Source of the DNA: Phenylobacterium haematophilum
GTDB taxonomy: Bacteria; Pseudomonadota; Alphaproteobacteria; Caulobacterales; Caulobacteraceae
NCBI RefSeq assembly: GCF_014196295.1
Contig: NZ_JACIDK010000002.1
Coordinates: forward strand, 911,768-975,767
DNA: 64,000 nt
Direction: 5' to 3'
Shown here: in pieces, positions 1 to 64,000 of the stretch
How positions within the stretch are numbered: position 1 is the first letter of the stretch
How the letters are laid out: each line of letters begins with the position of its first letter
Notes under the pieces: model-generated
The model's input: only the letters and a program-made list of their open reading frames with translations
Told to the model about the DNA's origin: nothing
Database searches by the model: none
Translations under genes and position numbers: made by a program

Positions 1-909
1 ACCGGCGACAACCCGATCTTCGGGGAACTGGAGGCGCGGCTGGCGGCGCTGAAGGGCGCAGAGGCGGCCTGCGTGTTCGGCTCGGGCTACCTGGCGAATT
101 CCGGGATCATTCCGACCTTCGTCGGCGAGGGCGACCTGATCCTGATCGACGAACTGGCGCACGCCTGCATCTGGTCTGGATCGCAGCTTTCGAAGGCGCG
201 GATCGTGCCGTTCGCCCACAACGACGTCGCCGACCTCGCCGCCAAGCTGGCCGCCTATCGCGGCGAGGCCGGGCGGGCGCTGATCGCCACCGACGGCGTG
301 TTCTCGATGGACGGCGACGTGGCGCCGCTCGACCAGATCAGCGCCGTGGCTCAGGCTCACGACGCCTGGCTGCTGGTCGACGACGCGCACGGGCTGGGCG
401 TGGTGGGCGAGGGCCGCGGGACGGCGGCGACGTTCCCCACCGCCAAGGTCGACCTGGCGATGGGCACCTTCTCCAAGGCGCTGGGCGGCTATGGCGCCTA
501 TGTCTGCGCGAGCGCGCCGGTGATCGACTTCATCAAGACCCGTACGCGCACGGTGGTCTACACGACGGGCCTGCCGCCGGCGAACGCCGCCGCGGCGCTG
601 GCCGCGTTGGACGTGATCGCCGCCGAGCCCGAGCGGGTCGCCGCGGTGCTGAGCAAGGCGCGGCGTTTCACGCGGGCGCTGAACCTGCCGCAGGCGGCCA
701 GCGCGGTCGTGCCGATCGTGCTGGGCGAGGCCGGCCGCACCCTGGCGGCGGCCCAGGCGCTGGAGGCGCAGGGCTTCCTGGTGGTGGCGATCCGGCCGCC
801 GACCGTGCCGGCCGGCACCGCGCGGTTGCGGGTGGCGTTCACGGCCGGTCATCCTGACGAAGAGATCGACCGGCTGGCGGCGGCGATCGCACCGCTGATG
901 GGGGCCTGA
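1..909 (+). CDS. bioF: 8-amino-7-oxononanoate synthase, 5' truncated
   Basis: PLP-dependent enzyme of biotin synthesis that joins pimeloyl-ACP (or CoA) and alanine into 8-amino-7-oxononanoate. The frame is open from base 1, so the gene starts outside the window; 302 residues are visible and about 80 N-terminal residues are missing. Visible family motifs are the DDAHGLGVVGEGRG stretch, with the aspartate that contacts the PLP ring, and TFSKALGGYG, with the Schiff-base lysine. The stop codon overlaps the start of bioD (ATGA), so the two are probably translationally coupled in a bio operon. An alpha-oxoamine synthase of another pathway is unlikely given the bioD neighbour. Confidence 0.93.
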   Translation, partial: TGDNPIFGELEARLAALKGAEAACVFGSGYLANSGIIPTFVGEGDLILIDELAHACIWSGSQLSKARIVPFAHNDVADLAAKLAAYRGEAGRALIATDGVFSMDGDVAPLDQISAVAQAHDAWLLVDDAHGLGVVGEGRGTAATFPTAKVDLAMGTFSKALGGYGAYVCASAPVIDFIKTRTRTVVYTTGLPPANAAAALAALDVIAAEPERVAAVLSKARRFTRALNLPQAASAVVPIVLGEAGRTLAAAQALEAQGFLVVAIRPPTVPAGTARLRVAFTAGHPDEEIDRLAAAIAPLMGA

Positions 910-1568
910 TGCGCCAGCTGTTCGTCACCGGCGCGCACACCGACGTCGGCAAGACCTACGTCGCCTGCGCCATGCTTCGCGCGGCCCGGGCCAAGGGCCT
1001 GAGCGTCGCGGCGCTCAAGCCGGCGGTGAGCGGCATCGATCCCGCGGACTGGACCGACAGCGATCCAGGCCGGCTGCTCGCGGCGATGGATCGCCTGCTG
1101 ACGCTGGCCGAACTGGACGCCATCGCGCCGCTGCGCTTCGCCGCGCCGCTGTCGCCGCCGATGGCCGCACGGCTGGAGGGCGTCGACCTGCGGATCTCGG
1201 CGCTGACCGAGTTCTGCCGCGCCGGGCTAGCGGCCAGCGCCGCCGACCTGATGCTGGTCGAGGGCGCCGGCGGGGTGATGTCGCCAATGGCCGAAGACGG
1301 CACGGGACTGGACCTGATGCTGGCGCTGGGACTTCCGAGCGTGGTGGTCGGAGGGTCCTATCTGGGTTCGATCAGCCATACCCTGACGGCGATCGAGACC
1401 CTGCGCTCGCGGGGCTTGCCGATCGCGGCGGTGGTGATCAGCCAGAGCGGCGAACCGGACGCGCCGGACTTCGCCCAGACGGTCGCGAGCGTCGCGGCCT
1501 TCGCCGGCGAGGTGAGGATCGTGGCGGCTGCGCGCGGTGACGAGGCCTGGGCGAGCGCGCTGGTCTAG
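909..1568 (+). CDS. bioD: ATP-dependent dethiobiotin synthetase
   Basis: Catalyses ureido-ring closure of 7,8-diaminopelargonic acid with CO2 and ATP to give dethiobiotin. The N-terminus carries the P-loop variant GAHTDVGKT typical of BioD, and VEGAGGVMSP is the conserved EGAGG segment. At 219 aa the length is normal. The ATG overlaps the bioF stop. Its own stop overlaps the stop of the convergent nhaA gene by four bases, so there is no room for a separate terminator. Confidence 0.93.
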   Translation: MRQLFVTGAHTDVGKTYVACAMLRAARAKGLSVAALKPAVSGIDPADWTDSDPGRLLAAMDRLLTLAELDAIAPLRFAAPLSPPMAARLEGVDLRISALTEFCRAGLAASAADLMLVEGAGGVMSPMAEDGTGLDLMLALGLPSVVVGGSYLGSISHTLTAIETLRSRGLPIAAVVISQSGEPDAPDFAQTVASVAAFAGEVRIVAAARGDEAWASALV

Positions 1569-2767
1569 CCCTCGGCTTCGGCCCGCTGGCGTTGGGCGTA
1601 GGCGAGCACGGCCATGCCGACCAGGGCCGAGAGGATCGAGCCGGCGATGACGCCCATCCGTACCTCGGTCTGGGCCAGGGTGTCGTTGGGATCGAAGGCG
1701 AGGCCGCCGATGAACAGGCTCATGGTGAATCCGACGCCGCAGAGCAGCGAGACGCCATAGAGCTCCAGCCACTTGGCCCCAGTGGGGCGGCGGGCGAGCT
1801 TGAGCCCGATCACCGCGGCCGAGAACCCGAATACGCCAATCTGCTTGCCGACGAACAGCCCCATGGCGATGCCGAGCGGCACTGGATTGGCCAGGGTGGC
1901 GAGCGACAGCCCCTGGAACGAGAAGCCGGCCGCGGCGAAGGCGAACAGCGGCAGGATCAGGTAGGCGACATAGGGGTGCAGGCTCTCCATGAAGTGCTTG
2001 AGCGGCCCCTCGTGCCCCGGCTTGCGCGGGTCGATCGGCACGGTCATGGCCGCGGCGACGCCGGCCAGCGAGGTGTTGACGCCGCTCTTCAGGCAGAAAG
2101 CCCAGGCGAGCGCGAAGCAGGCCGCATAGAACAGGTAAGGAGCGCTCTTCCACTTCGACATCAGCGCCATCAGGGCGATCGACGCGGCCGCCCCGCCGAG
2201 GGCGTACATGTTGACGTCGGAGGTGAAGAGGATGGCGATCAGCGCCACGGCGCCGAGGTCGTCGGCGATGGCGAGAGTCAGCAGGAAGATCCGCAGGGAG
2301 GACGGCAGCCGCGGCCCTGCGACGGCCAGAGCTGCGAGCGCGAAGGCGATGTCGGTGGCGGTGGGGGCCGGCCAGCCCTGGGGCGCGCCGCCCTGGCCGA
2401 GGTTGAGCAGCAGATAGACCCCCGCCGGGGCGATCATGCCGCCTAGCGCGGCGAGGACCGGCAGGGCGAGGCGCCGCGGATTGGACAGCTCGCCGCGCAG
2501 GATCTCGTGTTTGATCTCCAGCCCGACGACGAAGAAGAAGATCGCCATCAAGCCGTCCTTGATCCACCGATAGGCCGGCTTGGCCTCGTAGAAGGCCCCG
2601 ATCTGGATCGTGATCTCGTGCTTGATGAACGCGAAGTAGTGATCGGCCCAGGGCGAGTTCGCCAGAGCGACCGCCAGCAGCGCCGCGGTGGCGAGGATCA
2701 CCCCCGAGGCGGTTTCGGTCTTCAGGAAGTCCAGGGTCAGTCGTCGCGCCATGGCACCGGTTACCAT
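1565..2767 (-). CDS. nhaA: Na+/H+ antiporter NhaA
   Basis: Inner-membrane antiporter that exports Na+ in exchange for protons for pH and sodium homeostasis. The 400-aa protein has about eleven hydrophobic segments. Family signatures are PTATDIAFAL and the IADDLGA segment, whose paired aspartates form the ion site. A second ATG five codons downstream (2752) gives the more typical N-terminus beginning MARRLTLDFL. Neither start has a clear Shine-Dalgarno, so the exact start is open. It is divergent from selO. Confidence 0.93.
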   Translation of the reverse strand: MVTGAMARRLTLDFLKTETASGVILATAALLAVALANSPWADHYFAFIKHEITIQIGAFYEAKPAYRWIKDGLMAIFFFVVGLEIKHEILRGELSNPRRLALPVLAALGGMIAPAGVYLLLNLGQGGAPQGWPAPTATDIAFALAALAVAGPRLPSSLRIFLLTLAIADDLGAVALIAILFTSDVNMYALGGAAASIALMALMSKWKSAPYLFYAACFALAWAFCLKSGVNTSLAGVAAAMTVPIDPRKPGHEGPLKHFMESLHPYVAYLILPLFAFAAAGFSFQGLSLATLANPVPLGIAMGLFVGKQIGVFGFSAAVIGLKLARRPTGAKWLELYGVSLLCGVGFTMSLFIGGLAFDPNDTLAQTEVRMGVIAGSILSALVGMAVLAYAQRQRAEAEG

Positions 2768-2828
2768 GCGGGCGTTAGGTGAAATACTTCAATCGGTCGT
2801 TGCTGGCGCCGATGTGATCGCGCATCTG

Positions 2829-4250
2829 ATGTGCATGCCCGTCTCGCCCGCCTATCGCCCCGACCCGCATGTCCAGGACCTCGGCCCGGTGTTCTTCGAT
2901 CCGGTGTCGGCGGCCGATTTCCCGATGACTTTCCTGCGCTTCCGCAATGACCGGGCGGCGGCGAGCGTGGGCCTGGACACCCTGACCGACGACGAGTGGA
3001 CCGCGCACTTCGGCCGCTTCGAGCCCCTGCCGGGCCAGCCGCCGCAGCCGCTGGCCATGCGCTACCACGGCCACCAGTTCCGCGCTTACAACCCCGACCT
3101 CGGCGACGGCCGCGGCTTCACCTTCGCCCAGCTGCGCGAGGCCGGAACCGGTCGCCTGCTGGAGCTGGGAACAAAGGGCTCGGGCCAGACGCCGTGGTCG
3201 CGGGCCGGAGACGGGCGGCTGACGCTGAAGGGCGGGGTGCGCGAGGTGCTGGCCACGGCGATGCTGGAGGCGCTGGGCGTGCCGACCTCGCGCTCGTTTT
3301 CGCTGGTTGAGACCGGCGAGCAGCTGGTGCGAGGCGACGAGCCAAGCCCGACCCGCTCATCCGTGCTGGTGCGGCTGTCGCACAGCCATATCCGGTTCGG
3401 GACCTTTCAGCGCCAGGCCTACCTGCAGGACGCGCCGGCCATCACGCGGCTCGTCGACCACGTGGTCGAGCTCTACTATCCCGAGCTGGTCGGCGCGGCC
3501 GACAAGGGCGCGGGACTTCTGGAGGCGGTGGCGGCCCGCGCGGCGCGGTTGACGGCGCGGTGGATGGCGGCGGGGTTCGTGCACGGGGTGCTGAACACCG
3601 ACAACATGAACATCACTGGCGAGAGCTTCGACTACGGCCCCTACCGGTTCCTGCCGCACAACGACCCGAACTTCACGGCCGCTTATTTCGACACCGCCGG
3701 GCTCTACAGCTTCGGCCGCCAGCCGGAGGCCGTGTTCTGGAACCTGCAGCAGCTGGCCGGCTGCCTGGCGCAGGTCGCCGACCAGGATGCGCTGATCGCG
3801 GCGCTGAACGGCTTCGGCCCCGCCTATCGCCAGGAACTGGCCGGCGCCCTGCTGAACCGGCTGGGGCTGCAGCGCGACGAGGAGGCCAAGGAAGTCGCAT
3901 TCGCCAACGCGACGTTCCGCGCCATCGCCGAGGGCGGCGAGCGCCTGCGCTGGGAGCCGTTCTTCTTCGACTGGTTCTGCGGCGACGAGGGGCGGGCGCT
4001 GGCGGGGCTGCGCGGGGACATCTATGCGGGCGAGGCGTTCGCCGACTTCCGTGAGCAGATCAAAGGGTTCCAGCCGGAGCGGCCGGAACGGCTGGCCGAT
4101 TCCTACTTCGCTGCACCTGAGCCGCAGGAGTTGCTGATCGACGAGATCGAGGCGATCTGGTCCGAGATCGCCGATCGCGACGACTGGAGCGCGTTCCACG
4201 CCAAGCTGGCGGCGATAGAGGCGGCGCGGACCGCCTGGGCGCTGAGCTAG
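2829..4250 (+). CDS. selO: SelO-family protein adenylyltransferase (YdiU)
   Basis: Pseudokinase-fold enzyme that transfers AMP from ATP to Ser/Thr/Tyr residues of target proteins, linked to redox stress in E. coli. The 473-aa length fits the family. Visible motifs are ELGTKGSGQTPWSR (nucleotide loop), TLKGGVREVLATAMLEALG, and HGVLNTDNM followed by FDYGPY, which carry the catalytic Asn/Asp and metal-binding Asp. The reading frame is open further upstream into the nhaA promoter, but homology begins near MPVSPAYRPDPHV. ATG 2829 or 2835 is therefore preferred. Confidence 0.88.
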   Translation: MCMPVSPAYRPDPHVQDLGPVFFDPVSAADFPMTFLRFRNDRAAASVGLDTLTDDEWTAHFGRFEPLPGQPPQPLAMRYHGHQFRAYNPDLGDGRGFTFAQLREAGTGRLLELGTKGSGQTPWSRAGDGRLTLKGGVREVLATAMLEALGVPTSRSFSLVETGEQLVRGDEPSPTRSSVLVRLSHSHIRFGTFQRQAYLQDAPAITRLVDHVVELYYPELVGAADKGAGLLEAVAARAARLTARWMAAGFVHGVLNTDNMNITGESFDYGPYRFLPHNDPNFTAAYFDTAGLYSFGRQPEAVFWNLQQLAGCLAQVADQDALIAALNGFGPAYRQELAGALLNRLGLQRDEEAKEVAFANATFRAIAEGGERLRWEPFFFDWFCGDEGRALAGLRGDIYAGEAFADFREQIKGFQPERPERLADSYFAAPEPQELLIDEIEAIWSEIADRDDWSAFHAKLAAIEAARTAWALS

Positions 4251-4311
4251 GCGCTAGGAACCTTCGGCGAGGCGTCGGGTTGGCTTTTCCTCAGTATGAG
4301 GAGAGCCGATC

Positions 4312-4632
4312 ATGCCTCGCGGAGACAAGTCGAAGTACACCGACAAGCAGGAACGTAAGGCCGACCACATCGCCGAGGGCTACGAGGCCAAGGGCGTGTC
4401 AGAGAAGGAGGCCGAGCGCCGAGCCTGGGCGACGGTCAACAAGGACGACGGCGGCGGCAAGGCGCCGGGCGGCTCGGGCCGTGGCAAGGACACCGGCCAT
4501 CCGGCCGCGCACAAGGGCGGCCGAAAGGGCGGCGCGGCCTCGGCCAACAGGACGGCGGCGGAGCGCTCGGCCTCGGCCAAGAAGGCGGCGGCCACCCGCA
4601 AGCGCAACGCCGAGCACCACGCGGGTCATTGA
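4312..4632 (+). CDS. Small basic Gly/Lys/Ala-rich protein
   Basis: A 106-aa, strongly charged protein with no membrane segment or signal peptide. The N-terminal half (YTDKQERKADHIAEGYEAKG then EKEAERRAWATVNKDDGG) resembles short proteins often labelled plasmid stabilisation protein in alphaproteobacterial annotation, a label without known biochemical meaning. The tail is a low-complexity Lys/Ala/Gly stretch like a histone H1 tail, suggesting nucleic-acid binding. It lies alone between selO and a convergent exporter gene. Function unknown. Confidence 0.7.
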   Translation: MPRGDKSKYTDKQERKADHIAEGYEAKGVSEKEAERRAWATVNKDDGGGKAPGGSGRGKDTGHPAAHKGGRKGGAASANRTAAERSASAKKAAATRKRNAEHHAGH

Positions 4633-4650
4633 GATCTTCCAGGGTCGTCG

Positions 4651-4725
4651 TGGCCGGTCTTCAGGTCCCGGCCATTCCATAGACACGAGCGTATGGATCC
4701 CCGGCATGCTGGCGCGGCCGGGGAT
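4651..4725. terminator. Two palindromes between convergent genes
   Basis: Two perfect inverted repeats lie between the stops of the small basic protein and the exporter. One is TGGCCGG/CCGGCCA (4651-4657 and 4668-4674). The other is ATCCCCGGC/GCCGGGGAT (4697-4705 and 4717-4725). Neither has a T-run. They probably form bidirectional transcript 3' ends, or belong to the dispersed intergenic palindromes common in Caulobacterales. Confidence 0.5.
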
Positions 4726-4743
4726 GACGAACTGTGTTGAGGA

Positions 4744-5628
4744 TTAGGCGGCGGACTTCCTCGACGCCGCCTGCGAGAGCACCACGCCGAAGAGGGCGAT
4801 GGCCCCGCCCAGCGCCTGCAGCGGGCCGAGCGCCTCGGAAAATAGCAGCCAGCCGAGCAGGGCGGCGACCACCGGCTGGATCAGCACCACCACCGAGGCG
4901 GTGGCGGCCGGCAGGCGGCCCAGCGCCCAGGCGATCGAGCCCTGGCCGGCGACGTGCATGACGCCGAGCCCGATCACCGCGGCCCAGCCGCCGGCGGTCG
5001 CGGGGAATATGCGCTCGCCTAAGGCCACGGCGGCGACGAGCAGCAGCGGGGCGCTGGCGACGCTCGACCAGAACATGACGCGGGTTGCGCCGACGCTGCG
5101 GCGTGCGGCGCTGATGGCCAGGAAGTAGAGCGCGTACCAGAGGGCCGTGGTCAGGGCCAAGGCGTCGCCGAGCGGCGGATTGGAGCCGGGCGCGTGCGCG
5201 CCGCGGCCGACGGCCATCAACCAGGCGCCGGCGACGGCCAGGGCGACGGCGGCGACGAACAGCTTGGCCGGGCGCTGCTTCAGGAATATCCAGGCCGCGG
5301 CGGTGACAACCACGGGCGTCAGGTTGGTCAGCACCGTAGCGTTGGCGACCGAGGTGAAGTGGATGCTGTAGTGCCAGAAGCCGAGGTCGCAGGCGAAGGC
5401 GAGGCCCGCGAGCAGGGCGAAGCGGTTGGGCGACCCGACCCCGCGGTCCGCGCGAAGCGCCATCAGGCCCAGCAGCGGCATGGCGAAGGCCACGCGCCAG
5501 AAGCCGACGGCCGCCGGGCCCGCGTCCGCCAGCCGCACCAGGATCGGGGCCAGGCCGATGATCGCTGCGCCGGCGACCAGCACGGCCAGCGCCTGGCCGC
5601 GGTCGCGCGCAGCCGTCCCGTCAGTCAA
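4744..5628 (-). CDS. EamA/DMT-family exporter
   Basis: A 294-aa inner-membrane protein with about ten hydrophobic segments in two EamA repeats, typical of drug/metabolite transporters; the substrate cannot be predicted. An ATG-initiated frame extends to 5724 but runs backwards through gluQ. The TTG at 5628 overlaps the gluQ stop and gives the expected N-terminus LTDGTAARDRGQ. The gene is therefore probably translated by coupling from gluQ. The C-terminus KSAA is cytoplasmic. Confidence 0.8.
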   Translation of the reverse strand: MTDGTAARDRGQALAVLVAGAAIIGLAPILVRLADAGPAAVGFWRVAFAMPLLGLMALRADRGVGSPNRFALLAGLAFACDLGFWHYSIHFTSVANATVLTNLTPVVVTAAAWIFLKQRPAKLFVAAVALAVAGAWLMAVGRGAHAPGSNPPLGDALALTTALWYALYFLAISAARRSVGATRVMFWSSVASAPLLLVAAVALGERIFPATAGGWAAVIGLGVMHVAGQGSIAWALGRLPAATASVVVLIQPVVAALLGWLLFSEALGPLQALGGAIALFGVVLSQAASRKSAA

Positions 5629-6466
5629 AGCCCATCTCCGCACGCAGCTCGCCGGGGGTGACGCCGCGAGCCCGCAGGTCGCGCAGGGTCTCGGCGTGAT
5701 CGCGCTTGGCGAAGCGCTTTCCATCGGGACCCGTCAGCAGGCGGTGGTGGCGATAGATGGGCGCGGGCAGGTCGAGCAGGGTCTGCAGCAGCCGCTGGAC
5801 GTGCGCGGCCTCGAAGAGGTCCTGGCCGCGTATGACGTGGGTGACGCCCTGCAGCGCGTCGTCGACCACGACGGCCAGGTGATAGGCGACGCCGACGTCC
5901 TTGCGGGCCAGCACCACGTCGCCGCCCGACAGGGCCGGGTCGACCTTGATCCGGCCATGCTCGCCGCCCGGGCCTTGACCCTCCTCGGTGAAGGTCAGCG
6001 ACCGGCCCGCCAGGGCCTGCTCGGCGGCGTCCAGCGACAGGCGCCAGGCGAAGGGGGCGCCGGCCGCCAGGCGCTCGGCTTCCTCGGCGGCCGGTAGAGC
6101 CGCGCCGCGAAAGGTCTCGGCGCGGCCGTGCGGGGCGCTGGCGGCGGCCTGCGCCCGTTCCTTGCGGGTCTTGAAGCAGCGATAGGTCAGGTGGTCGGCG
6201 GTGAGCGCGGCCAGCGCGGCCTGATAGTCATCGAGGTGGTCGGACTGACGGCGGACCGGCGTCTCCCATTGGATCCCGAGCCAGGCGAGATCCTCGTAGA
6301 TCGCGTCCTCGAACTGCGGCCGGCTGCGGGTGACGTCGATGTCCTCGATTCGCAGGATGAAGCGACCGCCCGCGGCGCGCGCGGCCTCGTACGCGGTCAG
6401 GGCCGAGAACGCGTGCCCGCGGTGCAGGTAGCCGGTCGGAGACGGGGCGAAACGGGTGACGAACAC
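5621..6466 (-). CDS. gluQ: Glutamyl-Q tRNA(Asp) synthetase
   Basis: Truncated glutamyl-tRNA synthetase paralogue that attaches glutamate to the queuosine base of tRNA-Asp. The class I HIGH-type motif is in FAPSPTGYLHRGHA, and the KRDHAETL region near the C-terminus is the KMSKS-like site. It lacks an anticodon-binding domain, as GluQ does. The GTG start at 6466 places FVTRFAPSP at the N-terminus (281 aa). An upstream ATG frame at 6616 only adds sequence overlapping the tetR gene, so it was rejected. It lies in an operon with tetR upstream and the exporter downstream. Confidence 0.88.
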   Translation of the reverse strand: MFVTRFAPSPTGYLHRGHAFSALTAYEAARAAGGRFILRIEDIDVTRSRPQFEDAIYEDLAWLGIQWETPVRRQSDHLDDYQAALAALTADHLTYRCFKTRKERAQAAASAPHGRAETFRGAALPAAEEAERLAAGAPFAWRLSLDAAEQALAGRSLTFTEEGQGPGGEHGRIKVDPALSGGDVVLARKDVGVAYHLAVVVDDALQGVTHVIRGQDLFEAAHVQRLLQTLLDLPAPIYRHHRLLTGPDGKRFAKRDHAETLRDLRARGVTPGELRAEMGFD

Positions 6467-6477
6467 CCGGTCAGCTT

Positions 6478-7107
6478 TTAGCCGTGGTGGGCCTTGCCGA
6501 AAATGCCCATGTGCTCGAACACGCCGCGCAGGAAGGCGTCGTCGCCGCCCAGCGCGTCCTTCAGATGGTCGAACTGCTTGAAGGCGAACATCTCGGCCAG
6601 ACCGTGAGCCGCGCACCAGGCTGCTGTGGTCGCCAATTCCAGCTCCTGTTCGTCCATCGGGCCGGCGCCGGCTTCGACCAGGGTGTCGCGCACCTGGCAG
6701 TACGCACTGTCGTTCTCGGCGTGGACGTGCTCGGGCAGGCTCTCCTTGTCGCGCGAGCAGTCGTACATCACGCGATAGAGGGCGGGGTTGTCGCGGGCGA
6801 AACGAACATAGGCGACGCCGAGCGCGGTGAGCTTGTCGCGCACCGAGTCATGGCTGGCGCGGGCCTCCGTCATCAGCGCGTTGAGCAGGTCCCAGCCTTC
6901 ATGGGCGACGGCGTCGAGCAGTTCGCCCTTGTCCTTGAAGTGGTGGTAGGGGGCGGCGGGGCTGACCCCGGCTTCGCGCGCCACGGCGCGCAGCGAAAGC
7001 GCCGTCGGGCCCTCGGTCTCCAGCAGCCGCTGGGCCGCGTCGATCAACGCGCGGCGCAGATCGCCGTGGTGATAGGGGCGATTGTCGGCGGCTGCAGCTT
7101 CTCTCAT
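6478..7107 (-). CDS. TetR-family transcriptional regulator
   Basis: A 209-aa repressor-type protein. The N-terminal helix-turn-helix is TALSLRAVAREAGVSPAAPY, followed by HHFKDKGELLDAVA, the usual TetR hinge. The C-terminal domain, with repeated His and acidic residues, resembles the WHG/TetR_C_33 type. ATG 7107 is preferred to 7149 because the extra 14 residues do not look like family sequence. The gene is followed without a gap by gluQ. Direct repeats just upstream may be its operator. Confidence 0.85.
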   Translation of the reverse strand: MREAAAADNRPYHHGDLRRALIDAAQRLLETEGPTALSLRAVAREAGVSPAAPYHHFKDKGELLDAVAHEGWDLLNALMTEARASHDSVRDKLTALGVAYVRFARDNPALYRVMYDCSRDKESLPEHVHAENDSAYCQVRDTLVEAGAGPMDEQELELATTAAWCAAHGLAEMFAFKQFDHLKDALGGDDAFLRGVFEHMGIFGKAHHG

Positions 7108-7132
7108 GGCGGTCACTCTAAAACTGAATCTA

Positions 7133-7167
7133 GACGCCGTAAAGATCATCTTGACGCCGTTCAGATC
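7133..7167. promoter_or_regulatory. Two 20-bp-spaced direct repeats upstream of tetR
   Basis: GACGCCGTAAAGATC (7133-7147) is repeated as GACGCCGTTCAGATC (7153-7167) with a period of exactly 20 bp, about two helical turns. The pair lies between the TetR start and the small-protein gene at 7241. Placement and spacing suggest binding of two regulator dimers on one face. Binding by the adjacent TetR is inference. Confidence 0.45.
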
Positions 7168-7240
7168 GCCGTTATCTTAGCGGTGTTCAAATTGCTAGAC
7201 CCTCGCTCCCCCGAGGGTTCCAACTTGGAAGGTGTGTGTC

Positions 7241-7354
7241 ATGTCTCTCGCTCGTTTCAACCGCTTCGAACGTCTCTTCGACCGCATCGTGCCGGTCGTG
7301 CTGGTCGCCCTGAGCGTCAGCCTCGCGGGCGCCACGCTCGCCGTCGGCGCGTAA
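7241..7354 (+). CDS. 37-aa single-span microprotein (paralogue 1)
   Basis: Short frame beginning MSLARFNRFERLFDRIVP and ending in a hydrophobic segment with VSLAGATLAVGA, then TAA. A purine-rich GGAAGG lies upstream at about 7228. A strong Rho-independent terminator follows 28 bases after the stop, as for a monocistronic transcript. It aligns with the 35-aa product at 7631: both end SLxLAGAT followed by VGA, and both have an amphipathic (R/E)xFD N-terminal part. Function is unknown; a small inner-membrane peptide is likely. Confidence 0.6.
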   Translation: MSLARFNRFERLFDRIVPVVLVALSVSLAGATLAVGA

Positions 7355-7382
7355 CAGCCGAACGTTCCAGTCAGCGTCTGAA

Positions 7383-7407
7383 GGGGGCCGGTTCCGGCCC
7401 CCTTTTT
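7383..7407 (+). terminator. Rho-independent terminator
   Basis: Perfect 9-bp stem GGGGGCCGG/CCGGCCCCC with a two-base loop, followed by TTTTT. It ends the transcript of the 37-aa microprotein. Confidence 0.85.
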
Positions 7408-7545
7408 GTTGCGCCAACACCGGAGCGCCGGTCCCGGACTGGCGTCGGCGGCCGCCGACGCGATGGGCTGAACGGGGCCTGGAGGCGTCCCAGGCGGTTC
7501 CATGCATTTCTGAATAGCTTACATTGTAAAATGTATCTGTACATC

Positions 7546-7569
7546 GTTTAGATCTAGGCCTATCTAAAC
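7546..7569. promoter_or_regulatory. Inverted repeat upstream of second microprotein
   Basis: GTTTAGAT (7546-7553) and ATCTAAAC (7562-7569) are perfect arms around an 8-bp spacer in an AT-rich patch about 60 bp before the second microprotein start. This is the size and symmetry of a dimeric repressor site. The binding protein is unknown; the nearby TetR is a candidate. Confidence 0.45.
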
Positions 7570-7630
7570 ATCGTCCAGATGGACCTGGGAGCGGCGCCGC
7601 CGCACCGGAAAAGCCAAGGGAGCAAAGACC

Positions 7631-7738
7631 ATGACCATCCTCAGCCAACTCGGCCGCATCTTCGACGCCAGCGTCAGCGTCGTTTTCATCGCCCTCAGCC
7701 TTGGCCTGGCCGGCGCCACCGCCGTCGTCGGCGCCTGA
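7631..7738 (+). CDS. 35-aa single-span microprotein (paralogue 2)
   Basis: Short frame MTILSQLGRIFDASVSVVF followed by a hydrophobic stretch with LGLAGATAVVGA, then TGA. GGGAGCAAAGACC precedes the ATG and gives a plausible ribosome site. It is paralogous to the 37-aa product at 7241, sharing the (R/I)FD...LAGAT...VGA layout. Conservation of two copies 390 bp apart argues that both are translated. Function unknown. Confidence 0.6.
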   Translation: MTILSQLGRIFDASVSVVFIALSLGLAGATAVVGA

Positions 7739-7957
7739 TGCTTGGGCAGCGCGCCCCGTCCGTCTGGACCTGCGCATCCGGACGGGGCCGCCGAGCTTCA
7801 TTTCATGGAGCTGTCTCAAAAACCGGCATATAATTCCCTGGCTACGGGAATTCCCCCAGTGGGCGATTCGCCGAGCGTTCGGATCGCGAAAGGGGGCCTG
7901 TCTTCAGTCTCTACGCGTACGACATAGGGGGGACCGCCCCCGCCCGGAGGGCCGACC
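7739..7957. other. Intergenic, no gene seen
   Basis: Upstream of the HNH gene. It holds one perfect inverted repeat, AATTCCC/GGGAATT (7832-7838 and 7846-7852), and a C/G-rich leader. No convincing coding frame was found. Confidence 0.5.
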
Positions 7958-8518
7958 ATGCAGGTGCTTAACCACCCGCCGTCCGGCTGGCCCTGCCTCG
8001 TGCTGAACGCCGACTTCCGTCCGCTCAGCTACTACCCGCTGTCCCTCTGGCCGTGGCAGGAGGTGATCAAGGCGGTGTTCCTCGATCGCGTCGACGTCGT
8101 CTCGACCTACGACCAGGAAGTCCACTCTCCATCCTTCGCGATGAAGCTGCCCAGCGTGGTGTCGCTAAAGCACTACGTGCCGCAGGACCGACCGCCGGCC
8201 TTCACCCGCTTCAACCTGTTCCTGCGCGACGCCTTCAGCTGTCAGTACTGCACGGCCGGCGAGGACCTGACCTTCGACCATGTGGTTCCGCGCTCGCGCG
8301 GCGGGCGCACGACCTGGGAAAACATCGTCACGGCCTGCGCGCGCTGCAACCTGATGAAGGGTGGGCGCACCCCGCACGAGGCGCACATGCACCCGTTCCA
8401 CACGCCGCGCCGCCCGACGGCGTTCGAACTGCAGGAACGCGGCAGGAGGTTCCCGCCGCACCACCTACACAAGAGCTGGCTCGACTACCTCTACTGGGAC
8501 ATCGAGCTGGAGGCTTAG
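7958..8518 (+). CDS. HNH endonuclease family protein
   Basis: A 186-aa protein with a zinc-stabilised HNH fold: CQYC, then DLTFDHVVPRSRGG (catalytic His), the Asn in WENIV, and CARC. This is the compact HNH form widespread in bacterial chromosomes with unknown substrate. The N-terminal VLNADFRPLSYYPLSLWPW segment is typical of this subfamily. No methyltransferase lies nearby, so a restriction role is not supported. Confidence 0.88.
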   Translation: MQVLNHPPSGWPCLVLNADFRPLSYYPLSLWPWQEVIKAVFLDRVDVVSTYDQEVHSPSFAMKLPSVVSLKHYVPQDRPPAFTRFNLFLRDAFSCQYCTAGEDLTFDHVVPRSRGGRTTWENIVTACARCNLMKGGRTPHEAHMHPFHTPRRPTAFELQERGRRFPPHHLHKSWLDYLYWDIELEA

Positions 8519-8604
8519 ATCAGGATCGAGCTCGACGACGTCGCCGCTCGGCGTCCTGCATCGCGCCTTCGAGACCGCCGGCTTCGATGTTGTCGCGCTC
8601 GACC

Positions 8605-8706
8605 TTACGGACTCGTCAGTTCGGCCAGCGCCCGGGCCGACAGGAAGTCGCCGCCGGCCGGGATCCGGCGCTCGGCCACCGGCGGGTCGGCGCCGTCGTA
8701 GCTCAT
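8605..8706 (-). CDS. Possible 33-aa small ORF
   Basis: Minus-strand frame MSYDGADPPVAERRIPAG and onward to a TAA, placed two bases beyond the end of the VOC gene on the same strand. It may be a short coupled peptide or the remnant of a longer gene. There is no other support and function is unknown. Confidence 0.25.
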   Translation of the reverse strand: MSYDGADPPVAERRIPAGGDFLSARALAELTSP

Positions 8707-8708
8707 CT

Positions 8709-9395
8709 CTAAGCCTGGGCCACCGGCGGGGCGGTGTAGGAGGCCATCTGGGTCAGCACCTCGTCGGGCGTCGCCAGCAGGCGCTCATAGACCTCCTTCG
8801 GATAGACCATGTGCGGCATGGTCGGATCGTAGGGCGGCTGCGGCACTGGCGAGGGGCCGTCATAGGCGGCCGGCGCCTTGAAGCGGGCAGCCTCCTCCGG
8901 GGAAATGCCGGCCTTGGCCAACACCGCCGGGTCGATCCAGGCGGCCGGGTCGAGGGCCTTCTCCGAGGTCGCGACCTCCAGCGTCATCTGGTCGGGGCCG
9001 GCGAAGTAGATCGACTTGCACATGCCGTGGTCGATGGGGCCGATGACGTTGACACCCTTGCTGCGCATGCGGTCGCGCATAGCGATCAGGTCGGCTTCCG
9101 TCTCCACCCCGAAGGCCAGGTGCTGCAGCGTGCCGGGCGCGCTCGGCAGCGCCCCGGACCCCGCGTGCGTGCGGCCGAGTTCGATGGGAATGTCGGCCAC
9201 CGCCGGCAACTGCACGATCGAGAAGTAGCAGTGGTCGTTCAGGCGCAGGAAGGCGTGCAGCCCGCCGGGCACGCCGTGCATGTCGAAGAGCGCCACCAGT
9301 GGACAGCCCATCACCTCCGAGAAGAAGGCGATGTGCTTCTTGATGTCGGCGGCCATGAACGCGAGGTGGTGAATGCCGTTGGGATGCTGGGTCAC
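8709..9395 (-). CDS. VOC-family (glyoxalase/dioxygenase-like) protein
   Basis: A 228-aa cytosolic protein with two beta-alpha-beta-beta-beta halves: GIHHLAFMAADIKKHIAFF with a candidate metal-ligand His, and LQHLAFGVETEADLIAMRDR with IYFAGPDQMTLEVA, where His and Glu are usual metal ligands. The C-terminal extension has many prolines. The reaction cannot be assigned: glyoxalase-like, ring-cleaving and isomerase enzymes share this fold. The stop codon of tetR upstream overlaps its start, so the two form one transcript. Confidence 0.82.
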   Translation of the reverse strand: MTQHPNGIHHLAFMAADIKKHIAFFSEVMGCPLVALFDMHGVPGGLHAFLRLNDHCYFSIVQLPAVADIPIELGRTHAGSGALPSAPGTLQHLAFGVETEADLIAMRDRMRSKGVNVIGPIDHGMCKSIYFAGPDQMTLEVATSEKALDPAAWIDPAVLAKAGISPEEAARFKAPAAYDGPSPVPQPPYDPTMPHMVYPKEVYERLLATPDEVLTQMASYTAPPVAQA

Positions 9396-10051
9396 TGGAC
9401 TTCCTCCCGGGCTCTGCGGCCCTTTTCAGTCAGGAAGCCGCCGAGGACGGCTTCCAGGATCATCTCGTCGTGAACCTCGCGGCCCGCGGCGACGTCGCAG
9501 TCGAAAGTCGTGCGCATCATCGGCGCGAGATTGATTACACCAACGGCCGCCGTCTGCAGCGTCACCACGACCTGTTCGGGCGGGTAGGGGAGCAGGTCGC
9601 CGGCGGCGACGGCCTCGGCGGCGATGGCGGCCAGCCGGCGGTTGCGGGGGCCCAGCAGATGGCGGTCCAGCCATTCGAGCCGCTCGCCCCCGGCCATGCC
9701 TTCCAGCGCCACGATCCGCCCCAGCGCCGGGTGTTTCCAGCTGATCTGCAGGAAGAGGCGCATGGCCACCCGCAGCTGTGTCAGGGCCGGCGCGTCGGCT
9801 GCCGCCTCGATCAGCCGCTCTTCCTCCTGGATCACCGCACGCAGGCCGAGCATGGCGCTGCGCCAGAGGTGGGCCTTGTCCTCGAAGTGATAGTGCAGCG
9901 CAGGCTGCGACACGCGCGCGGCCTTGGCGATGCCGCCCATCGTCACCCGCTCGAAGCCCAGCTGCGAGAACTGGTCGAGCGCCACCGCGCGGATGCGCGC
10001 GGCGGTGGCTTCGCCCTTGGTCGTCGCGGCCCATTCACCGTCGTGCGGCAT
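9392..10051 (-). CDS. TetR-family transcriptional regulator
   Basis: A 219-aa protein whose N-terminal HTH (VTMGGIAKAARVSQPALHYH, then FEDKAHLW) is canonical TetR. ATG 10051 is chosen because a longer frame to 10111 would run through the operator-like palindrome. It heads an operon with the VOC gene and is divergent from the hydrolase at 10134. It probably represses both directions; the ligand is likely an aromatic or acyl substrate of the neighbouring enzymes. Confidence 0.87.
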   Translation of the reverse strand: MPHDGEWAATTKGEATAARIRAVALDQFSQLGFERVTMGGIAKAARVSQPALHYHFEDKAHLWRSAMLGLRAVIQEEERLIEAAADAPALTQLRVAMRLFLQISWKHPALGRIVALEGMAGGERLEWLDRHLLGPRNRRLAAIAAEAVAAGDLLPYPPEQVVVTLQTAAVGVINLAPMMRTTFDCDVAAGREVHDEMILEAVLGGFLTEKGRRAREEVQ

Positions 10052-10057
10052 GACGAT

Positions 10058-10092
10058 TGACTCTGTAATCAGCTTTTCTGATTTTGTAGTCA
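10058..10092. promoter_or_regulatory. Nested palindromic operator in a divergent promoter
   Basis: TGACT, ATCAG, CTGAT and AGTCA are spaced by exactly five bases each, so the outer pair and the inner pair form a nested palindrome of 35 bp. It lies seven bases before the TetR start and 42 bases before the hydrolase start, the expected place for TetR autoregulation. Confidence 0.7.
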
Positions 10093-10133
10093 GAAATTGG
10101 AGGCGCCTCAAGTCGCGCCCGAGGGAGGGACGG

Positions 10134-11285
10134 ATGGCGGTGGTTCGCGAGCCCTACGGCTTTGTCCATGCGGACAAGAGCCGGCTGAAGGAGGTTTATG
10201 GCGGGCCCACCGGCCAGGTGTTCGTCGAGTGCATGAGGGTGCGGCCGGACGTCGGCGACTCGAACACCGTCATCCTGTTCAGCCACCCGGTCGGTGGCGG
10301 CTCGTTCCTGCCGCTGGTCTCGGCCCTGGCGCGGGCCGGGCGGCACGTCATCTATTGCAACCCGCGCTACCGCGGAAACGACACTGCGCTGATCATGGAG
10401 AAGTGCCTCCTCGACCTGGGGGCCTGCATCGCCGATCTGAAGACGCGGTTCGGCTACGAGAAGGTGGTGCTCGGGGGCTGGTCCGGCGGCGGCTCGCTGT
10501 CGTTGTTCTATCAGGACCAGGCGCAGACCCCGACCATCACCCACACGCCGGCGGGCGACGAGGTCGATATCGCCGGGGCCGGGCTGCAGGCGGCGGACGG
10601 GATACTGCTGCTGGCCGCGCACATCAGCCGCTCGGTGACCATGACCGAATGGCTCGATCCTTCGATCCTCGACGAATCCCGGCCGTTCGAGCGCGACCCG
10701 AGCCTCAACCTCTACGACCCGGCGTTCCCCGAGACTGCGCCGTATTCCGCGGCCTTCGTGCAGCGGTTCCGGCAGGCGCAGATCGACCGCAACCGGCGGA
10801 TCACCGCCTGGGCCAAGGACCAGCTCGCCGCGCTGAAGGCGGCCGGCGATCCCGACGCCGAGCGCTGCTTCGTGGTGCAGGGGACCATGAGCGACGTCCG
10901 CTGGACCGATCCGAGCCAGGACCCGTCCGATCGCCGGCCCTACACCTGCTACCTCGGCGATCCGAAAATCGTGAACGACGGGCCGGTGGGGCTGGGCCGC
11001 TTTACCACTCTGCGCTCGTGGCTCTCGCAGTGGAGCTATGACGAGAGCCGCGCCAACGGGATGGTCAACGCCGGGCGGATTTCCTGCCCGGTGCTGGTGA
11101 TCAACAACACCGCCGACCTCGCCTGCACGCCCAGCCATGCGCAGCGCCTGTTCGACGCCACCGCCTCGGCCGACAAGAGCCTCGTGCACATCGAGGGCGC
11201 GGACCACTACTACGCCGAACGCCCCGACCTGCTGCCGCGGGCGACGACGGCGATCGGCGAGTGGCTGGACGCCCGCGGGTTCTAG
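10134..11285 (+). CDS. Alpha/beta hydrolase
   Basis: A 383-aa hydrolase. GGWSGGGSLS contains the nucleophile elbow (G-W-S-G-G); the late acid is likely in NNTADLACTP and the catalytic His in IEGADHYYAE. SHPVGGGSF is the oxyanion-hole region. It has an insert between strands and no signal peptide. ATG 10134 follows GAGGGAGG and matches family starts; the longer frame from 9924 is antisense to tetR. Divergent pairing with TetR/VOC suggests catabolism of an aromatic or lactone-like substrate, which is not proven. Confidence 0.85.
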   Translation: MAVVREPYGFVHADKSRLKEVYGGPTGQVFVECMRVRPDVGDSNTVILFSHPVGGGSFLPLVSALARAGRHVIYCNPRYRGNDTALIMEKCLLDLGACIADLKTRFGYEKVVLGGWSGGGSLSLFYQDQAQTPTITHTPAGDEVDIAGAGLQAADGILLLAAHISRSVTMTEWLDPSILDESRPFERDPSLNLYDPAFPETAPYSAAFVQRFRQAQIDRNRRITAWAKDQLAALKAAGDPDAERCFVVQGTMSDVRWTDPSQDPSDRRPYTCYLGDPKIVNDGPVGLGRFTTLRSWLSQWSYDESRANGMVNAGRISCPVLVINNTADLACTPSHAQRLFDATASADKSLVHIEGADHYYAERPDLLPRATTAIGEWLDARGF

Positions 11286-11432
11286 GCGTTCGCCGCCGCC
11301 AACTCGGGGTTTCGCCCGATGCCGCTGGCGGCGCGTCGGCCTGTAGCCTGAGCATCCAAAGGCGCGTGCGGCCTTAGCGGGCGCCGTCACTTCGCGATGG
11401 GCGCCATCGCTGTGCCGACAGGGTGAGCCCGG

Positions 11433-13670
11433 ATGTCCCTCGTGGATGCACTTGCGCTCGTCAAACGCCTCCTGATCCTGGGCTGCATGCTCGGCGTGAT
11501 GTGGCTCGGGGTCTGGATCGCTCCAGCCTTCGGCCAGGAACGGCCTGCGCCGGCGCGGCCAAAAATCGGCCTGGTGCTGTCGGGCGGCGGTGCGATGGGC
11601 ATGGCCCATGTCGGCGCCATCCAGACGCTGGAGAAGCTCGGCATCCGTCCGGACCTGGTGGTCGGAACCTCGATGGGGTCGATCGTCGGCGGCCTCTATG
11701 CTTCGGGCATGAGCGGAAACGAGCTCGAGCACGCCATCGAGACCATGGACTGGGACCTGATCTTCGACACCTCGCCGCCGCGCGAGGGGCTGACCTATCG
11801 TGAAAAGCAGCTGCAGGCGGCGTTCCCGGTCAAGGCCAGCGTGGGACTCGCCGGCACGCGGCTGCGCAGGCCCGACGCGTTGATCTCGGACGCCAACCTG
11901 CTGCTCGAACTGCGCCGGCTGGTGCGAGTGCGAGCCGCGGTCCCGACCTTCGACGACCTGCCGATCCCGTTCCGAGCGGTCGCCACTGATATCGAGACCG
12001 GCAAGAAGGTGGTGCTCGACCGCGGTGAACTGGCCGGCGCCATGCGCGCCTCGATGTCGGTGCCGGGCGTGTTCGCGCCCTACAGCCTGGACGGCAAGCT
12101 GCTGGTCGACGGAGGCATGTCGGACAACGTGCCGATCGACGTGGCGCGGGATATGGGCGCCGACGTCGTCATCGTCGTAGCCACCCAGACGCCGTTGCTG
12201 GCGGCCGACCAACTGCGCAGCCTCGGCGGCATTCTCGGCCAGACCGTCACCCTCCTGATACTGGCTAACGAACGACAGCAACTGGCGACGCTGAAGCCCG
12301 GCGACGTGCTGATCAGCGTCAACACCGGGGAGCTGTCTTCAACAGACTTCAAGCGCGGTGCGGAGTTCATCGCGATCGGCAAGGCGGCGTCCGAAAAGCA
12401 GCTCGCCGGCCTGCAGCGAATCGCCGCGCTTGGCCCGTCGCAGCCGGCGGTCAGCGTCGACAAGCCGCCGCCGACAATCGACTACGTGAAGGTCGAAAAC
12501 GACTCCCGGCTTTCGGACAAGATCCTGCTGCGGCGGATCGAGCCGTTCGTGGGCAAGCCGATGGAACCTGACGAGGTCGGGACGGCCATGCGCGACATCT
12601 ACGCGATGGGCATGTTCTCGCGCGTCGACTACCGGATCGAGGAGGGCGCCGACGGGCGGACAGGCCTGGTGGTCAACGCCGTCCAGCGGCCCGGCGACGC
12701 CAATCGCCTGCGTCCCGGCGTGACCATCGCCGCCTCCAGCGAGAGCGGCACGGAGTTCGACTTTTCCGCCGAACTGCGGCTGGTGCAGCTCGACAGCTAT
12801 GGCTCGGAGGCGCGCTTCGTCGGCGCGCTAGGCGAGCGGACATTATTCTCGGCCGAGTACTTCAAGGTGCTCGACAGCTACCAGCGCTGGTTCGTCGACG
12901 TGATGGGATCGGTGCAGAAGCGCCCGATCAAGGTCTACAACGACACCGGGTTCCGGCTGGGCGAGTACGATGCCTCCTACGGCCTGCTTTCGCTGGCGCT
13001 GGGCCGCCAGTTCGGGACGATCGCCGAACTGCGCGCTGGCGTCGACCTCGGGAGCGGATCGGCCTCGCTGCAGGAGGGCGACCTCGCGCCGCGCGATTTC
13101 GATCTCAAATGGGGGCAATTGGCCTTCTCCGCCGGGGCCGACACGCTGGACAATCCGTATTTCCCCAGCCGCGGTATGAGCGGACGGCTGCAGTGGAACG
13201 TCGGGCTGGAGGCGCTGGGAAGCGAGACCGGCTTCCAGACCCTGCGGTTGGACAGCATCTACGCCTTCAGCAAGGGGCGCCAGGCGCTCAACTTCAACAT
13301 CTCCGGCGGCGATACGATTCAGGGCGACCTGCCGCTGGCCTCGCTGTTCACCCTGGGCGGGCCGTTCAGCTTCCCAGGCTATTCGGTCGAGGAATTGACG
13401 GGCGAGACCTTCGCCGTGGCGCGCGGCATGTACCGCTACAAGCTGACCGACAGCTCCAAGAGCCTGATGAGCGTGCCGCTCTATGTCGGGGCGACCCTGG
13501 CGGTCGGCAACGTTTGGGCGCGGCATGGAGACGCCGAGGCGAACGACGTGCGGGTGGGCGCGAACGTGTTCCTGGCGGCCGACACCCTGATCGGCCCGGT
13601 GTTCATCACCGCTGGGGCGGCGGACGACGGGCGGACAGCGGTCTACTTCTTCATCGGCAAGCCGTTCTGA
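11433..13670 (+). CDS. Patatin-like phospholipase with outer-membrane barrel
   Basis: A 745-aa PlpD-like type Vd protein. A hydrophobic signal segment ends at AFG. The patatin domain (about 45-300) has the GGGAMG oxyanion loop, the GTSMG nucleophile serine and the DGG dyad in LLVDGGMSDN. A single POTRA-like segment follows (about 345-420), then an Omp85/BamA-like beta-barrel whose C-terminus ends VYFFIGKPF with terminal phenylalanine. It is probably a lipid hydrolase displayed at or released from the outer membrane. Confidence 0.88.
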   Translation: MSLVDALALVKRLLILGCMLGVMWLGVWIAPAFGQERPAPARPKIGLVLSGGGAMGMAHVGAIQTLEKLGIRPDLVVGTSMGSIVGGLYASGMSGNELEHAIETMDWDLIFDTSPPREGLTYREKQLQAAFPVKASVGLAGTRLRRPDALISDANLLLELRRLVRVRAAVPTFDDLPIPFRAVATDIETGKKVVLDRGELAGAMRASMSVPGVFAPYSLDGKLLVDGGMSDNVPIDVARDMGADVVIVVATQTPLLAADQLRSLGGILGQTVTLLILANERQQLATLKPGDVLISVNTGELSSTDFKRGAEFIAIGKAASEKQLAGLQRIAALGPSQPAVSVDKPPPTIDYVKVENDSRLSDKILLRRIEPFVGKPMEPDEVGTAMRDIYAMGMFSRVDYRIEEGADGRTGLVVNAVQRPGDANRLRPGVTIAASSESGTEFDFSAELRLVQLDSYGSEARFVGALGERTLFSAEYFKVLDSYQRWFVDVMGSVQKRPIKVYNDTGFRLGEYDASYGLLSLALGRQFGTIAELRAGVDLGSGSASLQEGDLAPRDFDLKWGQLAFSAGADTLDNPYFPSRGMSGRLQWNVGLEALGSETGFQTLRLDSIYAFSKGRQALNFNISGGDTIQGDLPLASLFTLGGPFSFPGYSVEELTGETFAVARGMYRYKLTDSSKSLMSVPLYVGATLAVGNVWARHGDAEANDVRVGANVFLAADTLIGPVFITAGAADDGRTAVYFFIGKPF

Positions 13671-13724
13671 GGTGGGAACTTCGCCGCGTGGCGGGCGGTT
13701 GCCCGTGCGGAGGCAGCGACCATC

Positions 13725-13925
13725 ATGGCGCAGGCCAGACATACGCAGGACGGGAGCCGGACTAACGTACGGCCGCGCTCGCGGCTGGACGGTCATCGGG
13801 CGATCCTCTGGATCCTGGCCCTGGCGTTCGCGGTGTTCGTGGTGGTGTTCCTGACCAGCCCCAAGGAAGGGGCCGACCCGCAGACGGGCGCGCCGCCGGG
13901 CGAAGTCCCGGCAGCGCAGCCCTGA
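13725..13925 (+). CDS. Small single-span membrane protein
   Basis: A 66-aa frame with a basic N-terminus, one hydrophobic helix (ILWILALAFAVFVVVFL) and a Pro-rich tail. GGAGG lies in a good ribosome-site position upstream. It follows the patatin gene by 55 bases and ends four bases before the convergent gene. No family recognised. Confidence 0.5.
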   Translation: MAQARHTQDGSRTNVRPRSRLDGHRAILWILALAFAVFVVVFLTSPKEGADPQTGAPPGEVPAAQP

Positions 13926-13928
13926 GGT

Positions 13929-14750
13929 CTACTTGGCGGGCAGGACCCGCTGGGCGACTATTTCGCGGCCGGTGCGGCTGATGCCGTAGAGCACGCCGCG
14001 CTCGCTTTCGTCCCAGTCGATGGCCTGGCCCTCGGTGGCGACGCCGATGGTGTCGAGGTGGTCCAGCACCGCGCCGCCTTCCTTCGGGAGGGCCAGGACG
14101 TAGAGTTCCGGATGGTCGTGCCCGGTGATGTAGAGCTTGCCGTCCGGCCCCCAGCCGCCGCCCGACGAGCTCATCGGCTTGAAGCGGTCGAGCACCGACT
14201 GCGGGAAGCTCCAGCTCTGGGTCTGGCGCCACTCGTCGTCGAAGCGGACCAGCACCGAGTGGCGGTGGTCGCGCGGGGCCTCGCCGCCCTTGCCGTCATA
14301 GTTGGCGAAGGCCGCCCACCAGGCGCCGTCCTTGCGGTCGACCCAGGTGATCGATCCGCGGCCGGGGCCGAGGGCGACGGTGCGCAGGTGCTTCATGGTC
14401 GCCGGATCGAAGAACTCCACGGCGCTCCAGTGCGGCACGGCCGGGAAGTTGGAGCTGGCGCAGACCAGTTCCTTGGCGATCACCGCGCACGAGTTGATGT
14501 GCGGATAGCGGATCGGGTCGCCCTTCCACTCGGCGACCTTGGCGCCGGTCTTCTTGTCGTACTTGGCGATGGTCGAGTTGGCGACGGCGTAGACGTGGGC
14601 GGCGTCGACCGCCACGCCTTGCCGGGCTTCGGGGGCCGGATAGCGGCGCAGCACCTCGGCCGTACGCGACGGCGCGGGCGCGGCGGCTTCCTCGGCGATG
14701 GCGGGGGCCGAGACGGCGAGCGTCCCGGCCAGGATCAGCGAACGGATCAT
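13929..14750 (-). CDS. Secreted beta-propeller-like protein
   Basis: A 273-aa protein with a signal peptide (MIRSLILAGTLAVSAPAIA) and repeated beta-strand units with NHL/YVTN-like spacing (VAVDAAHVYAVANSTIAKYD; GPDGKLYITGHDHPELYVL). A periplasmic propeller is likely; similar proteins are sometimes mislabelled cycloisomerases. ATG 14750 lies 12 bases after the TonB receptor stop, so it is in that operon and may process or capture the receptor's substrate. Confidence 0.72.
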   Translation of the reverse strand: MIRSLILAGTLAVSAPAIAEEAAAPAPSRTAEVLRRYPAPEARQGVAVDAAHVYAVANSTIAKYDKKTGAKVAEWKGDPIRYPHINSCAVIAKELVCASSNFPAVPHWSAVEFFDPATMKHLRTVALGPGRGSITWVDRKDGAWWAAFANYDGKGGEAPRDHRHSVLVRFDDEWRQTQSWSFPQSVLDRFKPMSSSGGGWGPDGKLYITGHDHPELYVLALPKEGGAVLDHLDTIGVATEGQAIDWDESERGVLYGISRTGREIVAQRVLPAK

Positions 14751-14761
14751 CCCGCGGGCTC

Positions 14762-17362
14762 CTAGAAGTTCACCGCCGCGCCGACCCAGTAGGTGCGGCC
14801 GTAGTTGGCCCACTCCTGCAGGTAGCGGCGGCCGGGGCCGGTCACTTCCTGGCGGCCGGTGTTCGACAGGTTCTGGCCTTCCACGAACACCGTGAAGCGG
14901 TCGGTGAAGCGATAGGACAGGCTGGCGTCGAAGACGTGGCGACCCTTCCAGTACTGGTCGGAGTTGGGGTTGGCGTCGTTGATCGTCTCCAGCTGGCCGC
15001 CGATGTAGTTGTGGGACACCCGGGCCTCGAACGGACCTCGCTGATAGTAGATCGACTCGTTGGTGGTGATTTCCGGCTGCTGGAAAAGGCCGGTGACCCG
15101 GGGGCCGGTCGAGGTCAGGAAGGTGAACTCGGTGTCCAGCCAGGTGATATTGCCGTTGAAGCCGAAGCCGTCGAACGGCGCGGGCAGGAAGGTGAAGGCC
15201 TGCTGGACGGCGAACTCGACGCCGCGGATCTTGGCGCTCTCGGCGTTGCGCGGGGTCGACACCAGCACGGTCTCCGGGCCGCGACCGACGTCCAGGGTCT
15301 CGGTCGAGGACAAGGTGAAGATCTCATTCTCGATGTCCTTGGAGAACACCGCCAGCGAGATCATGCCGTCGGTCGGATAGTACTCGACCGACAGGTCCAG
15401 GCCGCGGCTCTCGCGGGCCTTCAGGCCGGGATTGCCGCGCGACAGGGTCGGCTGGCTGCCGTCGAAGTTAATGCCCTCGGTCGCGGCCAGCGAGCCGTAG
15501 TCGGGACGGCCGATGGTGTTGGTCCAGGCGGCGCGGACGATCAGGTCCTCGCGCGGCTTCCACTCCACGTGCAGGCTGGGCATCCAGTTGCCGTAGGATC
15601 CCGAGTTGCTGACCGGGGTCAGCACGCCGCGGGTGCTGCGCACGGCGTCGGACTCGACCTCGGTCTGCTCGAAGCGGACGCCGCCGAGGACGGTGAAGTC
15701 GCCCCACGCATAGCTGGCCTGGGCGTAGGCGGCGTAGATATCCTCCTGCACCTTGTAGTCGCCGGTCGGAGCATTGGTCGTCGTGGTGAAGCGGCTGCGG
15801 TTGGCGTTGAAGAAGTCCATCGCCGCGCCCGCGTCGATGCGCGGGGAGAGCAGGTAGCGGCCGGCGATCAGCTCGCTCGGACCCGGCTTGTCGACCTCGG
15901 CCAAGGTGTAAACGAAGCCCGATCCGGCCCGATAGTTGGTCTGGCTGGAGTTGAACTCGCGCTCGGTCGAGCGCAGCAGGCCGCCGAACTTGGCCTTCAA
16001 GTTGCCGTCGGCGTTACCGTCGTCGAACGCCAGGTCGAAGCGCGCCTGGGCGGTGGTCTCGTCAGTCTTGGTGAGCGAGTCGCGGTGCTGCTGCAGCACG
16101 AAGTTGGCCGGGTTGCGGGCGGCCCCGTCGTTGACCGGCGTAAATACCGGGAACAGCGGATTGGTGGTGTCGTAGTTGAACGCGTAGTTGGCGCCCTGGG
16201 CGTCGACGGTGCGGAACTCGACCGAATGGTTGGGGACTTCCAGTCCGGCCTGCGAGTAGACGAGGTCGCCGCTGGCGGTCCACTGCGGCGCGAAGGTCCA
16301 CTCGAAGCCGCTGCGCAGCAGGCCGATCTCGCGCTTGGTGATCGGCTGGTTCAGCTGGATCACGCCGCGGCCGCGGGCGAAGTAGCCGCTGGTCGGGGTC
16401 TGGTTTGCGACGTTGCCGAGCGGCTCGAGGCGGTACTCGATACGCTCCTCGTCGTCCTCCATGCGCGAGAACAGGCCTGCAGCTTCCCAGCGGAAATCAT
16501 CCGTCGGGCGGTACTCGATCTTGGCGTTCACGCCGCTGCGCTGCTTGGTGTTGTTGTACCAGAACAGCCGCTGATAGGTCGGCACCTGGATGCCGTTGCC
16601 GGTCGGCGCGCCCGAGGCGACCGGGGCCCCGGCGGCGGTGTACTCGCGCACCGACGGGTCCTGGGATTCGACCTGCGGGATGTCGTAGTCGAGTTGCTCG
16701 TGCGAGGCGCCGACCACCACGCCCCACTGGTCCTGGTCGCCGAAGGTCGTGCCGGTGGCGAAGGCCAGGCGGTAGGACGGCTTGTCGTTGCGCACGTCGC
16801 CGCTGCGCTCGTACATGCCGTACGAGGCCATGCCGTTGAAGAACGGGCGGCCGATGTCGAAGGCGCTGCGGGTGGTGACGTTGATGACCCCGCCGATGGC
16901 GTTGCCGTCGTTCTCCGGCGTCACCGTCTTGATGACTTCCAGCCGCCCGGCCATCACCGAGGGGACGATGTCCATCGGCACGGTGCGGCCGCTTTCGTCG
17001 ACCGAGGCGACCAGGGCACCGTCGATGGTCGTGCGGTTGTAGGTCGAGCGCAGGCCGCGGATGACGGGGAAGCGGGGCTCGCCCTGGTCTTCCATCACCG
17101 AGATGCCGGGAATGCGGCGCAGGGCGGCGGCGGTGTTGTGGTCGGGCAGCTTGCCGATGTCGTCGGCCGAGACGACGTCGGCGACCACGAAGGACTCGCG
17201 CTTCACCTCGATGGCGGCGCGCTGGGCCTCACGCTGGCCGGTGACGACGATCTCCTCCACCGCGGCCGCGTCGTCGTTGGCGAAGGCCGGCGTCGAGAGC
17301 GCCGTGCCGGCGAGAAGCAAGGCAAGGCAACCGGAAACACGCGGAACGAAAGGCATCTGCAC
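14762..17362 (-). CDS. TonB-dependent outer-membrane receptor
   Basis: An 866-aa protein. The signal peptide ends TPAFA and the TonB box is VEEIVVTGQ. The plug domain runs to about residue 190 (LRRIPGISVMEDQGEPRFPVIRGL), followed by a 22-strand-type barrel ending WVGAAVNF with terminal aromatic residue. The plug region resembles Caulobacter-type receptors for carbohydrates or siderophores (IRGLRSTYNRTTIDG). It forms a two-gene operon with the secreted propeller. The substrate is unknown. Confidence 0.93.
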   Translation of the reverse strand: MQMPFVPRVSGCLALLLAGTALSTPAFANDDAAAVEEIVVTGQREAQRAAIEVKRESFVVADVVSADDIGKLPDHNTAAALRRIPGISVMEDQGEPRFPVIRGLRSTYNRTTIDGALVASVDESGRTVPMDIVPSVMAGRLEVIKTVTPENDGNAIGGVINVTTRSAFDIGRPFFNGMASYGMYERSGDVRNDKPSYRLAFATGTTFGDQDQWGVVVGASHEQLDYDIPQVESQDPSVREYTAAGAPVASGAPTGNGIQVPTYQRLFWYNNTKQRSGVNAKIEYRPTDDFRWEAAGLFSRMEDDEERIEYRLEPLGNVANQTPTSGYFARGRGVIQLNQPITKREIGLLRSGFEWTFAPQWTASGDLVYSQAGLEVPNHSVEFRTVDAQGANYAFNYDTTNPLFPVFTPVNDGAARNPANFVLQQHRDSLTKTDETTAQARFDLAFDDGNADGNLKAKFGGLLRSTEREFNSSQTNYRAGSGFVYTLAEVDKPGPSELIAGRYLLSPRIDAGAAMDFFNANRSRFTTTTNAPTGDYKVQEDIYAAYAQASYAWGDFTVLGGVRFEQTEVESDAVRSTRGVLTPVSNSGSYGNWMPSLHVEWKPREDLIVRAAWTNTIGRPDYGSLAATEGINFDGSQPTLSRGNPGLKARESRGLDLSVEYYPTDGMISLAVFSKDIENEIFTLSSTETLDVGRGPETVLVSTPRNAESAKIRGVEFAVQQAFTFLPAPFDGFGFNGNITWLDTEFTFLTSTGPRVTGLFQQPEITTNESIYYQRGPFEARVSHNYIGGQLETINDANPNSDQYWKGRHVFDASLSYRFTDRFTVFVEGQNLSNTGRQEVTGPGRRYLQEWANYGRTYWVGAAVNF

Positions 17363-17434
17363 CCCCCAAAACTGAAAAACGGGCGGAGCAGTAGGGAGGC
17401 CGGACGACGGCGCGGTGACAGGTCGATGAACGGA

Positions 17435-17713
17435 TTACGAAACCGGGGGAGCCTGGCGCAGCAGGAACACGGTCAGGGCGAGCTGGGCTATGAGGATCGC
17501 GTATAGGACGCTGGCGAAGGGCTGTTTGCGGGTCTTGTGGCGGAACACCTGCTGGGCCAGCACCGCGCCCGGACCGCCGCCGGCGGCCGCGAAAGCGAGC
17601 AAGGTTCGTTCGGCGATTCGGCGCTCGCCACGCTCGGCGCAGGACTTGTCCCAGCCCATCGCCGCGAACGCGGCGAGGTTGGCCAGGCCCAGATAGGCGA
17701 GCAGCAGGCTCAC
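17435..17713 (-). CDS. DUF1294 membrane protein
   Basis: A 92-aa membrane protein. AMGWDKSCAERGERRIAER and GGGPGAVLAQQVFRHKTRKQ are the characteristic DUF1294 core between two or three hydrophobic helices. The GTG at 17713 overlaps the GNAT stop (GTGA). The longer ATG frame to 18229 is antisense-type sequence over the GNAT gene and was discarded. Function unknown. Confidence 0.85.
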   Translation of the reverse strand: MSLLLAYLGLANLAAFAAMGWDKSCAERGERRIAERTLLAFAAAGGGPGAVLAQQVFRHKTRKQPFASVLYAILIAQLALTVFLLRQAPPVS

Positions 17714-18354
17714 TCGGCGGGGCGGGCCTCGCGCCACATCGCCCACATTTCGGGCGCGTCTGGCCGGGCCTTCAGCACCTCGACCACTTCGAATCCGTGA
17801 CGGCGGTAGAGCGGGACGTTGGCCGGGCTGGAGCTTTCGAGATAGGCCGGCAGGCCCTTGGCGTCGACGCGGGCGAGGCCCGCCGCCAGCATCCGCGAGC
17901 CGACCCCCAGGCCCTGGGCCTCCGGCCGAACGCCGAGGAACCAGAGATAGGCGTGGGGCGGGGTCTTCGGGTGGTGGGCGTCCATCATCCGCCGCATGGC
18001 CGACATCCGCGAGAGACGGGCGATGCCGGTCGCACCGATGATCCGGGGCAGGGCGCGCAGCTCCTGCAGGAACGGCGTCGGACCGAGGCTCTCGGACGGC
18101 AGCCAGATCGAGGCCGCGCCGCCGGAGGCCGGGCGGAACACTTCGCCGTCGGTCAAGCCCATGGCGATCAGCACTTGGAAGAGCTTCAGACGTGCGGAGT
18201 CGTGCCTGGCGTCGGCGCGCAGAAACCAATTGAAGACCGGATCGGTGGAGAAGGCGGCGGAAAGATCCTGGGCGACGGCGCCGATGTCGCCCATGACGGC
18301 GGCGACCGGGGCCTCGGCCCCCCTGCGCAGTTCCAGGATCTCCGCTTCGGTCAT
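17710..18354 (-). CDS. GNAT-family N-acetyltransferase
   Basis: A 214-aa enzyme. The acetyl-CoA site is AYLWFLGVRPEAQGLGVGSRM (Q-x-x-G-x-G loop), with PAYLESSSPANVPLYRRHGF as the C-terminal GNAT strand-helix. The substrate is not predictable. Start and stop overlap coq7 and the DUF1294 gene by four bases each. Confidence 0.88.
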   Translation of the reverse strand: MTEAEILELRRGAEAPVAAVMGDIGAVAQDLSAAFSTDPVFNWFLRADARHDSARLKLFQVLIAMGLTDGEVFRPASGGAASIWLPSESLGPTPFLQELRALPRIIGATGIARLSRMSAMRRMMDAHHPKTPPHAYLWFLGVRPEAQGLGVGSRMLAAGLARVDAKGLPAYLESSSPANVPLYRRHGFEVVEVLKARPDAPEMWAMWREARPAE

Positions 18355-18914
18355 AGCTTCTCGCTGATCTTGATGGCCGTGCGGCAGCCGGCGCGGATCA
18401 CGGCCGCCAGTAGCGGATAGCCGGGCGCCTCGCGGGCGCCTTCTTCCAGGGCGTGGTCGCGGTGCGCGATCTCCTCGTCGCGGAACTTGGCCAGTTCGGC
18501 GGCGAGTTCGGGTTCGCGATTCTCTAGCTCGGCGATCTGCGAGGCGTAGTGGCGCTCGATCACGTCCTCGACCGCCTCGGTGCAGGCGTGGGCGGCCTTC
18601 TCGCCGAGCAGCGCGGTGCCGGCGCCCAGCGCGAAGCCGGCCACCCGCCAGAGCGGCGCCATGGCCGTCGGCCGCACCTTGTGCTCGTTCAGCAGCTTGT
18701 CGAAGCGCTGGAGGTGGTCGATCTCGTCCTTTTCCATCTCGGCGAGCTGGCCGGAGATCCGCTCGCGGCCCTTGCCGGCGCGCAGCACGGCCAGCTGGCC
18801 GCGATAGATGTGCACGGCGCCCAGTTCGCCGGCGTGGTCAACGCGCAGGATCTCGGCCAGCCGGCCGCTCATTGCGCCGGCGCCGGGACGCGGGGGGATC
18901 GGCTTGTCGCTCAT
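18351..18914 (-). CDS. coq7: Ubiquinone hydroxylase Coq7/UbiF type
   Basis: A 187-aa di-iron hydroxylase for the last ring hydroxylation in ubiquinone biosynthesis. Two-helix iron-ligand repeats are seen: ILRVDHAGELGAVHIYRGQ and EMEKDEIDHLQRF, then E(A)VEDVIERHYASQI and FRDEEIAHRDHALEEGA. The start MSDKPIPPRPG at 18914 is chosen because the longer frame reads through dsbB. The gene overlaps dsbB upstream and GNAT downstream. Confidence 0.92.
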   Translation of the reverse strand: MSDKPIPPRPGAGAMSGRLAEILRVDHAGELGAVHIYRGQLAVLRAGKGRERISGQLAEMEKDEIDHLQRFDKLLNEHKVRPTAMAPLWRVAGFALGAGTALLGEKAAHACTEAVEDVIERHYASQIAELENREPELAAELAKFRDEEIAHRDHALEEGAREAPGYPLLAAVIRAGCRTAIKISEKL

Positions 18915-19429
18915 GACAGCTTCCTTCTTTCGTGACGCACGGCCAGCAAGCTGAGCACGGTCAGGCCCAGCGAGGCCAGGGCGTTCCAGCCGGCCATCGA
19001 CAGGCCCAGAAACACCCAGGCGGCCTTGTCGCAGGCCGGCGGCGCGATCTTGGCGCCGCCCAGCAGGTCGGCCATCTGGCCGGCGCTGACGCTTCCGCCG
19101 CCGCCCGAACAGGCGGTCGGGCCGGGCCACCACTTCCACTCGACGCCCGAATGGTAGACCGCCAGGCCGACGCCGAAGGCGAACACCGCCGCCAGGGCGG
19201 CGTCGAACACCCAGCGCCAACGGGCGCCGGCCCGCATCCGGGTGACCAGCATGCCGGCCAGGGCCAATCCAGCCGCGACCCAATAGACCTCCCGCGCCCG
19301 CAGGCAGAGGGCGCAAGGCGCCAGGCCGCCGAAGGTCTCGAACGCGTGGGCGGTCGCCAGCATCGCCAGCGAGGCGACCAGCGCGGTCAGCCGCCAGCGT
19401 TCGAGGAAGGGTTTAAGCAACGCGCTCAT
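18911..19429 (-). CDS. dsbB: Disulfide bond formation protein B
   Basis: A 172-aa inner-membrane quinone oxidoreductase that reoxidises DsbA. Four helices are present, with Cys pairs CALC (residues 39-42) and Cys106/Cys132 in the periplasmic loop (PTACSGGGG ... PPACDKAAW). The length is normal. It is coupled to coq7, which makes the quinone that DsbB uses, so co-transcription is biochemically sensible. Confidence 0.9.
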   Translation of the reverse strand: MSALLKPFLERWRLTALVASLAMLATAHAFETFGGLAPCALCLRAREVYWVAAGLALAGMLVTRMRAGARWRWVFDAALAAVFAFGVGLAVYHSGVEWKWWPGPTACSGGGGSVSAGQMADLLGGAKIAPPACDKAAWVFLGLSMAGWNALASLGLTVLSLLAVRHERRKLS

Positions 19430-19469
19430 CGGCGGGATAAGACCTCAAAAGCTTCACCGCCCCAAGCGA

Positions 19470-20048
19470 TCAGATGAGCACCTTGAGCACGACGATCAAG
19501 CCGACCAGCGCGATCAGGCCGAGCGTGCCGTAGAGGGCGATGCGCTTTTCGAACTCGGCGAGCATGGCCGGGCCGAAGTACTTCAGGATCGCGGCGACCG
19601 CGAAGAACCGCAGGCCGCGGGTCAGGATCGACGCCCAGATGAAGGTGACCAGCGAGAACTGCGCCAGGCCGGCGGTGATGGTCACCAGCTTGTAGGGGAT
19701 CGGGGTCGCGCCCTTGATCAGGATCACCCACAGGCCCCAGTCAGCGAACCACTTCTCGAATGCCGCCTTGCCGTCCGGGTGGCCCATCAGGCTCAGCAGC
19801 CACATGCCGACCGGCTCTAGATAGAAGCCGATGGCGTAGCCGAGCAGCCCGCCCACCACCGAGGCGGCGGTGCAGATTCCGGCATAGACGAAGGCCCGAT
19901 CGGGCCGCGCCAGCACCATCGGCGCCAACATCACGTCCGGCGGGATCGGGAAGAACGAGCTTTCGGCGAAGGAGACGACCGCCAGGCTCGCAGGGGCGTG
20001 GCGGGAACCGGCCAAGCCCATGACCCAGTCGTACAATTTGCGAAACAT
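19470..20048 (-). CDS. YqaA/VTT-domain membrane protein
   Basis: A 192-aa DedA-superfamily (VTT) protein. SSFFPIPPDVMLAPMVLA, the GGLLGYAIGF helix and GATPIPYKLVTITAGL are the conserved YqaA motifs. Such proteins are thought to move lipids across the inner membrane or support envelope stability. ATG 20048 is used; the frame upstream to 21782 is antisense over the asparaginase gene. Confidence 0.88.
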   Translation of the reverse strand: MFRKLYDWVMGLAGSRHAPASLAVVSFAESSFFPIPPDVMLAPMVLARPDRAFVYAGICTAASVVGGLLGYAIGFYLEPVGMWLLSLMGHPDGKAAFEKWFADWGLWVILIKGATPIPYKLVTITAGLAQFSLVTFIWASILTRGLRFFAVAAILKYFGPAMLAEFEKRIALYGTLGLIALVGLIVVLKVLI

Positions 20049-20183
20049 GCTGATCCGGCCCGACGTTCGCCGTCTAGCTAGCAGGCCGATGGGCGCTTGT
20101 CTCGGCCCGCACGCTCGGGCAATTCCTCCTCCTGACATGGCCTCCGCCGCAATATGTCTTTCCACGCCCGCCAAGGAGGGACC

Positions 20184-21230
20184 ATGCGCGTCCTCGCTAT
20201 CGCCGCAGCAATCACAGCCCTGATGACCAGCCAGGCCCACGCCGCCCCGCAACCTGCGCCCAAGTGGGCGATCGTCGTGCATGGCGGGGCCGGGGTGATC
20301 GAGCGCAGCCAGCTGACGCCCGAGCAGGAGAAGGCCTACCGAGCGGCCATGACCAAGGTGACGCAGGTCGGCGCCAAGGTGCTGAAGGACGGCGGCAGCG
20401 CCATGGACGCCATCGAGGCGACCATCCACCTGCTGGAGGACGACCCGCTGTTCAACGCCGGCCGCGGGGCGGTGTTCACCGCCGAGGGCCGCAACGAACT
20501 GGACGCTGCGATGATGGACGGCCAGACCCTGCGGGCCGGCGCCGTCGCCGGCGTCACCCGCACCCGCCATCCGATTTCGCTGGCTCGCGCGGTGATGGAT
20601 AAGTCGCCGCACGTGATGATGATCGGGTCCGGCGCCGACGCCTTCTCCAAGGCCCAGGGCCTGGAGCAGGTCGACCCGAGCTACTTCTTCACCGAGCGCC
20701 GGTGGAAGAGCCTGGAGAGCTTCCTGAAGGCCAATAGTCTGCCGATCCCGCGCAAGCCGGTCGGCGGCGCGCCCGATCCGGCCCAGGGCCTGGCCCACGA
20801 CGAGGGCAAGAAGGGCACGGTGGGCGTCGTCGCATTGGACAGCCATGGCAACGTCGCGGCCGGCACCTCCACCGGCGGCACGACGGGCAAGCGCTTGGGC
20901 CGGGTGGGCGATGCGCCGATCATCGGCGCGGGCACCTACGCCTCGAACCAGTCGTGCGCGGTCTCGGCGACGGGGACCGGCGAGTACTTCATCCGCCTCA
21001 CCGTGGCCCGCGACGTCTGCGCCCTGGTCGAGCTGAAGGGCATGAGCCTGCAGGCCGCCGCCGACGAGGTGATCCAGAAGCAGCTCACCGCCCTCGGCGG
21101 CGACGGCGGCGTCATCGCCGTGGCGCCCGACGGCCAGATCGCCTGGAGCTACAACACCTCGGGCATGTATCGGGCCAGCGCCGCCGAAGGCCGCGCGCTG
21201 ACGGTGGGCATCTACAAGGACGAGCCCTAA
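20184..21230 (+). CDS. Secreted isoaspartyl peptidase/L-asparaginase (Ntn hydrolase)
   Basis: A 348-aa plant-type asparaginase. The signal peptide ends AHA. WAIVVHGGAGVIE is the N-terminal family motif, FNAGRGAVFTAEG follows, and the self-cleavage site is before the Thr in KKGTVGVVALD, generating the Thr nucleophile. GNVAAGTSTGGTTGKRLGRVGD is the substrate-loop region. AAGGAGG lies just before ATG 20184. It probably hydrolyses isoaspartyl dipeptides in the periplasm. Confidence 0.92.
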   Translation: MRVLAIAAAITALMTSQAHAAPQPAPKWAIVVHGGAGVIERSQLTPEQEKAYRAAMTKVTQVGAKVLKDGGSAMDAIEATIHLLEDDPLFNAGRGAVFTAEGRNELDAAMMDGQTLRAGAVAGVTRTRHPISLARAVMDKSPHVMMIGSGADAFSKAQGLEQVDPSYFFTERRWKSLESFLKANSLPIPRKPVGGAPDPAQGLAHDEGKKGTVGVVALDSHGNVAAGTSTGGTTGKRLGRVGDAPIIGAGTYASNQSCAVSATGTGEYFIRLTVARDVCALVELKGMSLQAAADEVIQKQLTALGGDGGVIAVAPDGQIAWSYNTSGMYRASAAEGRALTVGIYKDEP

Positions 21231-21239
21231 GTTAGGGGC

Positions 21240-21515
21240 ATGGCCCATATCGATCCGCAACTCGACCTGACCGAAGCCGCCGAAGAGGAAATGGAGCGCG
21301 CCTGCTCGCTGGGCCGGCGCGACATGGCCGCCTGCACGCCCTGGGGCGACACCTACGAGGGTTACACTCCGGCCGGTCGGGATGTGTGCTTCGAGCGCAA
21401 TTATTTGTGGGTCGGCGAGCCGGGCGGAGACATCTGCGTCGAGGTCGTGGTCTACTTCCCCGAAGCCTACGAAAGCGGCGTGCGCGTGACACGTACGGTG
21501 GGCCGGGAGGAATGA
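21240..21515 (+). CDS. Conserved-looking hypothetical protein
   Basis: A 91-aa acidic protein with GGDICVEVVVYFPEAYESGVRV near the C-terminus and three cysteines; no membrane segment. It begins nine bases after the peptidase stop and is contiguous with the fumarylacetoacetase-like gene, so it is probably in the same transcript. No family recognised. Confidence 0.6.
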   Translation: MAHIDPQLDLTEAAEEEMERACSLGRRDMAACTPWGDTYEGYTPAGRDVCFERNYLWVGEPGGDICVEVVVYFPEAYESGVRVTRTVGREE

Positions 21516-22523
21516 ATGAAGCTCGCCTCTCTGAAGGGGGGACGTGACGGCCGTCTGGTCGTCGTCTCGCAGGATCTCGCCTGGTGCGCCGATGCGAGCG
21601 CCATCGCCCCGACCTTGCAGGCCGCCCTCGATGACTGGGAGACCGCCGAGCCGCTGCTGCGCGGCCTGGCCGAGAGCCTGGAGCACGGCTCGATCCCGCG
21701 TGAAAGGTTCCACGAGCACGAGGCCGCCAGTCCCCTGCCGCGGGCGTATCAGTGGGCCGACGGCTCGGCCTACGTGAACCACGTTGCGCTGGTGCGAAAA
21801 GCCCGCGCCGCCGACATGCCCGACAGCTTCTGGACCGACCCCCTGATGTACCAGGGCGGCTCCGACGGGTTCCTGGGCCCGCGCGACCCGATCCCACTGG
21901 CGGACGAGGCCTGGGGTTGCGACATGGAGGGGGAGATCGCGGTCGTGACCGGCGACGTGCCGCTAGGCGCCAGCCGCGAGCAGGCGCTCGCGGCGATCCG
22001 GCTGGTGATGCTCTGCAACGACGTCTCGCTGCGTAATCTGATCCCGGGCGAGATCGGCAAGGGCTTCGGGTTCTTCCAGTCCAAGCCGGCCTCGGCCTTC
22101 TCGCCGGTGGCGGTGACGCCCGACGCGTTGGGCGAGGCCTGGAAGGACGGCAAGCTGCATGGCGCGCTGGAGGTCGAGCTGAACGGCGCGCCGCTGGGCG
22201 CCGCGGACGCCGGCGTCGACATGACTTTCGATTTCGGGACGCTGATCGCCCACGCGGCCAGGACCCGCGCCCTGGGAGCGGGCACGATCATCGGATCGGG
22301 CACCGTGTCGAATCGCGGGCCGGACGGCGGTCCAGGAAAAACGATCGCCGAAGGCGGAGTCGGCTACTCCTGCCTCGCCGAGTTGCGCACCGTCGAAACC
22401 CTCGCCCAAGGCGAGCCCAAGACGCCGTTCCTGAAGGCTGGCGACGAGGTGCGCATTGAGATGCGCGACGCGCGTCGGCATTCCATCTTCGGAGCGATCG
22501 AACAGCGCGTGGCGGCGTCATGA
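21516..22523 (+). CDS. Fumarylacetoacetate hydrolase-family protein
   Basis: A 335-aa FAH-fold enzyme. CDMEGEIAVVTGDVP carries metal-ligand acidic residues, SLRNLIPGEI and GFGFFQSKPASAFSPVAVTP are the active-site lysine region, and IIGSGTVSNRG is the conserved glycine-rich loop. True FahA ends phenylalanine/tyrosine catabolism; related enzymes act on other beta-diketones. Pairing with MarR suggests regulated aromatic breakdown. Confidence 0.87.
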   Translation: MKLASLKGGRDGRLVVVSQDLAWCADASAIAPTLQAALDDWETAEPLLRGLAESLEHGSIPRERFHEHEAASPLPRAYQWADGSAYVNHVALVRKARAADMPDSFWTDPLMYQGGSDGFLGPRDPIPLADEAWGCDMEGEIAVVTGDVPLGASREQALAAIRLVMLCNDVSLRNLIPGEIGKGFGFFQSKPASAFSPVAVTPDALGEAWKDGKLHGALEVELNGAPLGAADAGVDMTFDFGTLIAHAARTRALGAGTIIGSGTVSNRGPDGGPGKTIAEGGVGYSCLAELRTVETLAQGEPKTPFLKAGDEVRIEMRDARRHSIFGAIEQRVAAS

Positions 22524-23041
22524 TCGGACCATCCCATATCGTCGAGGACGACCAGGCGGCGACGTCCCTGCAGCTCGACTCCTATCTGCCCTACCGCCTA
22601 TCGGTGGCCTCGAACGCGGTCAGCGGCCTGATCGCCCGGGCCTACGAGGACCGCTTCGCGCTCAGCGTGCCGCAATGGCGGCTGATGTGCGTGCTGGCCG
22701 AGGACGGCGGCCTGACCCAGCGCGAGATCGTCGCCCGCACGGTCATGGACAAGGTGACGGTCAGCCGCGCGGCGCGCGGCCTTGCCGGCCGGCGGCTGAT
22801 CGCGCGTTCGGAAAACGAGTCCGACGGCCGCTCGCACGTCCTGACGCTGACCGACGGGGGGCGGCGGCTGCACGCTGAGATCGCGCCGCTGGCGCTGGCC
22901 TATGAGGCGGCGTTGATCTGCGGGCTCGCGCCGGCCGAGGTCGCCCAGCTCAAGCGCCTGCTGGCGCGCCTGCAGCACGCGGCCGGAACCCTGGCAGGCG
23001 GCGCGCCGCCGCTGGCCGATCCCGGGTTGGGCGTTCGTTGA
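22520..23041 (+). CDS. MarR-family transcriptional regulator
   Basis: A 173-aa winged-helix protein. GLTQREIVARTVMDKVTVSRA is the recognition helix pair, with the wing in RRLIARSENESDGRS. Its start overlaps the FAH gene stop, so it is co-transcribed and probably responds to a related aromatic acid. Confidence 0.88.
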   Translation: MIGPSHIVEDDQAATSLQLDSYLPYRLSVASNAVSGLIARAYEDRFALSVPQWRLMCVLAEDGGLTQREIVARTVMDKVTVSRAARGLAGRRLIARSENESDGRSHVLTLTDGGRRLHAEIAPLALAYEAALICGLAPAEVAQLKRLLARLQHAAGTLAGGAPPLADPGLGVR

Positions 23042-23042
23042 C

Positions 23043-23351
23043 CTAGTGCGCGGTGGCGGCCTTCAGGCCCCAGCGGTGCGACCCCTCGCCGAAGCGAAGG
23101 TGGAAGCCGTAGAGCGCGCGGCGCGCCTCGTCGCGCCAGATCTCCTCGAAGGAGACGATCACGGCGCTTTCGAAGTCTTCCGGGATGTTCTTCACATCGA
23201 CCCCAACCTCGCGCGCGACGTTGGCGATCACGTCGCGACGGTGGGCTTCGCCACCGAAGTACAGAAGGGTCTCGCGGATGCGCTCGACGAGATGTTCGCT
23301 CGTCGGGCGTTTGGCGGCCTTGCGCCGCGGTTGCTTGAGAGTTTGGTCCAT
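23043..23351 (-). CDS. Hypothetical protein
   Basis: A 102-aa soluble protein with a basic N-terminus and two helical segments (EHLVERIRETLLYFGGEAHR). ATG 23351 follows GGTGGGGA and is preferred to the GTG at 23363. It is convergent with marR and no family is recognised. Confidence 0.6.
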   Translation of the reverse strand: MDQTLKQPRRKAAKRPTSEHLVERIRETLLYFGGEAHRRDVIANVAREVGVDVKNIPEDFESAVIVSFEEIWRDEARRALYGFHLRFGEGSHRWGLKAATAH

Positions 23352-23443
23352 TCTAGTCCCCACCCAATGATGGAACGCTAGAACCGCCGGTTTATCGGAG
23401 GGTTAATGGGCGTGATTAATATCGCCTTCAGGTTGCGGCGGCG

Positions 23444-25315
23444 TCAGCCGCCCCCGAGCGCCACGGCCGTGCGGTAGACGATGAACGAGGCGGTGTAGGC
23501 CAGCGTCACCATGTAGACGAACATCACGGTCGGCCAGACCCAGCTGTTGGTCTCGCGCTTCACCACGCCCAGCGTCGGGGCGCATTGCGGCGCAAAGACG
23601 TACCAGGCCAGGAACGACAGGCCGGTGGCCAGCGACCAGTGGTGCGACAGCGTGGTGGCCAGGGCGCCGATATTGTTCTCGGCGTCGCCGACGGCGTAGA
23701 CGGTGCCGAGCGTGGCGACCGCCACCTCGCGCGCGGCCATGCCGGGGATCAGGGCGATCGACATCTGCCAGTTGAACCCGATCGGGGCCAGCAGCGGCTG
23801 GATGAAGTTCCCGATGATGCCGGCGAAGCTGTAATCGATAGCCGGCTCCGTCGCCCCTTCCGGCGGATAGGGGAAGGTCGACAGCACCCAGATCAGGATC
23901 ATCATCGGCAGGATGATGCGACCTGCGCGGTTGATGAAGATCTGCGCGCGGACCAGCAGGTTGCGCAGCACGCTCTTCGGCTCCGGCAGCTTGTAGGTCG
24001 GCAGCTCCATCAGGAACGGCTCGACCGTGCTGCGCCAGAAGAACCGGCGGGTCACGAAGGACACCAGCAGAGCGCTGACGATGCCGGTGGCGTAGAGGCC
24101 GAACATCACCAGCCCCTGCAGGCTGAAAAGGCCCCAGACCTGAGTGTTCGGGATGAACGCGCCAATGATCAAGGTATAGACCGGGATGCGCGCCGAGCAC
24201 GTCATCAGCGGGGCCACCAGGATGGTGGTGATCCGGTCCGGCTTGGAGTCGATCACCCGCGTCGACATGATCCCCGGGATCGCGCAGGCGAACGAGGACA
24301 GCAGCGGGATGAAGGCGCGGCCGTGCAGGCCCGCCCCGCCCATGATCTTGTCCATCAGGAACGCGGCCCGGGCCATGTAGCCCAGGTCTTCCAGCAGGAT
24401 GATGAAGAAGAACAGGATCAGGATCTGCGGCAGGAAGACCAGCACGCTGCCGACGCCGGCGATCAGCCCGTCGGCCACCAGGCTTTGGAGCAATTCGTTG
24501 GGAATGTATTGTGCGACCGCCGCGCCCAGCCATCCGAACAGCGCCTCGATGCCGTCCATGGCCGGACCGGCCCAGGTGAACACGGCCTGGAACATCAGGA
24601 ACAGCAGGCCGAACAGGATCGCCAGGCCGGCGACCGGGTGCAGCAGCACGGAGTCGATGCGGCCGGTCCAGGTGTCGGGATGCTCGGGCGGGCGGACATA
24701 GGTCCGCACGATGCGCTGGGCTTCGGCGTGGGCCTTGCGGATCTCGGCGGCGTTGGGCTCGCGCCAGACGTTCTCGCCGCCCAGATGGCCGGCCGCAACC
24801 AGGGCGTCGACTTCGTTCAGCAAGTCCTCGATGCCGCGCTTGCGGGTGGCGACGGTGGTGACGATCGGGGCGCCGATCTCGCGCGACAGCCCTTCGAGGT
24901 CGATGCGCAGGCCCTGGCGCTGGGCGATGTCGTACATGTTGAGCGCCAGCACCATCGGACGCCCGACCTGCTTCAGCTCCATCGCCAGGCGCAGCACCAG
25001 ACGCAGGTTGGTGGCGTCGGCGACGCAGACGACGATCTCGGGCGGCACTTCGCCTGCCAGGCGGCCGAGCACCGCGTCGCGGGTCACCGCTTCATCCGGG
25101 CTGCGCGCGCGCAGCGAGTAGGTGCCGGGCAGGTCCAGCACCATCAGCTGGCGGCCGGCGGGCGAGGTGACCACGCCCTGCTTACGTTCGACCGTGACGC
25201 CCGCGTAGTTGGCGACCTTCTGGCGGGCGCCGGTCAGGGCGTTGAAGAGGGCGGTCTTGCCGGAGTTCGGATTGCCGACCAGGGCGATGCGGGCGGGGGA
25301 CAGGGTCTCGCTCAT
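23444..25315 (-). CDS. feoB: Ferrous iron transporter FeoB
   Basis: A 623-aa protein. The N-terminal G domain has GNPNSGKTALFNALTG (G1), GVTVERKQG (G2), DLPGTYSL (G3) and NMYD (G4). The C-terminal membrane domain holds two gate motifs, including IPLLSSFACAIPGIMSTRV and APQCAPTLGVVKRET. It is at the shorter end of the FeoB range because the helical spacer is brief. The start overlaps the feoA stop. Confidence 0.93.
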   Translation of the reverse strand: MSETLSPARIALVGNPNSGKTALFNALTGARQKVANYAGVTVERKQGVVTSPAGRQLMVLDLPGTYSLRARSPDEAVTRDAVLGRLAGEVPPEIVVCVADATNLRLVLRLAMELKQVGRPMVLALNMYDIAQRQGLRIDLEGLSREIGAPIVTTVATRKRGIEDLLNEVDALVAAGHLGGENVWREPNAAEIRKAHAEAQRIVRTYVRPPEHPDTWTGRIDSVLLHPVAGLAILFGLLFLMFQAVFTWAGPAMDGIEALFGWLGAAVAQYIPNELLQSLVADGLIAGVGSVLVFLPQILILFFFIILLEDLGYMARAAFLMDKIMGGAGLHGRAFIPLLSSFACAIPGIMSTRVIDSKPDRITTILVAPLMTCSARIPVYTLIIGAFIPNTQVWGLFSLQGLVMFGLYATGIVSALLVSFVTRRFFWRSTVEPFLMELPTYKLPEPKSVLRNLLVRAQIFINRAGRIILPMMILIWVLSTFPYPPEGATEPAIDYSFAGIIGNFIQPLLAPIGFNWQMSIALIPGMAAREVAVATLGTVYAVGDAENNIGALATTLSHHWSLATGLSFLAWYVFAPQCAPTLGVVKRETNSWVWPTVMFVYMVTLAYTASFIVYRTAVALGGG

Positions 25316-25638
25316 GGCGCGGGCTTGCCCAGCAGCACATAGACGTCCTCGGCGTCGCGGCGGCGCAGCGCCACGCGCATGTCGTCGAGACGCACGGCGA
25401 TCGGATCGCGGCCGATGGCGCCTTCGTGGATGACTTCGATGTTCGCGCCTTCGACAAAGCCGAACTCGAGCAGACGCCGCTGCAGTTCCTCGACGCCGAC
25501 GCCGTGCGCGGTCGAGCTGTGCTCGGCGCGGACTTCCAGGATCACGCCCGCATCCCCCACTGACGCCTCGCTCAGGCGCACGACGACGCCCTCCGTGGCG
25601 GCTCCAGCGGCCCCCGGCCGGGTCGAGATAGTGTTCAT
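25312..25638 (-). CDS. feoA: Ferrous iron transport protein A
   Basis: A 108-aa protein with an SH3-like FeoA domain (LLEFGFVEGANIEVIHEGAIG, RDPIAVRLDDMRVALRR), which stimulates FeoB. The start MNTISTRPG at 25638 is preferred; the frame to 25800 runs through the Fur box and a tRNA fragment. It is first in the feoAB operon. Confidence 0.88.
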   Translation of the reverse strand: MNTISTRPGAAGAATEGVVVRLSEASVGDAGVILEVRAEHSSTAHGVGVEELQRRLLEFGFVEGANIEVIHEGAIGRDPIAVRLDDMRVALRRRDAEDVYVLLGKPAP

Positions 25639-25662
25639 CCAGAAATCCCTACGCGCACTCTT

Positions 25663-25681
25663 GAGAATGATTATCATTTTG
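25663..25681 (-). promoter_or_regulatory. Fur box
   Basis: On the minus strand this reads CAAAATGATAATCATTCTC. By eye it matches the consensus GATAATGATAATCATTATC at 16 of 19 positions, with an intact ATGATAATCATT core. It lies 25 bases before feoA, so iron-Fur repression of feoAB is expected. Confidence 0.85.
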
Positions 25682-25800
25682 GCGTGGCCGCGTCGAGAGC
25701 TTAACCGACTGCTGTGGGCAGGATCGGCGTATGCGTTGCGCCGGCGTCGCGCGGCTAGCCTTCGCGGCCGGCGCTTGATAAACGGATCGCCCTCACGCAT

Positions 25801-25839
25801 GCGGGCGTGGTGAAACTGGTAGACGCGCCGGACTCAAAA
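25801..25839 (+). pseudogene. tRNA-Leu 5' half, broken at the anticodon loop
   Basis: GCGGGCGTGGTGAAACTGGT is followed by the D-arm and the 5' anticodon stem CCGGA with loop CTCAAAA. The next bases (GGCGATG) no longer pair. The first 39 bases match the intact tRNA-Leu at 33885 except for two positions, and an upstream element (GCTTGATAAA..., about 30 bp) is also shared. No 3' half follows, so this copy cannot make a tRNA. It is the probable integration site of the island. Confidence 0.8.
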
Positions 25840-25944
25840 GGCGATGTCTTCAGGAAAATGCTTTAAAATCAAACATTTATGCGGAATTTGGCATTTCACA
25901 TGTCTTGCACATGTTGCCGCTTTTCGCGGCCTGATCGGCTCAAG

Positions 25945-26001
25945 GTCCGATAAGCGGGCGCAGAAGTCCGATAATCCGCCGCTGCGTCTCTCGTATCGGA
26001 C
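25945..26001. promoter_or_regulatory. Repeated GTCCGATAA motifs before the integrase
   Basis: GTCCGATAA occurs twice in direct orientation (25945-25953 and 25966-25974), 21 bp apart, and once inverted as TATCGGAC (25994-26001). Regular two-turn spacing upstream of a tyrosine recombinase suggests arm-type recombinase or excisionase sites, or an operator controlling it. Confidence 0.5.
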
Positions 26002-26163
26002 TTTTCGACGCATAAGTGCTTGGCAGGAAACAGGCTGGCTTGAGCGAGCGCTTGCACAGTTTGTTGCACATGGCCGTTCGGCCGGGCGCCGAGCCGTAGG
26101 CTTACGCGCCCGGCCTCTCGATCGAGCCGCGGTAGACCTGTTCGTTCGTCGGAGGGCAGGTCG

Positions 26164-27495
26164 ATGACGACGCGGACCCCATCGGCCGCGGCCGAGAGCC
26201 ACACGATCATGGACGGGCGCGTGCACGTCTATCGGCGGCCCAACACCCGCTACTGGCAGTGCTCGGTGTTCCTGGGCGGCCGCAATCATCGCGTCACGAC
26301 CCGGCAAGACAACATTGTGCTCGCGCTGGAGTTCGCACGGGACTGGTCGCTCGATCGGTTCGCTGAGGATCGCGTCCGACGGCGCGGCGGGCAGGTCGTG
26401 GAGGCTGCTGACGCGGCGCCTGCGCTTGCCGAACCCGATCGCCGGACCGCCCATGTGCGTCGGCGCGCTGGTGTTCGGACCTTCCGAGAGGCGGCCAGCG
26501 CCTTCGTTTCGGAATACGAGATCATGACGCTCGGCGAGCGGAACGCCGAGCACGTTGCCTCGAAGTCCAGGCACCTGGACCTCTACCTGCTTCCGTTCTT
26601 CGGCGATTGCGGCCTGGACGAGGTGACCGCCGGCCGCATCCAGGAATACAGGGTCCATCGCCTCAAGCCGCCAGCCGGCCCTGAGGGGCGCGCTCGCGCG
26701 CCCAAGGGCCGTAAGCGCGTCTTCAAGAGGCCGGCGCGCAGCACCCTGCACAAGGAACTGGTGACGCTTCGCCAGGTGCTGAAGAGCGCCAATCGAAAGG
26801 GCTGGATCTCGGCCCTGCCGGACATGTCGGCGCCCTACAAGGCCTCAGGCAAGGTCTCGCACCGCGCCTGGTTTTCGCCCGAGGAGTACAAACGTCTCTA
26901 CGAGGCGACGCGCGAACGCGCCAGGAACCCGAAGAACGAGCGCTGGCGCGGCGAGTGCGAGCAATTCCACGACTACGTGCTTTTCATGGTCAACACCGGG
27001 CTGCGGCCCGATGAGGCCTGCCGCCTGGAGTTTCGCGACGTCCAGGTCGTGGTGGATGACAACACCGGCGAGCGCATCCTCGAGATCGAGGTGCGCGGCA
27101 AGCGCGGCGTCGGTTTCTGCAAGAGCATGCCGGGCGCGGTGCTGCCGTTCCAGCGGGTGAAGAAGCGCAAAGACGGCAAGCCGACCGACCTAGTGTTCGG
27201 GAAGGTGCAGCGCGAGCTACTGAACGCCGTCCTTCACGAGCTCGCCCTGAAGACCGATCGCGACGGCAATCCGCGCACGGCCTACAGTCTGCGCCACACC
27301 TACATCTGCCTGCGGCTGATGGAGGGCGCCGACATCTACCAGATCGCCAAGAACTGCCGGACGAGCGTGGAGATGATCGAGAAGTTCTACGCAACCCACA
27401 TCAAGAACACCCTTGATGCAGCGGCGATCAATGTGCGGAAGAAACCCAAACCGCGGAAGGGACCTTCCGCGGCCAGGGCGCTGGCGAACGCCTAA
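26164..27495 (+). CDS. Tyrosine-recombinase integrase
   Basis: A 443-aa site-specific recombinase with an N-terminal AP2/SAM-like arm and a C-terminal catalytic domain. The first Arg is in NTGLRPDEACRLEF, the HxxR box equivalent is AYSLRHTYICLRL, and the nucleophile Tyr is in MIEKFYATH. GGAGG precedes the ATG. It reads away from the broken tRNA-Leu, the usual arrangement for tRNA-integrating islands. Confidence 0.9.
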   Translation: MTTRTPSAAAESHTIMDGRVHVYRRPNTRYWQCSVFLGGRNHRVTTRQDNIVLALEFARDWSLDRFAEDRVRRRGGQVVEAADAAPALAEPDRRTAHVRRRAGVRTFREAASAFVSEYEIMTLGERNAEHVASKSRHLDLYLLPFFGDCGLDEVTAGRIQEYRVHRLKPPAGPEGRARAPKGRKRVFKRPARSTLHKELVTLRQVLKSANRKGWISALPDMSAPYKASGKVSHRAWFSPEEYKRLYEATRERARNPKNERWRGECEQFHDYVLFMVNTGLRPDEACRLEFRDVQVVVDDNTGERILEIEVRGKRGVGFCKSMPGAVLPFQRVKKRKDGKPTDLVFGKVQRELLNAVLHELALKTDRDGNPRTAYSLRHTYICLRLMEGADIYQIAKNCRTSVEMIEKFYATHIKNTLDAAAINVRKKPKPRKGPSAARALANA

Positions 27496-27585
27496 GCGCC
27501 AGGATGCGAACGCGACGCTGACGATGTCTGACGTGTTTCGTCAGAGACGCCCAGAACGCCCGCGGGTGCTGACCAAGCTGGTGGG

Positions 27586-28659
27586 CTAGGCAAAAAAGCC
27601 ATCCAGCAGGTGATGATCAAGCGGCGCGATCGCGTCGACGGGAGCGAGATACTGCTTCATGCCGTCGAAGACCCTGTCGAGATCCAGGAGGTCGGCATCG
27701 GTGTAGATCAGGGCGTAGACGCCGTGCTCTCGGAAGAAGGCCTTATGTTTCGCCATCTCGCGTTCAAAATTGCCTCGCGCGATATCGTTCACTTCTGCCT
27801 GTGTCAGGGCGGCGATGCCGGTGAGGCGTCCATGCGTCGACCATGGAGAGAGCTCAAACCCGACCTTGCGCATCGTGAACGGGTCTACGATGCAGAAGTC
27901 CAGGCGGTAGCGGTGCGCAGCTGCAGTGCCGCCATATCGGAACTCCGGGATCAAAAGCGGGACGCTCTCGGGCACGGCCGCCGCGCGAACGTATGCGACA
28001 TAGCGCTCGGCAATCCCACGCTCGTGCGGCGAGAACGAGGCGCGCACAAGGACGTTCTTGAAGAACGTGAGGTAGTCGTCGACTTGCCGAAACGTGATCC
28101 TATCCGGGTCGCCAGGCACGACCAGGCCGGTCCGCAGGACGTGGCCGATCGTCCAGTAGAGTTTCGGGAAGTGGCGGATCTCGCTTCGGTCGTTGCACCA
28201 CTCCAACCGGTCTTCACGCCAAATCGGCGTGACCAACAGCCCGTAGTGGGCGCGGTTCTGACCGATCCAGACCTCCGATTCCTCAAGGGGCGGCCGCTTC
28301 CGGCTCAACTCAGCGAAATGCTTCAGATAGGAGCGCTTCAGGAACAACAGGAAGTAGGCTTGAGCCGCCTTCGAGGCCCGAAACTTCTCGAAGTTGCGGC
28401 GGTTCGCATCCGGGCGAGGCGCATCGACTGGCGACATCGCCCGCTTGAAGCCACGCATATAAAGCATGACGTACTGCTCGGGCGAAAGGATCACCTCGTG
28501 GTGGAGATCAATGAACTGAGCCGCCTTGCCACCGATTGTCGCGTTCAGGGAAGCCTGGGACGCGATCTCTGTCTCTTCGAGAACCTGAGGCAGCATCGCT
28601 GCCAGGTCAGCGTCCATCTTTCCGATCAGGTTTGCGCGCGCGCGAGTGGCAGCATCCAT
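27586..28659 (-). CDS. Unknown protein with a possible PD-(D/E)xK fold
   Basis: A 357-aa cytosolic protein. No known family was recognised. The C-terminal part reads HRYRLDFCIVDP (Asp254), VGFELSP (Glu269) and then KHKAFFREHGVYALIYTDADL, a layout of D, E-x-S, late helix and strand that resembles PD-(D/E)xK nucleases with the Lys replaced. The N-terminal 150 residues are helical. It lies downstream of the methyltransferase operon, 198 bp after the last coupled gene, on the same strand. A defence effector is plausible, not shown. Confidence 0.55.
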   Translation of the reverse strand: MDAATRARANLIGKMDADLAAMLPQVLEETEIASQASLNATIGGKAAQFIDLHHEVILSPEQYVMLYMRGFKRAMSPVDAPRPDANRRNFEKFRASKAAQAYFLLFLKRSYLKHFAELSRKRPPLEESEVWIGQNRAHYGLLVTPIWREDRLEWCNDRSEIRHFPKLYWTIGHVLRTGLVVPGDPDRITFRQVDDYLTFFKNVLVRASFSPHERGIAERYVAYVRAAAVPESVPLLIPEFRYGGTAAAHRYRLDFCIVDPFTMRKVGFELSPWSTHGRLTGIAALTQAEVNDIARGNFEREMAKHKAFFREHGVYALIYTDADLLDLDRVFDGMKQYLAPVDAIAPLDHHLLDGFFA

Positions 28660-28857
28660 ACCCAGCCGCCCCTTTGGTCAGGCCCCAAAGCCCTCAAGAT
28701 TACCGCGATTCCCTTGGCGCTCACGGGCGGCCTGCTGCGCGAAGGTCGCCCCTGGTCCTCGTCGTTGAGGTCCGGGCCCGTAGCGCTCCGCCGTCGGCAG
28801 CCCAACCCTAAGGCCGAAGGTCGCCGTCAGATCGTAGGAGCGGACCGTGCCAGATGC

Positions 28858-29343
28858 TCATCGCGAATGCTGTCGAGGCCGCGCCGGCAGAATTGGCGTT
28901 AGGTGCGGCGCGATGGCGAGCCAGAGCGGGCCGCACTCGCGCGCCCACCAATCCTGCTGATGCCTGAGGCAGACCGGATGCCTGGCTCTTTGGACGCCCC
29001 GCCCATGATTCACGGGGTGGCGGGTGACGATCACCGGCGCCCAGCCGAACTGGTCACCGGTGATGTCGATGGTCAGCCCGTTCCACTCCAGCCAAGCGTG
29101 GGAGGCCTGCCATCCTCCGATGTCCTCGTTAGCGTCCTGGCTCACGTAGTCAGGCCTGATGCTAAGATGGTCGATTAGATAGCGTCCCAGGAGTTCAGTG
29201 GCGTGCCCACAGGCCCCGCGCGGAAAGGGGATGAATTTCTCCGCCCAGGGCTTTGGCCCTGCGGCGTCGATGGCGGCGCGAAAATTACGGACAGCTTGCT
29301 CAACCTCCGCGTCGGAAGGGACCTGCTGGGGAGCGGCGGCCAT
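28858..29343 (-). CDS. Small Cys-His-Asp hydrolase-like protein
   Basis: A 161-aa protein with Cys45 in RGACGHATELL, His82 in ASHAWLEW and Asp93 in LTIDITGDQFG, the order and spacing of transglutaminase/papain-like hydrolases. The function is unknown; peptidase, amidase or a toxin-like role is possible. ATG 29343 overlaps the stop of the GIY-YIG gene, so it is the fifth gene of a coupled operon. The frame upstream of this ATG is antisense-like and was dropped. Confidence 0.6.
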   Translation of the reverse strand: MAAAPQQVPSDAEVEQAVRNFRAAIDAAGPKPWAEKFIPFPRGACGHATELLGRYLIDHLSIRPDYVSQDANEDIGGWQASHAWLEWNGLTIDITGDQFGWAPVIVTRHPVNHGRGVQRARHPVCLRHQQDWWARECGPLWLAIAPHLTPILPARPRQHSR

Positions 29344-30080
29344 CAGCTCTCCGCGTCCTCGTCGCCCTCGGTTGCGACGGAGGCGGCGCCGCCGAGCGCC
29401 TGGTATCGCCGCTCCGAGAGCCACTGCATGCGTTTGGCCTGGGTCAGCAGCACACGCCGCAATCCCCCTTGGACCTCTCGCTCCGAGATCACCTGGGCGA
29501 GGCGCGAAATGATCAGGGCCCGGCGCGCCAGCCGAAAGTCGGGGTGCCGCCGAAGCTCGAAGACCCGATCGGACACCACGCGGGCGCGAAACGAGGGCGG
29601 CGCGGTCACCGTCACCGCGCCGACAGGCGGGTCCTTCTCGTTCAAGATCGCCTTGAAGCGTGAGCGTTCGACGGCCTCCTCGGTGATGAGCCGCTCGAGG
29701 GCGTTCAGCTTGGCCTTGGCCGCGGCGTCCTTCTTGTTCACGCCCTCGAGCTCGGGGAGCGGCCAGACCTCTATGTCAAGGACCTCGAAGGGATCCAAGA
29801 CCGACATCGCCACCGCGTCGGTGCGCTGATTGGTCAGGTGCCGGCGGATGCGCACACGAACCCGCTCCCGGGTCTGGCCGACGTAGATCGGCTCCCCATC
29901 GTAGTCAAAGAAGGCGTAAACGCCCCACTGGTAGTCGCCAACCTTCATGGAACCTCCGCTCGGATCGGCGAAGGGCGAGTCGAGAAAGCGGGCTAGCTGG
30001 GTGCGAAGGTCGTCGGTTTCGAACGGCGGGACATTGGTCGCATCCGGATCCCGGGGAAAGAGCTCGCGGGGGTCAGACAC
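29343..30080 (-). CDS. GIY-YIG nuclease-domain protein
   Basis: A 245-aa protein. GVYAFFDYDG (residues 53-62) and IYVGQTRERVRVRIRRHLTN are the GIY-YIG core with the catalytic Arg and the two strands. A 120-residue C-terminal helical region of unknown fold follows. Its start overlaps the upstream endonuclease gene by eight bases. It may nick or cut DNA as part of the modification-linked system, or serve as a second, independent nuclease. Confidence 0.8.
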   Translation of the reverse strand: MSDPRELFPRDPDATNVPPFETDDLRTQLARFLDSPFADPSGGSMKVGDYQWGVYAFFDYDGEPIYVGQTRERVRVRIRRHLTNQRTDAVAMSVLDPFEVLDIEVWPLPELEGVNKKDAAAKAKLNALERLITEEAVERSRFKAILNEKDPPVGAVTVTAPPSFRARVVSDRVFELRRHPDFRLARRALIISRLAQVISEREVQGGLRRVLLTQAKRMQWLSERRYQALGGAASVATEGDEDAES

Positions 30081-30933
30081 GGCGCATCGCGGTCATGTCG
30101 GACGCGTGCTGCACGACGCCTGCGCGACGGATGGTCGTGCGGCGGAAGCGCTCTTCGTCAGAGCCGGATAGCTCGAAGTCGACGTAATGGACCTCCTCGT
30201 CGAGGCCGCCGAACGCGGCATGAAACGCCGCGAGCAGTTCGACGCCGTCGAGCGATTGGGCCGTCGCGAGGGGCTTCTCGTGCGTCGGGATGTCAGCGGG
30301 GAGAACGTAGAGACAGGGCGGCGGGGTCTCGAAGGGGCCAAGGCGCGTCAGTCGTGTGGCTTCCGGAAGGCTTTTGAGCTTCGGACAGGGGCGGCCGATC
30401 GTACCGCAAATCATGTCCCAGATGACGAGACCATCGACGCGCTGGTTGCGGGCGATCATCTCGGCGCCCAGACGCGTGTGCAGGCCCGACCAGGCGTTCC
30501 GCCGCGGATCTGCGCCGACATTGGTGCAGAGGCTCCAAGTGATGAACTCGTCGGCTTCGGGCGGTCGCTCGAAAATGGTCGTGTTGGCGCCGTCCAGGCA
30601 GCCCTTGAGGTCGATCACCGCGGTGCGTCCGCTCTTCAGTCGCACATAGTAGTCGTTGCGGGCGCCAGCCTTGGTCCGATCCCAGCCCTGGATATGGCCG
30701 CCGTCCTCCATGTGGTTGAGGACGTGCTGAACAAACTCCCGCTTCCCCCTCATGGTCGCCGAGAATTCGCCGCGCACCTTCTCGATGGCGCCGCGAAAAA
30801 TGGGCGAGCGATAGAAGTCCTTCTCCCCCAGGCCATGGTCGCCCAGCAGGTGAGCCTGTGTCTTGAGGACCTCGGCGAACCGTTCGATCTCGGCTCGGAG
30901 CTGAGGGTCCTGCTCGCAGGGGATGACGTTCAC
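30073..30933 (-). CDS. Probable restriction endonuclease (PD-(D/E)xK-like)
   Basis: A 286-aa protein. RNDYYVRLKSGRTAVIDLKG contains Asp94 and the D-x-K pair Asp108/Lys110, the core of a PD-(D/E)xK active site. The gene overlaps the cytosine methyltransferase by four bases, where type II restriction enzymes are usually found. The recognition sequence is unknown. No close family is recognised from motifs alone, so the call rests on the active-site pattern and context. Confidence 0.62.
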   Translation of the reverse strand: MNVIPCEQDPQLRAEIERFAEVLKTQAHLLGDHGLGEKDFYRSPIFRGAIEKVRGEFSATMRGKREFVQHVLNHMEDGGHIQGWDRTKAGARNDYYVRLKSGRTAVIDLKGCLDGANTTIFERPPEADEFITWSLCTNVGADPRRNAWSGLHTRLGAEMIARNQRVDGLVIWDMICGTIGRPCPKLKSLPEATRLTRLGPFETPPPCLYVLPADIPTHEKPLATAQSLDGVELLAAFHAAFGGLDEEVHYVDFELSGSDEERFRRTTIRRAGVVQHASDMTAMRRV

Positions 30934-32075
30934 GCTGCCCGCCGCGCCGTCTCGCCGAGCCCGAGCAAGGGCTCAAAAATGTGCTCGGCCAGGTGCCGCA
31001 CAACATCGACCGCCACGCCGTCGCCTGTCAGATGATAGGCCTCGTTGTAGTTGCGCGGCAGTTTGTACTCGTCGGGCAACCCCATCAGCCGGGCGGTTTC
31101 ACGTGCGGAGATCAGGCGGGTCCGAACCTTGGGGCCGTCGACGACGATGATGACCTGACGGCTGGAGCCGCCGGCCGGCGTACGGAGGCAGCCGGCGACG
31201 TCATCGAACCGGACCTCGGTGCGCTGCACCTTGGCACCCGCCTCATCCTGGCGCGTCCGGCGATAGATGCCGCCCACCATCCGGCGGCCGGCGCGCTTGG
31301 CGGCTTCGACCTTCGCCAGGTTGATCGGCGACATCATGCCCAGCACCTGCCGAGTTTCGGCCGGCGAGTGCCACTCGACGCTGGTCGGCGCCTCCTCGAT
31401 GACGTCGGCGAAGGTGGAATTGCGCCGGGGAGGTGAGGGGATGTTCCACCACACCATCCTGCGTCGCGCCGTCTTGCTGACCCCCTCGATCGCCCGGCAG
31501 AGGCCTGGTGTATGGAAGGGCGCGATCGGCCCCGGCGACAGCAGCGCGTCGTCTACGACCACGTCCTCATGCACGCCGATGATGAAGAGCCGCGGGCGCG
31601 ACTGTGGAACGAAGAGCGCGGCGTTGATGACCAGGGCGCCATAACGGTAGCCGGCGTCGGCGAATGTCTTGCAGATCGCTTCAAAGTCCCGGCCGCCATG
31701 CGACGTCAGCGTGCCACAGACATTCTCGAGCGCGATGATCTTCGGCGCGCGGCCATCCGCCATCAGCGACTTCATCACGTCCCAGAACGGGTAGAAGGTT
31801 CCCGAGCGCTCTCCCTTGAGGCCGGCGCCGCCGCCTGCCAGGGACAGGTCCTGGCAAGGGAAGGATCCCCAGGCGAGGTCGGCAACGCCGGGGAGATCGT
31901 CCAGAGCGACCTCCCGGACGTCGCCGATCTTAAGCTCGCCTGTACAGTCCCAATTGGCTTGGTAGGTCAGGCCTTTCTTGTGGTCGAAGTCGTTGGCGAA
32001 CAGGCAGGTCCAACCTTGGCCAAGCCCCGCGCGCGCCATGCCGCCGCCGGCGAAGAACTCGTAGAACTTAGGCAT
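30930..32075 (-). CDS. DNA (cytosine-5)-methyltransferase
   Basis: A 381-aa C5-methyltransferase. Motif I is FYEFFAGGGMARAG, motif IV GSFPCQDLS has the catalytic Cys, motif VI is ALENV, motif VIII is QSRPRLFIIG and motif X is GDGVAVDVVRHL. The variable target-recognition region (about 190-310) holds many Arg/Lys. Start and stop overlap its neighbours, showing tight co-translation with the ribbon-helix-helix protein and the endonuclease. Confidence 0.93.
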   Translation of the reverse strand: MPKFYEFFAGGGMARAGLGQGWTCLFANDFDHKKGLTYQANWDCTGELKIGDVREVALDDLPGVADLAWGSFPCQDLSLAGGGAGLKGERSGTFYPFWDVMKSLMADGRAPKIIALENVCGTLTSHGGRDFEAICKTFADAGYRYGALVINAALFVPQSRPRLFIIGVHEDVVVDDALLSPGPIAPFHTPGLCRAIEGVSKTARRRMVWWNIPSPPRRNSTFADVIEEAPTSVEWHSPAETRQVLGMMSPINLAKVEAAKRAGRRMVGGIYRRTRQDEAGAKVQRTEVRFDDVAGCLRTPAGGSSRQVIIVVDGPKVRTRLISARETARLMGLPDEYKLPRNYNEAYHLTGDGVAVDVVRHLAEHIFEPLLGLGETARRAA

Positions 32076-32328
32076 GTGACCTAAGGCCCTCCGCGGCGTT
32101 GTCTTCCGCCGGCATCCTCGCCAGCTTTTCTTCGATGGCTTCGGTTATCCAGGTGTTGCGCGAGATCGCGCCAGGCCGCGCAGCGCGGGCGGCGTCGATC
32201 GCCTCGAAGGTATCAGCGCTGAGCCGCAGATTGATGCGATCGAGTGAGCGGACATTGGTGGGTTTCGAATCGGGAAGCATGGCGCCAGGGTGGCGCCACA
32301 ACGGCGCCCCGTCGAGAAGAGTTTCCAT
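32068..32328 (-). CDS. Ribbon-helix-helix regulator
   Basis: An 86-aa protein. RINLRLSADTFEAIDAARA and ISRNTWITEAIEEKLAR form the CopG/Arc-type beta strand and two helices. It is the first gene of the methyltransferase operon and overlaps it by eight bases, so it probably autoregulates the operon. An ATG at 32280 would still keep the whole domain. Divergent from the gene at 32365, 36 bp away. Confidence 0.82.
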   Translation of the reverse strand: METLLDGAPLWRHPGAMLPDSKPTNVRSLDRINLRLSADTFEAIDAARAARPGAISRNTWITEAIEEKLARMPAEDNAAEGLRSHA

Positions 32329-32364
32329 TTTGTTCTTGGGGCCTAATCTTCAAACTGGGAGCCA

Positions 32365-32943
32365 ATGGCGAGCCGCGCAATCAGCATTACGATCAAGCGT
32401 GAACTGAGCCTCGATGACCTTGCCGCGCCGCCTGACGCCGCGGAGATCGAGGCCGCGCATGAGGATCGCTACCTCGACGGCAACCAGGCCTTCGTAGACC
32501 TGGGCGGCATGAGCTGGGCCAACCTCTCCGAGACGCTTGAGATCGAACGCCGGATTCTAGACCGTCTGGAGCGCGCTCCGGATCTCGATGAGGAGGAAGA
32601 AGCGGTCATCGAGGAGCTGGATGCGGAGTTTGGGGCCGACGCGCTTTGGGGTCTCGACCCGGGCGTGGCTTCGGCCACGATCGCCCTGTCGGCGCTTGGG
32701 GCCACCCCAGTTGCAAGCTGCAATGGCGGGGTCCTGGGCGGCCAGCACAACGAAGCCTATCCGCTTGTGGCCTTTTACATGCCCACCGGGATCGCGGCCC
32801 GCGTTCATGAGTTAGCGACGGCGGCGCAAGCCGGCCTGATCGTCGATGACTCGGGCAGGGCCCAAATCTACGGCGGATCCTATCGCGAACTGCTGCGATT
32901 TGCTGAACTGACGTTGGAAGTGGGCGGCCTCGAAGCCGTGTAG
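32365..32943 (+). CDS. Hypothetical protein
   Basis: A 192-aa acidic soluble protein. An N-terminal helix-rich half (LSETLEIERRILDRLERAPD, EEEEAVIEELDAEFGADAL) is followed by a compact domain with VASCNGGVLGGQHNEAYPLV, a Cys/Gly/His pattern without known meaning. It is divergent from the RHH protein and may share its operator. No family recognised. Confidence 0.55.
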   Translation: MASRAISITIKRELSLDDLAAPPDAAEIEAAHEDRYLDGNQAFVDLGGMSWANLSETLEIERRILDRLERAPDLDEEEEAVIEELDAEFGADALWGLDPGVASATIALSALGATPVASCNGGVLGGQHNEAYPLVAFYMPTGIAARVHELATAAQAGLIVDDSGRAQIYGGSYRELLRFAELTLEVGGLEAV

Positions 32944-33047
32944 GCGCAGACCTTCTGGCCGCGATCCTATCGCGCATCCCAGCTCTTGCGCGATGACTTT
33001 CCCGATCCCCGACGGGGCGGTGATCGGGACAGCACCAGCCTACGGTT

Positions 33048-33264
33048 TCAGCCGACCTCGGTGACGAGGCCCGCGCCGACCGTCCGGCCCCCTTCGCGGA
33101 TGGCGAAGCGGACGCCGGCTTCGATGCCCACGGGCTTCATCAGCTCGAAGGCGATCTCGGCGCGGTCGCCCGGCTGGACGCTCGCGTCGCCGGCGATCTG
33201 AATGACGCCGGTCACGTCGCTCACGCCGAAGAACAGCTGCGGGCTGACGAAACCGCCGGCGAGT
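33048..33264 (-). pseudogene. EF-Tu 3' fragment (tuf remnant)
   Basis: Minus-strand reading gives FFGVSDVTGVI, then FELMKPVGIEAGVRFAIR and EGGRTVGAGLVTEVG followed by TGA. This is EF-Tu domain III, ending at the normal C-terminus. About 72 residues remain; the rest of the gene is absent upstream, where AT-rich repeat DNA begins. It is a remnant from recombination with a tuf gene. Confidence 0.8.
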
Positions 33265-33299
33265 CTCGTCGCTATGCGCGCTACCTGCCGTTTTGGGCG

Positions 33300-33430
33300 T
33301 AGCGCCTTTAAAGCGCTAAGCCGAATTCGCGAACGAAATTACGCCGAACCGTTGTTGCGTAAGGGATCGCCATTTAATCGCAAATCGAATTGCCCACCGA
33401 ATTCGGCATAAAAGCGCTAACCGAATTCGG
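33300..33430. repeat. AT-rich block with CCGAATTCGG palindromes
   Basis: The element AAAGCGCTAA(G)CCGAATTCG occurs at 33310-33329 and 33411-33430. Perfect CCGAATTCGG palindromes lie at 33397-33406 and 33421-33430. TAGCG/CGCTA arms surround CTTTAAAG at 33300-33318. The base composition is far more AT-rich than its neighbours. Such iteron-like blocks mark recombinase, partition or replication-control sites. Confidence 0.6.
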
Positions 33431-33431
33431 T

Positions 33432-33884
33432 TCGTGCGGCTCTTAAAACGCTCACCAAAACAGCCACATCGCATTTAATCCCAAAATGGCATCGGACTAT
33501 GTCTCGCTGCCATGAACCTCGGTGCTTGGCGTCGCCTAGGCGATATTCCGGTTCATTTCTCCGATCGTTGCTGGGACGGGTCTCGACGAGCCGAGCCGAC
33601 CAGCGAAGCTATCTAAGCTGTGGCGAACGTCCCGTGCCTGGACGTTGACGCACCAGGCGACGCTCGCCACATAGGCGTCGTCGCGCACGATCGACCGGCG
33701 CTTGTCTCGCCTGATCAACGGACCCGTCGGCGACACTCTGTGCGACCGCCCAGAACGTGCGGCAGCGGCCTCGGAAACCGCCAGGTCCCTTCCTGGGATG
33801 TCGCCGTTCTGGCTTTCCCCTGTCATGGGCGCTTCGCCCTCTGGCGTTCGGGGGGGAGGCTTGATAAATGGGTCGCCCTCACCC
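33432..33884. other. Noncoding stretch before tRNA-Leu
   Basis: No supported gene. An open frame covers 33536-33970 on the minus strand but runs through the tRNA gene and is a known type of false call. The last 30 bases (GCTTGATAAA then TCGCCCTCAC) match the region before the broken tRNA at 25801 and are probably the tRNA promoter. Confidence 0.5.
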
Positions 33885-33969
33885 GCGGGCGTGGTGAAAC
33901 TGGTAGACGCGCTGGATTCAAAATCCAGTTCCGCAAGGAGTGTCGGTTCGAGCCCGACCGCCCGCACCA
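33885..33969 (+). tRNA. tRNA-Leu(CAA)
   Basis: Acceptor GCGGGCG pairs with CGCCCGC, and CCA is encoded. The D-arm sequence GTGAAACTGGTAGAC is typical of leucine. The anticodon stem is CTGGA/TCCAG with loop TTCAAAA, giving anticodon CAA; there is a long variable arm and the T-arm GGTTCGAGCC. The gene is intact, unlike the copy at 25801. Confidence 0.93.
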
Positions 33970-33986
33970 CCTTCTCATAAGCATTC

Positions 33987-34004
33987 AGAGCATCGTGATG
34001 CTCT
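33987..34004 (+). terminator. Hairpin after tRNA-Leu
   Basis: AGAGCATC/GATGCTCT, 8-bp perfect arms, starts 18 bases after the tRNA. There is no clear T-run. It is a probable 3' processing or termination structure. Confidence 0.4.
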
Positions 34005-34230
34005 ATTGGTTAGGGGAAGGCCTTCCCCTGCGCCCGAGCCAAAGATGTCTCGGCCTGCCCCTTCGAGCGGGGGAGTCCCGCAACGCCCCAGAGAAGTTCG
34101 GAGAGCGGCCGGCGGTCGCGCTCGGTCCCGCAGCTACGCTGCTCCTACGGGCGCGCCGTTTCGCGCGGCTTTGGCCGCCGCGGGCCGCTCGACGGCGCGT
34201 CCCGCCGCGCATGCGCGGCTCCTTGCAGCC

Positions 34231-34674
34231 TCACATGGGGATTTTAGTGTCAAGGCAGTCCCGCGACGGCCCATGTTCCGCATAGAGGGATTGGATCAGC
34301 GGACAGCCGGGGTCCTGCCCAGCGTCGCAGGCCCGCACGGAGTCAGCCAGAACCCGCTCCATACGCCTAAGGTCGGCGATCCGCGCTCGGACATCCGTCA
34401 GGTGCGATGCGGCGAGGGTTCTCACCTCGGCGCAGGAGGCTTGCCCACCACCGGCCAAGCCCAGCAGGGCGCGAACCTCATCCAGCGTAAAGCCTAGCTC
34501 ACGGGCTCGCCGGACGAAGCCCAGCCGGCCAACGTGTTCACCGTCATAGCTGCGGTAGCGGCCGCGTCGCGGTGGGGGCGGCATCAGGCCGATCCGCTCG
34601 TAGTAGCGGATCGTCTCGATGTTGCAGCCCGTGCGGCGTGAGAGTTCGCCGATCTGAATCGCCTGTTCAGCCAT
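34231..34674 (-). CDS. merR: Mercury-type MerR regulator
   Basis: A 147-aa protein with an N-terminal winged HTH (IGELSRRTGCNIETIRYYER). Three cysteines at 81, 116 and 124 (QASCAEV; ACDAGQDPGCPLI) sit almost exactly where the Hg(II)-binding triad of MerR lies (82, 117, 126). It is divergent from merT across a MerR-type promoter. ATG 34674 is used; the frame further upstream crosses that promoter. Confidence 0.85.
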   Translation of the reverse strand: MAEQAIQIGELSRRTGCNIETIRYYERIGLMPPPPRRGRYRSYDGEHVGRLGFVRRARELGFTLDEVRALLGLAGGGQASCAEVRTLAASHLTDVRARIADLRRMERVLADSVRACDAGQDPGCPLIQSLYAEHGPSRDCLDTKIPM

Positions 34675-34697
34675 GGAGCGCAGCTTTCGATTAGGGC

Positions 34698-34728
34698 TTG
34701 AGTCTGTAGTCACTACAGATGGCATGAT
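34698..34728 (+). promoter_or_regulatory. MerR-type promoter for merT
   Basis: TTGAGT (34698-34703) and CATGAT (34723-34728) are separated by 19 bp. The spacer holds a perfect palindrome, CTGTAGT/ACTACAG (34704-34710, 34712-34718). The overlong spacer with a centred dyad is the hallmark of MerR-activated promoters. Confidence 0.82.
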
Positions 34729-34756
34729 GGTTCCTGTTGGACCAGGAGACGATCCC

Positions 34757-35167
34757 ATGACGGCGAGCAGCGGGATTCAAGCCCGACGAGATGGACAGGG
34801 TCGGACGCCCGCCGAGACGGCTCTGAGCTGGACGGCGGTCGCCGCCGGGGCCGGCGCAGTCTTCGCCTGGGCTGCATGTTGCGTCCTGCCGATGTCGCTC
34901 GCGCTGGCGGGGCTAGGCCTGGGGGGCATGAGCCTGATCGCGGAGCAGCGCAGTTGGATCACCTTCGCCGCGTTGGCGGTGATCGGCGTGGGCTGGACCC
35001 TTACCTGGCGGCGGGCTCGGCGGTGCCGGGTCGACAGCGCCTGCGCTGCGCCGTCGCGGCTCGGGATCGGCCTGCTCGGCGCGGCCACCGTGCTGGTGCT
35101 CCTCGCCTTGATCTGGCAGCCAATCATCGAGCCCTGGGCTCTGACGCTGATCAGGAGCGCCCGGTGA
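34757..35167 (+). CDS. merT: MerT-like mercuric transport protein
   Basis: A 136-aa inner-membrane protein with three hydrophobic helices. AWAACCVLPMSLALAGLG has the vicinal Cys pair of MerT in helix 1, and RRCRVDSACAA is a second cysteine pair in the loop. It would take Hg(II) into the cytoplasm. ATG 34757 lies just after the promoter. Its stop overlaps the next gene. Confidence 0.8.
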   Translation: MTASSGIQARRDGQGRTPAETALSWTAVAAGAGAVFAWAACCVLPMSLALAGLGLGGMSLIAEQRSWITFAALAVIGVGWTLTWRRARRCRVDSACAAPSRLGIGLLGAATVLVLLALIWQPIIEPWALTLIRSAR

Positions 35168-35391
35168 TGGACGCCGTGCAGATCCTGGCGCGCTCCACGC
35201 TCACCTGTCCGCACTGCGGCCATAAGGCGACAGAGACCATGCCGACCGATGCCTGCCAATATTTCTACGACTGCCAGGGCTGCGGCGCCGTCCTCAAGCC
35301 CAAGGCAGGCGACTGCTGCGTCTACTGTTCCTACGGCGACGTGCCATGTCCGCCGATCCAGGAGGACGGCGGCAAGGCATGCTGTGGCTGA
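35167..35391 (+). CDS. GDCCVYCSYG-type cysteine-rich protein
   Basis: A 74-aa soluble protein with about twelve cysteines, including TCPHCG, YDCQGCGAVL and the signature GDCCVYCSYGDVPCPPIQ. This family accompanies merR-merT in alphaproteobacterial mercury loci. A metal-binding or shuttling role is inferred. ATGA overlap with merT. Confidence 0.82.
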   Translation: MDAVQILARSTLTCPHCGHKATETMPTDACQYFYDCQGCGAVLKPKAGDCCVYCSYGDVPCPPIQEDGGKACCG

Positions 35392-35656
35392 CAGGCGCCG
35401 CGGCGCTAGTTTGGCATCGACATTTGGAATCCAAGTCCAAGCCCGGTCCACGACCTGGCCGCTACCGCGCCAGATCAACCTCACATTCGGTCGCCACGTC
35501 ACCGCGGCTGCACCCATATCCCGCATTCGCAGGTGTCGGGCTCAGAGGACGAGACCATTCTTCATTCCGGCTGATTAGGCCATGGCTGCAATCGGTTCGT
35601 CCGCCTGGATCCGTCAGGGTCGACTAGCCCTGCGGATTTCGTCGAGAGCGTCGTCT
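35392..35656. other. Noncoding stretch between mer module and IS110
   Basis: No supported gene and no merA reading frame. It ends at the IS110 remnant, so the rest of the mercury operon may have been lost here. Confidence 0.4.
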
Positions 35657-36543
35657 CTAGGCCTGTTGCACGACAGCTCCCTCGATGACGACGCCCTGCG
35701 TCACGTACTTCCAGAACGCCACCAGAAGCTTGCGCGCCAGCGCCACGATCGCGGACTTGCGCATGCGCCCGCCGTTGCGCTGAACGCGGTCTAGGAACCA
35801 GACGCTTAGCGCCGAGCCTGGCTGGTGCCGCGGCCACAGCCAGGCGACCTGGATCATCGTGGTCCGCAGTCGGGGATTGCCCGCTTTCGATACACCCTGT
35901 TCGTGGTCGATCGACCCGCTCTTCCAAGGGGTTGGGGCTAGCCCTGCGTAAGCTGCGAGCTGCCTTCTGTTGTCGAAGCGCCGATACAGCGCCTCCGACC
36001 AGAGTACGGCGGCGAACTCCGGCCCGATGCCCTTCAACCGGGCAAGCATTGTCGCCGGCGTCGGCGCCTCTGAACTCGCTGGCTCGACGAGCGCGTCGCG
36101 CTCCGCCTCCACCGCCTTCAGCTGGGCCAGCAAGATCTCGAGCCGGTCAGCGTTCGGACCAACGTCTCGCCGTCGATCCGGTCGGTCTTGGCCCGCCGCC
36201 GCCGGCGGGAGGTCAGGATCGAGGCGGCATCGACCACGTGGCTCTCGATCCCTTCGTCCTCCAGCACGCGGTGGATCCAGAAGCCGTCCAGCCCGGCCTC
36301 CTGGATGGCGATGATCGGAAAGCTGCGGCCCAGCCGCGCGCTGGCCTTCTCGTTGAGCTGGGCGAACCGCCCCAGCAGTCCCGCGAGGTCGCCGGCCGGC
36401 ACGACGTGCTTGGACAGCTTCTCCCCAGCGCCCGGCGACAGGGACGTGATCAGCCAGGTCGATCGGCTGAGTTCGAGAGATACGAAGATCGCGCCGAGAT
36501 CGGTGCGGATGGCGCTGTGCTCGGGCGGGGAGTGATCGTGCAT
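35657..36543 (-). pseudogene. IS110-family transposase, internally deleted
   Basis: The N-terminal DEDD part (IFVSLELSRSTWLITSLSPG; RRRRAKTDRIDGETL) is in one frame. The C-terminal part (TPATMLARLKGIGPEFAAVL, then LAAYAGLAPTPWKSG and SKAGNPRLRT, IS116/110/902 type) is in another. The join is near 36120-36160, where about 100 residues expected between the RIDGE and AEFAA regions are missing. The protein is therefore frameshifted and deleted, and transposition is not expected. Confidence 0.82.
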
Positions 36544-36813
36544 GGGTCGGGCTCCAAAGGGGTGAGGGTTCGGCGACCTCACTCTGCTGGAGCCAGAGCG
36601 GAGCGCACTACCCGCCCCATGGGATCTTCCTTGTTCGCGGCGAGCCAGCTCGCCGCCGTGCTTAGGGCTCCGCCCTCGGCGCGCTGCGGGGCGCCTTCCG
36701 CCCAGCTTCGGTTCGCGCTGGCCAAGACCGGCGGCTGCATCGGCATGCCCCTGCAGCCGGGTCCCCGCGAAGGCGCCCGCTCCGCTTGCACACCCGGTCT
36801 CGCCGACGGGCAG
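36544..36813. other. Noncoding GC-rich stretch
   Basis: Between the IS110 start and the ParB-like leader hairpin. The right end of the insertion sequence should lie here but no clear boundary could be defined. No supported gene. Confidence 0.4.
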
Positions 36814-36844
36814 GGCTGCGAGGCGCGCCCTGCGCCTCGCAGCC
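36814..36844 (+). promoter_or_regulatory. 13-bp hairpin in the ParB-like leader
   Basis: GGCTGCGAGGCGC pairs perfectly with GCGCCTCGCAGCC around a five-base loop, ending 21 bases before the start codon and just upstream of AAGGAGG. It could be an attenuator, a protein-binding leader, or a transcription stop for upstream reading. Confidence 0.55.
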
Positions 36845-36865
36845 CAACCCCAAAAGGAGGTCGTC

Positions 36866-38812
36866 ATGACCACGAACGGCGAGATCGTCACTGGGACCGA
36901 GATCGAAATCCCCCTCAACAAGCTCAAGAAGTCGCCGCGCAACGCGCGCAAGGTTCCGCACAGCGACGCAGCCATCGAAGCGCTGGCGGCGAGCATCGGC
37001 GCCAAGAAGCTCCTTCAGAAGCCGGTGGTGGAGCCCGAACGCGACGACGCCGGTGGCCTCACCGGGTTCTGGCTCGTGACCATCGGGGAGGGGCGGCGGC
37101 TGGCGCTGCGGATGCTGGCCGCGCGGGGTCAAATCAAGAAGGCGCATTTGGTCCCGTGCGTGATCGATACGGAGTTCGATCCGCAAGAGATCAGCCTAGA
37201 CGAAAACGTCACACGCTCGGCCATGCATCCAGCCGACCAGTTCGACGCGTTCCGCGATCTAAACGAACGGCTCGGCTGGGGCGCCGAGGAGATCGGGGGG
37301 CGGTTCGGGGTGTCGGCCCACGTTGTTCGCCAACGCCTGCGGCTCGCCACAGTCAGTCCCAGGCTGATGGGCGTCTATCGCGAAGGCGGCCTGACCCTCG
37401 ATCAGCTCATGGCGTTCGCCGTGAGCGAAGATCACGAGCGCCAGGAACAGGTCTATGAGGCTCTATCCTACAACCGTTCGGCCAGCTTCATCCGGCAGGC
37501 GATGACGGAAGCCAAGGTGCGGGCCGAGGACCGGCGCGCGGTCTTTGTCGGCGTCGAGGCCTATGCCGAGGCAGGCGGCATGGTGCTCCGCGACCTCTTC
37601 ACCGAGGACGGCGGCGGCTGGCTGGAGGACGTGGCGCTGCTCGACCGGCTGGTGGCCGAGAAGCTGGCCGCGCAGGCCCAGGCGCTACGGGATGCGGAAG
37701 GTTGGAAATGGGCCGAGGCGCATCTCGACTACCCTTCCGGCCACGGCCTCGCGCGTGTCTATCCGGTTCAGATCGAGCGCGGCGCCGACGATACCGAGAA
37801 GATCGCCGCGATTAGCGCTGAGTACGACGCGCTCACCGAGCAGTGGGCGGCGGTGGAGGACCTGCCGCAGGAGGTCGAGGCGCGGCTCGCCGAGATCGAC
37901 GCCGAGCTGGACGCCTTCGGTGATGGCTATGCCTACCTCCCGGGCGACGTGGCGCGCGGCGGGGTGTTCGTCGTACTGGCCTGGGATGGATCGGTCCGGA
38001 TCGAGCGCGGCTTCATCCGTCCCGAGGACATGGCCCCCGAGCCCGAAGTCGAGGCTGGGGAGGACGCCGTGTCGCCAGAGCGCGAGGGCGACGGCGGCGC
38101 CCAGGCGGAGGACGATGAGGACGGCGGCGCTCCGCTCTCCGACCGGCTGGTCGCCGAGCTGACGGCCTATCGGAGCGCCAGCCTGCGCGACGCCTTGGCC
38201 GAAAGCCCCGAGACGGCCTTGCTCTGCGTGGTGCACGCCCTGGTGCTGCACACCTTCTGCGGCGCAGGTACGGCCAGCTGCCTCGACATCCGAAGTGCGT
38301 CCCGCGCGCTGGCCAGCGAGGTGCAGGGCGTCGAGGACAGCCCCGCCGGACGCCGTATCAGCGAGCGGCATGACGCCTGGGCGCGGCAGGTTCCCGATCA
38401 GCCAGCCCTCGTCTGGGCCTTCGTGACCGACCTCGACACCGACAGCCGCATGGCGCTCCTGGCCCACTGCGTGGGCCTCTCCCTCGACGCCGTGCAGGGT
38501 TGGCAGCGCCGTAGCTTGGCGCTGGCCCATGCGGATGCTCTGGCGGGACGGCTGGCGCTCGACATGCGCGGCGACTGGCAGGCCGACGCCCGCAGCTATC
38601 TCGGGCGCGTGACCAAGGCGCGGATACTCGACGCCGTGGCAGAGGCCGTGGGCGCCGAAGCCGCTGAGCGCCTTGCGGGCCTCAAGAAGGCGCAGATGGT
38701 GGAGGCGGCCGAAGGCTTGCTGGCAGGGACCGGTTGGCTGCCTCGCCACTTGCGCACCGAGGACGCCGCCGCCCACGACGGGCCAGACCAGGAGGCTGCG
38801 ATAGCGGCCTAG
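36866..38812 (+). CDS. ParB/RepB-family partition-like protein
   Basis: A 648-aa protein. The N-terminal ParB domain is IPLNKLKKSPRNARKVPHSD, then GFWLVTIGEGRRLALRML and DENVTRSAMHPADQFDAF. The HTH is GWGAEEIGGRFGVSAHVVRQR. A long C-terminal part, acidic linker then PETALLCVVHALVLHTF and onward, is typical of ParB-like proteins on conjugative elements and plasmids rather than chromosomal ParB. It probably controls element partition or transcription. AAAAGGAGG precedes the start. Confidence 0.85.
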   Translation: MTTNGEIVTGTEIEIPLNKLKKSPRNARKVPHSDAAIEALAASIGAKKLLQKPVVEPERDDAGGLTGFWLVTIGEGRRLALRMLAARGQIKKAHLVPCVIDTEFDPQEISLDENVTRSAMHPADQFDAFRDLNERLGWGAEEIGGRFGVSAHVVRQRLRLATVSPRLMGVYREGGLTLDQLMAFAVSEDHERQEQVYEALSYNRSASFIRQAMTEAKVRAEDRRAVFVGVEAYAEAGGMVLRDLFTEDGGGWLEDVALLDRLVAEKLAAQAQALRDAEGWKWAEAHLDYPSGHGLARVYPVQIERGADDTEKIAAISAEYDALTEQWAAVEDLPQEVEARLAEIDAELDAFGDGYAYLPGDVARGGVFVVLAWDGSVRIERGFIRPEDMAPEPEVEAGEDAVSPEREGDGGAQAEDDEDGGAPLSDRLVAELTAYRSASLRDALAESPETALLCVVHALVLHTFCGAGTASCLDIRSASRALASEVQGVEDSPAGRRISERHDAWARQVPDQPALVWAFVTDLDTDSRMALLAHCVGLSLDAVQGWQRRSLALAHADALAGRLALDMRGDWQADARSYLGRVTKARILDAVAEAVGAEAAERLAGLKKAQMVEAAEGLLAGTGWLPRHLRTEDAAAHDGPDQEAAIAA

Positions 38813-39113
38813 AGTCCGGATCGTCTTGCTTGGGCCGCGCATTCCCCGCCGCTGCGCGGCCCTCCTTCTTCCAGGCGGCGCCGGACTGTCGCTCAGGAGC
38901 GGGCGTTCGCGCCTTGCCGGTTTTCCCGCCGATCCGCGCCGCATGTCGATGGGGTGAGGCTCAACGCGCTGCAACCAAGCCGCCGTGAGCCGGGCCAGGG
39001 CCTCGGTGCTCAAGGGCTATCTCCACGTTCCCCTCCGCGCGCGCCCAGCGCGGCCTGCGATGGCCCGATCTGGCCGGAGGAAATGCGGCTGCGCCGCCGG
39101 CCGTCCTGGCGCA
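38813..39113. other. Noncoding stretch after ParB-like gene
   Basis: Very GC-rich, with open frames on several strands but no codon-like or family signal. No gene supported. Confidence 0.4.
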
Positions 39114-39190
39114 ACGGCGCTGGCGAGTTTTCTTCCCCTGCCGGCTTCGCCGCCATTCCTCGCGAGACAAGAAAATCTCGCCAGCGCCGT
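39114..39190. repeat. Long inverted repeat before DUF736 gene
   Basis: The left arm (39114-39134) ends CTGGCGAGTTTTCTT. The right arm (39169-39190) begins AAGAAAATCTCGCCAG and continues CGCCGT. The arms are complementary over about 21 bp with one bulged T, around a 34-bp loop. It could be a terminator-like structure, a protein-binding site or part of an origin. It lies 116 bp before the DUF736 start. Confidence 0.6.
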
Positions 39191-39305
39191 CCTCCGCTCG
39201 CGCTGCGGGCCCTGCGGGCTGCGCGGCCGTCCGCCTCCGGACCTGCCGATCGCCATCGAGGTCGCGATGGGCGCGGCCCGAGAGAAGCAGACAGGAGACT
39301 TCCCC

Positions 39306-39617
39306 ATGGCCACCATCGGCACCTTCACCCAGCACGAAGACGGCTCGATCAGCGGCGCCATCAAGACCCTCACCCTCAACGTCAAGGCGGCGCAGTTCCG
39401 ACCGGCGGAGAAGGAAAACGACAAGGCCCCCGACTTCCGCATCTTCGCAGGCCAGACCGAGTTCGGCGCCGCCTGGAAGAAGGTTTCCCGCGAGAACCGC
39501 GAGTACCTCTCGGTCAAGTTGGACGATCCGAGCTTCGCCGCCCCGATCTACGCCAGTCTGGTCGACGCCGACGAGGGCTACAGCCTGATCTGGTCGCGCA
39601 GCCGCGCCGCCGACTGA
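39306..39617 (+). CDS. DUF736-family protein
   Basis: A 103-aa protein. [40 protein letters not shown] and [18 protein letters not shown] are the DUF736 core, a small beta-rich family found almost only on alphaproteobacterial plasmids and conjugative elements. AGGAG precedes the ATG. Function unknown. Confidence 0.9.
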
Positions 39618-39681
39618 CCCCGCCAGCGCCCCGCTTCGGCGGGGCGCCGCTCCCCAACAAGACAATCTTGAGGAGGCCGCC

Positions 39682-40584
39682 ATGGCGCGCCCCAACGAGA
39701 CCGCTCGCCCGGACCTCTACGCCCGGGTCACAGCCAAGATCATCGCTGACCTCGAACACGGGGTCCGACCCTGGACCAAGCCCTGGTCCGCCGAACATCT
39801 CGCCGGCAAGATCAGCCGCCCGCTGCGCCACAACGGCCAGCCTTATAGCGGCATCAACGTCCTGCTGCTCTGGGCCGAGGCGACGGCCAGCGGCTTTTCG
39901 GCTCCGATCTGGATGACGTTTCGCCAGGCCCTAGAATTGGGCGCCCACGTCCGCAAAGGCGAGAGCGGCGCAACGGTGGTCTACGCCAACCGCATCACCC
40001 GCACCGAAGCTGGCGATGGCGGCGAGGACGTCGAACGTCAATTCCCGTTCCTGAAGGCCTACACCGTCTTCAACGTCGAACAGATCGAGGGACTGCCCGC
40101 GCACTACCGTGCTCTGGCTGCGCCGGTTCTGGACCCTGCCCAGCGGATCGCTCACGCCGACGCCTTCTTTGCAGCGACTGGCGCCGTCGTTCGTCACGGT
40201 GGCGACCAAGCCTACTACGCGATGGGACCAGACCATGTGCAGGTCCCGCCGTTCGAGTGCTTCGAAGACCCGGAGAGCTACTATGCGACCCTGGCGCACG
40301 AGTGCACCCACTGGACGCGGCATCCGACCCGGCTCGACCGCGACTTCGGGCGCAAGCGCTGGGGCGATGACGGCTATGCCCGCGAAGAGCTCGTCGCCGA
40401 ACTCGGCGCGGCGTTCCTCTGCGCCGACCTTGGCCTCGAGCTTTCAGCTCGCGAGGACCATGCCGCCTATCTCGCCAGCTGGCTGGACGTGCTGAAGGGC
40501 GACAAGCGCTTCATCTTCACCGCCGCCGCCCATGCCCAGAAGGCCTGCGACTTCCTGCACGGGCTGCAGCCGCGAGCAGACTAG
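39682..40584 (+). CDS. ardC: ArdC-like antirestriction/zincin protein
   Basis: A 300-aa protein with an N-terminal ssDNA-binding ArdC domain (HGVRPWTKPW, SGINVLLLWAEA, TVVYANRITR). The C-terminal zincin domain has HECTH at 206-210 in YATLAHECTHWTRHPTRLDR, with the third ligand in the EELVAELGAAFLCADLG helix. Such proteins travel with conjugative DNA and protect it in the recipient. AGGAGG precedes the start. Confidence 0.88.
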   Translation: MARPNETARPDLYARVTAKIIADLEHGVRPWTKPWSAEHLAGKISRPLRHNGQPYSGINVLLLWAEATASGFSAPIWMTFRQALELGAHVRKGESGATVVYANRITRTEAGDGGEDVERQFPFLKAYTVFNVEQIEGLPAHYRALAAPVLDPAQRIAHADAFFAATGAVVRHGGDQAYYAMGPDHVQVPPFECFEDPESYYATLAHECTHWTRHPTRLDRDFGRKRWGDDGYAREELVAELGAAFLCADLGLELSAREDHAAYLASWLDVLKGDKRFIFTAAAHAQKACDFLHGLQPRAD

Positions 40585-40627
40585 CGACGGTCGGAGCGTG
40601 CGGACCCCTCCGCACGCTCCGCACCGC

Positions 40628-41269
40628 CTAACCGCGTGCGGCCGTCTCGGCCGCCGCTTGCGCCCTGGCCTCGGCGAGCAGGCGTTCGCGGTCGGTCATG
40701 GCGAGGTCGCAGGCCGCGCCAAGATCGGAGGTCTTCGCGCAGTACCAGGCGCGCAGCTGGGCCAGGTCGTCATCCCAGGCGAGGGTCTCCAGGAACCCAA
40801 CGGCGCTCTGGTGCAATCGGCCGACGTTTCGGTCGTTGGCGGCCAGGATGCGATCCTCATGCGGCGTCAGCTTGGTCAACAGATGGCCTTGCGGGTACTG
40901 GCTGCGGCTGGCCGCGAGGTAGAGCTGGAAGAGCGCGCCCTTGATCGAGGTCGCGCGGCGATGGCCGGCGGTCTCTTCCAGGCCCCGCTGCCGCTCGATC
41001 AAGGCTTGATGCAGCTCGTCCGCCGACGGGCCAGCTTCGAGCGCGTCGAGAGCCGCCACGAGTTCGACGTCGCAATCTGCGCCTTCGTGCAGCCAGCGAC
41101 GGGTCCGGAGAATTTGAGCCGCCTCGACCGCCATCTGCTCGACCTCGCACGCGACGGCGAGCGCTTGGCGTTGGGCTGGCTTGCCAGGCGCCGGACGACG
41201 CCAGCGCTGGCGGACGGCGGGCGTCGTGGGCGCTGAGTGAGCTGCGTGATGATCGACGGCGATGGTCAT
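40628..41269 (-). CDS. Hypothetical conjugation-locus protein
   Basis: A 213-aa helix-rich protein without a known domain. The start MTIAVDHHAAHS at 41269 follows AGGAGAGG; the longer frame to 41938 reads antisense through mobC. It lies between ArdC and the candidate oriT on the opposite strand. Confidence 0.65.
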   Translation of the reverse strand: MTIAVDHHAAHSAPTTPAVRQRWRRPAPGKPAQRQALAVACEVEQMAVEAAQILRTRRWLHEGADCDVELVAALDALEAGPSADELHQALIERQRGLEETAGHRRATSIKGALFQLYLAASRSQYPQGHLLTKLTPHEDRILAANDRNVGRLHQSAVGFLETLAWDDDLAQLRAWYCAKTSDLGAACDLAMTDRERLLAEARAQAAAETAARG

Positions 41270-41408
41270 GGTGGGAGTCCTCTCCTGAAGAGCCGCGTGC
41301 GGTTGCGGCGTTCGGGCGGCTTGCTCCGCCTGTCGCGAAGACTCCGTGAATTGGGGCGAACCCTCTGCACCCGGCTGGGGCGCCCGGTTGGGCGGGCGGG
41401 GGGGGGGA

Positions 41409-41438
41409 GGTGCGATGCGTAGGCTTACGCGTCGCGCC
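41409..41438. other. Candidate origin of transfer (oriT)
   Basis: GGTGCGATGCGTA (41409-41421) and TACGCGTCGCGCC (41426-41438) form an imperfect 13-bp hairpin with a 4-base loop. On the minus strand the hairpin is followed by CACCTCCCC, reminiscent of the C-rich nick region of MobQ/Ti-type oriT. It lies just upstream of mobC and the relaxase and next to a run of ten G. This is inference from position and shape. Confidence 0.45.
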
Positions 41439-41467
41439 TGCCGAGGGGAGGGGGCAGGGTAAGAGCC

Positions 41468-42040
41468 GTGGTCGAGGGCAGGATAGCCTTGCCGGCGGCG
41501 GTGTCTTACGCGAGGCGCAACGTGGCGATCTTCAACGTCCGACTGCCAGACGATCTCGCTGATCGGTTCGACGAGGCGGCCGCCTCGCACGGCGGTCGCT
41601 CGGTGGTGCTGCGCCGCCTGATCCATGAGGCCGCCGGGGCTTCGCAGGCCGGGGTCCAATTGCTCGAACGCGGTCGTCCGGCCAAGCTGACGGTGCGCCT
41701 GGCCGATCCCGACCTGGCGGCGCTTACCGCCGCAGCGGCGGAACTTGGCCTTACGCCGAATGCCTGGGCCGCCGCCCTGATCCGCCGGCGGCTCTCGAAT
41801 CGTCCAGCTTTCAGCCGAGAGGGCGAGCGCGGGCTGATGGCCATCCAGACCGAGCTGCGCCGGATCGGCGTGAACCTCAACCAGATGGCCAGAGCCCTGA
41901 ACACCGAGGTGATGGAGGGGCGGGTGCTGGACCTGCAACTCACCGAGGTCAGAGCTTTCCGCGACGAGCTGCGGGGGCGGCTTTCCGACCTCCGCGCCGC
42001 GCTGGCCGGCAACCTCGATTACTGGGAGGCGGCGTGGTGA
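41468..42040 (+). CDS. MobC-like relaxosome accessory protein
   Basis: A 190-aa protein. An N-terminal ribbon-like segment (VAIFNVRLPDDLADRFDEAA) is followed by a second one, and then the MobC signature EVELRRIGVNLNQMARALN in the form LRRIGVNLNQMARAL. It helps the relaxase bind oriT. The start is uncertain: the GTG at 41468 or the GTG at 41522, which opens directly on the ribbon domain. Its stop overlaps the relaxase start. Confidence 0.75.
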   Translation: MVEGRIALPAAVSYARRNVAIFNVRLPDDLADRFDEAAASHGGRSVVLRRLIHEAAGASQAGVQLLERGRPAKLTVRLADPDLAALTAAAAELGLTPNAWAAALIRRRLSNRPAFSREGERGLMAIQTELRRIGVNLNQMARALNTEVMEGRVLDLQLTEVRAFRDELRGRLSDLRAALAGNLDYWEAAW

Positions 42041-43047
42041 GCGATTTTCGGACGGTCGAGGGGTTTGAAGACGTATGGCGGCCGGTGGCCCAGCCCCGAC
42101 GGACCCCCGCTCGGGTGCTGCGGCCAGGTCGCGACGATGCGCGCGCGCGGCTGTCGCGCATCGCGCGACGCGCGCCCGAAGTCATGGTCAAGGTCACCGG
42201 CCGAACCCGAAGCGGTCCGCACCTTAAGGCGCACCTGGACTACATCTCGCGCAACGGAATGCTGGACCTGGAGGACGACCAGGGAGCGCGGCTTCAGGGG
42301 CGCGATGACGTCGCCGATCTCGCGCGGGATTGGGCCGCTCAGGCCGAACTGGATCGGACCCGCCGGTCCAACTCTCCGATGAGCCATTCGATCATCCTCT
42401 CGATGCCGGCCGGCACTGACCCTCAAGCCTTGCGTCTGGCGGCGCGAGCTTTCGCCAGGGAGATTTTTGAGGACCGCTTCGAGTATGTCTTCGCGCTCCA
42501 CACGGACGCCGATCATCCGCACGTGCACCTGAGCGTCCGCAGCTCCGGTGTGCACGGCGAGCGGCTCAATCCGAAGAAGCCCGACCTGGAGCTCTGGCGC
42601 CAGGTCTTCGCCGAGGTGCTGCGCGAGCGTGGCGTCGAAGCCGAGGCGACACCGCGCCGCGCGCGCGGCGTGACGCGGCGGGCTGAACGCCAGGCGTTGC
42701 GACAGATGGCAGATCGTTCGCGCGCCGCGGCCGCTGGCCCGAGCCGCGCGCACCGCGAGGCGATGAAGGAGGCCGCCGCCGCCGCGTTCGGCGCTGACGC
42801 CGCCTTGCGCCCCTGGGAGAAGATGATCGGGCGCCAGCAGGCTCGTGTGCGTAGCCTCTATCTCCAGCAGGCCGCCTTGCTCGATCGCTCGCCGGACGCC
42901 GGTGATCGCGAGCTCGCCGCGCTCGTGCGGGCGTTCGTGAAGGAGATGCCGGCGCCCGATAGCCGGCGGTTGGCTCTGGCGCGTGCGTTAAGGGATCTCA
43001 GCGGTCGCTTGGAGCCGCAGCCTCAGGAGAAGGGGCGCGACCGGTAG
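42034..43047 (+). CDS. Relaxase/mobilisation nuclease
   Basis: A 337-aa VirD2/MobA-type relaxase. HTDADHPHVH at residues 156-165 is the metal-binding three-His motif. The catalytic Tyr is probably Tyr70 in LKAHLDYISRNG. The C-terminal part is basic and Ala-rich. It cuts one strand at oriT and leads it into the recipient. Overlap with mobC shows coupling. Confidence 0.85.
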   Translation: MVSDFRTVEGFEDVWRPVAQPRRTPARVLRPGRDDARARLSRIARRAPEVMVKVTGRTRSGPHLKAHLDYISRNGMLDLEDDQGARLQGRDDVADLARDWAAQAELDRTRRSNSPMSHSIILSMPAGTDPQALRLAARAFAREIFEDRFEYVFALHTDADHPHVHLSVRSSGVHGERLNPKKPDLELWRQVFAEVLRERGVEAEATPRRARGVTRRAERQALRQMADRSRAAAAGPSRAHREAMKEAAAAAFGADAALRPWEKMIGRQQARVRSLYLQQAALLDRSPDAGDRELAALVRAFVKEMPAPDSRRLALARALRDLSGRLEPQPQEKGRDR

Positions 43048-43325
43048 CTAGGCTGCTACGCGGCTCTCCGGCTGAAGCTCTGGCGGACGCTCTGCCCCCA
43101 AGGACGCGTCGCGTGGGGTCTTGGTCGCCTTGGCCTTGAGGGCGGGGCGTCTGGCCGCACTAAGCGGATGGAGATTCTGGCGGTCTCGTGGGAAGGGTGA
43201 TGATGTCGTCGAACTCGCGCCGACGATTGTGCTCCGCCATCGTGCCCCTCCCGCAGGGAGGATAGTGCGCGCGCCCGCTCGGCCACAATCGCCTTGCGGA
43301 TCGGTGGGGCGTTGCAGGTCATCCG
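43048..43325. other. No supported gene
   Basis: Between the relaxase and the LPD7 gene, which converge here. A minus-strand frame (43056-43322, 88 aa, Arg/His-rich) exists but has no recognisable family or ribosome site. Confidence 0.35.
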
Positions 43326-43991
43326 TTAGCGGTTTCGACTGCGCTCCTTGCCGACTGGGCGCTCGCCCTGATCGCGTCCAACCTTGGTCGGCGCCGGCTG
43401 GAACCGGGCGCCGCGTTCGAGCCAATAGGCGATCCGAGCCTTGGCCGCGTCGAGCGCGCGCTTCTGGACTAGCGGGTCGGCGACCCGGCTGCGAACGACC
43501 GTCTCGATCATCGCCAGGCGCAAGCGGCCGTCGGGATCCGCCTGCTGCGCGGGAGCCTTGAACTTTTCCTTGTCCTTGGTCGCCGTCGCACGGCCCGCCT
43601 TGGCTTCCAGCCGGCGTTCGAGAGCCTGGATCTCCCGTGCGCTCGGACGGTAGCCCTTCGCCTCCAGGCCGGCGGTCCGCATCGCCAGCCACGCCTCGCG
43701 CCGAAAGGAGGGATCACCTGAAATGACGACAGTCTCCCAGCCGCGGTGCTGCGCGATCTCCGCCATATGGCGCAGGGCGGCCGGATCGGCGCGAGCGGCG
43801 ATGAGGCGGCCGCCTCGGTCCCTGAACGCGGGCTGTTTGACGAGACGGTCGACGTAGAAGGCGATCCCGCCCCGTTCCGGTTCGGTCAGGTAGCGGCGAC
43901 GGAGAGCGTCGGGAACATCGCCTGCGGTTCGAGAGCCGCCCCGACTAACTGGTCGCAGAACGACGTCCGGGGAGGGTTGGTCATCAGCCAT
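43326..43991 (-). CDS. LPD7-domain protein of conjugative elements
   Basis: A 221-aa protein. RRRYLTEPERGGIAFYVDR, PAFRDRGGRLIAARADPAAL and WETVVISGDPSFRREAWLAM define the LPD7 (large polyvalent protein-associated) domain. The tail is basic. In other elements LPD7 follows a relaxase; here it is a stand-alone gene coupled (8-base overlap) to the coupling protein. Confidence 0.82.
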   Translation of the reverse strand: MADDQPSPDVVLRPVSRGGSRTAGDVPDALRRRYLTEPERGGIAFYVDRLVKQPAFRDRGGRLIAARADPAALRHMAEIAQHRGWETVVISGDPSFRREAWLAMRTAGLEAKGYRPSAREIQALERRLEAKAGRATATKDKEKFKAPAQQADPDGRLRLAMIETVVRSRVADPLVQKRALDAAKARIAYWLERGARFQPAPTKVGRDQGERPVGKERSRNR

Positions 43992-46641
43992 TTTTCGGGC
44001 TCCTGGACCGTTCCACGCGCTCTGCAGGGATGACGCCGGCGTCGATCACCATCTCCACCCAAGCGACAAGTTCTTCTTCACTCGCCTCGGCCCTGAGGGG
44101 GGGCATGCCGATAGTCAGGGGATCGGGCGCGGCGACAGAAGGGACAACTGGGTCGTCCGGCGATCGCTGGGCGGGCTCGACGAGAACGCTGTCGCGGGCC
44201 GACAACGAGACGACGGTTGGCGGCGGACTGACCCGCCGACGGAAGGCGCTTTCACGGAAGTATCGGAGCTTGTGCCCGCTGATCGGCGCCATGCCGGCGC
44301 GAAACACGAGGAGGCGATCACGCGGCATTTGCAGGAGTTCCTGAGGCAGCATCAGGGGGCGCGGCTGATCCGTCACGGTCATGGAGCGAGCGCCGGGCGA
44401 AAGCCCGACGGGACGGCTGCGGGCCCGCCCCTCGAAGGTGTAGGTCCCCAGCCGTTGCGACAGCTCACGGGCCACCTTGAGCTCCTTGGGTGCGAAGACG
44501 ATCTCGGCGCCGCAATTGGCCATGATGTCTTCGGCGAGCTCGGCGCCATAGACGAACCTCAGTTGGGCAGGGCTTTGCAGGACCGGGAGGAGGCGAAGGC
44601 CGTAGCCGGCGACGTACGAAAAGGCGTGAGCGAGGACGCTGGCCTGACCCAGGCGCGCGAATTCGTCGAGCAGGACCAGGACCGGAACCTGATGGCGGCC
44701 GCTGGAAGGTAGCGATCGGGTGTTGAGGTCGATCAGCTGCTGAAAGAGCAGCCCGTAGAGCGGGGCGACGCGATCGAGGTTGTCGGGCGAGGTGCAGAGG
44801 TAGACGGCCATCTGTCGGTCGCGGATTTGCCTCAGGTCGAAATCGCTGGTTTCGGTGGCCGCCACGACCCGGGGATTGAGCCAGAGGTTCAACCGCGCGG
44901 TGATGGTTTGTTTGATCCCCGCGAAGGTGTTTTCGGACGCCGAGCAGAAATCGGTCAGCGCCGCGGCGGCGCCGATTGATAGGCCGGGCGTTTCGGCGCG
45001 ACGCCGCCTCAGGCATTCCGAGAGGCGGTTGCGAAGGTCGGCCGCCGTCATGAGGCGATAGATTTCCCCGAACGTGAAGGGTGTGGCCGGGGTGGCCGCT
45101 ATCAGCGCGCCGACGCCGATGAAGCCTGTGCGCGCGGCCTCCGCCCAGAACGGGTCTGTGCGGTCGGGGGAGGGGAAGAGCATCACCGCGATACGCTGCA
45201 GCTCGTCGAGCACCGCGATCGGATCGTCCCTGTCGATGTGGCCAAGCGGATTGTAGCGGGCGGTCCGGCCTTCCGGATCCAGCGGATCGAAGCAGGTGAC
45301 CTGCTGGCCGTGGGCCGCACGGAATCCTGCCGACGCCGCCCAGTTTTCCCGCTTGATGTCGAGGACGACGAGGCTGCCGGACCAGCTCAGCAGGTTCGGT
45401 ATCACGACGCCGACGCCCTTGCCCGACCGTGTCGGGGCGTAGAGCAGCACGTGTTCAGGTCCCCCGAAAACCAGCAGGCGTCCGTTCTTCTTCCCCACGA
45501 TCACGCCATAGGTGTTCCTGAAGCCTTCGCGCCGGATATCGGCTTCCGTCGCAAGGCGGGCTGAGCCGTGCAACGGCGGCCGCGGTCGCTTCAACATGGC
45601 GCCTGCCAGGACGAACGCCGCGCCAGCGCCGCTTGCCGCGCCGATCATCAACCAAGCCCGCACCTGCGGGGCGCTCCGGTTGTCCCAGATCCATAGCCCC
45701 GAGGCCCACACGTCGGTCGAGCTGCTGAGGCCGCCCAGGCCCGCGAGGGTGACGAGGCACCCTAGCCAAACGCCGATCAGGCTTGATGCGCTCGCCAGCG
45801 CGACAAGCTGGAGCGGCCCTACGGCGTCAGAACCGTAGAGGGCCGATGCGCCGTCCACCAGCACCTCGACGCGTTGCACAGCCACCACGGGGATGGCGGA
45901 AAGGTCGGCGAAGTCGCCCTTCGAGCCTGTGCCGGCCATCCGCCTGCCGTTCACGAGCACCAATGTAGCGTCGGTTCCGAGGCCGCGGAGGTTCACGCCG
46001 GTGGAGGCGAAGCTATTGGTGCCGAGAGGATCTGCGCCGGTCAGCAAGGTGGTCGGTGAGCCGCCACCGCCGCCGAAATTCTGCGGAAGGCTGGTGACCG
46101 TTTCGTCGAGGGTGGCGAATCCGCGCTTGGCGATGGCCTCGCTGTCGAGCACCACGACTTGCGAGGGGCCATCTTTGACGCCACGCAGGTGGCTACCAGT
46201 AACGACGACCTCGGCGATTTCCTCGGAAGCGCGGTGCGCGGGGATGATGGCCTCCGCTGACTGGACCGCCCCTTGTGGCTCGACCGACGACAGTGGCGTC
46301 AGCCGGCCGGCGGGGTAGGGAGCCGCCTTTGCGCGCAAGACGATGGAGCCGCGCGTGGTTCGATCGATCACGAGGTCGCTTCCGGCGATCAGGCGCTTGA
46401 GGGCCTCATCGGCCGTCAGCCGCCCCTTTACCGCTGGCGCATTTCGGCCGCTGACCAGCGACGCCGAATAGAGAAGCTGGCGTCCGCTCTGGTGCGAATA
46501 GCTGACCAGGGCTTGGTCGAGCGGTCCGGCGCCGATATCGAAGGTAATTTGGGCCGGCGCGGCGAGCGCAGCCGCGGGGGCTGCACTGGCGCACAACGCG
46601 AGCAGAAACGCCTGGGGGGCGTACGACTTACTGAACGACAT
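43984..46641 (-). CDS. Chimera: TonB-receptor STN/plug fused to type IV coupling protein
   Basis: An 885-aa single frame. Residues 1-28 are a signal peptide. Residues 31-105 are an STN domain (ITFDIGAGPLDQALVSYSHQ). A TonB box (EIAEVVVTGSHL) follows at about 141-152, then a plug domain ending DGASALYGSDAV at 274. There the sequence changes abruptly, near base 45820, to a VirD4/TraG coupling protein: two hydrophobic helices (about 279-304 and 331-350), Walker A APTRSGKGVGVVIPNL (402), Walker B VPVLVLLDEFARLG (652). The receptor's 22-strand barrel is absent, as is the coupling protein's own start. Confidence 0.9.
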   Translation of the reverse strand: MSFSKSYAPQAFLLALCASAAPAAALAAPAQITFDIGAGPLDQALVSYSHQSGRQLLYSASLVSGRNAPAVKGRLTADEALKRLIAGSDLVIDRTTRGSIVLRAKAAPYPAGRLTPLSSVEPQGAVQSAEAIIPAHRASEEIAEVVVTGSHLRGVKDGPSQVVVLDSEAIAKRGFATLDETVTSLPQNFGGGGGSPTTLLTGADPLGTNSFASTGVNLRGLGTDATLVLVNGRRMAGTGSKGDFADLSAIPVVAVQRVEVLVDGASALYGSDAVGPLQLVALASASSLIGVWLGCLVTLAGLGGLSSSTDVWASGLWIWDNRSAPQVRAWLMIGAASGAGAAFVLAGAMLKRPRPPLHGSARLATEADIRREGFRNTYGVIVGKKNGRLLVFGGPEHVLLYAPTRSGKGVGVVIPNLLSWSGSLVVLDIKRENWAASAGFRAAHGQQVTCFDPLDPEGRTARYNPLGHIDRDDPIAVLDELQRIAVMLFPSPDRTDPFWAEAARTGFIGVGALIAATPATPFTFGEIYRLMTAADLRNRLSECLRRRRAETPGLSIGAAAALTDFCSASENTFAGIKQTITARLNLWLNPRVVAATETSDFDLRQIRDRQMAVYLCTSPDNLDRVAPLYGLLFQQLIDLNTRSLPSSGRHQVPVLVLLDEFARLGQASVLAHAFSYVAGYGLRLLPVLQSPAQLRFVYGAELAEDIMANCGAEIVFAPKELKVARELSQRLGTYTFEGRARSRPVGLSPGARSMTVTDQPRPLMLPQELLQMPRDRLLVFRAGMAPISGHKLRYFRESAFRRRVSPPPTVVSLSARDSVLVEPAQRSPDDPVVPSVAAPDPLTIGMPPLRAEASEEELVAWVEMVIDAGVIPAERVERSRSPKNG

Positions 46642-46767
46642 TCATTCCCTCACCACTTGTGCAGCGCGTTGTCAGACGGCGAGCCGGCCTGATCGCGATG
46701 CGTTGTGAGGGATAGACACGCGGGCCCCAGGCAAACCCTGACGACCACCGCAAAGAAAACTATGGCT

Positions 46768-47727
46768 TCACTCCATTCGGGCGCGAAGCAGCAGATCACC
46801 GTCCTGCTCGGTGCTGAGGTCCAGCGCATAGAGGTGCGCGACGGCCTCGGCCAGGGCGTCGATATCTCCCGTGTGGAAGACGCCGTTCACATGGGCAGCG
46901 GCGATGTCGTTCGACGCGGCGAGCCGGATCTTGCGACGGCTGTAGCGGTTGGCTTCCTCGACGGCCGCCGAGAGCGGCAGGTCCCGAAAGACAAGGCGGC
47001 CGCTCGTCCAGCTAGTGACGGCGCTGGTGTCGGCCAGCACGCGCGGCCCGTCCTGGCCGGTGGTGATCTGCTCTCCTGGCCTCAACGTCCAGGCTCGGGA
47101 CGAGCTGTCGTTCACGCGAACCTTGCCCTCGAGCAAGGTCACCCGGACCTTGTCCGCGTCGCGTCGAACGTCGAACTGTGTGCCGAGGGCTCGAACTTCG
47201 ACCTTGTCGACCGACACGACGAACGGACGCTTCGCATCGCGAGCAACCGCGAACATCGCTTGGCCGCGAGCGAGCTCGACCCGCCGTTCGTCGCCTCTCA
47301 TCCTCACGATCGCTCTGCTGTTGGTGTCGAGCGTCAAGGTCGAACCGTCGGCAAGGCGGACGGCGCGCTGCTCTCCGATCTCGGTTTGATAGACTGGGGC
47401 GTGCAGCAACCATCCGGCGGTCAGGGCGCCTGAGAGCGCGAGGACGGTCGCCGCGGCGAGCGCGAAGAGGCGGCGTGATGGTTCAGGCCGCCGAGTCGTC
47501 GTCCGATTGAGCGCCTCGTTAGCGGCGGCCCGGATGTCCGGATCTGAGTGCAGGGCGTCGCCACTGCGCCACAACGCCTCGACCTCAATGTAGGCCGCTT
47601 CGTTTGCGGGGTCGCTGCGCCATGCGAAGAAGGCGTCGAGGGTTTCGGCGCTGACGGAATGGGTGCGCAGCCTGGAGAACCAGGTCGCGGCGTCTTCCAG
47701 CACCTGTTCGTGTGAGTTGGCGGCCAT
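46768..47727 (-). CDS. FecR-family anti-sigma/sensor protein
   Basis: A 319-aa protein. The N-terminal cytosolic anti-sigma segment has WFSRLRTHSVSAETLDAFF. One membrane helix follows (LFALAAATVLALSGALTAG), then a periplasmic FecR domain (GEQRAVRLADGSTLTLDTNS; VEVRALGTQFDVRRD) and a C-terminal STN-like interaction part. In a complete system it relays a signal from the receptor's STN domain to the sigma factor. It is coupled to the sigma gene. ATG 47727 is used. Confidence 0.88.
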   Translation of the reverse strand: MAANSHEQVLEDAATWFSRLRTHSVSAETLDAFFAWRSDPANEAAYIEVEALWRSGDALHSDPDIRAAANEALNRTTTRRPEPSRRLFALAAATVLALSGALTAGWLLHAPVYQTEIGEQRAVRLADGSTLTLDTNSRAIVRMRGDERRVELARGQAMFAVARDAKRPFVVSVDKVEVRALGTQFDVRRDADKVRVTLLEGKVRVNDSSSRAWTLRPGEQITTGQDGPRVLADTSAVTSWTSGRLVFRDLPLSAAVEEANRYSRRKIRLAASNDIAAAHVNGVFHTGDIDALAEAVAHLYALDLSTEQDGDLLLRARME

Positions 47728-47732
47728 GACGA

Positions 47733-48263
47733 TTAGTCCGCGAGCTGTTGGGCGCAGAGAACCAGCGCCTTGGCGAGGCGCCACTCGACAGTCTTGATCG
47801 AGAGACCCAGGCGCTCGGCGATCTCGGCGTTGGTCATTCCGGTGAAGCGGCTGAGGATCATCACATCCCTGAAGATGACGGGGAGGGATAGAACGGCCTG
47901 CTTGAAGACAAGGGATTCAAGCTGACTGGGCGCATCGACGCCATCCACCGTCTCCCGTTCGAGCGTCTCGGCCAGCCGCCTGCGGGTCGCCTCGGCGCGG
48001 ATCTGATTGCGGGCGAGATTGGTGGCCACCCGCAACAGCAACGCCTGAGGATGGCGTACTTCCTGGGCGGCATGAAAGGGGGCCACGCGAATATATGTCT
48101 CTTGGACAACGTCTTCGCCATCGATGCCGTAGCGTCGGCGAAGCATCGCCTTCAGCCAGCCTGAATAGCGTCGATAGAGGACCGACAGGCTCTCGACGTT
48201 GCGTTGGTCGGTGTCCACGCCGTTTGGCGTCAGGACTTCGCCCGAGGTGGGTTGGTGGGCCAT
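47733..48263 (-). CDS. ECF sigma factor (FecI type)
   Basis: A 176-aa protein. Region 2 (LYRRYSGWLKAMLRRRYGID, DVVQETYIRVA) and region 4 (MTNAEIAERLGLSIKTVEWR) are clear. Partnered with FecR and, downstream, the receptor remnant: a cell-surface signalling set. ATG 48263 is chosen over the frame to 48422. A conserved 78-bp repeat lies just upstream. Confidence 0.9.
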   Translation of the reverse strand: MAHQPTSGEVLTPNGVDTDQRNVESLSVLYRRYSGWLKAMLRRRYGIDGEDVVQETYIRVAPFHAAQEVRHPQALLLRVATNLARNQIRAEATRRRLAETLERETVDGVDAPSQLESLVFKQAVLSLPVIFRDVMILSRFTGMTNAEIAERLGLSIKTVEWRLAKALVLCAQQLAD

Positions 48264-48301
48264 GGCCTCGCCTTGATGCTGCGAGGCGCACGCCCGGATG
48301 T

Positions 48302-48379
48302 CCGGGTGTTGAGAACATGCTTGACCATGCGCCGACGCCTTTAGCCGCCGCTGGCGACCTGGACATGCGCGTCGGCCAC
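48302..48379. repeat. Dispersed repeat, copy A
   Basis: CCGGGTGTTGAGAACATGCT, then GCGCCGACGCCTTT and TGGACATGCGCGTCGGCCAC. It matches copy B at 55804-55877 at most positions, with gaps in the middle. It lies upstream of the sigma gene, within a 313-bp gene-free stretch that otherwise holds nothing recognised. Confidence 0.6.
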
Positions 48380-48576
48380 GCCGGACAGAGGGCGTCGTGG
48401 ACTTCTCAAGCGAGGTTCTCACGCCTCGGCGCCGCGGCCGCGGCGCAACCCTGAGTCTAAGTCGCGAGGTTCACCGAACGCAAGAATCTAAAACGTCCGA
48501 GGCGCCCCGTCCTGCTGCGACGCATTCGGTGCGGAGCCGCATTCTAAGGCTCAGCTTCGCGGGGCGCGAGGGGGGC

Positions 48577-48882
48577 CTAATTCCTGAGGCGGTTGCGCAG
48601 TCTTCGGAGCTCGCGCTCGTCAAGGTCGTCCGGATAGGCGAGGCGGGTGCTCCACTGATGGTCGCAGCACTTCGGACAGGCGTGCTTCACCTGGCTCGCG
48701 ACGCGGGCGACAGGCGTCGTGAAGCCACCGTCGCCGCGCGCGTATAGCCGATCGATGACCCGCGCCACGTCATAGCCTTTGGACCAGCCGCACCGACCGC
48801 AGGCCAGCATCAGCCGGCAGCCGGGATACTTCTGCGCCTCCTCCAGCCGGGCGTCGCGAGCATGGGCGATCGGCAAAAGCAT
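48577..48882 (-). CDS. Zinc-ribbon-like hypothetical protein
   Basis: A 101-aa protein with two Cys pairs (LACGRCGWSK and HACPKCCDHQW), like a zinc ribbon. Last of a three-gene minus-strand cluster; its start overlaps the previous gene's stop. Function unknown. Confidence 0.62.
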   Translation of the reverse strand: MLLPIAHARDARLEEAQKYPGCRLMLACGRCGWSKGYDVARVIDRLYARGDGGFTTPVARVASQVKHACPKCCDHQWSTRLAYPDDLDERELRRLRNRLRN

Positions 48883-49094
48883 CAGCCGTGCGGCTTTCCA
48901 GAATAGAAGGCCGTGTCTCGCGTGAAATGGTAGGCGGCGGTTTCAAGCGCCTTCTGTGCCGCGGCCAGGATGAGGTAGTCGGTCCCGAACGGTCGGCACT
49001 TAGTCTGCAGGGCGATCAATGCGCGATGATATGGGCGCAAGGTCTCGAAGGCGGCCTTCGGATCGGTGACGCCGAGATATCGGATCTTGGTCAA
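48882..49094 (-). CDS. Hypothetical protein
   Basis: A 70-aa soluble helical protein (AFETLRPYHRALIALQTKCR; AAAQKALETAAYHFTRDTAF). It is in the same cluster, ten bases after the gene at 49104. No family recognised. Confidence 0.6.
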   Translation of the reverse strand: MTKIRYLGVTDPKAAFETLRPYHRALIALQTKCRPFGTDYLILAAAQKALETAAYHFTRDTAFYSGKPHG

Positions 49095-49103
49095 AATGGG
49101 CTC

Positions 49104-49397
49104 CTAGCGAAAAATGAAGAGGGCAGGGCTTGAGGCGGCCTTCGCCGGTCCTGCCCGGATTTCTAGCCGTGCGGCTCTGGAGCCGCAGATGCACCGAACG
49201 CGGGATGCGAGGGCTGTCAGCGGGAGCTGCTCCAGGTGCTGGTGCAGCCAAGGGCTCGGGTCGCAAACGGCGCTACGCCGGCACGGCGGCGACAAGCACA
49301 AAGCGACGATGTGTCGATCTCGCGCCAGCGCATCGCCGAGAGCCTGGCTGGCCGCCAGCTTCGTGCGTTCTTCTTGAAGAGTTGATCCGTCTGCCAT
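49104..49397 (-). CDS. Hypothetical protein
   Basis: A 97-aa protein with several Cys (SPPCRRSAVCDPSPWLHQHL, RVRCICGSRAARLEI), possibly metal-binding. MADGSTLQEERTKL at 49397 is the best start. First gene of the cluster. Similar short cysteine-containing proteins are common on alphaproteobacterial plasmids; the function is unknown. Confidence 0.58.
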   Translation of the reverse strand: MADGSTLQEERTKLAASQALGDALARDRHIVALCLSPPCRRSAVCDPSPWLHQHLEQLPLTALASRVRCICGSRAARLEIRAGPAKAASSPALFIFR

Positions 49398-49568
49398 GTC
49401 TGCGCTCCCGCGCGAACAAAAGCAGAACATTTGGCGCTTGGCGACTCCGTTCCGGCTGTGGCGGCGGCGCCCCACTCCCGCTCAGCGCGAGAACATCTGG
49501 CTGCAATCCCGTAGCCAGGCGGCGCGCAGCCGGGCTAAATCCGTGGCTTCACAACGGAAGGGGCCGCC

Positions 49569-50081
49569 ATGTCGCAAGGCGTCGTCAAATTCTTCAATGC
49601 CGCGAAGGGCTTTGGTTTCATCAGTCCGTCTGACGGGACGCCTGATATTTTCGTGCATATCTCCGCCCTGCACGACAGCGGCATCGAAGGCTTGAACGAA
49701 GGCGACGAAGTGAGCTTCGAGGTCGAGCGTGATCGGCGCTCTGGCAAGTCATCGGCCGTGGCGCTCTCAGTTCTGGCCTATGCGCCGGCGGGAGGTGGTC
49801 GTGGCCGCGGCGGCGGTTCCGGCCGCTCTGCGTCGCCGCCGCCGCGGGGGGTGAGCCGCGAGACCCTCGGTTCGGGCGCTGGTGTCGTGAAGTGGTTCAA
49901 CCCGGCGAAGGGCTTTGGCTTCATTCAGCCGAACGACGGCGGCACCGACATCTTTGTGCACATCTCCGCCGTCGAGCGTGCAGGCCTGCGTGGCCTTGAT
50001 GATGGTCAGCAGGTCAGCTTCGACCTGGAGCAGGACCGGCGTAGCGGTAAGCTGGCGGCGACGAACCTGAGGGTGGAGTAG
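49569..50081 (+). CDS. Double cold-shock-domain protein
   Basis: A 170-aa protein. Two OB-fold cold-shock domains: [20 protein letters not shown] with DIFVHISAL, and [20 protein letters not shown] with DIFVHISAV, each with RNP1 and RNP2. A Gly/Arg linker separates them. Tandem CSDs are the usual form in Caulobacterales. It is an RNA chaperone-type protein. Confidence 0.93.
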
Positions 50082-50138
50082 GGCGCTGCCTCAGCAAGGC
50101 ATCACGGTGGCGGCCCCTTGCAAGGCAGGGCCCTCACC

Positions 50139-51275
50139 ATGAGCACTCCAGTGGCCCCACCTCGGCCGTCCCTCCGCATTATCCATCTCTCGGGGGGGCT
50201 TCGCGCGTTCGACATTGGCGATGCCGACGTTCGGGTTGGGCCCGACTACGGCTTGCATCTCCTGCAGTTCCCGACACAGCCCTATGCGCGGACCTACGCT
50301 GTCCTACAGGACATTGGGCTTGAGATACTCGGGGTGGACTTCATCAGTCATAGAAGTGCGCTGGTCGCTGGCGAACCTCCAGACTTCCAGGTCTTTTGGC
50401 CCCAGGCCGGTTTCGCGGAAATGGCGTGCGAGCGAGCGTGGTCGCAGGTGCGCCACGTGCCAGAGCAACGAGGGCCGGAGATCGTCGACATAGCGGGGCG
50501 ATTTGCGACCTATCTTCGCCTGCTCAACCTACGGGTCCGCGAACTCAGCGATGCCTATCGAAATTGCCTCCGGTCGAAGCTCATTGACTTGGATGGTTCA
50601 TACAAACGACCGCAAGACCGAACGCTCTTCGCGAATGGCTACCTCGTCCACATGGAGGCGGCGATCCATGCATTTCTCGCCGATGCCGCAGGGCTGCGCG
50701 ATCTGATCGCGGAAGCCATTTGGCGTCTCGTGCTAAAGGAGGCCTCGCAAGACGTCACGACACTGGCTTCATTGCTCCGTCGAACCCGTTCGCGCTCAAA
50801 TGCGGCTCCGCTGCTGACTGAAATCCATGCCGCGGGCGCCGACGGCGGCTGGCTCAGGGCCCTGACGGACCTTCGCAACGCCATTACCCATGTCGCGCCG
50901 CTCGCAAATTCGCACGAGCTACACTCGACGCAAGTACGGTTGCGGCCGCTACGAGGCGGCTCGGCGCCAATCGTCCACTATCCTCTGACAACAGCCGAGG
51001 GCGGACTGAGGCCACGCCCGTCGCCGGTTGATTTTGAGCAAGAAGCGATCCTCAAGGAGCGGCTCGAGGAGTATCGCGGCTTCGTCGACACAAGCGGCGA
51101 CGCCTTGACCTATGCGCACGGTACTCTCCACGCCCTAGTCGCGCTCGCAAACAAAGTGCGCGAGACGGCCGGTCTCAAGCATCAAATGCTTACGATCACC
51201 GATGCGGACATCATTGGTCCGGTCCGTTTCTATGGCCGAGGTCACGATAGCTCGCCGGGCGATCCTCCAGAATAG
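50139..51275 (+). CDS. Hypothetical protein with HEPN-like motif
   Basis: A 378-aa soluble protein. No family is certain. Around residue 250 the sequence WLRALTDLRNAITHVAP carries an R-x4-H pattern of HEPN ribonuclease-type domains, and the middle is helical. The N-terminal part is beta-rich. ATG 50139 is used rather than the TTG at 50118. The IS3 element lies 101 bp after its stop. Confidence 0.5.
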   Translation: MSTPVAPPRPSLRIIHLSGGLRAFDIGDADVRVGPDYGLHLLQFPTQPYARTYAVLQDIGLEILGVDFISHRSALVAGEPPDFQVFWPQAGFAEMACERAWSQVRHVPEQRGPEIVDIAGRFATYLRLLNLRVRELSDAYRNCLRSKLIDLDGSYKRPQDRTLFANGYLVHMEAAIHAFLADAAGLRDLIAEAIWRLVLKEASQDVTTLASLLRRTRSRSNAAPLLTEIHAAGADGGWLRALTDLRNAITHVAPLANSHELHSTQVRLRPLRGGSAPIVHYPLTTAEGGLRPRPSPVDFEQEAILKERLEEYRGFVDTSGDALTYAHGTLHALVALANKVRETAGLKHQMLTITDADIIGPVRFYGRGHDSSPGDPPE

Positions 51276-51436
51276 GGTCGCGGACGTCCGCACGCATCTG
51301 CGCAACCCCTCGTGGCAGTAATCCCTTGCTACGCAAGGCAGTCCTTCAAATTTGCGCTGCGAACTTCCGGGTGGTTGACCTGCCCCTGAGTTTTTCCTCC
51401 ACGCGGAGCTAGAGTCCGGCCCTTGAGAGGACGGAC

Positions 51437-51703
51437 ATGAAGCGAGCGAGATTCACGGAAGAGCAGATCATCGGGATCCTTCGGGAGAACGAGGCCGGAG
51501 CGAAGGCGGGGGAGCTGGCCCGCAAGCACGGCGTGTCGGAAGGCACGATCTACGCCTGGAAGGCCAAGTTCGGCGGGATGAGCGTGTCGGAGGCCCAGCG
51601 GTTGAAGGCGCTGGAAGACGAGAACCGGCGGCTCAAGTCGCTGCTGGCCGACGCCATGTTGGACAAGGCCGCGCTGAACGAGCTTCTCTCAAAAAAATGG
51701 TAG
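51437..51703 (+). CDS. IS3 transposase OrfA
   Basis: An 88-aa HTH protein (FTEEQIIGILRENEAGAKAG; ARKHGVSEGTIYAWKAKFGG) followed by a leucine-zipper-like segment. It ends with a run of seven A (CTCAAAAAAATGG), a typical -1 frameshift site to make OrfAB. Confidence 0.9.
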   Translation: MKRARFTEEQIIGILRENEAGAKAGELARKHGVSEGTIYAWKAKFGGMSVSEAQRLKALEDENRRLKSLLADAMLDKAALNELLSKKW

Positions 51704-52623
51704 GGCCCGCCGCCGTGCGCCAGGGCGTCGCTCATCTGCGGACGGTGTTCGAGATCAGCGAGCGGCGGGCCTGCTCCATCGTCCAGGCGGATCGCAAGAT
51801 GGTCCGCTATCGATCGTGCCGGCCGCCGGAGACGGCCTTGCGCGAGCGTCTGCACGCGTTGGCGGCCGAGCGGCGACGGTTCGGCTATCGTCGGCTGTTC
51901 GTGCTGCTGCGGCGCGAGGGCGAGACCTCGGGCAAGAACCGCATCTACCGGCTCTACCGTGAGGAGGGCCTGACGGTGCGCAAGCGTCGCTCCCGCCGCC
52001 GCGCCATCGGCACGCGGGCGCCGATCCTGGTCGAGGCGAAGGTCAACGCCCGCTGGTCATTGGACTTCGTACACGATCAACTCGCCGGCGGGCGGCGGTT
52101 CCGCATCCTCAACGTGGTCGACGATGTGACCCGCGAGTGCCTGGCCGCGATCCCCGATACCTCGATCTCGGGACGGCGGGTGGCGCGGGAACTGACGGCG
52201 CTGATCGCGCGTCGCGGTCGTCCCGGCATGATCGTCAGCGACAACGGCACGGAGTTCACCTCGACCGCCATCCTGGCCTGGGCCGAGGATCACCGCGTCG
52301 CCTGGCATTACATCGCGCCGGGCAAGCCGACCCAGAACGGCTTCGTGGAAAGCTTCAACGGCCGGATGCGGGACGAACTGCTCAACGAGAGCCTGTTCTT
52401 CAGCCTCGACCACGCCCGCCAGAAGCTGACCGCCTGGGCCACCGACTACAACACCAGCCGGCCGCACTCCGCCATCGGCTACCAGACCCCTGCGGCCTAT
52501 GCCGCGCACCTGACCGCAACAGGCCGACCCGCTGCGCAACCTGACAGCTCCGCGCGCCGGCCTGTTGCTCCCACCGCGCCGAACGGCGTAACCAACCCGG
52601 AGACTCTGGTCCGCGCTGGATGA
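51697..52623 (+). CDS. IS3 transposase OrfB
   Basis: A 308-aa DDE integrase-core protein. WSLDFVHDQLAGGRRF has the first Asp, VSDNGTEFTS the second and PTQNGFVESFNGRMRDELL the Glu. It lies in the -1 frame relative to OrfA and overlaps it by seven bases. Probably active as the OrfAB fusion. Confidence 0.92.
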   Translation: MVGPAAVRQGVAHLRTVFEISERRACSIVQADRKMVRYRSCRPPETALRERLHALAAERRRFGYRRLFVLLRREGETSGKNRIYRLYREEGLTVRKRRSRRRAIGTRAPILVEAKVNARWSLDFVHDQLAGGRRFRILNVVDDVTRECLAAIPDTSISGRRVARELTALIARRGRPGMIVSDNGTEFTSTAILAWAEDHRVAWHYIAPGKPTQNGFVESFNGRMRDELLNESLFFSLDHARQKLTAWATDYNTSRPHSAIGYQTPAAYAAHLTATGRPAAQPDSSARRPVAPTAPNGVTNPETLVRAG

Positions 52624-52694
52624 AAGATCAGGGGCAGGTCATGGTGCTTGCCCTAGTTGCTTCGCCCAGCCCAGCTTGTTTAGCTTCGGCCGCG

Positions 52695-53252
52695 ATGATT
52701 TTCGACAGCGTCCCTTGGAAAGCTCAACTCGCGAAAGACGCCGCAGAGATCGATGCGTCCGCAGCTAAGCGCCCCTCGGCCAAGCGTTCGCTCCTCATTG
52801 AGCGGAATGTCTTTGTCGGGGCCTATGCCATTCGGAAGCTCGATGAGTCTTTCAGACTGTCGTCAGCGTTCCTCGATGAGCCAATCACTGTGAAGCACTA
52901 TCCGGTGATCCGGAGTGGCTACTCACCGATCCGCCATCCGGACTTTGAGCGCTTCTTTGCAATGGAGCAGCCGCAAGCGCGATCGCTGACGCGTCGTCGC
53001 TTGCTGAACGTGTTGATCCACAGTGCAGTGTTCGTCGAAGTCCTCGGACCCCGCGGGCGTTGTCAGGGAGTCTTGGTCGCATCGGACCGTACCGTGAGGC
53101 ACGGACTCTACGAAGTTGAGCTGCCGGACCTCACCAACCTGATGCGCCTTGTCGCGGCAGAGTTTCCGACTGTGATGACGATCAGAACCGCTGAGGATGG
53201 AACCTGGACAGTGTGGACGGGGCATGATCCGCCCACCTTACAGGACGATTAA
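52695..53252 (+). CDS. Hypothetical protein
   Basis: A 185-aa soluble protein (IFDSVPWKAQLAKDAAEIDA, SLLIERNVFVGAYAIRKLDE). No family recognised. The IS element ends 54 bp before the start, so its promoter may be displaced or replaced. Confidence 0.6.
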   Translation: MIFDSVPWKAQLAKDAAEIDASAAKRPSAKRSLLIERNVFVGAYAIRKLDESFRLSSAFLDEPITVKHYPVIRSGYSPIRHPDFERFFAMEQPQARSLTRRRLLNVLIHSAVFVEVLGPRGRCQGVLVASDRTVRHGLYEVELPDLTNLMRLVAAEFPTVMTIRTAEDGTWTVWTGHDPPTLQDD

Positions 53253-53327
53253 GCGCTGGGCACTTTTGGCTAACGACATCCGCGCTGGCCTCGCGAATTG
53301 GCCTTTGCGAAGTCCGGTTAGGTAGCC

Positions 53328-54206
53328 CTAGAAGCCCGGGCCGCGATACGGGATCGTAGACAAATCGACCGGGATATCCGTGTATCCGTGGTGGTCGAGA
53401 AAGGTTCGGACGGAGCTGGCGATCAGCTCTTGGTGTGGCGATGGGCCGACCATCACGTTCTCAATGCTGACCGCGTTCTCCAGGCGATCTCCCGTGCATA
53501 GGTAGGGTACCAAGCCCAGCGGACTGGGGCGGAACTTCAACCCTCCAAAGTCGTCTGCTTCGGCGTGCGAGAGAACGACCCTGACTTCTGCTTCATGGCC
53601 GAAGGCCAGATTCTTAAAGCCGACGATGGCTCCGGACAGCGTGGAGGTAAGGCGCTCGACATAGTGCTGGTCATGATCGTCGGGCCAATGACCGCGCATC
53701 GCCTCCATGTCCGTGCGGTACTCGATTTCGAAGCGGCGTAGGAGCGACAGCACGAGCGCCTGCTTGGCTCGGGCGGAATAGAAGACACGATGCGGCAGCA
53801 TCGATGATCCGTAGAACATCGGAGCTCGTTGTTTCTGGTGGTTCACGCCAACGCCGATGCACACGCCGCCACTGCCGCCGTAGCCGCGCCACTGTTCCAG
53901 GCTGTCGCGCAAAGTGGAAAAGCACGCAATCAGGTGTCCGACCTTCGGGGGGCGCAGAATGTTGTCGCGAACCGCCTTGGCGATGGGGCGGAAGGCGGGC
54001 ACGCGAGAGCGACGAACAATCTGTGACAGCACCTCGGCCGCGAGTTCGGCGCCATGACGCATCTCGTGCGCATCGTTCAGGAAGCGGCTATCGCTCGCCC
54101 AAAATCCCCTGGATTCGATGATGCCCTTGAAGCCGCTGAGGCTGGTGTAGTGGTAGAGCGGCGGTCCCCACACGAGGATGTTCTCGCGGCGAGCCACGCG
54201 TTTCAT
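53328..54206 (-). CDS. DUF2971-family protein
   Basis: A 292-aa protein. LYHYTSLSGFKGIIESRGFW, WASDSRFLNDAHEMRHG and LIACFSTLRDSLEQWRGYG are the DUF2971 core, found in defence and accessory regions; function unknown. ATG 54206 keeps the domain complete; the frame to 54365 would overlap the next gene. Confidence 0.78.
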   Translation of the reverse strand: MKRVARRENILVWGPPLYHYTSLSGFKGIIESRGFWASDSRFLNDAHEMRHGAELAAEVLSQIVRRSRVPAFRPIAKAVRDNILRPPKVGHLIACFSTLRDSLEQWRGYGGSGGVCIGVGVNHQKQRAPMFYGSSMLPHRVFYSARAKQALVLSLLRRFEIEYRTDMEAMRGHWPDDHDQHYVERLTSTLSGAIVGFKNLAFGHEAEVRVVLSHAEADDFGGLKFRPSPLGLVPYLCTGDRLENAVSIENVMVGPSPHQELIASSVRTFLDHHGYTDIPVDLSTIPYRGPGF

Positions 54207-54327
54207 CGCAGCTTCGTCATGCCGTTCCACTGGCCAGAATTGGGCCCGTAGGAACCCGGTGCGATAGGGGCGATTGCCAATGTACTGGACGTCGCCCAAT
54301 CGAATCGTGCGCTCGGTCAACGCAGGC

Positions 54328-54741
54328 CTACAGCGCCAGGAGCCATCGACCGAACATGTCGCCATACCCGTTAAGGAGTGTGCCGCAGACGATCATCACG
54401 ACGCCAGCCACGCGTTCGGCTATCACGGAGCGTCGAACTTCGGGGCGCCGTGCTTCCGCGCGTTTAAGGCGATCGGCCAGATCGGACATCGGAAAGAAGG
54501 CATGCACACGAGGCATTTGGCGCTGCACCGTGCTGGCGACGCCGTCGGTCAAGATGGGCCGCGCGGTGACAGCGATGCCCCATACCGTCAGCCATGACCC
54601 AGCTCGCTGCAGGACAACGACGTCCCGGGTCGCTTCAAACCACCATGCATGAGTAACCAATCCGACCCCGCCGACTATCAGCAGCAACAGATAGGCAAGG
54701 CGTCTGATTGGTTTCGTTGAGGCCTCGGTCAAACTGGTCAT
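54328..54741 (-). CDS. Small membrane protein
   Basis: A 137-aa protein with about three hydrophobic helices (RLAYLLLLIVGGVGLVTHAW; VAGVVMIVCGTLLNGYG). It lies three bases from the nucleotidyltransferase stop, so it may be the second gene of a two-gene unit. No family recognised. Confidence 0.55.
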   Translation of the reverse strand: MTSLTEASTKPIRRLAYLLLLIVGGVGLVTHAWWFEATRDVVVLQRAGSWLTVWGIAVTARPILTDGVASTVQRQMPRVHAFFPMSDLADRLKRAEARRPEVRRSVIAERVAGVVMIVCGTLLNGYGDMFGRWLLAL

Positions 54742-54744
54742 TGA

Positions 54745-55662
54745 CTAGGCTCCAGCCTCTCTCTTGAGCGCCTCAAGCCGCTCCTGCGAAACCTCCTCCA
54801 CGATCTCGCGCAGGCGGGTGGCTTGGGCGGCGAGCGCTTGCAGATCCTCCGCAGTGATATCGTAGCTGGTGGAGTAGCGGGCCTCGACGTAGGCGCGCTT
54901 GAGGGTTTCGAAGCGGCTGCGGTCGGCGCGATGTTCGCGCGGCCAGACGGCGATCAGGCGCGGCTCGTTCTGTTCGGCGAGGGACCGGAGGAACTTGATG
55001 TTGTGGGAGCGCGGGAAGTAGAGCGTCCGCACTAGCAGGAAGCAGGCGTAGGCGGTTTCGACGGCCTGGTGGAGATTGAACGCTGCCTTGTTAGGCCAAT
55101 CGCCGACTTGGCCTTTTGAGCGGGCGTGCTCCGCCAACTCGAGCCACGACGCGATCGAGGTCTGCTGCCTCTCAAAGTACCCCTTCGCCAGGTCGTAGGC
55201 GTCCCGCGGCGTCGGCGGAGCAGGCATGGCGAGCGGGTGGCCGGGCAGCTCGTAGAGGACGACGCCGTCGCGGGCGATGTCTGTGAAGAAGTACTGACCT
55301 TTGGAGAGGGCGTCGTTCACCTCCTGCCGAGTGTGGACGATGATGTTGACCGTGCGGCCGACCTCCGGGTCGCGCAGGATCTTGTCTTCGGCGACGTACC
55401 AGTAGTCGGCGATGTCGGTCAGCTTCTCGTGGCTGACGATGACCAGCAGATCGTAGTCAGACTGGTAGCCGTTCTCCGGTTCGTCGACCCAGTCGTTGCG
55501 GGCGTAGCTGCCGAACAGGATGATCTTCAGCACCTTGCCCTGCTTGCGGAACGGCTGCGTGCCGCCCGCCACTGCTGCGTCGAACTCGGTGAGCAGTGTC
55601 TGGGCCACGCGCTCAAGTTCGCGCTGTTGCAGAGCGGGGAGGTGATCGGGGTCAGTTCTCAT
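54745..55662 (-). CDS. Fused nucleotidyltransferase-HEPN protein
   Basis: A 305-aa protein. The N-terminal MNT fold has ILFGSYARNDW and the metal Asp pair in YQSDYDLLVIV. The C-terminal helical HEPN half contains AFNLHQAVETAYACFLL and RTLYFPRSHNIKFL. Separate MNT and HEPN genes form toxin-antitoxin pairs, and fused forms like this are also known. AMP transfer to the HEPN half or to tRNA is a possibility. Confidence 0.78.
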   Translation of the reverse strand: MRTDPDHLPALQQRELERVAQTLLTEFDAAVAGGTQPFRKQGKVLKIILFGSYARNDWVDEPENGYQSDYDLLVIVSHEKLTDIADYWYVAEDKILRDPEVGRTVNIIVHTRQEVNDALSKGQYFFTDIARDGVVLYELPGHPLAMPAPPTPRDAYDLAKGYFERQQTSIASWLELAEHARSKGQVGDWPNKAAFNLHQAVETAYACFLLVRTLYFPRSHNIKFLRSLAEQNEPRLIAVWPREHRADRSRFETLKRAYVEARYSTSYDITAEDLQALAAQATRLREIVEEVSQERLEALKREAGA

Positions 55663-55803
55663 TCCGTTCGAGTCTCGCCAAAGCGGGGCAGTGTTGGCAA
55701 GCCCTATTGCAGGTAGAATAGCGCTGTCGGGTGGTTCGACCGCGAGGGAGACGGCAGACAGCGGGCGCTTCGTGTTCTCCCGGGCAGGCCGGTTTTTGGA
55801 GAG
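55663..55803. other. Noncoding stretch before repeat B
   Basis: Together with 55878-56082 it forms a 420-bp gap apart from the repeat. No supported gene. Confidence 0.4.
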
Positions 55804-55877
55804 CCGGGTGTTGAGAACGTGCTTGAGACACGCGCCGACGCCTTTGGCCTTTCGGCTTGGACATCCGCGCCGGCCAC
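55804..55877. repeat. Dispersed repeat, copy B
   Basis: CCGGGTGTTGAGAACGTGCT, then GCGCCGACGCCTTTGGCC and TTGGACATCCGCGCCGGCCA. It matches copy A at 48302-48379. It sits between the MNT-HEPN gene and the metal-resistance genes. Function unknown. Confidence 0.6.
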
Positions 55878-56082
55878 CCGGCCGATCTCAGCCATAGCAC
55901 GCCATCGGCGGCGAGCTACCCGGCGCCCACCGCGCGGTGGGCGTCCCTCGGCCGGCGTCTGCTCGGGCCTTCAGGCCCTGCGGATCACCGTGCTCGTGGA
56001 GACGCTTCTCAAGTTACCCGGCCGATCCTATGTGCATTCAAGCGGAGGTCGCTGACGCGGCGCCACGAATGGGGCAGGTTTG

Positions 56083-56424
56083 ATGAAAACTCAGATGCGT
56101 CGCCAGGCTTTCGAACGCGAGGCTGCGGCCGCAAAGCGCGCCTTGGCCGTCGGCGACCTCGATGAAGCGTTTCGCCTGCTTGAGAGGGCCCACATCTTGG
56201 GTCAGCCCTGGGCAGGGCCCCATAGCTGGGCGCATTTTGAGATGCTCAAAATCGGATGGCGCAGGAGGGATGCTCGCGAGGTGAGCGGTCAACTGGTTCG
56301 CTTGGCGGCTGGCGGACTGTTGTCCTGGATGGGGCGGCTGCCCGCAGGCAACACGGGTGGCGCGAATGTGCCTGCCGAACAGCCGATGCCGCTGCCCGAT
56401 GATCTCGCTGATCTCTGCCGCTGA
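56083..56424 (+). CDS. DUF3703-family protein
   Basis: A 113-aa protein. AFRLLERAHILGQPWAGPHS, MLKIGWRRRDAREVSGQLVR and GRLPAGNTGGANV match the DUF3703 pattern, a family often next to heavy-metal resistance genes. ATG 56083 is used (TTG 56080 is one codon earlier). Function unknown. Confidence 0.8.
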   Translation: MKTQMRRQAFEREAAAAKRALAVGDLDEAFRLLERAHILGQPWAGPHSWAHFEMLKIGWRRRDAREVSGQLVRLAAGGLLSWMGRLPAGNTGGANVPAEQPMPLPDDLADLCR

Positions 56425-56452
56425 CTGCGGGGCCTAACAGCGGATTTATCGC

Positions 56453-56483
56453 TTGATCCTCGATTGGCTGGAGGAAGTACGCT
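56453..56483 (+). promoter_or_regulatory. MerR-type promoter for cadA group
   Basis: TTGATC (56453-56458) and TACGCT (56478-56483) have a 19-bp spacer with CTC/GAG symmetry (CCTCGATTGGCTGGAGG). It is nearly identical to the promoter at 61495-61525. MerR proteins untwist such long spacers; the cadR-like gene at 59333 is the likely activator. Confidence 0.78.
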
Positions 56484-56508
56484 GCTTCTCAGAATAGAGG
56501 AGCCGCAC

Positions 56509-56730
56509 ATGGACGAAGCACTGAAGGCCACCACGCTCACGGTTACGGGCATGACCTGTTCGGGCTGTGCGAGCAAAGTCGACACCGCTCTGCGCGGTCT
56601 CGAAGGCGTGCAAGACGTTTCGCTTCATTATCCCGATACGACGGTGGGCGTCCTCCATGGCGCTGCGGTCACGCCGGAGATCCTCCGGGATGCCGTGACC
56701 TCGCTGGGCTTCGAAGTCGCGGCGGCCTAG
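56509..56730 (+). CDS. Heavy-metal-associated (HMA) domain protein
   Basis: A 73-aa metallochaperone-like protein with TVTGMTCSGCASKVDTAL, the M-x-C-x-x-C site, and a ferredoxin-like fold. ATG 56509 (MDEALKATTL) follows AGAGGAG. It is first in the cadA operon and could deliver metal to the ATPase. Confidence 0.87.
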   Translation: MDEALKATTLTVTGMTCSGCASKVDTALRGLEGVQDVSLHYPDTTVGVLHGAAVTPEILRDAVTSLGFEVAAA

Positions 56731-56740
56731 GGCGCGAGCG

Positions 56741-58858
56741 ATGGGCGAAGGCGTTACGCAGGCGCGCTACCGCGTCACGGGCATGGATTGCGGCGCATGC
56801 GCTGCGAAGATCGACACTGCACTTCGACGAGTGCCGGGTGTCTCCGAGGTCGTGGTCAGCTTCCAATCTGGCGTGCTCTCGATCGCGCACGATGATCGAG
56901 TCGATGACGCCGCCGTCGCCAAAACACTGAGCAAACTCGGGTTCGGAGCTACTGCGCTGGCGTCAGGCGCCGGGCAGGAGGCGCGGTCGGCGCAGGCATC
57001 GTGGTGGCGATCAGCCAAGACGAGAGCGACGCTCCTGTGCGGCCTGGCGCTTGCGATCGCCTATGGTGTCGGACGGTTGGCTCCCGAAGCCGAGCGCTAC
57101 GCCTTCATTGCGGCTCTGCTGGTCGGCCTTGTCCCAGTGGCGCGGCGGGCCTTCGCTGCGGCCCGCATGGGCAGTCCATTCTCCATCGAAATGCTGATGA
57201 CGGTGGCCGCGGTCGGCGCCGTCATCATCGGCGCCACGGAAGAGGCCGCTGCCGTCGTTCTCTTCTTCTTGGTCGGCGAAATGCTCGAAGGGCTGGCGGC
57301 CAGCCGCGCGCGTCGGAGCATTTCCGATCTGGCCGACCTCGTTCCCAAGACCGCTTTGGTCGAGGAGGCCGGAGACACGCGGGTCGTCCAGGCTGAGCTC
57401 TTAGAAGTCGGCGAGATCCTTCTCGTCAGGCCCGGAGAACGGATCGCCGCCGACGGTGAAATTGTCGAAGGTTCGGGCGACATTGATGAAGCGCCGGTCA
57501 CCGGTGAAAGCGTTCCGAAGCTGAAGGCCGCCGGCGATGGGGTATTCGCTGGGACGATCAACACGACCGGCGTACTGCGGGTTCGCGTGACAGCGGCGGC
57601 GGCCGACAACACCATCGCCCGTGTCGTGCGTCTTGTGGAGGAAGCACAAGAGAGTAAGGCGCCGACTGAGCGGTTCATCGATCGGTTCTCGAAAGCCTAC
57701 ACGCCGTTCGTCGTCCTGATCGCGATACTCGTCGCTATCGTCCCGCCGCTCGTGGGCGGCGCGGATTGGCAGATGTGGATCTATCGTGGTCTTGCCGTTC
57801 TGCTGATTGGCTGCCCCTGCGCTCTGGTGATCTCGACCCCCGCAGCGATCGCCGCCAGCCTGTCGGCCGGCGCGAGGCGCGGCCTGCTGCTGAAGGGGGG
57901 CGCGGTGCTCGAAGGGCTACGTCATGTGACGGCTGTCGCCTTCGACAAGACCGGAACCCTGACACAAGGCAGGCCCGTGGTGACGGATGTCGTGGCCTTC
58001 GAGCGTGGCGAAGAGACCGTGTTGGCGATGACGGCGGCCCTAGAGCGCGGTTCGAGCCATCCGCTTGCCATGGCCATTCTCGACCGGGCGAAGGCGCAGG
58101 GCGTTTCGATCCCCCCAGCGTTTATGGCGCAGGCGATTGCCGGCGAGGGCATATCCGGCAATGTCGCCGGGGAACCGGCGTTTTTCGGCTCGCCGAAGGC
58201 AGCGGTCGAACGGGCGCCCATCGATCGTCTCCATGCCGCGCGTATTGAGGCTCTAAACGCCGAAGGCAAGACCGTGTCGGTCCTGGTGGTGAATGGCCAG
58301 GCCATCGGACTGATCGCCCTACGTGACGAGCCGCGTGCTGACGCGCGCAGAGCTCTCGCGACCCTCGCCGAGCGAGGCATCCGGACGGTGATGCTGACCG
58401 GAGACAATGCTCGGACCGCCGCAGCAGTTGGCGGCGAACTGGGAGTGGAAGCGCGCGCTGAGTTGATGCCCCAGGACAAGCTCGCCATCGTCCGAGCGCT
58501 CCAGGCTGAAGGTCTGACGGTGGCGAAGGTCGGCGACGGGATCAATGACGCCCCGGCCCTTGCGGCTGCGGATATCGGCATCGCCATGGGCGGCGGTACG
58601 GATGTGGCGCTCGAGACGGCGGATGCAGCCGCGCTGCATGCACGTGTTTCGGACGTCGCCGACATGATCGCGCTCTCGAAGGCGACCATGCGCAACATCT
58701 ATCAGAACATCACCGTCGCGCTGGGTCTGAAGGTGGTGTTCCTGGTGACGACTGTGATCGGCGTGACCGGTCTATGGCCCGCCATCCTTGCCGATACCGG
58801 CGCCACCGTGCTCGTCACGTTGAATGCGATCCGGCTGCTCCGTTGGCGCCCTGCCTAG
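56741..58858 (+). CDS. cadA: Cadmium/zinc-translocating P-type ATPase
   Basis: A 705-aa P1B-ATPase. An N-terminal HMA domain (VTGMDCGACAAKIDTAL) precedes the membrane helices. ESVPKLKAAG is the TGES-loop region, GCPCALVIST the transmembrane CPC motif, DKTGTLTQG the phosphorylation site, TGDNARTAAAV the hinge and GDGINDAPALAAADIGIAMG the ATP-binding end. The CPC motif and neighbours point to Zn/Cd/Pb export rather than Cu. Ten bases follow the HMA gene. Confidence 0.92.
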   Translation: MGEGVTQARYRVTGMDCGACAAKIDTALRRVPGVSEVVVSFQSGVLSIAHDDRVDDAAVAKTLSKLGFGATALASGAGQEARSAQASWWRSAKTRATLLCGLALAIAYGVGRLAPEAERYAFIAALLVGLVPVARRAFAAARMGSPFSIEMLMTVAAVGAVIIGATEEAAAVVLFFLVGEMLEGLAASRARRSISDLADLVPKTALVEEAGDTRVVQAELLEVGEILLVRPGERIAADGEIVEGSGDIDEAPVTGESVPKLKAAGDGVFAGTINTTGVLRVRVTAAAADNTIARVVRLVEEAQESKAPTERFIDRFSKAYTPFVVLIAILVAIVPPLVGGADWQMWIYRGLAVLLIGCPCALVISTPAAIAASLSAGARRGLLLKGGAVLEGLRHVTAVAFDKTGTLTQGRPVVTDVVAFERGEETVLAMTAALERGSSHPLAMAILDRAKAQGVSIPPAFMAQAIAGEGISGNVAGEPAFFGSPKAAVERAPIDRLHAARIEALNAEGKTVSVLVVNGQAIGLIALRDEPRADARRALATLAERGIRTVMLTGDNARTAAAVGGELGVEARAELMPQDKLAIVRALQAEGLTVAKVGDGINDAPALAAADIGIAMGGGTDVALETADAAALHARVSDVADMIALSKATMRNIYQNITVALGLKVVFLVTTVIGVTGLWPAILADTGATVLVTLNAIRLLRWRPA

Positions 58859-58868
58859 ACAGGCGCTC

Positions 58869-59336
58869 TCAATGGCAGCGAGGGCACAGGCCGCTGGCTT
58901 CGAGCATGACCCGCTCGACGAGAAAGCCGGCCGGCGCAGCGCAGGTCGCAGCTAGGCTTGGATCGGGCAAGCGTTCGACGGCGCCGCAGCAGGTGCAGAC
59001 CAGCAAGCCCGCTGCACTCGTCCCGGAACTGTCGGGACACGCCATATAGGCGCCGAGGGTGATGACCTTCTGAACCAGGCCAATAGCCATGAGTAGGTCG
59101 AGGCTCCGATACACTGTCGGCGGCTTGGTCGGGCACCCGCCTTCACCAAATCGCTGGATCAGGTCGTAGGCCTTCACGGGCTGTCCCGCGCCCACCAGTA
59201 GTTCGTATGTCCGGCGGCGCGGCTCGGTCCAACTCTCGCCAGCAGCTTCACATCTCGCGCGGGCTTCGACCAGCGCCTGTTCCAGGAGCGCCGGGTCGGT
59301 AGGAGCGCGGTGGCTGTGAGGGCAGGGCGGGCTCAC
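58869..59336 (-). CDS. zur: Fur-family regulator (Zur-like)
   Basis: A 155-aa Fur-family protein. The DNA-binding part has EPRRRTYELLVGAGQPVKAY and KPPTVYRSLDLLMAIGLV. Zinc-site Cys pairs are LLVCTCCGAVERL and ASGLCPRCH, typical of Zur. It overlaps the MerR-type gene upstream, so both are one transcript. Zinc-responsive repression is inferred. Confidence 0.84.
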   Translation of the reverse strand: MSPPCPHSHRAPTDPALLEQALVEARARCEAAGESWTEPRRRTYELLVGAGQPVKAYDLIQRFGEGGCPTKPPTVYRSLDLLMAIGLVQKVITLGAYMACPDSSGTSAAGLLVCTCCGAVERLPDPSLAATCAAPAGFLVERVMLEASGLCPRCH

Positions 59337-59779
59337 GCGACGGTGGCGGCCTCAGGTTCGGAGTGATCGCTTTCGCAAAGCTCGTGGTTGCTGAGCACTT
59401 CGATGACCCGGCAGTCGGAAACATGCCCATGGCAGGCGGCGGCGACGACCCGCTGCAACTCCCCACGCAGCGCTTCCAGCCGGGCGAGCTTGCTCTCCAC
59501 GGCCGCAAGCTGCTCTGCGGCCAAGGCGTTGGCTTGGTCGCAAGGCTGTTCGGGGTCGTCGGCGAGCTTCAACAGCGTGCGGATGGCGTCGACGGAGAAC
59601 CCCAGCTGGCGAGCGTGCTTGATAAAAGCGAGCCTCTGCAGCGTCTGGTCATCGTACACGCGCCGATCGTTTGGCGCGCGAACAGGCTCGGGCAGCAGGC
59701 CAATCTGCTCGTAGAACCGAATGGTTGTGACCTTGACGTCCGTGGCCTTGGCCAGCGCGCCGATGGACAGATGCGACAT
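59333..59779 (-). CDS. cadR: MerR-family Cd/Zn/Pb-responsive regulator
   Basis: A 148-aa protein. The HTH is HLSIGALAKATDVKVTTIRF, then RRVYDDQTLQRLAFIKHAR. Cys80, Cys116, His119 and Cys123 (AACHGHVSDCRVIEVL) and a C-terminal HELCESDH tail match CadR/PbrR/ZntR ligands. It probably activates the two long-spacer promoters in this region. A palindrome lies upstream. Confidence 0.85.
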   Translation of the reverse strand: MSHLSIGALAKATDVKVTTIRFYEQIGLLPEPVRAPNDRRVYDDQTLQRLAFIKHARQLGFSVDAIRTLLKLADDPEQPCDQANALAAEQLAAVESKLARLEALRGELQRVVAAACHGHVSDCRVIEVLSNHELCESDHSEPEAATVA

Positions 59780-59823
59780 TGGAAGTTCGCTCCCGAGTAT
59801 CTGACGAACATAGTGTGGCGATC

Positions 59824-59838
59824 CTCTAGAGCCTAGAG
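59824..59838. promoter_or_regulatory. Palindrome upstream of cadR-like gene
   Basis: CTCTAG (59824-59829) and CTAGAG (59833-59838), perfect arms with three bases between. It lies about 45 bp before the cadR-like start, a plausible autoregulatory site, though good -35 and -10 boxes could not be fixed. Confidence 0.5.
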
Positions 59839-59884
59839 CTCACGCCGCGTGTTCGGGGCGGGGACCATCGGATGGCGAGAGTGT

Positions 59885-59903
59885 ATTTTGTAACGCGTTC
59901 CCC
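59885..59903 (+). promoter_or_regulatory. Shared upstream motif, first CzcI-like gene
   Basis: ATTTTGTAACGCGTTCCCC starts 49 bp before the start at 59934. The matching motif ATTTTGTAACGTGTTCCC starts 48 bp before the start at 61680. A TATAG(C/G)G stretch follows 27 bp after TTGTAA in both places. Probably a regulatory site; Zur or another regulator is possible. Confidence 0.55.
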
Positions 59904-59933
59904 AACCTGAGGACGGCGGCTATAGCGGTCGGG

Positions 59934-60284
59934 ATGTTTAGGGCATGGCCAGGCTGGCGCGGACTCGGGATTGCGTTGCTTTCCGGCTTCCTGTTGCTCT
60001 TCACCCTTGGTCCGGGTCTCCAGAACCTAGTCTGCTCGGATGGCGCCGCTTCGGCCAGCGCCGCCCATCAGTTTAGCGATACGTCCACTGATCAGACGCC
60101 GACCGGGGACATCGACCCTGGCGCCGCTGTCCATGCGCATTGCGACCACGGCGGAGTTTCCAACCTAGCCTTAGCCTCGGTCTCCGTCGCACTGATCCCG
60201 GCGGGGGATAGACGCGCCTTGGATCGAAGCCGCGTGGCTTCCACAAACCGCCAGTTCGGCCTGGAACGCCCTCCCCGGGCCTGA
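59934..60284 (+). CDS. CzcI-like small exported protein
   Basis: A 116-aa protein with an N-terminal hydrophobic segment (LGIALLSGFLLLFTLGPGL), a Cys/His cluster (AHCDHGG) and an end LERPPRA, features shared with the protein at 61680. Such proteins precede czc-type efflux operons (CzcI/DUF2946-like) and may bind metal outside the inner membrane. Confidence 0.62.
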   Translation: MFRAWPGWRGLGIALLSGFLLLFTLGPGLQNLVCSDGAASASAAHQFSDTSTDQTPTGDIDPGAAVHAHCDHGGVSNLALASVSVALIPAGDRRALDRSRVASTNRQFGLERPPRA

Positions 60285-60485
60285 CGGTTAGCCGCCCGCC
60301 AATAGCGCCCAAACGCCCGAGTGTAGGGCGTTCGCTGCGCGACACGGCCTGAAGGCGGACCCGGTAGCGCGTCGCTCGATCAGGCGCGCTCGTCATCCCA
60401 CGTTCGGCTTATCGGCGTGTCGACCAGACGCGTCAGCGCCTTGGCGTGGCCTCTCTAGTTCTGCTCGAATTCGAGGAACCGCTGC

Positions 60486-60713
60486 ATGCGGACTTTCCAA
60501 AGGCGCCACCGACGGCGCCGTTCTCGCCGCGCCACGATGTGGCGCTTGGTGCATCTGGCTCTTGCGCTGGTGCTAGGCCTGATCTTGCTGTTCCTGATCG
60601 CTGGCCCAAGATCACCCGTCCCTGGCGTCGTCGCCAAGCGGGCGGTCGGGCCCGACGCGCCCACGACGAACGCTCAGGACGCCGACCGCGGCGCATGGCG
60701 GTGGGCGCCATGA
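60486..60713 (+). CDS. Possible small membrane protein
   Basis: A 75-aa frame with a very basic start, one hydrophobic helix (LVHLALALVLGLILLFLIAG) and a Pro-rich tail. An internal ATG at 60537 (MWRLVHLALAL) is also possible. The stop overlaps the next start by ATGA, which supports translation. No family recognised. Confidence 0.4.
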   Translation: MRTFQRRHRRRRSRRATMWRLVHLALALVLGLILLFLIAGPRSPVPGVVAKRAVGPDAPTTNAQDADRGAWRWAP

Positions 60714-61459
60714 GGCAGGGACGTCCGCCGACCAATCTTCAGCAGCAGTGTCTGACAGTCCCGCTGAACCGTCTGAAGCCGGCGCCTCGGGCGTTGAGCA
60801 CGCCTAAGGTGGATGAGCGTACACTCGCTCGTCTGAGCTCGGAGATTGTCGGAACACGGTGCTATCCGCGGCTAGGGGTTTCGCCGGAGCGCGACGCGGA
60901 AGGCCACGGTACGGGGTTTTGGTGGGTTGAGGAGGGGGAGGAGATCCGCCTTGCCCTTCGACGCCTAGCGTTCCATGGGCGGATCAAAACGTCCCATCCC
61001 GTCCATTGTCAGTTGGAGACGCCCGACGACACGGGCCGCGTTGGCGAGCCTGGTGTCCTAGCGAGCTTGGAGGTCCGCGCTCAGGAGCCGTCGGTCGCGG
61101 CCGGGCTCGCCGCATCGCCCTCGGCCATGCTTCAGGCGGTGTTCGCGCAGGATCCGGAGACTGCCTTAGTCGCCACGCTCCACGCCTTCGTGGTCACGGT
61201 GTTCTTCGACGGGGATCGGCCCGAGGCGGCTCGCCCCTCGAGCGAAGTCGATCGGCGGCATGCGATCTGGCGACGGCGACTGCCAGCCGCCTCCGACGAC
61301 CTTTTGCCTTACCTGATAGCGCTGCCGCCCCGGGCGCGCGCGCGACTGTTCAATCTCTGCCTCGACAGAGTGACGCTCTCGGGGGGGCGTCGCAATCGAT
61401 CAGGCGATCATCCCGGCGTTACAGCGATGGTGCGAGCCCATCGAGCGGAGAGCGGGTAA
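60710..61459 (+). pseudogene. Shortened ParB-like protein, likely decaying
   Basis: A 249-aa frame parallel to the ParB-like protein at 36866. LTVPLNRLKPAPRALSTPKV matches the IPLNKLKKSPRN region, GTGFWWVEEGEEIRLALRRL matches GFWLVTIGEGRRLALRML, and PETALVATLHAFVVTVFFDG matches PETALLCVVHALVLHTFCG. The HTH and most of the middle are missing. The reading frame is open, so it may be a shortened functional protein. A longer frame upstream is not supported. Confidence 0.6.
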
Positions 61460-61494
61460 GGGGCAGACGGTGTGTGAGAAGTGCAAAAAACATC

Positions 61495-61534
61495 TTGCTC
61501 CTCCACTGGCTGGAGCATGTAGCCTCGCTACATG
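61495..61534 (+). promoter_or_regulatory. MerR-type promoter for czc genes plus inverted repeat
   Basis: TTGCTC (61495-61500) and TAGCCT (61520-61525) are 19 bp apart with CTCCA/TGGAG in the spacer, almost the same as 56453-56483. An overlapping perfect palindrome, CATGTAGC/GCTACATG (61516-61534), spans the -10 region. It probably drives the small gene at 61680 and czcCB. Confidence 0.75.
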
Positions 61535-61631
61535 ATCCGCCTCCGCAATTCGCTCTTCGGAGCAAAGCAACTGCAAGGCCGCCTCGGCGTCCAGGCGGTC
61601 GCGCGTGCCGCGGCGGCGAGCCGGAATCGTG

Positions 61632-61649
61632 ATTTTGTAACGTGTTCCC
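61632..61649 (+). promoter_or_regulatory. Shared upstream motif, second CzcI-like gene
   Basis: ATTTTGTAACGTGTTCCC, one mismatch from the copy at 59885, with the same distance to the next start codon. See that entry for the layout. Confidence 0.55.
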
Positions 61650-61679
61650 AAGGCTTCCGGGGGCACGTATAGGTCGCTC

Positions 61680-62102
61680 ATGACTGGGATGGGGACATTC
61701 CCTCAGCACGCAAAGAAGCGCGTCGCGAACAAGGCGATACGCGCACGCGTGGGTGTCTCTAGCGGGGCGCACCTGGTCGTCAGTTTGATGGTGGCGTTGG
61801 CCGTTCTGCTCGGCGCGATGTTTTCGACATCCGCTGCGCACCTCAGTTTCGACAACGACGCGCCTGCTCTTCAGTGTGCAACTGAAGTTGCGGCGAAGTC
61901 GCCGGACACACCTGATGCCCCGGTCAAGAGTCGGGTTCTCGGGCTCTGCACGGGCCACTGCACGGCCCATATCCTGACCTTGCCGGCGAGTTCGCCGGCG
62001 GTGTTCGTCCTCTATTTCCTGCGCGCGAGTTGGTGGGCGACCAACGACTTGGTCGCTCAGGTCACGCGACCCGCCCTGCTGGAGCGACCACCCCGAGTTT
62101 GA
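61680..62102 (+). CDS. CzcI-like small exported protein
   Basis: A 140-aa protein with one hydrophobic segment (LVVSLMVALAVLLGAMF), Cys/His pairs (LCTGHCTAH) and an end LERPPRV, as in the protein at 59934. It precedes czcC by 63 bp and is probably in the same operon. Metal binding is inferred from context. Confidence 0.65.
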   Translation: MTGMGTFPQHAKKRVANKAIRARVGVSSGAHLVVSLMVALAVLLGAMFSTSAAHLSFDNDAPALQCATEVAAKSPDTPDAPVKSRVLGLCTGHCTAHILTLPASSPAVFVLYFLRASWWATNDLVAQVTRPALLERPPRV

Positions 62103-62165
62103 TGCGTCAGCGGCGCCGGCGATCGGCGCGCAGGACTGCATAGAAACTCAGGGATACCCAATTCC

Positions 62166-63422
62166 ATGTCACTCTCCATGCGTGGCGGGCTGCGTTTTGC
62201 GGCCGCCAGCACCGTGGCGATCCTTACCGCCTTGGCCTCCGGGTCCAGCGCGGCCGCCGATCCCGCGCCTTCTTTTCGCGAGCTACTGACTCAGGCCCAA
62301 ACTGCGGCACCCCAACTGGCAGAGGCGGCAGGCGAGGTTCGTCAGGCCGAAGGTCTTGCCCAGCAAGCCCGCGCCCGCCCCAATCCGACCCTTGGGTTGG
62401 ATGTGGAGAACTTCAGCGGCAGCGGCCCCTATAAGGGCAGCTCCGAGGCCGAGAGCACGCTCTCGTTCGGACAGGCGCTGGAACTCGGCGGCAAGCGTAG
62501 CGCCAGGGTGGCCGCCGGTCGCGCGGGCCTCGAGGCGGCGCGCGCGCAATTCAGTCTGGCGCGAGCCGACTACGCCTTCGCTCTTGCGGAAGCCTATGCC
62601 GAGGCCGAGGCGGCCGAGCGGCAAGTCACTCTCGCCCAAGAGGGCCTTTCCCTCACCGAGGAGGTGCTTCGGATTTCCCAAGCGCTGGTGGACGCCGGCC
62701 GGGAGGCGGAGCTCCGCAGCCTGCAGGCGCGCAGCGCCGTCACCGGCGCCCGCGCGGCCCTGGAGGCGGCTCAGGCGGCGCGGGCCGGCGCCTTCGCCCG
62801 GCTTACCGCCCTTGCCGGATCTCCGGCGCCCTTCACGAGCCTGGGTGAGAGCTTGCTCACCAAGGCTGCGGCTGCGGCGCGCAATGTCGATCTTCTGACC
62901 ACGCCCGCAGTGATCGCCGCGGAAGCTGAACGGGAGGCCGCCGCTCGCCGCGTGCGGGTCGAACGCACGCGGGCGGTGCCCGACGTGACCTTGTCGGCCG
63001 GTGTCCGCCGGTTCAGCGCGGATGACTCGACAGCCGTCGTCGCCGGGATATCCGTGCCCATCCCTGTGTTCGACCAGAACCGCGGCAACATCACCGCGGC
63101 GCAAGGCGAACTGCTCTCCGCCGAGGCTAGGCTTGCCCGTGCGCGCCTGGACGCCCAGGCCGAATTGCGCACGGCGCTGTTTCAGGTCGATGCGGCCCAG
63201 ACTCGGGTCAGCGCCGCGGTTGAGACCGAACAGACCGCCCAAGAGGCCTACCAGCTCACACGGGTCGCCTACGAGGCCGGAAAGGCGCCCCTCCTTGAGC
63301 TCATCAATGCGCGCAGGTCCCTGGCCGAAGCGCGCACCCAGACCATCGAAGCCCAGCTGGCGCGTCTGCGCGCCGAAGCTGGCCTGGCGCGCCTGCAAGG
63401 CCGACCCCTCGGAGACCTCTGA
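62166..63422 (+). CDS. czcC: Outer-membrane efflux protein (CzcC/TolC family)
   Basis: A 418-aa protein with a signal peptide ending in the SSAAADP region. Two long helical repeats follow (FRELLTQAQTAAPQLAEAAG; ARARPNPTLGLDVENFSG; VPDVTLSAGVRRFSADDST), and the C-terminal AYEAGKAPLLELINARRSL is typical of CzcC. It is the outer-membrane channel of an RND heavy-metal exporter. The stop overlaps czcB. Confidence 0.9.
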   Translation: MSLSMRGGLRFAAASTVAILTALASGSSAAADPAPSFRELLTQAQTAAPQLAEAAGEVRQAEGLAQQARARPNPTLGLDVENFSGSGPYKGSSEAESTLSFGQALELGGKRSARVAAGRAGLEAARAQFSLARADYAFALAEAYAEAEAAERQVTLAQEGLSLTEEVLRISQALVDAGREAELRSLQARSAVTGARAALEAAQAARAGAFARLTALAGSPAPFTSLGESLLTKAAAAARNVDLLTTPAVIAAEAEREAAARRVRVERTRAVPDVTLSAGVRRFSADDSTAVVAGISVPIPVFDQNRGNITAAQGELLSAEARLARARLDAQAELRTALFQVDAAQTRVSAAVETEQTAQEAYQLTRVAYEAGKAPLLELINARRSLAEARTQTIEAQLARLRAEAGLARLQGRPLGDL

Positions 63423-64000
63423 TGCCCCGCACCTCTTCCTCCAATTCCCAGCGGCAATGGCTGCTCGGCGGCGCTGCCCTCGTCGTCGCAACAGGCGTTG
63501 GCTTCGGCATAGCTAAGCTGACCACGCCCAAGCCCACGCCGACCGAGGCCGCCGCCGAGGCGCCGGCGGCGGCTCACGACGCCGATACACTGACGATGGG
63601 GCCTGAGCGCATCCAGGCCTCTGGCGTCGGTTTGGAGACCGTGGTGGCGGGCGGCTTGGCGTCGGAAGTGGTCGCCCAGGCCACGGTGGAAGCCGAGCCG
63701 ACCGGCCAGGCGGTCCTGACCGCGCGCGCTGCAGGTGCGGTCGCTCAGATCACCAAGCGCCTTGGGGATCCCGTACGGGCGGGGGAAACCCTGGCCCTGG
63801 TGTCGAGCCGCGAGGCCGCGCAGATTTCGGCCGACCGCAGTGTCGCTAGCGCGAAGGTCGATCTTGCTCGCCGCATGATGGCCCGGGAGAAGCGGCTCTA
63901 CGAACAGAAGGTCAGTCCGCGACAGGACTACGAAGCGGCGATGGCGGAGCTGGCGACCGCCGAGGCCGAGGCGCGCCGGGCGTCTACCGCCGCCGGCGCC
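63422..64000 (+). CDS. czcB: RND efflux membrane-fusion protein, 3' truncated
   Basis: 193 residues are visible; the window ends inside the gene. An N-terminal hydrophobic anchor is followed by GAVAQITKRLGDPVRAGETL, the lipoyl/barrel-sandwich half, and a coiled-coil start (ARRMMAREKRLYEQKVSPR). It links the CzcA pump to CzcC. ATGA overlap with czcC. Confidence 0.88.
   Translation, partial: MPRTSSSNSQRQWLLGGAALVVATGVGFGIAKLTTPKPTPTEAAAEAPAAAHDADTLTMGPERIQASGVGLETVVAGGLASEVVAQATVEAEPTGQAVLTARAAGAVAQITKRLGDPVRAGETLALVSSREAAQISADRSVASAKVDLARRMMAREKRLYEQKVSPRQDYEAAMAELATAEAEARRASTAAGA

Follow-up and report, generated by a model that had tools for sequence, protein, structure and literature searches.

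The 64,000-nt stretch of Phenylobacterium haematophilum DNA analysed here (hereafter, the window) contains a reading frame in which the exported front end of a TonB receptor runs directly into a VirD4/TraG conjugation coupling protein. Does this frame encode a new kind of protein, or is it the product of a rearrangement that joined two genes with separate functions? To answer this question, we combined domain searches and a comparison with a closely related intact element with searches for the same join in other genomes and plasmids.

Composition of the fused frame

A preliminary description of the locus, made from the sequence alone, had proposed a single open frame of 885 codons without giving its strand. 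We found this frame on the minus strand (Table 1), with its parts in the proposed order of signal peptide, STN domain, plug and coupling ATPase. A plain hydropathy scan identified a signal-peptide-like stretch at residues 11-29, and Pfam models matched an STN domain at residues 55-105 (36.3 bits, cut-off 28.4), a Plug domain at residues 156-275 (57.4 bits, cut-off 23.9), the coupling ATPase domain T4SS-DNA_transf (PF02534) at residues 365-808 (314.1 bits, cut-off 20.1) and TraG-D_C at residues 653-774 (89.1 bits, cut-off 22). The plug was present, while no Pfam match to a TonB-receptor beta-barrel was obtained within the frame. The switch from receptor to coupling protein, previously placed near base 45820, was located at window positions 45818-45821, corresponding to residue 275. 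Regarding the coupling part, the description of a full ATPase held true, although the retained portion is more than an ATPase: the protein is present from residue 5 of 615, so that it lacks only its first four residues and keeps both N-terminal membrane-helix-like stretches, detected by the same scan at residues 279-297 and 331-349 of the fused protein.

Table 1. Position of the fused ORF, its parts and neighbouring features in the window
Feature	Position	Strand	Evidence or remark
Fused ORF, 885 aa	43984..46641	-	ATG start, single open frame
Receptor part, residues 1-275 (signal peptide, STN, plug)	45817..46641	-	100% to residues 1-275 of the G036 receptor (1013 aa)
Coupling-protein part, residues 275-885	43984..45819	-	100% to residues 5-615 of the G036 coupling protein
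Deletion junction CCTA	45818..45821		Both ends of the 18,372-bp block in G036 carry CCTA
FecR-type anti-sigma factor	46768..47784	-	PF04773, 83.7 bits; 100% to G036; upstream of fused ORF
FecI-type ECF sigma factor	47733..48422	-	Profile match and G036 comparison; upstream of fused ORF
LPD7-domain gene	43326..43991	-	PF18821, 67.3 bits; 100% to G036; 8-bp overlap with end of fused ORF
MobA/VirD2-type relaxase	42034..43047	+	PF03432, 61.5 bits; MobP1 model 101 bits, below cut-off of 200
NikA/MobC-like mobilisation protein	41468..42040	+	PF21983 and PF05713
Candidate integrase, just inside left end of shared element	26164..27495	+	Phage_integrase E 9.9e-5, 22.6 bits, below cut-off of 27.1; position
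tRNA-Leu-like remnant	25755..25839	+	83.5% to window 33841-33923, a segment overlapping the tRNA-Leu gene

Comparison with an intact element in a second Phenylobacterium species

The comparison with an intact coupling gene that the preliminary description had called for was provided by a MAG of a second Phenylobacterium species (G036, rated 70% complete), which carries the same element. In G036, complete genes for the receptor (1013 aa) and for the coupling protein (615 aa) lie apart from each other, at a distance of 18 kb. When the fused protein was used as query, its residues 273-885 (100% identity) and 1-280 (98%) matched two places on one G036 contig, on the same strand and with ∼18 kb between them. 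At the DNA level, contig G036:C25 aligned to window 36147-45826 with 99.98% identity, zero mismatches and one gap at the junction, and to window 45818-51375 with 100% identity, ∼18 kb of G036 being absent between the two alignments. The 9-bp overlap that BLAST gave at the junction was rejected, as exact extension of both arms reduced it to 4 bp. This script check showed that the window corresponds exactly to two G036 flanks joined at CCTA, minus 18,372 bp, and that the fused protein corresponds to the G036 receptor through residue 275 followed by the G036 coupling protein from residue 5, with 100% identity. An overlap of at least 4 bp was computed to be expected in 2.6% of random joins of these regions and thus hints at short-homology joining without proving it.

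Compared with a VirD4/TraG coupling protein, the fused ORF shares the complete ATPase and both N-terminal helix stretches, and its neighbours, an LPD7 gene and a relaxase, are those of the intact G036 copy. In contrast, 275 residues of an exported receptor replace the start codon and the first four residues, and the VirB-type genes that adjoin the intact copy have been deleted. Similarly, it shares with the TonB receptor of isopeptidase-type lasso clusters the signal peptide, the STN domain, the plug and the upstream FecI/FecR genes, whereas its locus lacks the beta-barrel and the remaining cluster. There is no difference in kind with respect to deletion-born chimeric ORFs, in which removal of the intervening DNA, with microhomology at its ends, places two unrelated genes of the same strand in one frame; the present case is large, recent and has left both halves undamaged. 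Judging from these sequences, we regard the fused ORF as almost certainly the scar of one 18,372-bp deletion within a mobile element, and most likely a non-functional accident.

The G036 block absent from the window matched models for VirB11, VirB10, VirB9, VirB8, VirB5, VirB4 and VirB1, together with one gene that we take to be VirB6-like, its model being named only ‘type IV secretion system protein’. These eight are the VirB-type genes that the survey covered, and only VirB11 and VirB4 reached a curated NCBIfam cut-off. The block also contains a helix-turn-helix gene, a GntR-family gene, a lasso B2 gene (61.2 bits, NCBIfam cut-off 33), an Asn-synthase-type cyclase gene, an S9 peptidase gene whose best resemblance is to lasso isopeptidases, and the receptor barrel. 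The cyclase (56.7 against 300 bits) and the isopeptidase-like protein (81.6 against 400 bits) scored under the NCBIfam cut-offs and over the Pfam domain cut-offs. By the domains found, an isopeptidase-type lasso gene set is present: GntR, B2, Asn-synthase-like cyclase, S9 isopeptidase, TonB receptor and FecI/FecR. Published clusters of this type are described with the same gene set, with a GntR regulator preceding the precursor and with the TonB transporter and the sigma/anti-sigma pair beyond the isopeptidase (PMC9266682); the G036 receptor likewise lies beside the lasso-type genes. Using the eight VirB-type and the lasso-type proteins of the block as probes, none was matched in the window.

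One alternative, also raised in the preliminary description, is that the join is an assembly or chimeric-read artefact and that the intact 18-kb block is really in the genome but was skipped by the assembler. The shortness of the shared sequence speaks for it: only 4 bp, a length reached by 2.6% of random joins and shorter than the cut-off of at least 8 bp deduced for trustworthy deletion junctions from single reads in a study of spontaneous rearrangements in Salmonella (PMC3411829). Nevertheless, the skipped 18 kb was found on no contig of an assembly rated 100% complete. A query comprising 17,800 bases of the 18,372-bp block recovered just four stretches from the own genome, of 40-134 bp and at 70-85% identity. 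Collapse of a repeat is also unlikely, as window 45400-46300 contains no direct repeat of at least 12 bp; one 12-bp inverted pair lies away from the junction. Taken together, we consider an artefact very unlikely. We also considered whether the lost half of the receptor survives elsewhere in the own genome; there are 55 barrel-family matches, yet the missing DNA itself gave only the scraps mentioned above.

The age of the deletion can be bounded by comparing the element with its surroundings. The window and G036 are nearly identical from about 25.8 kb rightwards, whereas the chromosome to the left of the element is only 90-91% identical. Mismatches preceding the shared region end at 25799, the following ones are at 29499 and 32751, and two more, at 36149 and 36151, are located at an alignment end. 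Rightwards, 30,486 bp aligned to G036 at 99.99%, with two differences, up to the end of the window's contig, which stops within the shared region, so that the right end of the element was not found. On the left, the near-identical region begins within a tRNA-Leu-like sequence (about 25.80 kb); 8 kb further in, at 33885-33969, lies an intact tRNA-Leu (CAA). The element is probably integrated at a tRNA-Leu gene, with the remnant as a putative attachment site. Between the window and G036, the element shows hardly any change beyond the deletion, an IS insertion and a small discrepancy near 36.15 kb. Because the element is near-identical while the chromosome to its left is only 90-91% identical, its sharing between the two species must be recent, and the deletion is no older. 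Thus, the fusion is most likely very young.

The IS insertion, presumably IS3-like, occupies window ∼51376-52641, carries two transposase-like ORFs (51437-51703 and 51697-52623) and is absent from G036, where the aligned flanks overlap by 4 bp, as expected for a target duplication. At 36147-36156, beside an IS110-type transposase fragment (35657-36133), the window has ∼0.28 kb less than G036.

Distribution of the join and predicted fate of its product

We then searched other genomes for the same join, as the preliminary description had suggested. Among 101 genomes of the genus, including the own one (nine best candidates scored per genome), the own genome gave the sole listed match spanning both halves. 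The same was true among the matches listed for 390 genomes of the family (two best candidates scored per genome). Since a join present at full length would be expected as the top match of any genome carrying it, its absence among the matches listed stays informative. Scanning another genome collection, in which the own genome may not be included, with the fused protein yielded 14 loci, each matching one half. As for plasmids, none of the 5,000 best-scoring records of a larger number matching at the protein level had a place covering 80% of the fused protein, and none of the 490 records matched in a DNA search covered 80% of the query. No description of a receptor-coupling protein fusion was found among open-licence papers, from which its absence from print does not follow.

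To establish the direction of the change, five outgroup regions, chosen since both genes share one contig, were laid out with the G036 proteins as probes. The receptor and the coupling gene occupied opposite ends of the same block in four of them (G033, G018, G043 and G008); in the fifth (G017) the lasso part was displaced, and the two genes were separate in all five. Other genomes (G003, G013, G026, G032 and G040, among others) carry both genes on one contig with a different order or spacing, indicating that the block order is common but not universal. In addition, the receptor of SCN 69-14 (L036) is 96% identical over residues 146-1013 and continues unbroken past the position of the join. 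The separate genes in the five chosen outgroup regions, together with this unbroken receptor, indicate that the fused state of the own genome is derived. The preliminary description had reasoned that the join would be in doubt if the halves were always separate genes in related elements and the join were missing from the raw data; the halves are indeed separate in the related elements examined, which is also the state from which the deletion would have started.

These data suggest the following course of events. The ancestral element would have carried fecI, fecR, the TonB receptor and the isopeptidase-like gene on one strand and the lasso-type biosynthesis genes on the other, next to a run of VirB-type genes ending in VirB11 and then the coupling protein. 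A single 18,372-bp deletion, arising by short-homology or illegitimate joining, would have linked receptor codon 275 to coupling-protein codon 5. It would have cost the element its recognised VirB genes and its lasso-type cluster, the receptor its barrel and the coupling protein its start codon. Transcription would now proceed from the receptor promoter, probably in a FecI-dependent manner given the fecI and fecR genes upstream. The signal-peptide-like stretch would export the STN and plug domains, and the two helices would be threaded the wrong way round, so that the ATPase would not end up in the cytoplasm, or else the protein would be broken down. The topology problem noted in the preliminary description, an ATPase on the periplasmic side, holds for the topology predicted here. 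Nor would correct synthesis of the coupling protein help, as its own VirB channel would be missing: no useful product would result, and the element would no longer be able to transfer itself.

The cognate VirB channel genes expected of a working conjugation system are missing from the element. The own genome contains six VirB4-like matches, the four listed being 30-32% identical, and five other coupling proteins with 29-36% identity. Because the cognate secretion genes are gone, the fusion is most likely non-functional. Among the options that had been offered for resolving the topology, a dead fusion is now the best supported. The frame preserved through 885 codons had been used as an argument for the reality of the fusion. 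The open frame is, however, no sign of selection: neither half has yet diverged from G036 (100% identity), which means that the join is too young to have decayed, and a random join of two same-strand genes preserves the frame one time in three.

Another of these options was that the ORF is fused on paper only, with an internal restart still yielding a near-normal coupling protein. Although nothing beyond residue 4 of the coupling protein is missing, its native start codon has been deleted. The next in-frame starts (GTG 311, GTG 327, TTG 331 and ATG 332) lie past the first helix stretch, TTG 331 and ATG 332 fall inside the second one, and no clear ribosome-binding site was seen by eye in the 20 bases preceding them. 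Such a restart is therefore highly improbable. Even less probable is a selected fusion, in which the receptor front end would regulate or position the coupling ATPase and the join would have been retained as useful. While the frame is open, both halves are undamaged and the distant VirB4-like genes and coupling proteins elsewhere in the genome are possible partners, the join has no counterpart among the matches listed in the 390 family genomes, neither half has any substitution with respect to G036, so that selection has had no time to leave a trace, the cognate VirB genes are lost and the predicted topology would place the ATPase on the wrong side. We give just as little credence to a stable membrane-inserted fusion whose lasso-receptor front would tether the coupling ATPase and acquire a new function with another conjugation system of the cell.

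Lasso-type clusters beside conjugation genes

The block lost from the window is conserved elsewhere. It comprises fecI, fecR, the TonB receptor and the S9 isopeptidase-like gene, with the opposite strand carrying the lasso-type cyclase, B2 and GntR genes, and continues with the helix-turn-helix gene, the VirB1 to VirB11 run and the coupling-protein gene (loci L029, at G036:C25:60000-79999; L045-L050, L053 and L054; L037 and L043). A lasso-type cluster lies beside a VirB/D4 operon in G036, G033, G018, G043 and G008, and beside VirB1 in the two Brevundimonas loci (L037 and L043). The Caulobacter segnis locus L044 contains the lasso-type cluster, with no VirB match within its 20.7 kb. In a rough, uncontrolled count, 23 of the 47 lasso-cyclase loci of the genus were at most 30 kb from a VirB4 or coupling-protein gene; for the other 24 such a gene was farther away, or absent from the contig among the matches used.

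Further lasso-type cyclases have a coupling protein of a distant type (29-32% identical) at 2.7-2.8 kb and a VirB4-like gene at 6.7-9.0 kb (G000:C10:41492-52987, with similar spacing in G031:C3, G012:C3, G027:C95 and G021:C7). The own genome's further lasso-type cyclase is 43% identical to that of G036. The predicted lasso-type clusters adjoin two kinds of conjugation system.

In the G036 block, a 51-codon ORF (L029:13297-13452, plus strand) located between the GntR and B2 genes resembles by eye a lasso precursor: a Gly with Thr two positions ahead of it could open the core, whose ninth residue would be acidic, in line with the features by which such precursors are recognised. No work joining lasso peptide, type IV secretion system and isopeptidase was found among open-licence papers, which does not imply its absence from print; a paper retrieved in a search on lasso peptides concerns lanthipeptides (PMC12715929). 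The role of isopeptidase-type lasso peptides is described as still enigmatic (PMC9266682).

Overall, the fused ORF is most likely explained by a recent deletion of an ordinary kind and does not represent a new type of protein. The case shows that one deletion can leave behind a striking domain fusion whose origin only a near-identical relative reveals, and this calls for caution when genomes are mined for fused ORFs. The intact block is a more interesting object than the fused ORF itself, as in several Caulobacteraceae it brings a lasso-type cluster next to a conjugation operon, and a link of isopeptidase-type lasso peptides to mobile elements would be testable.
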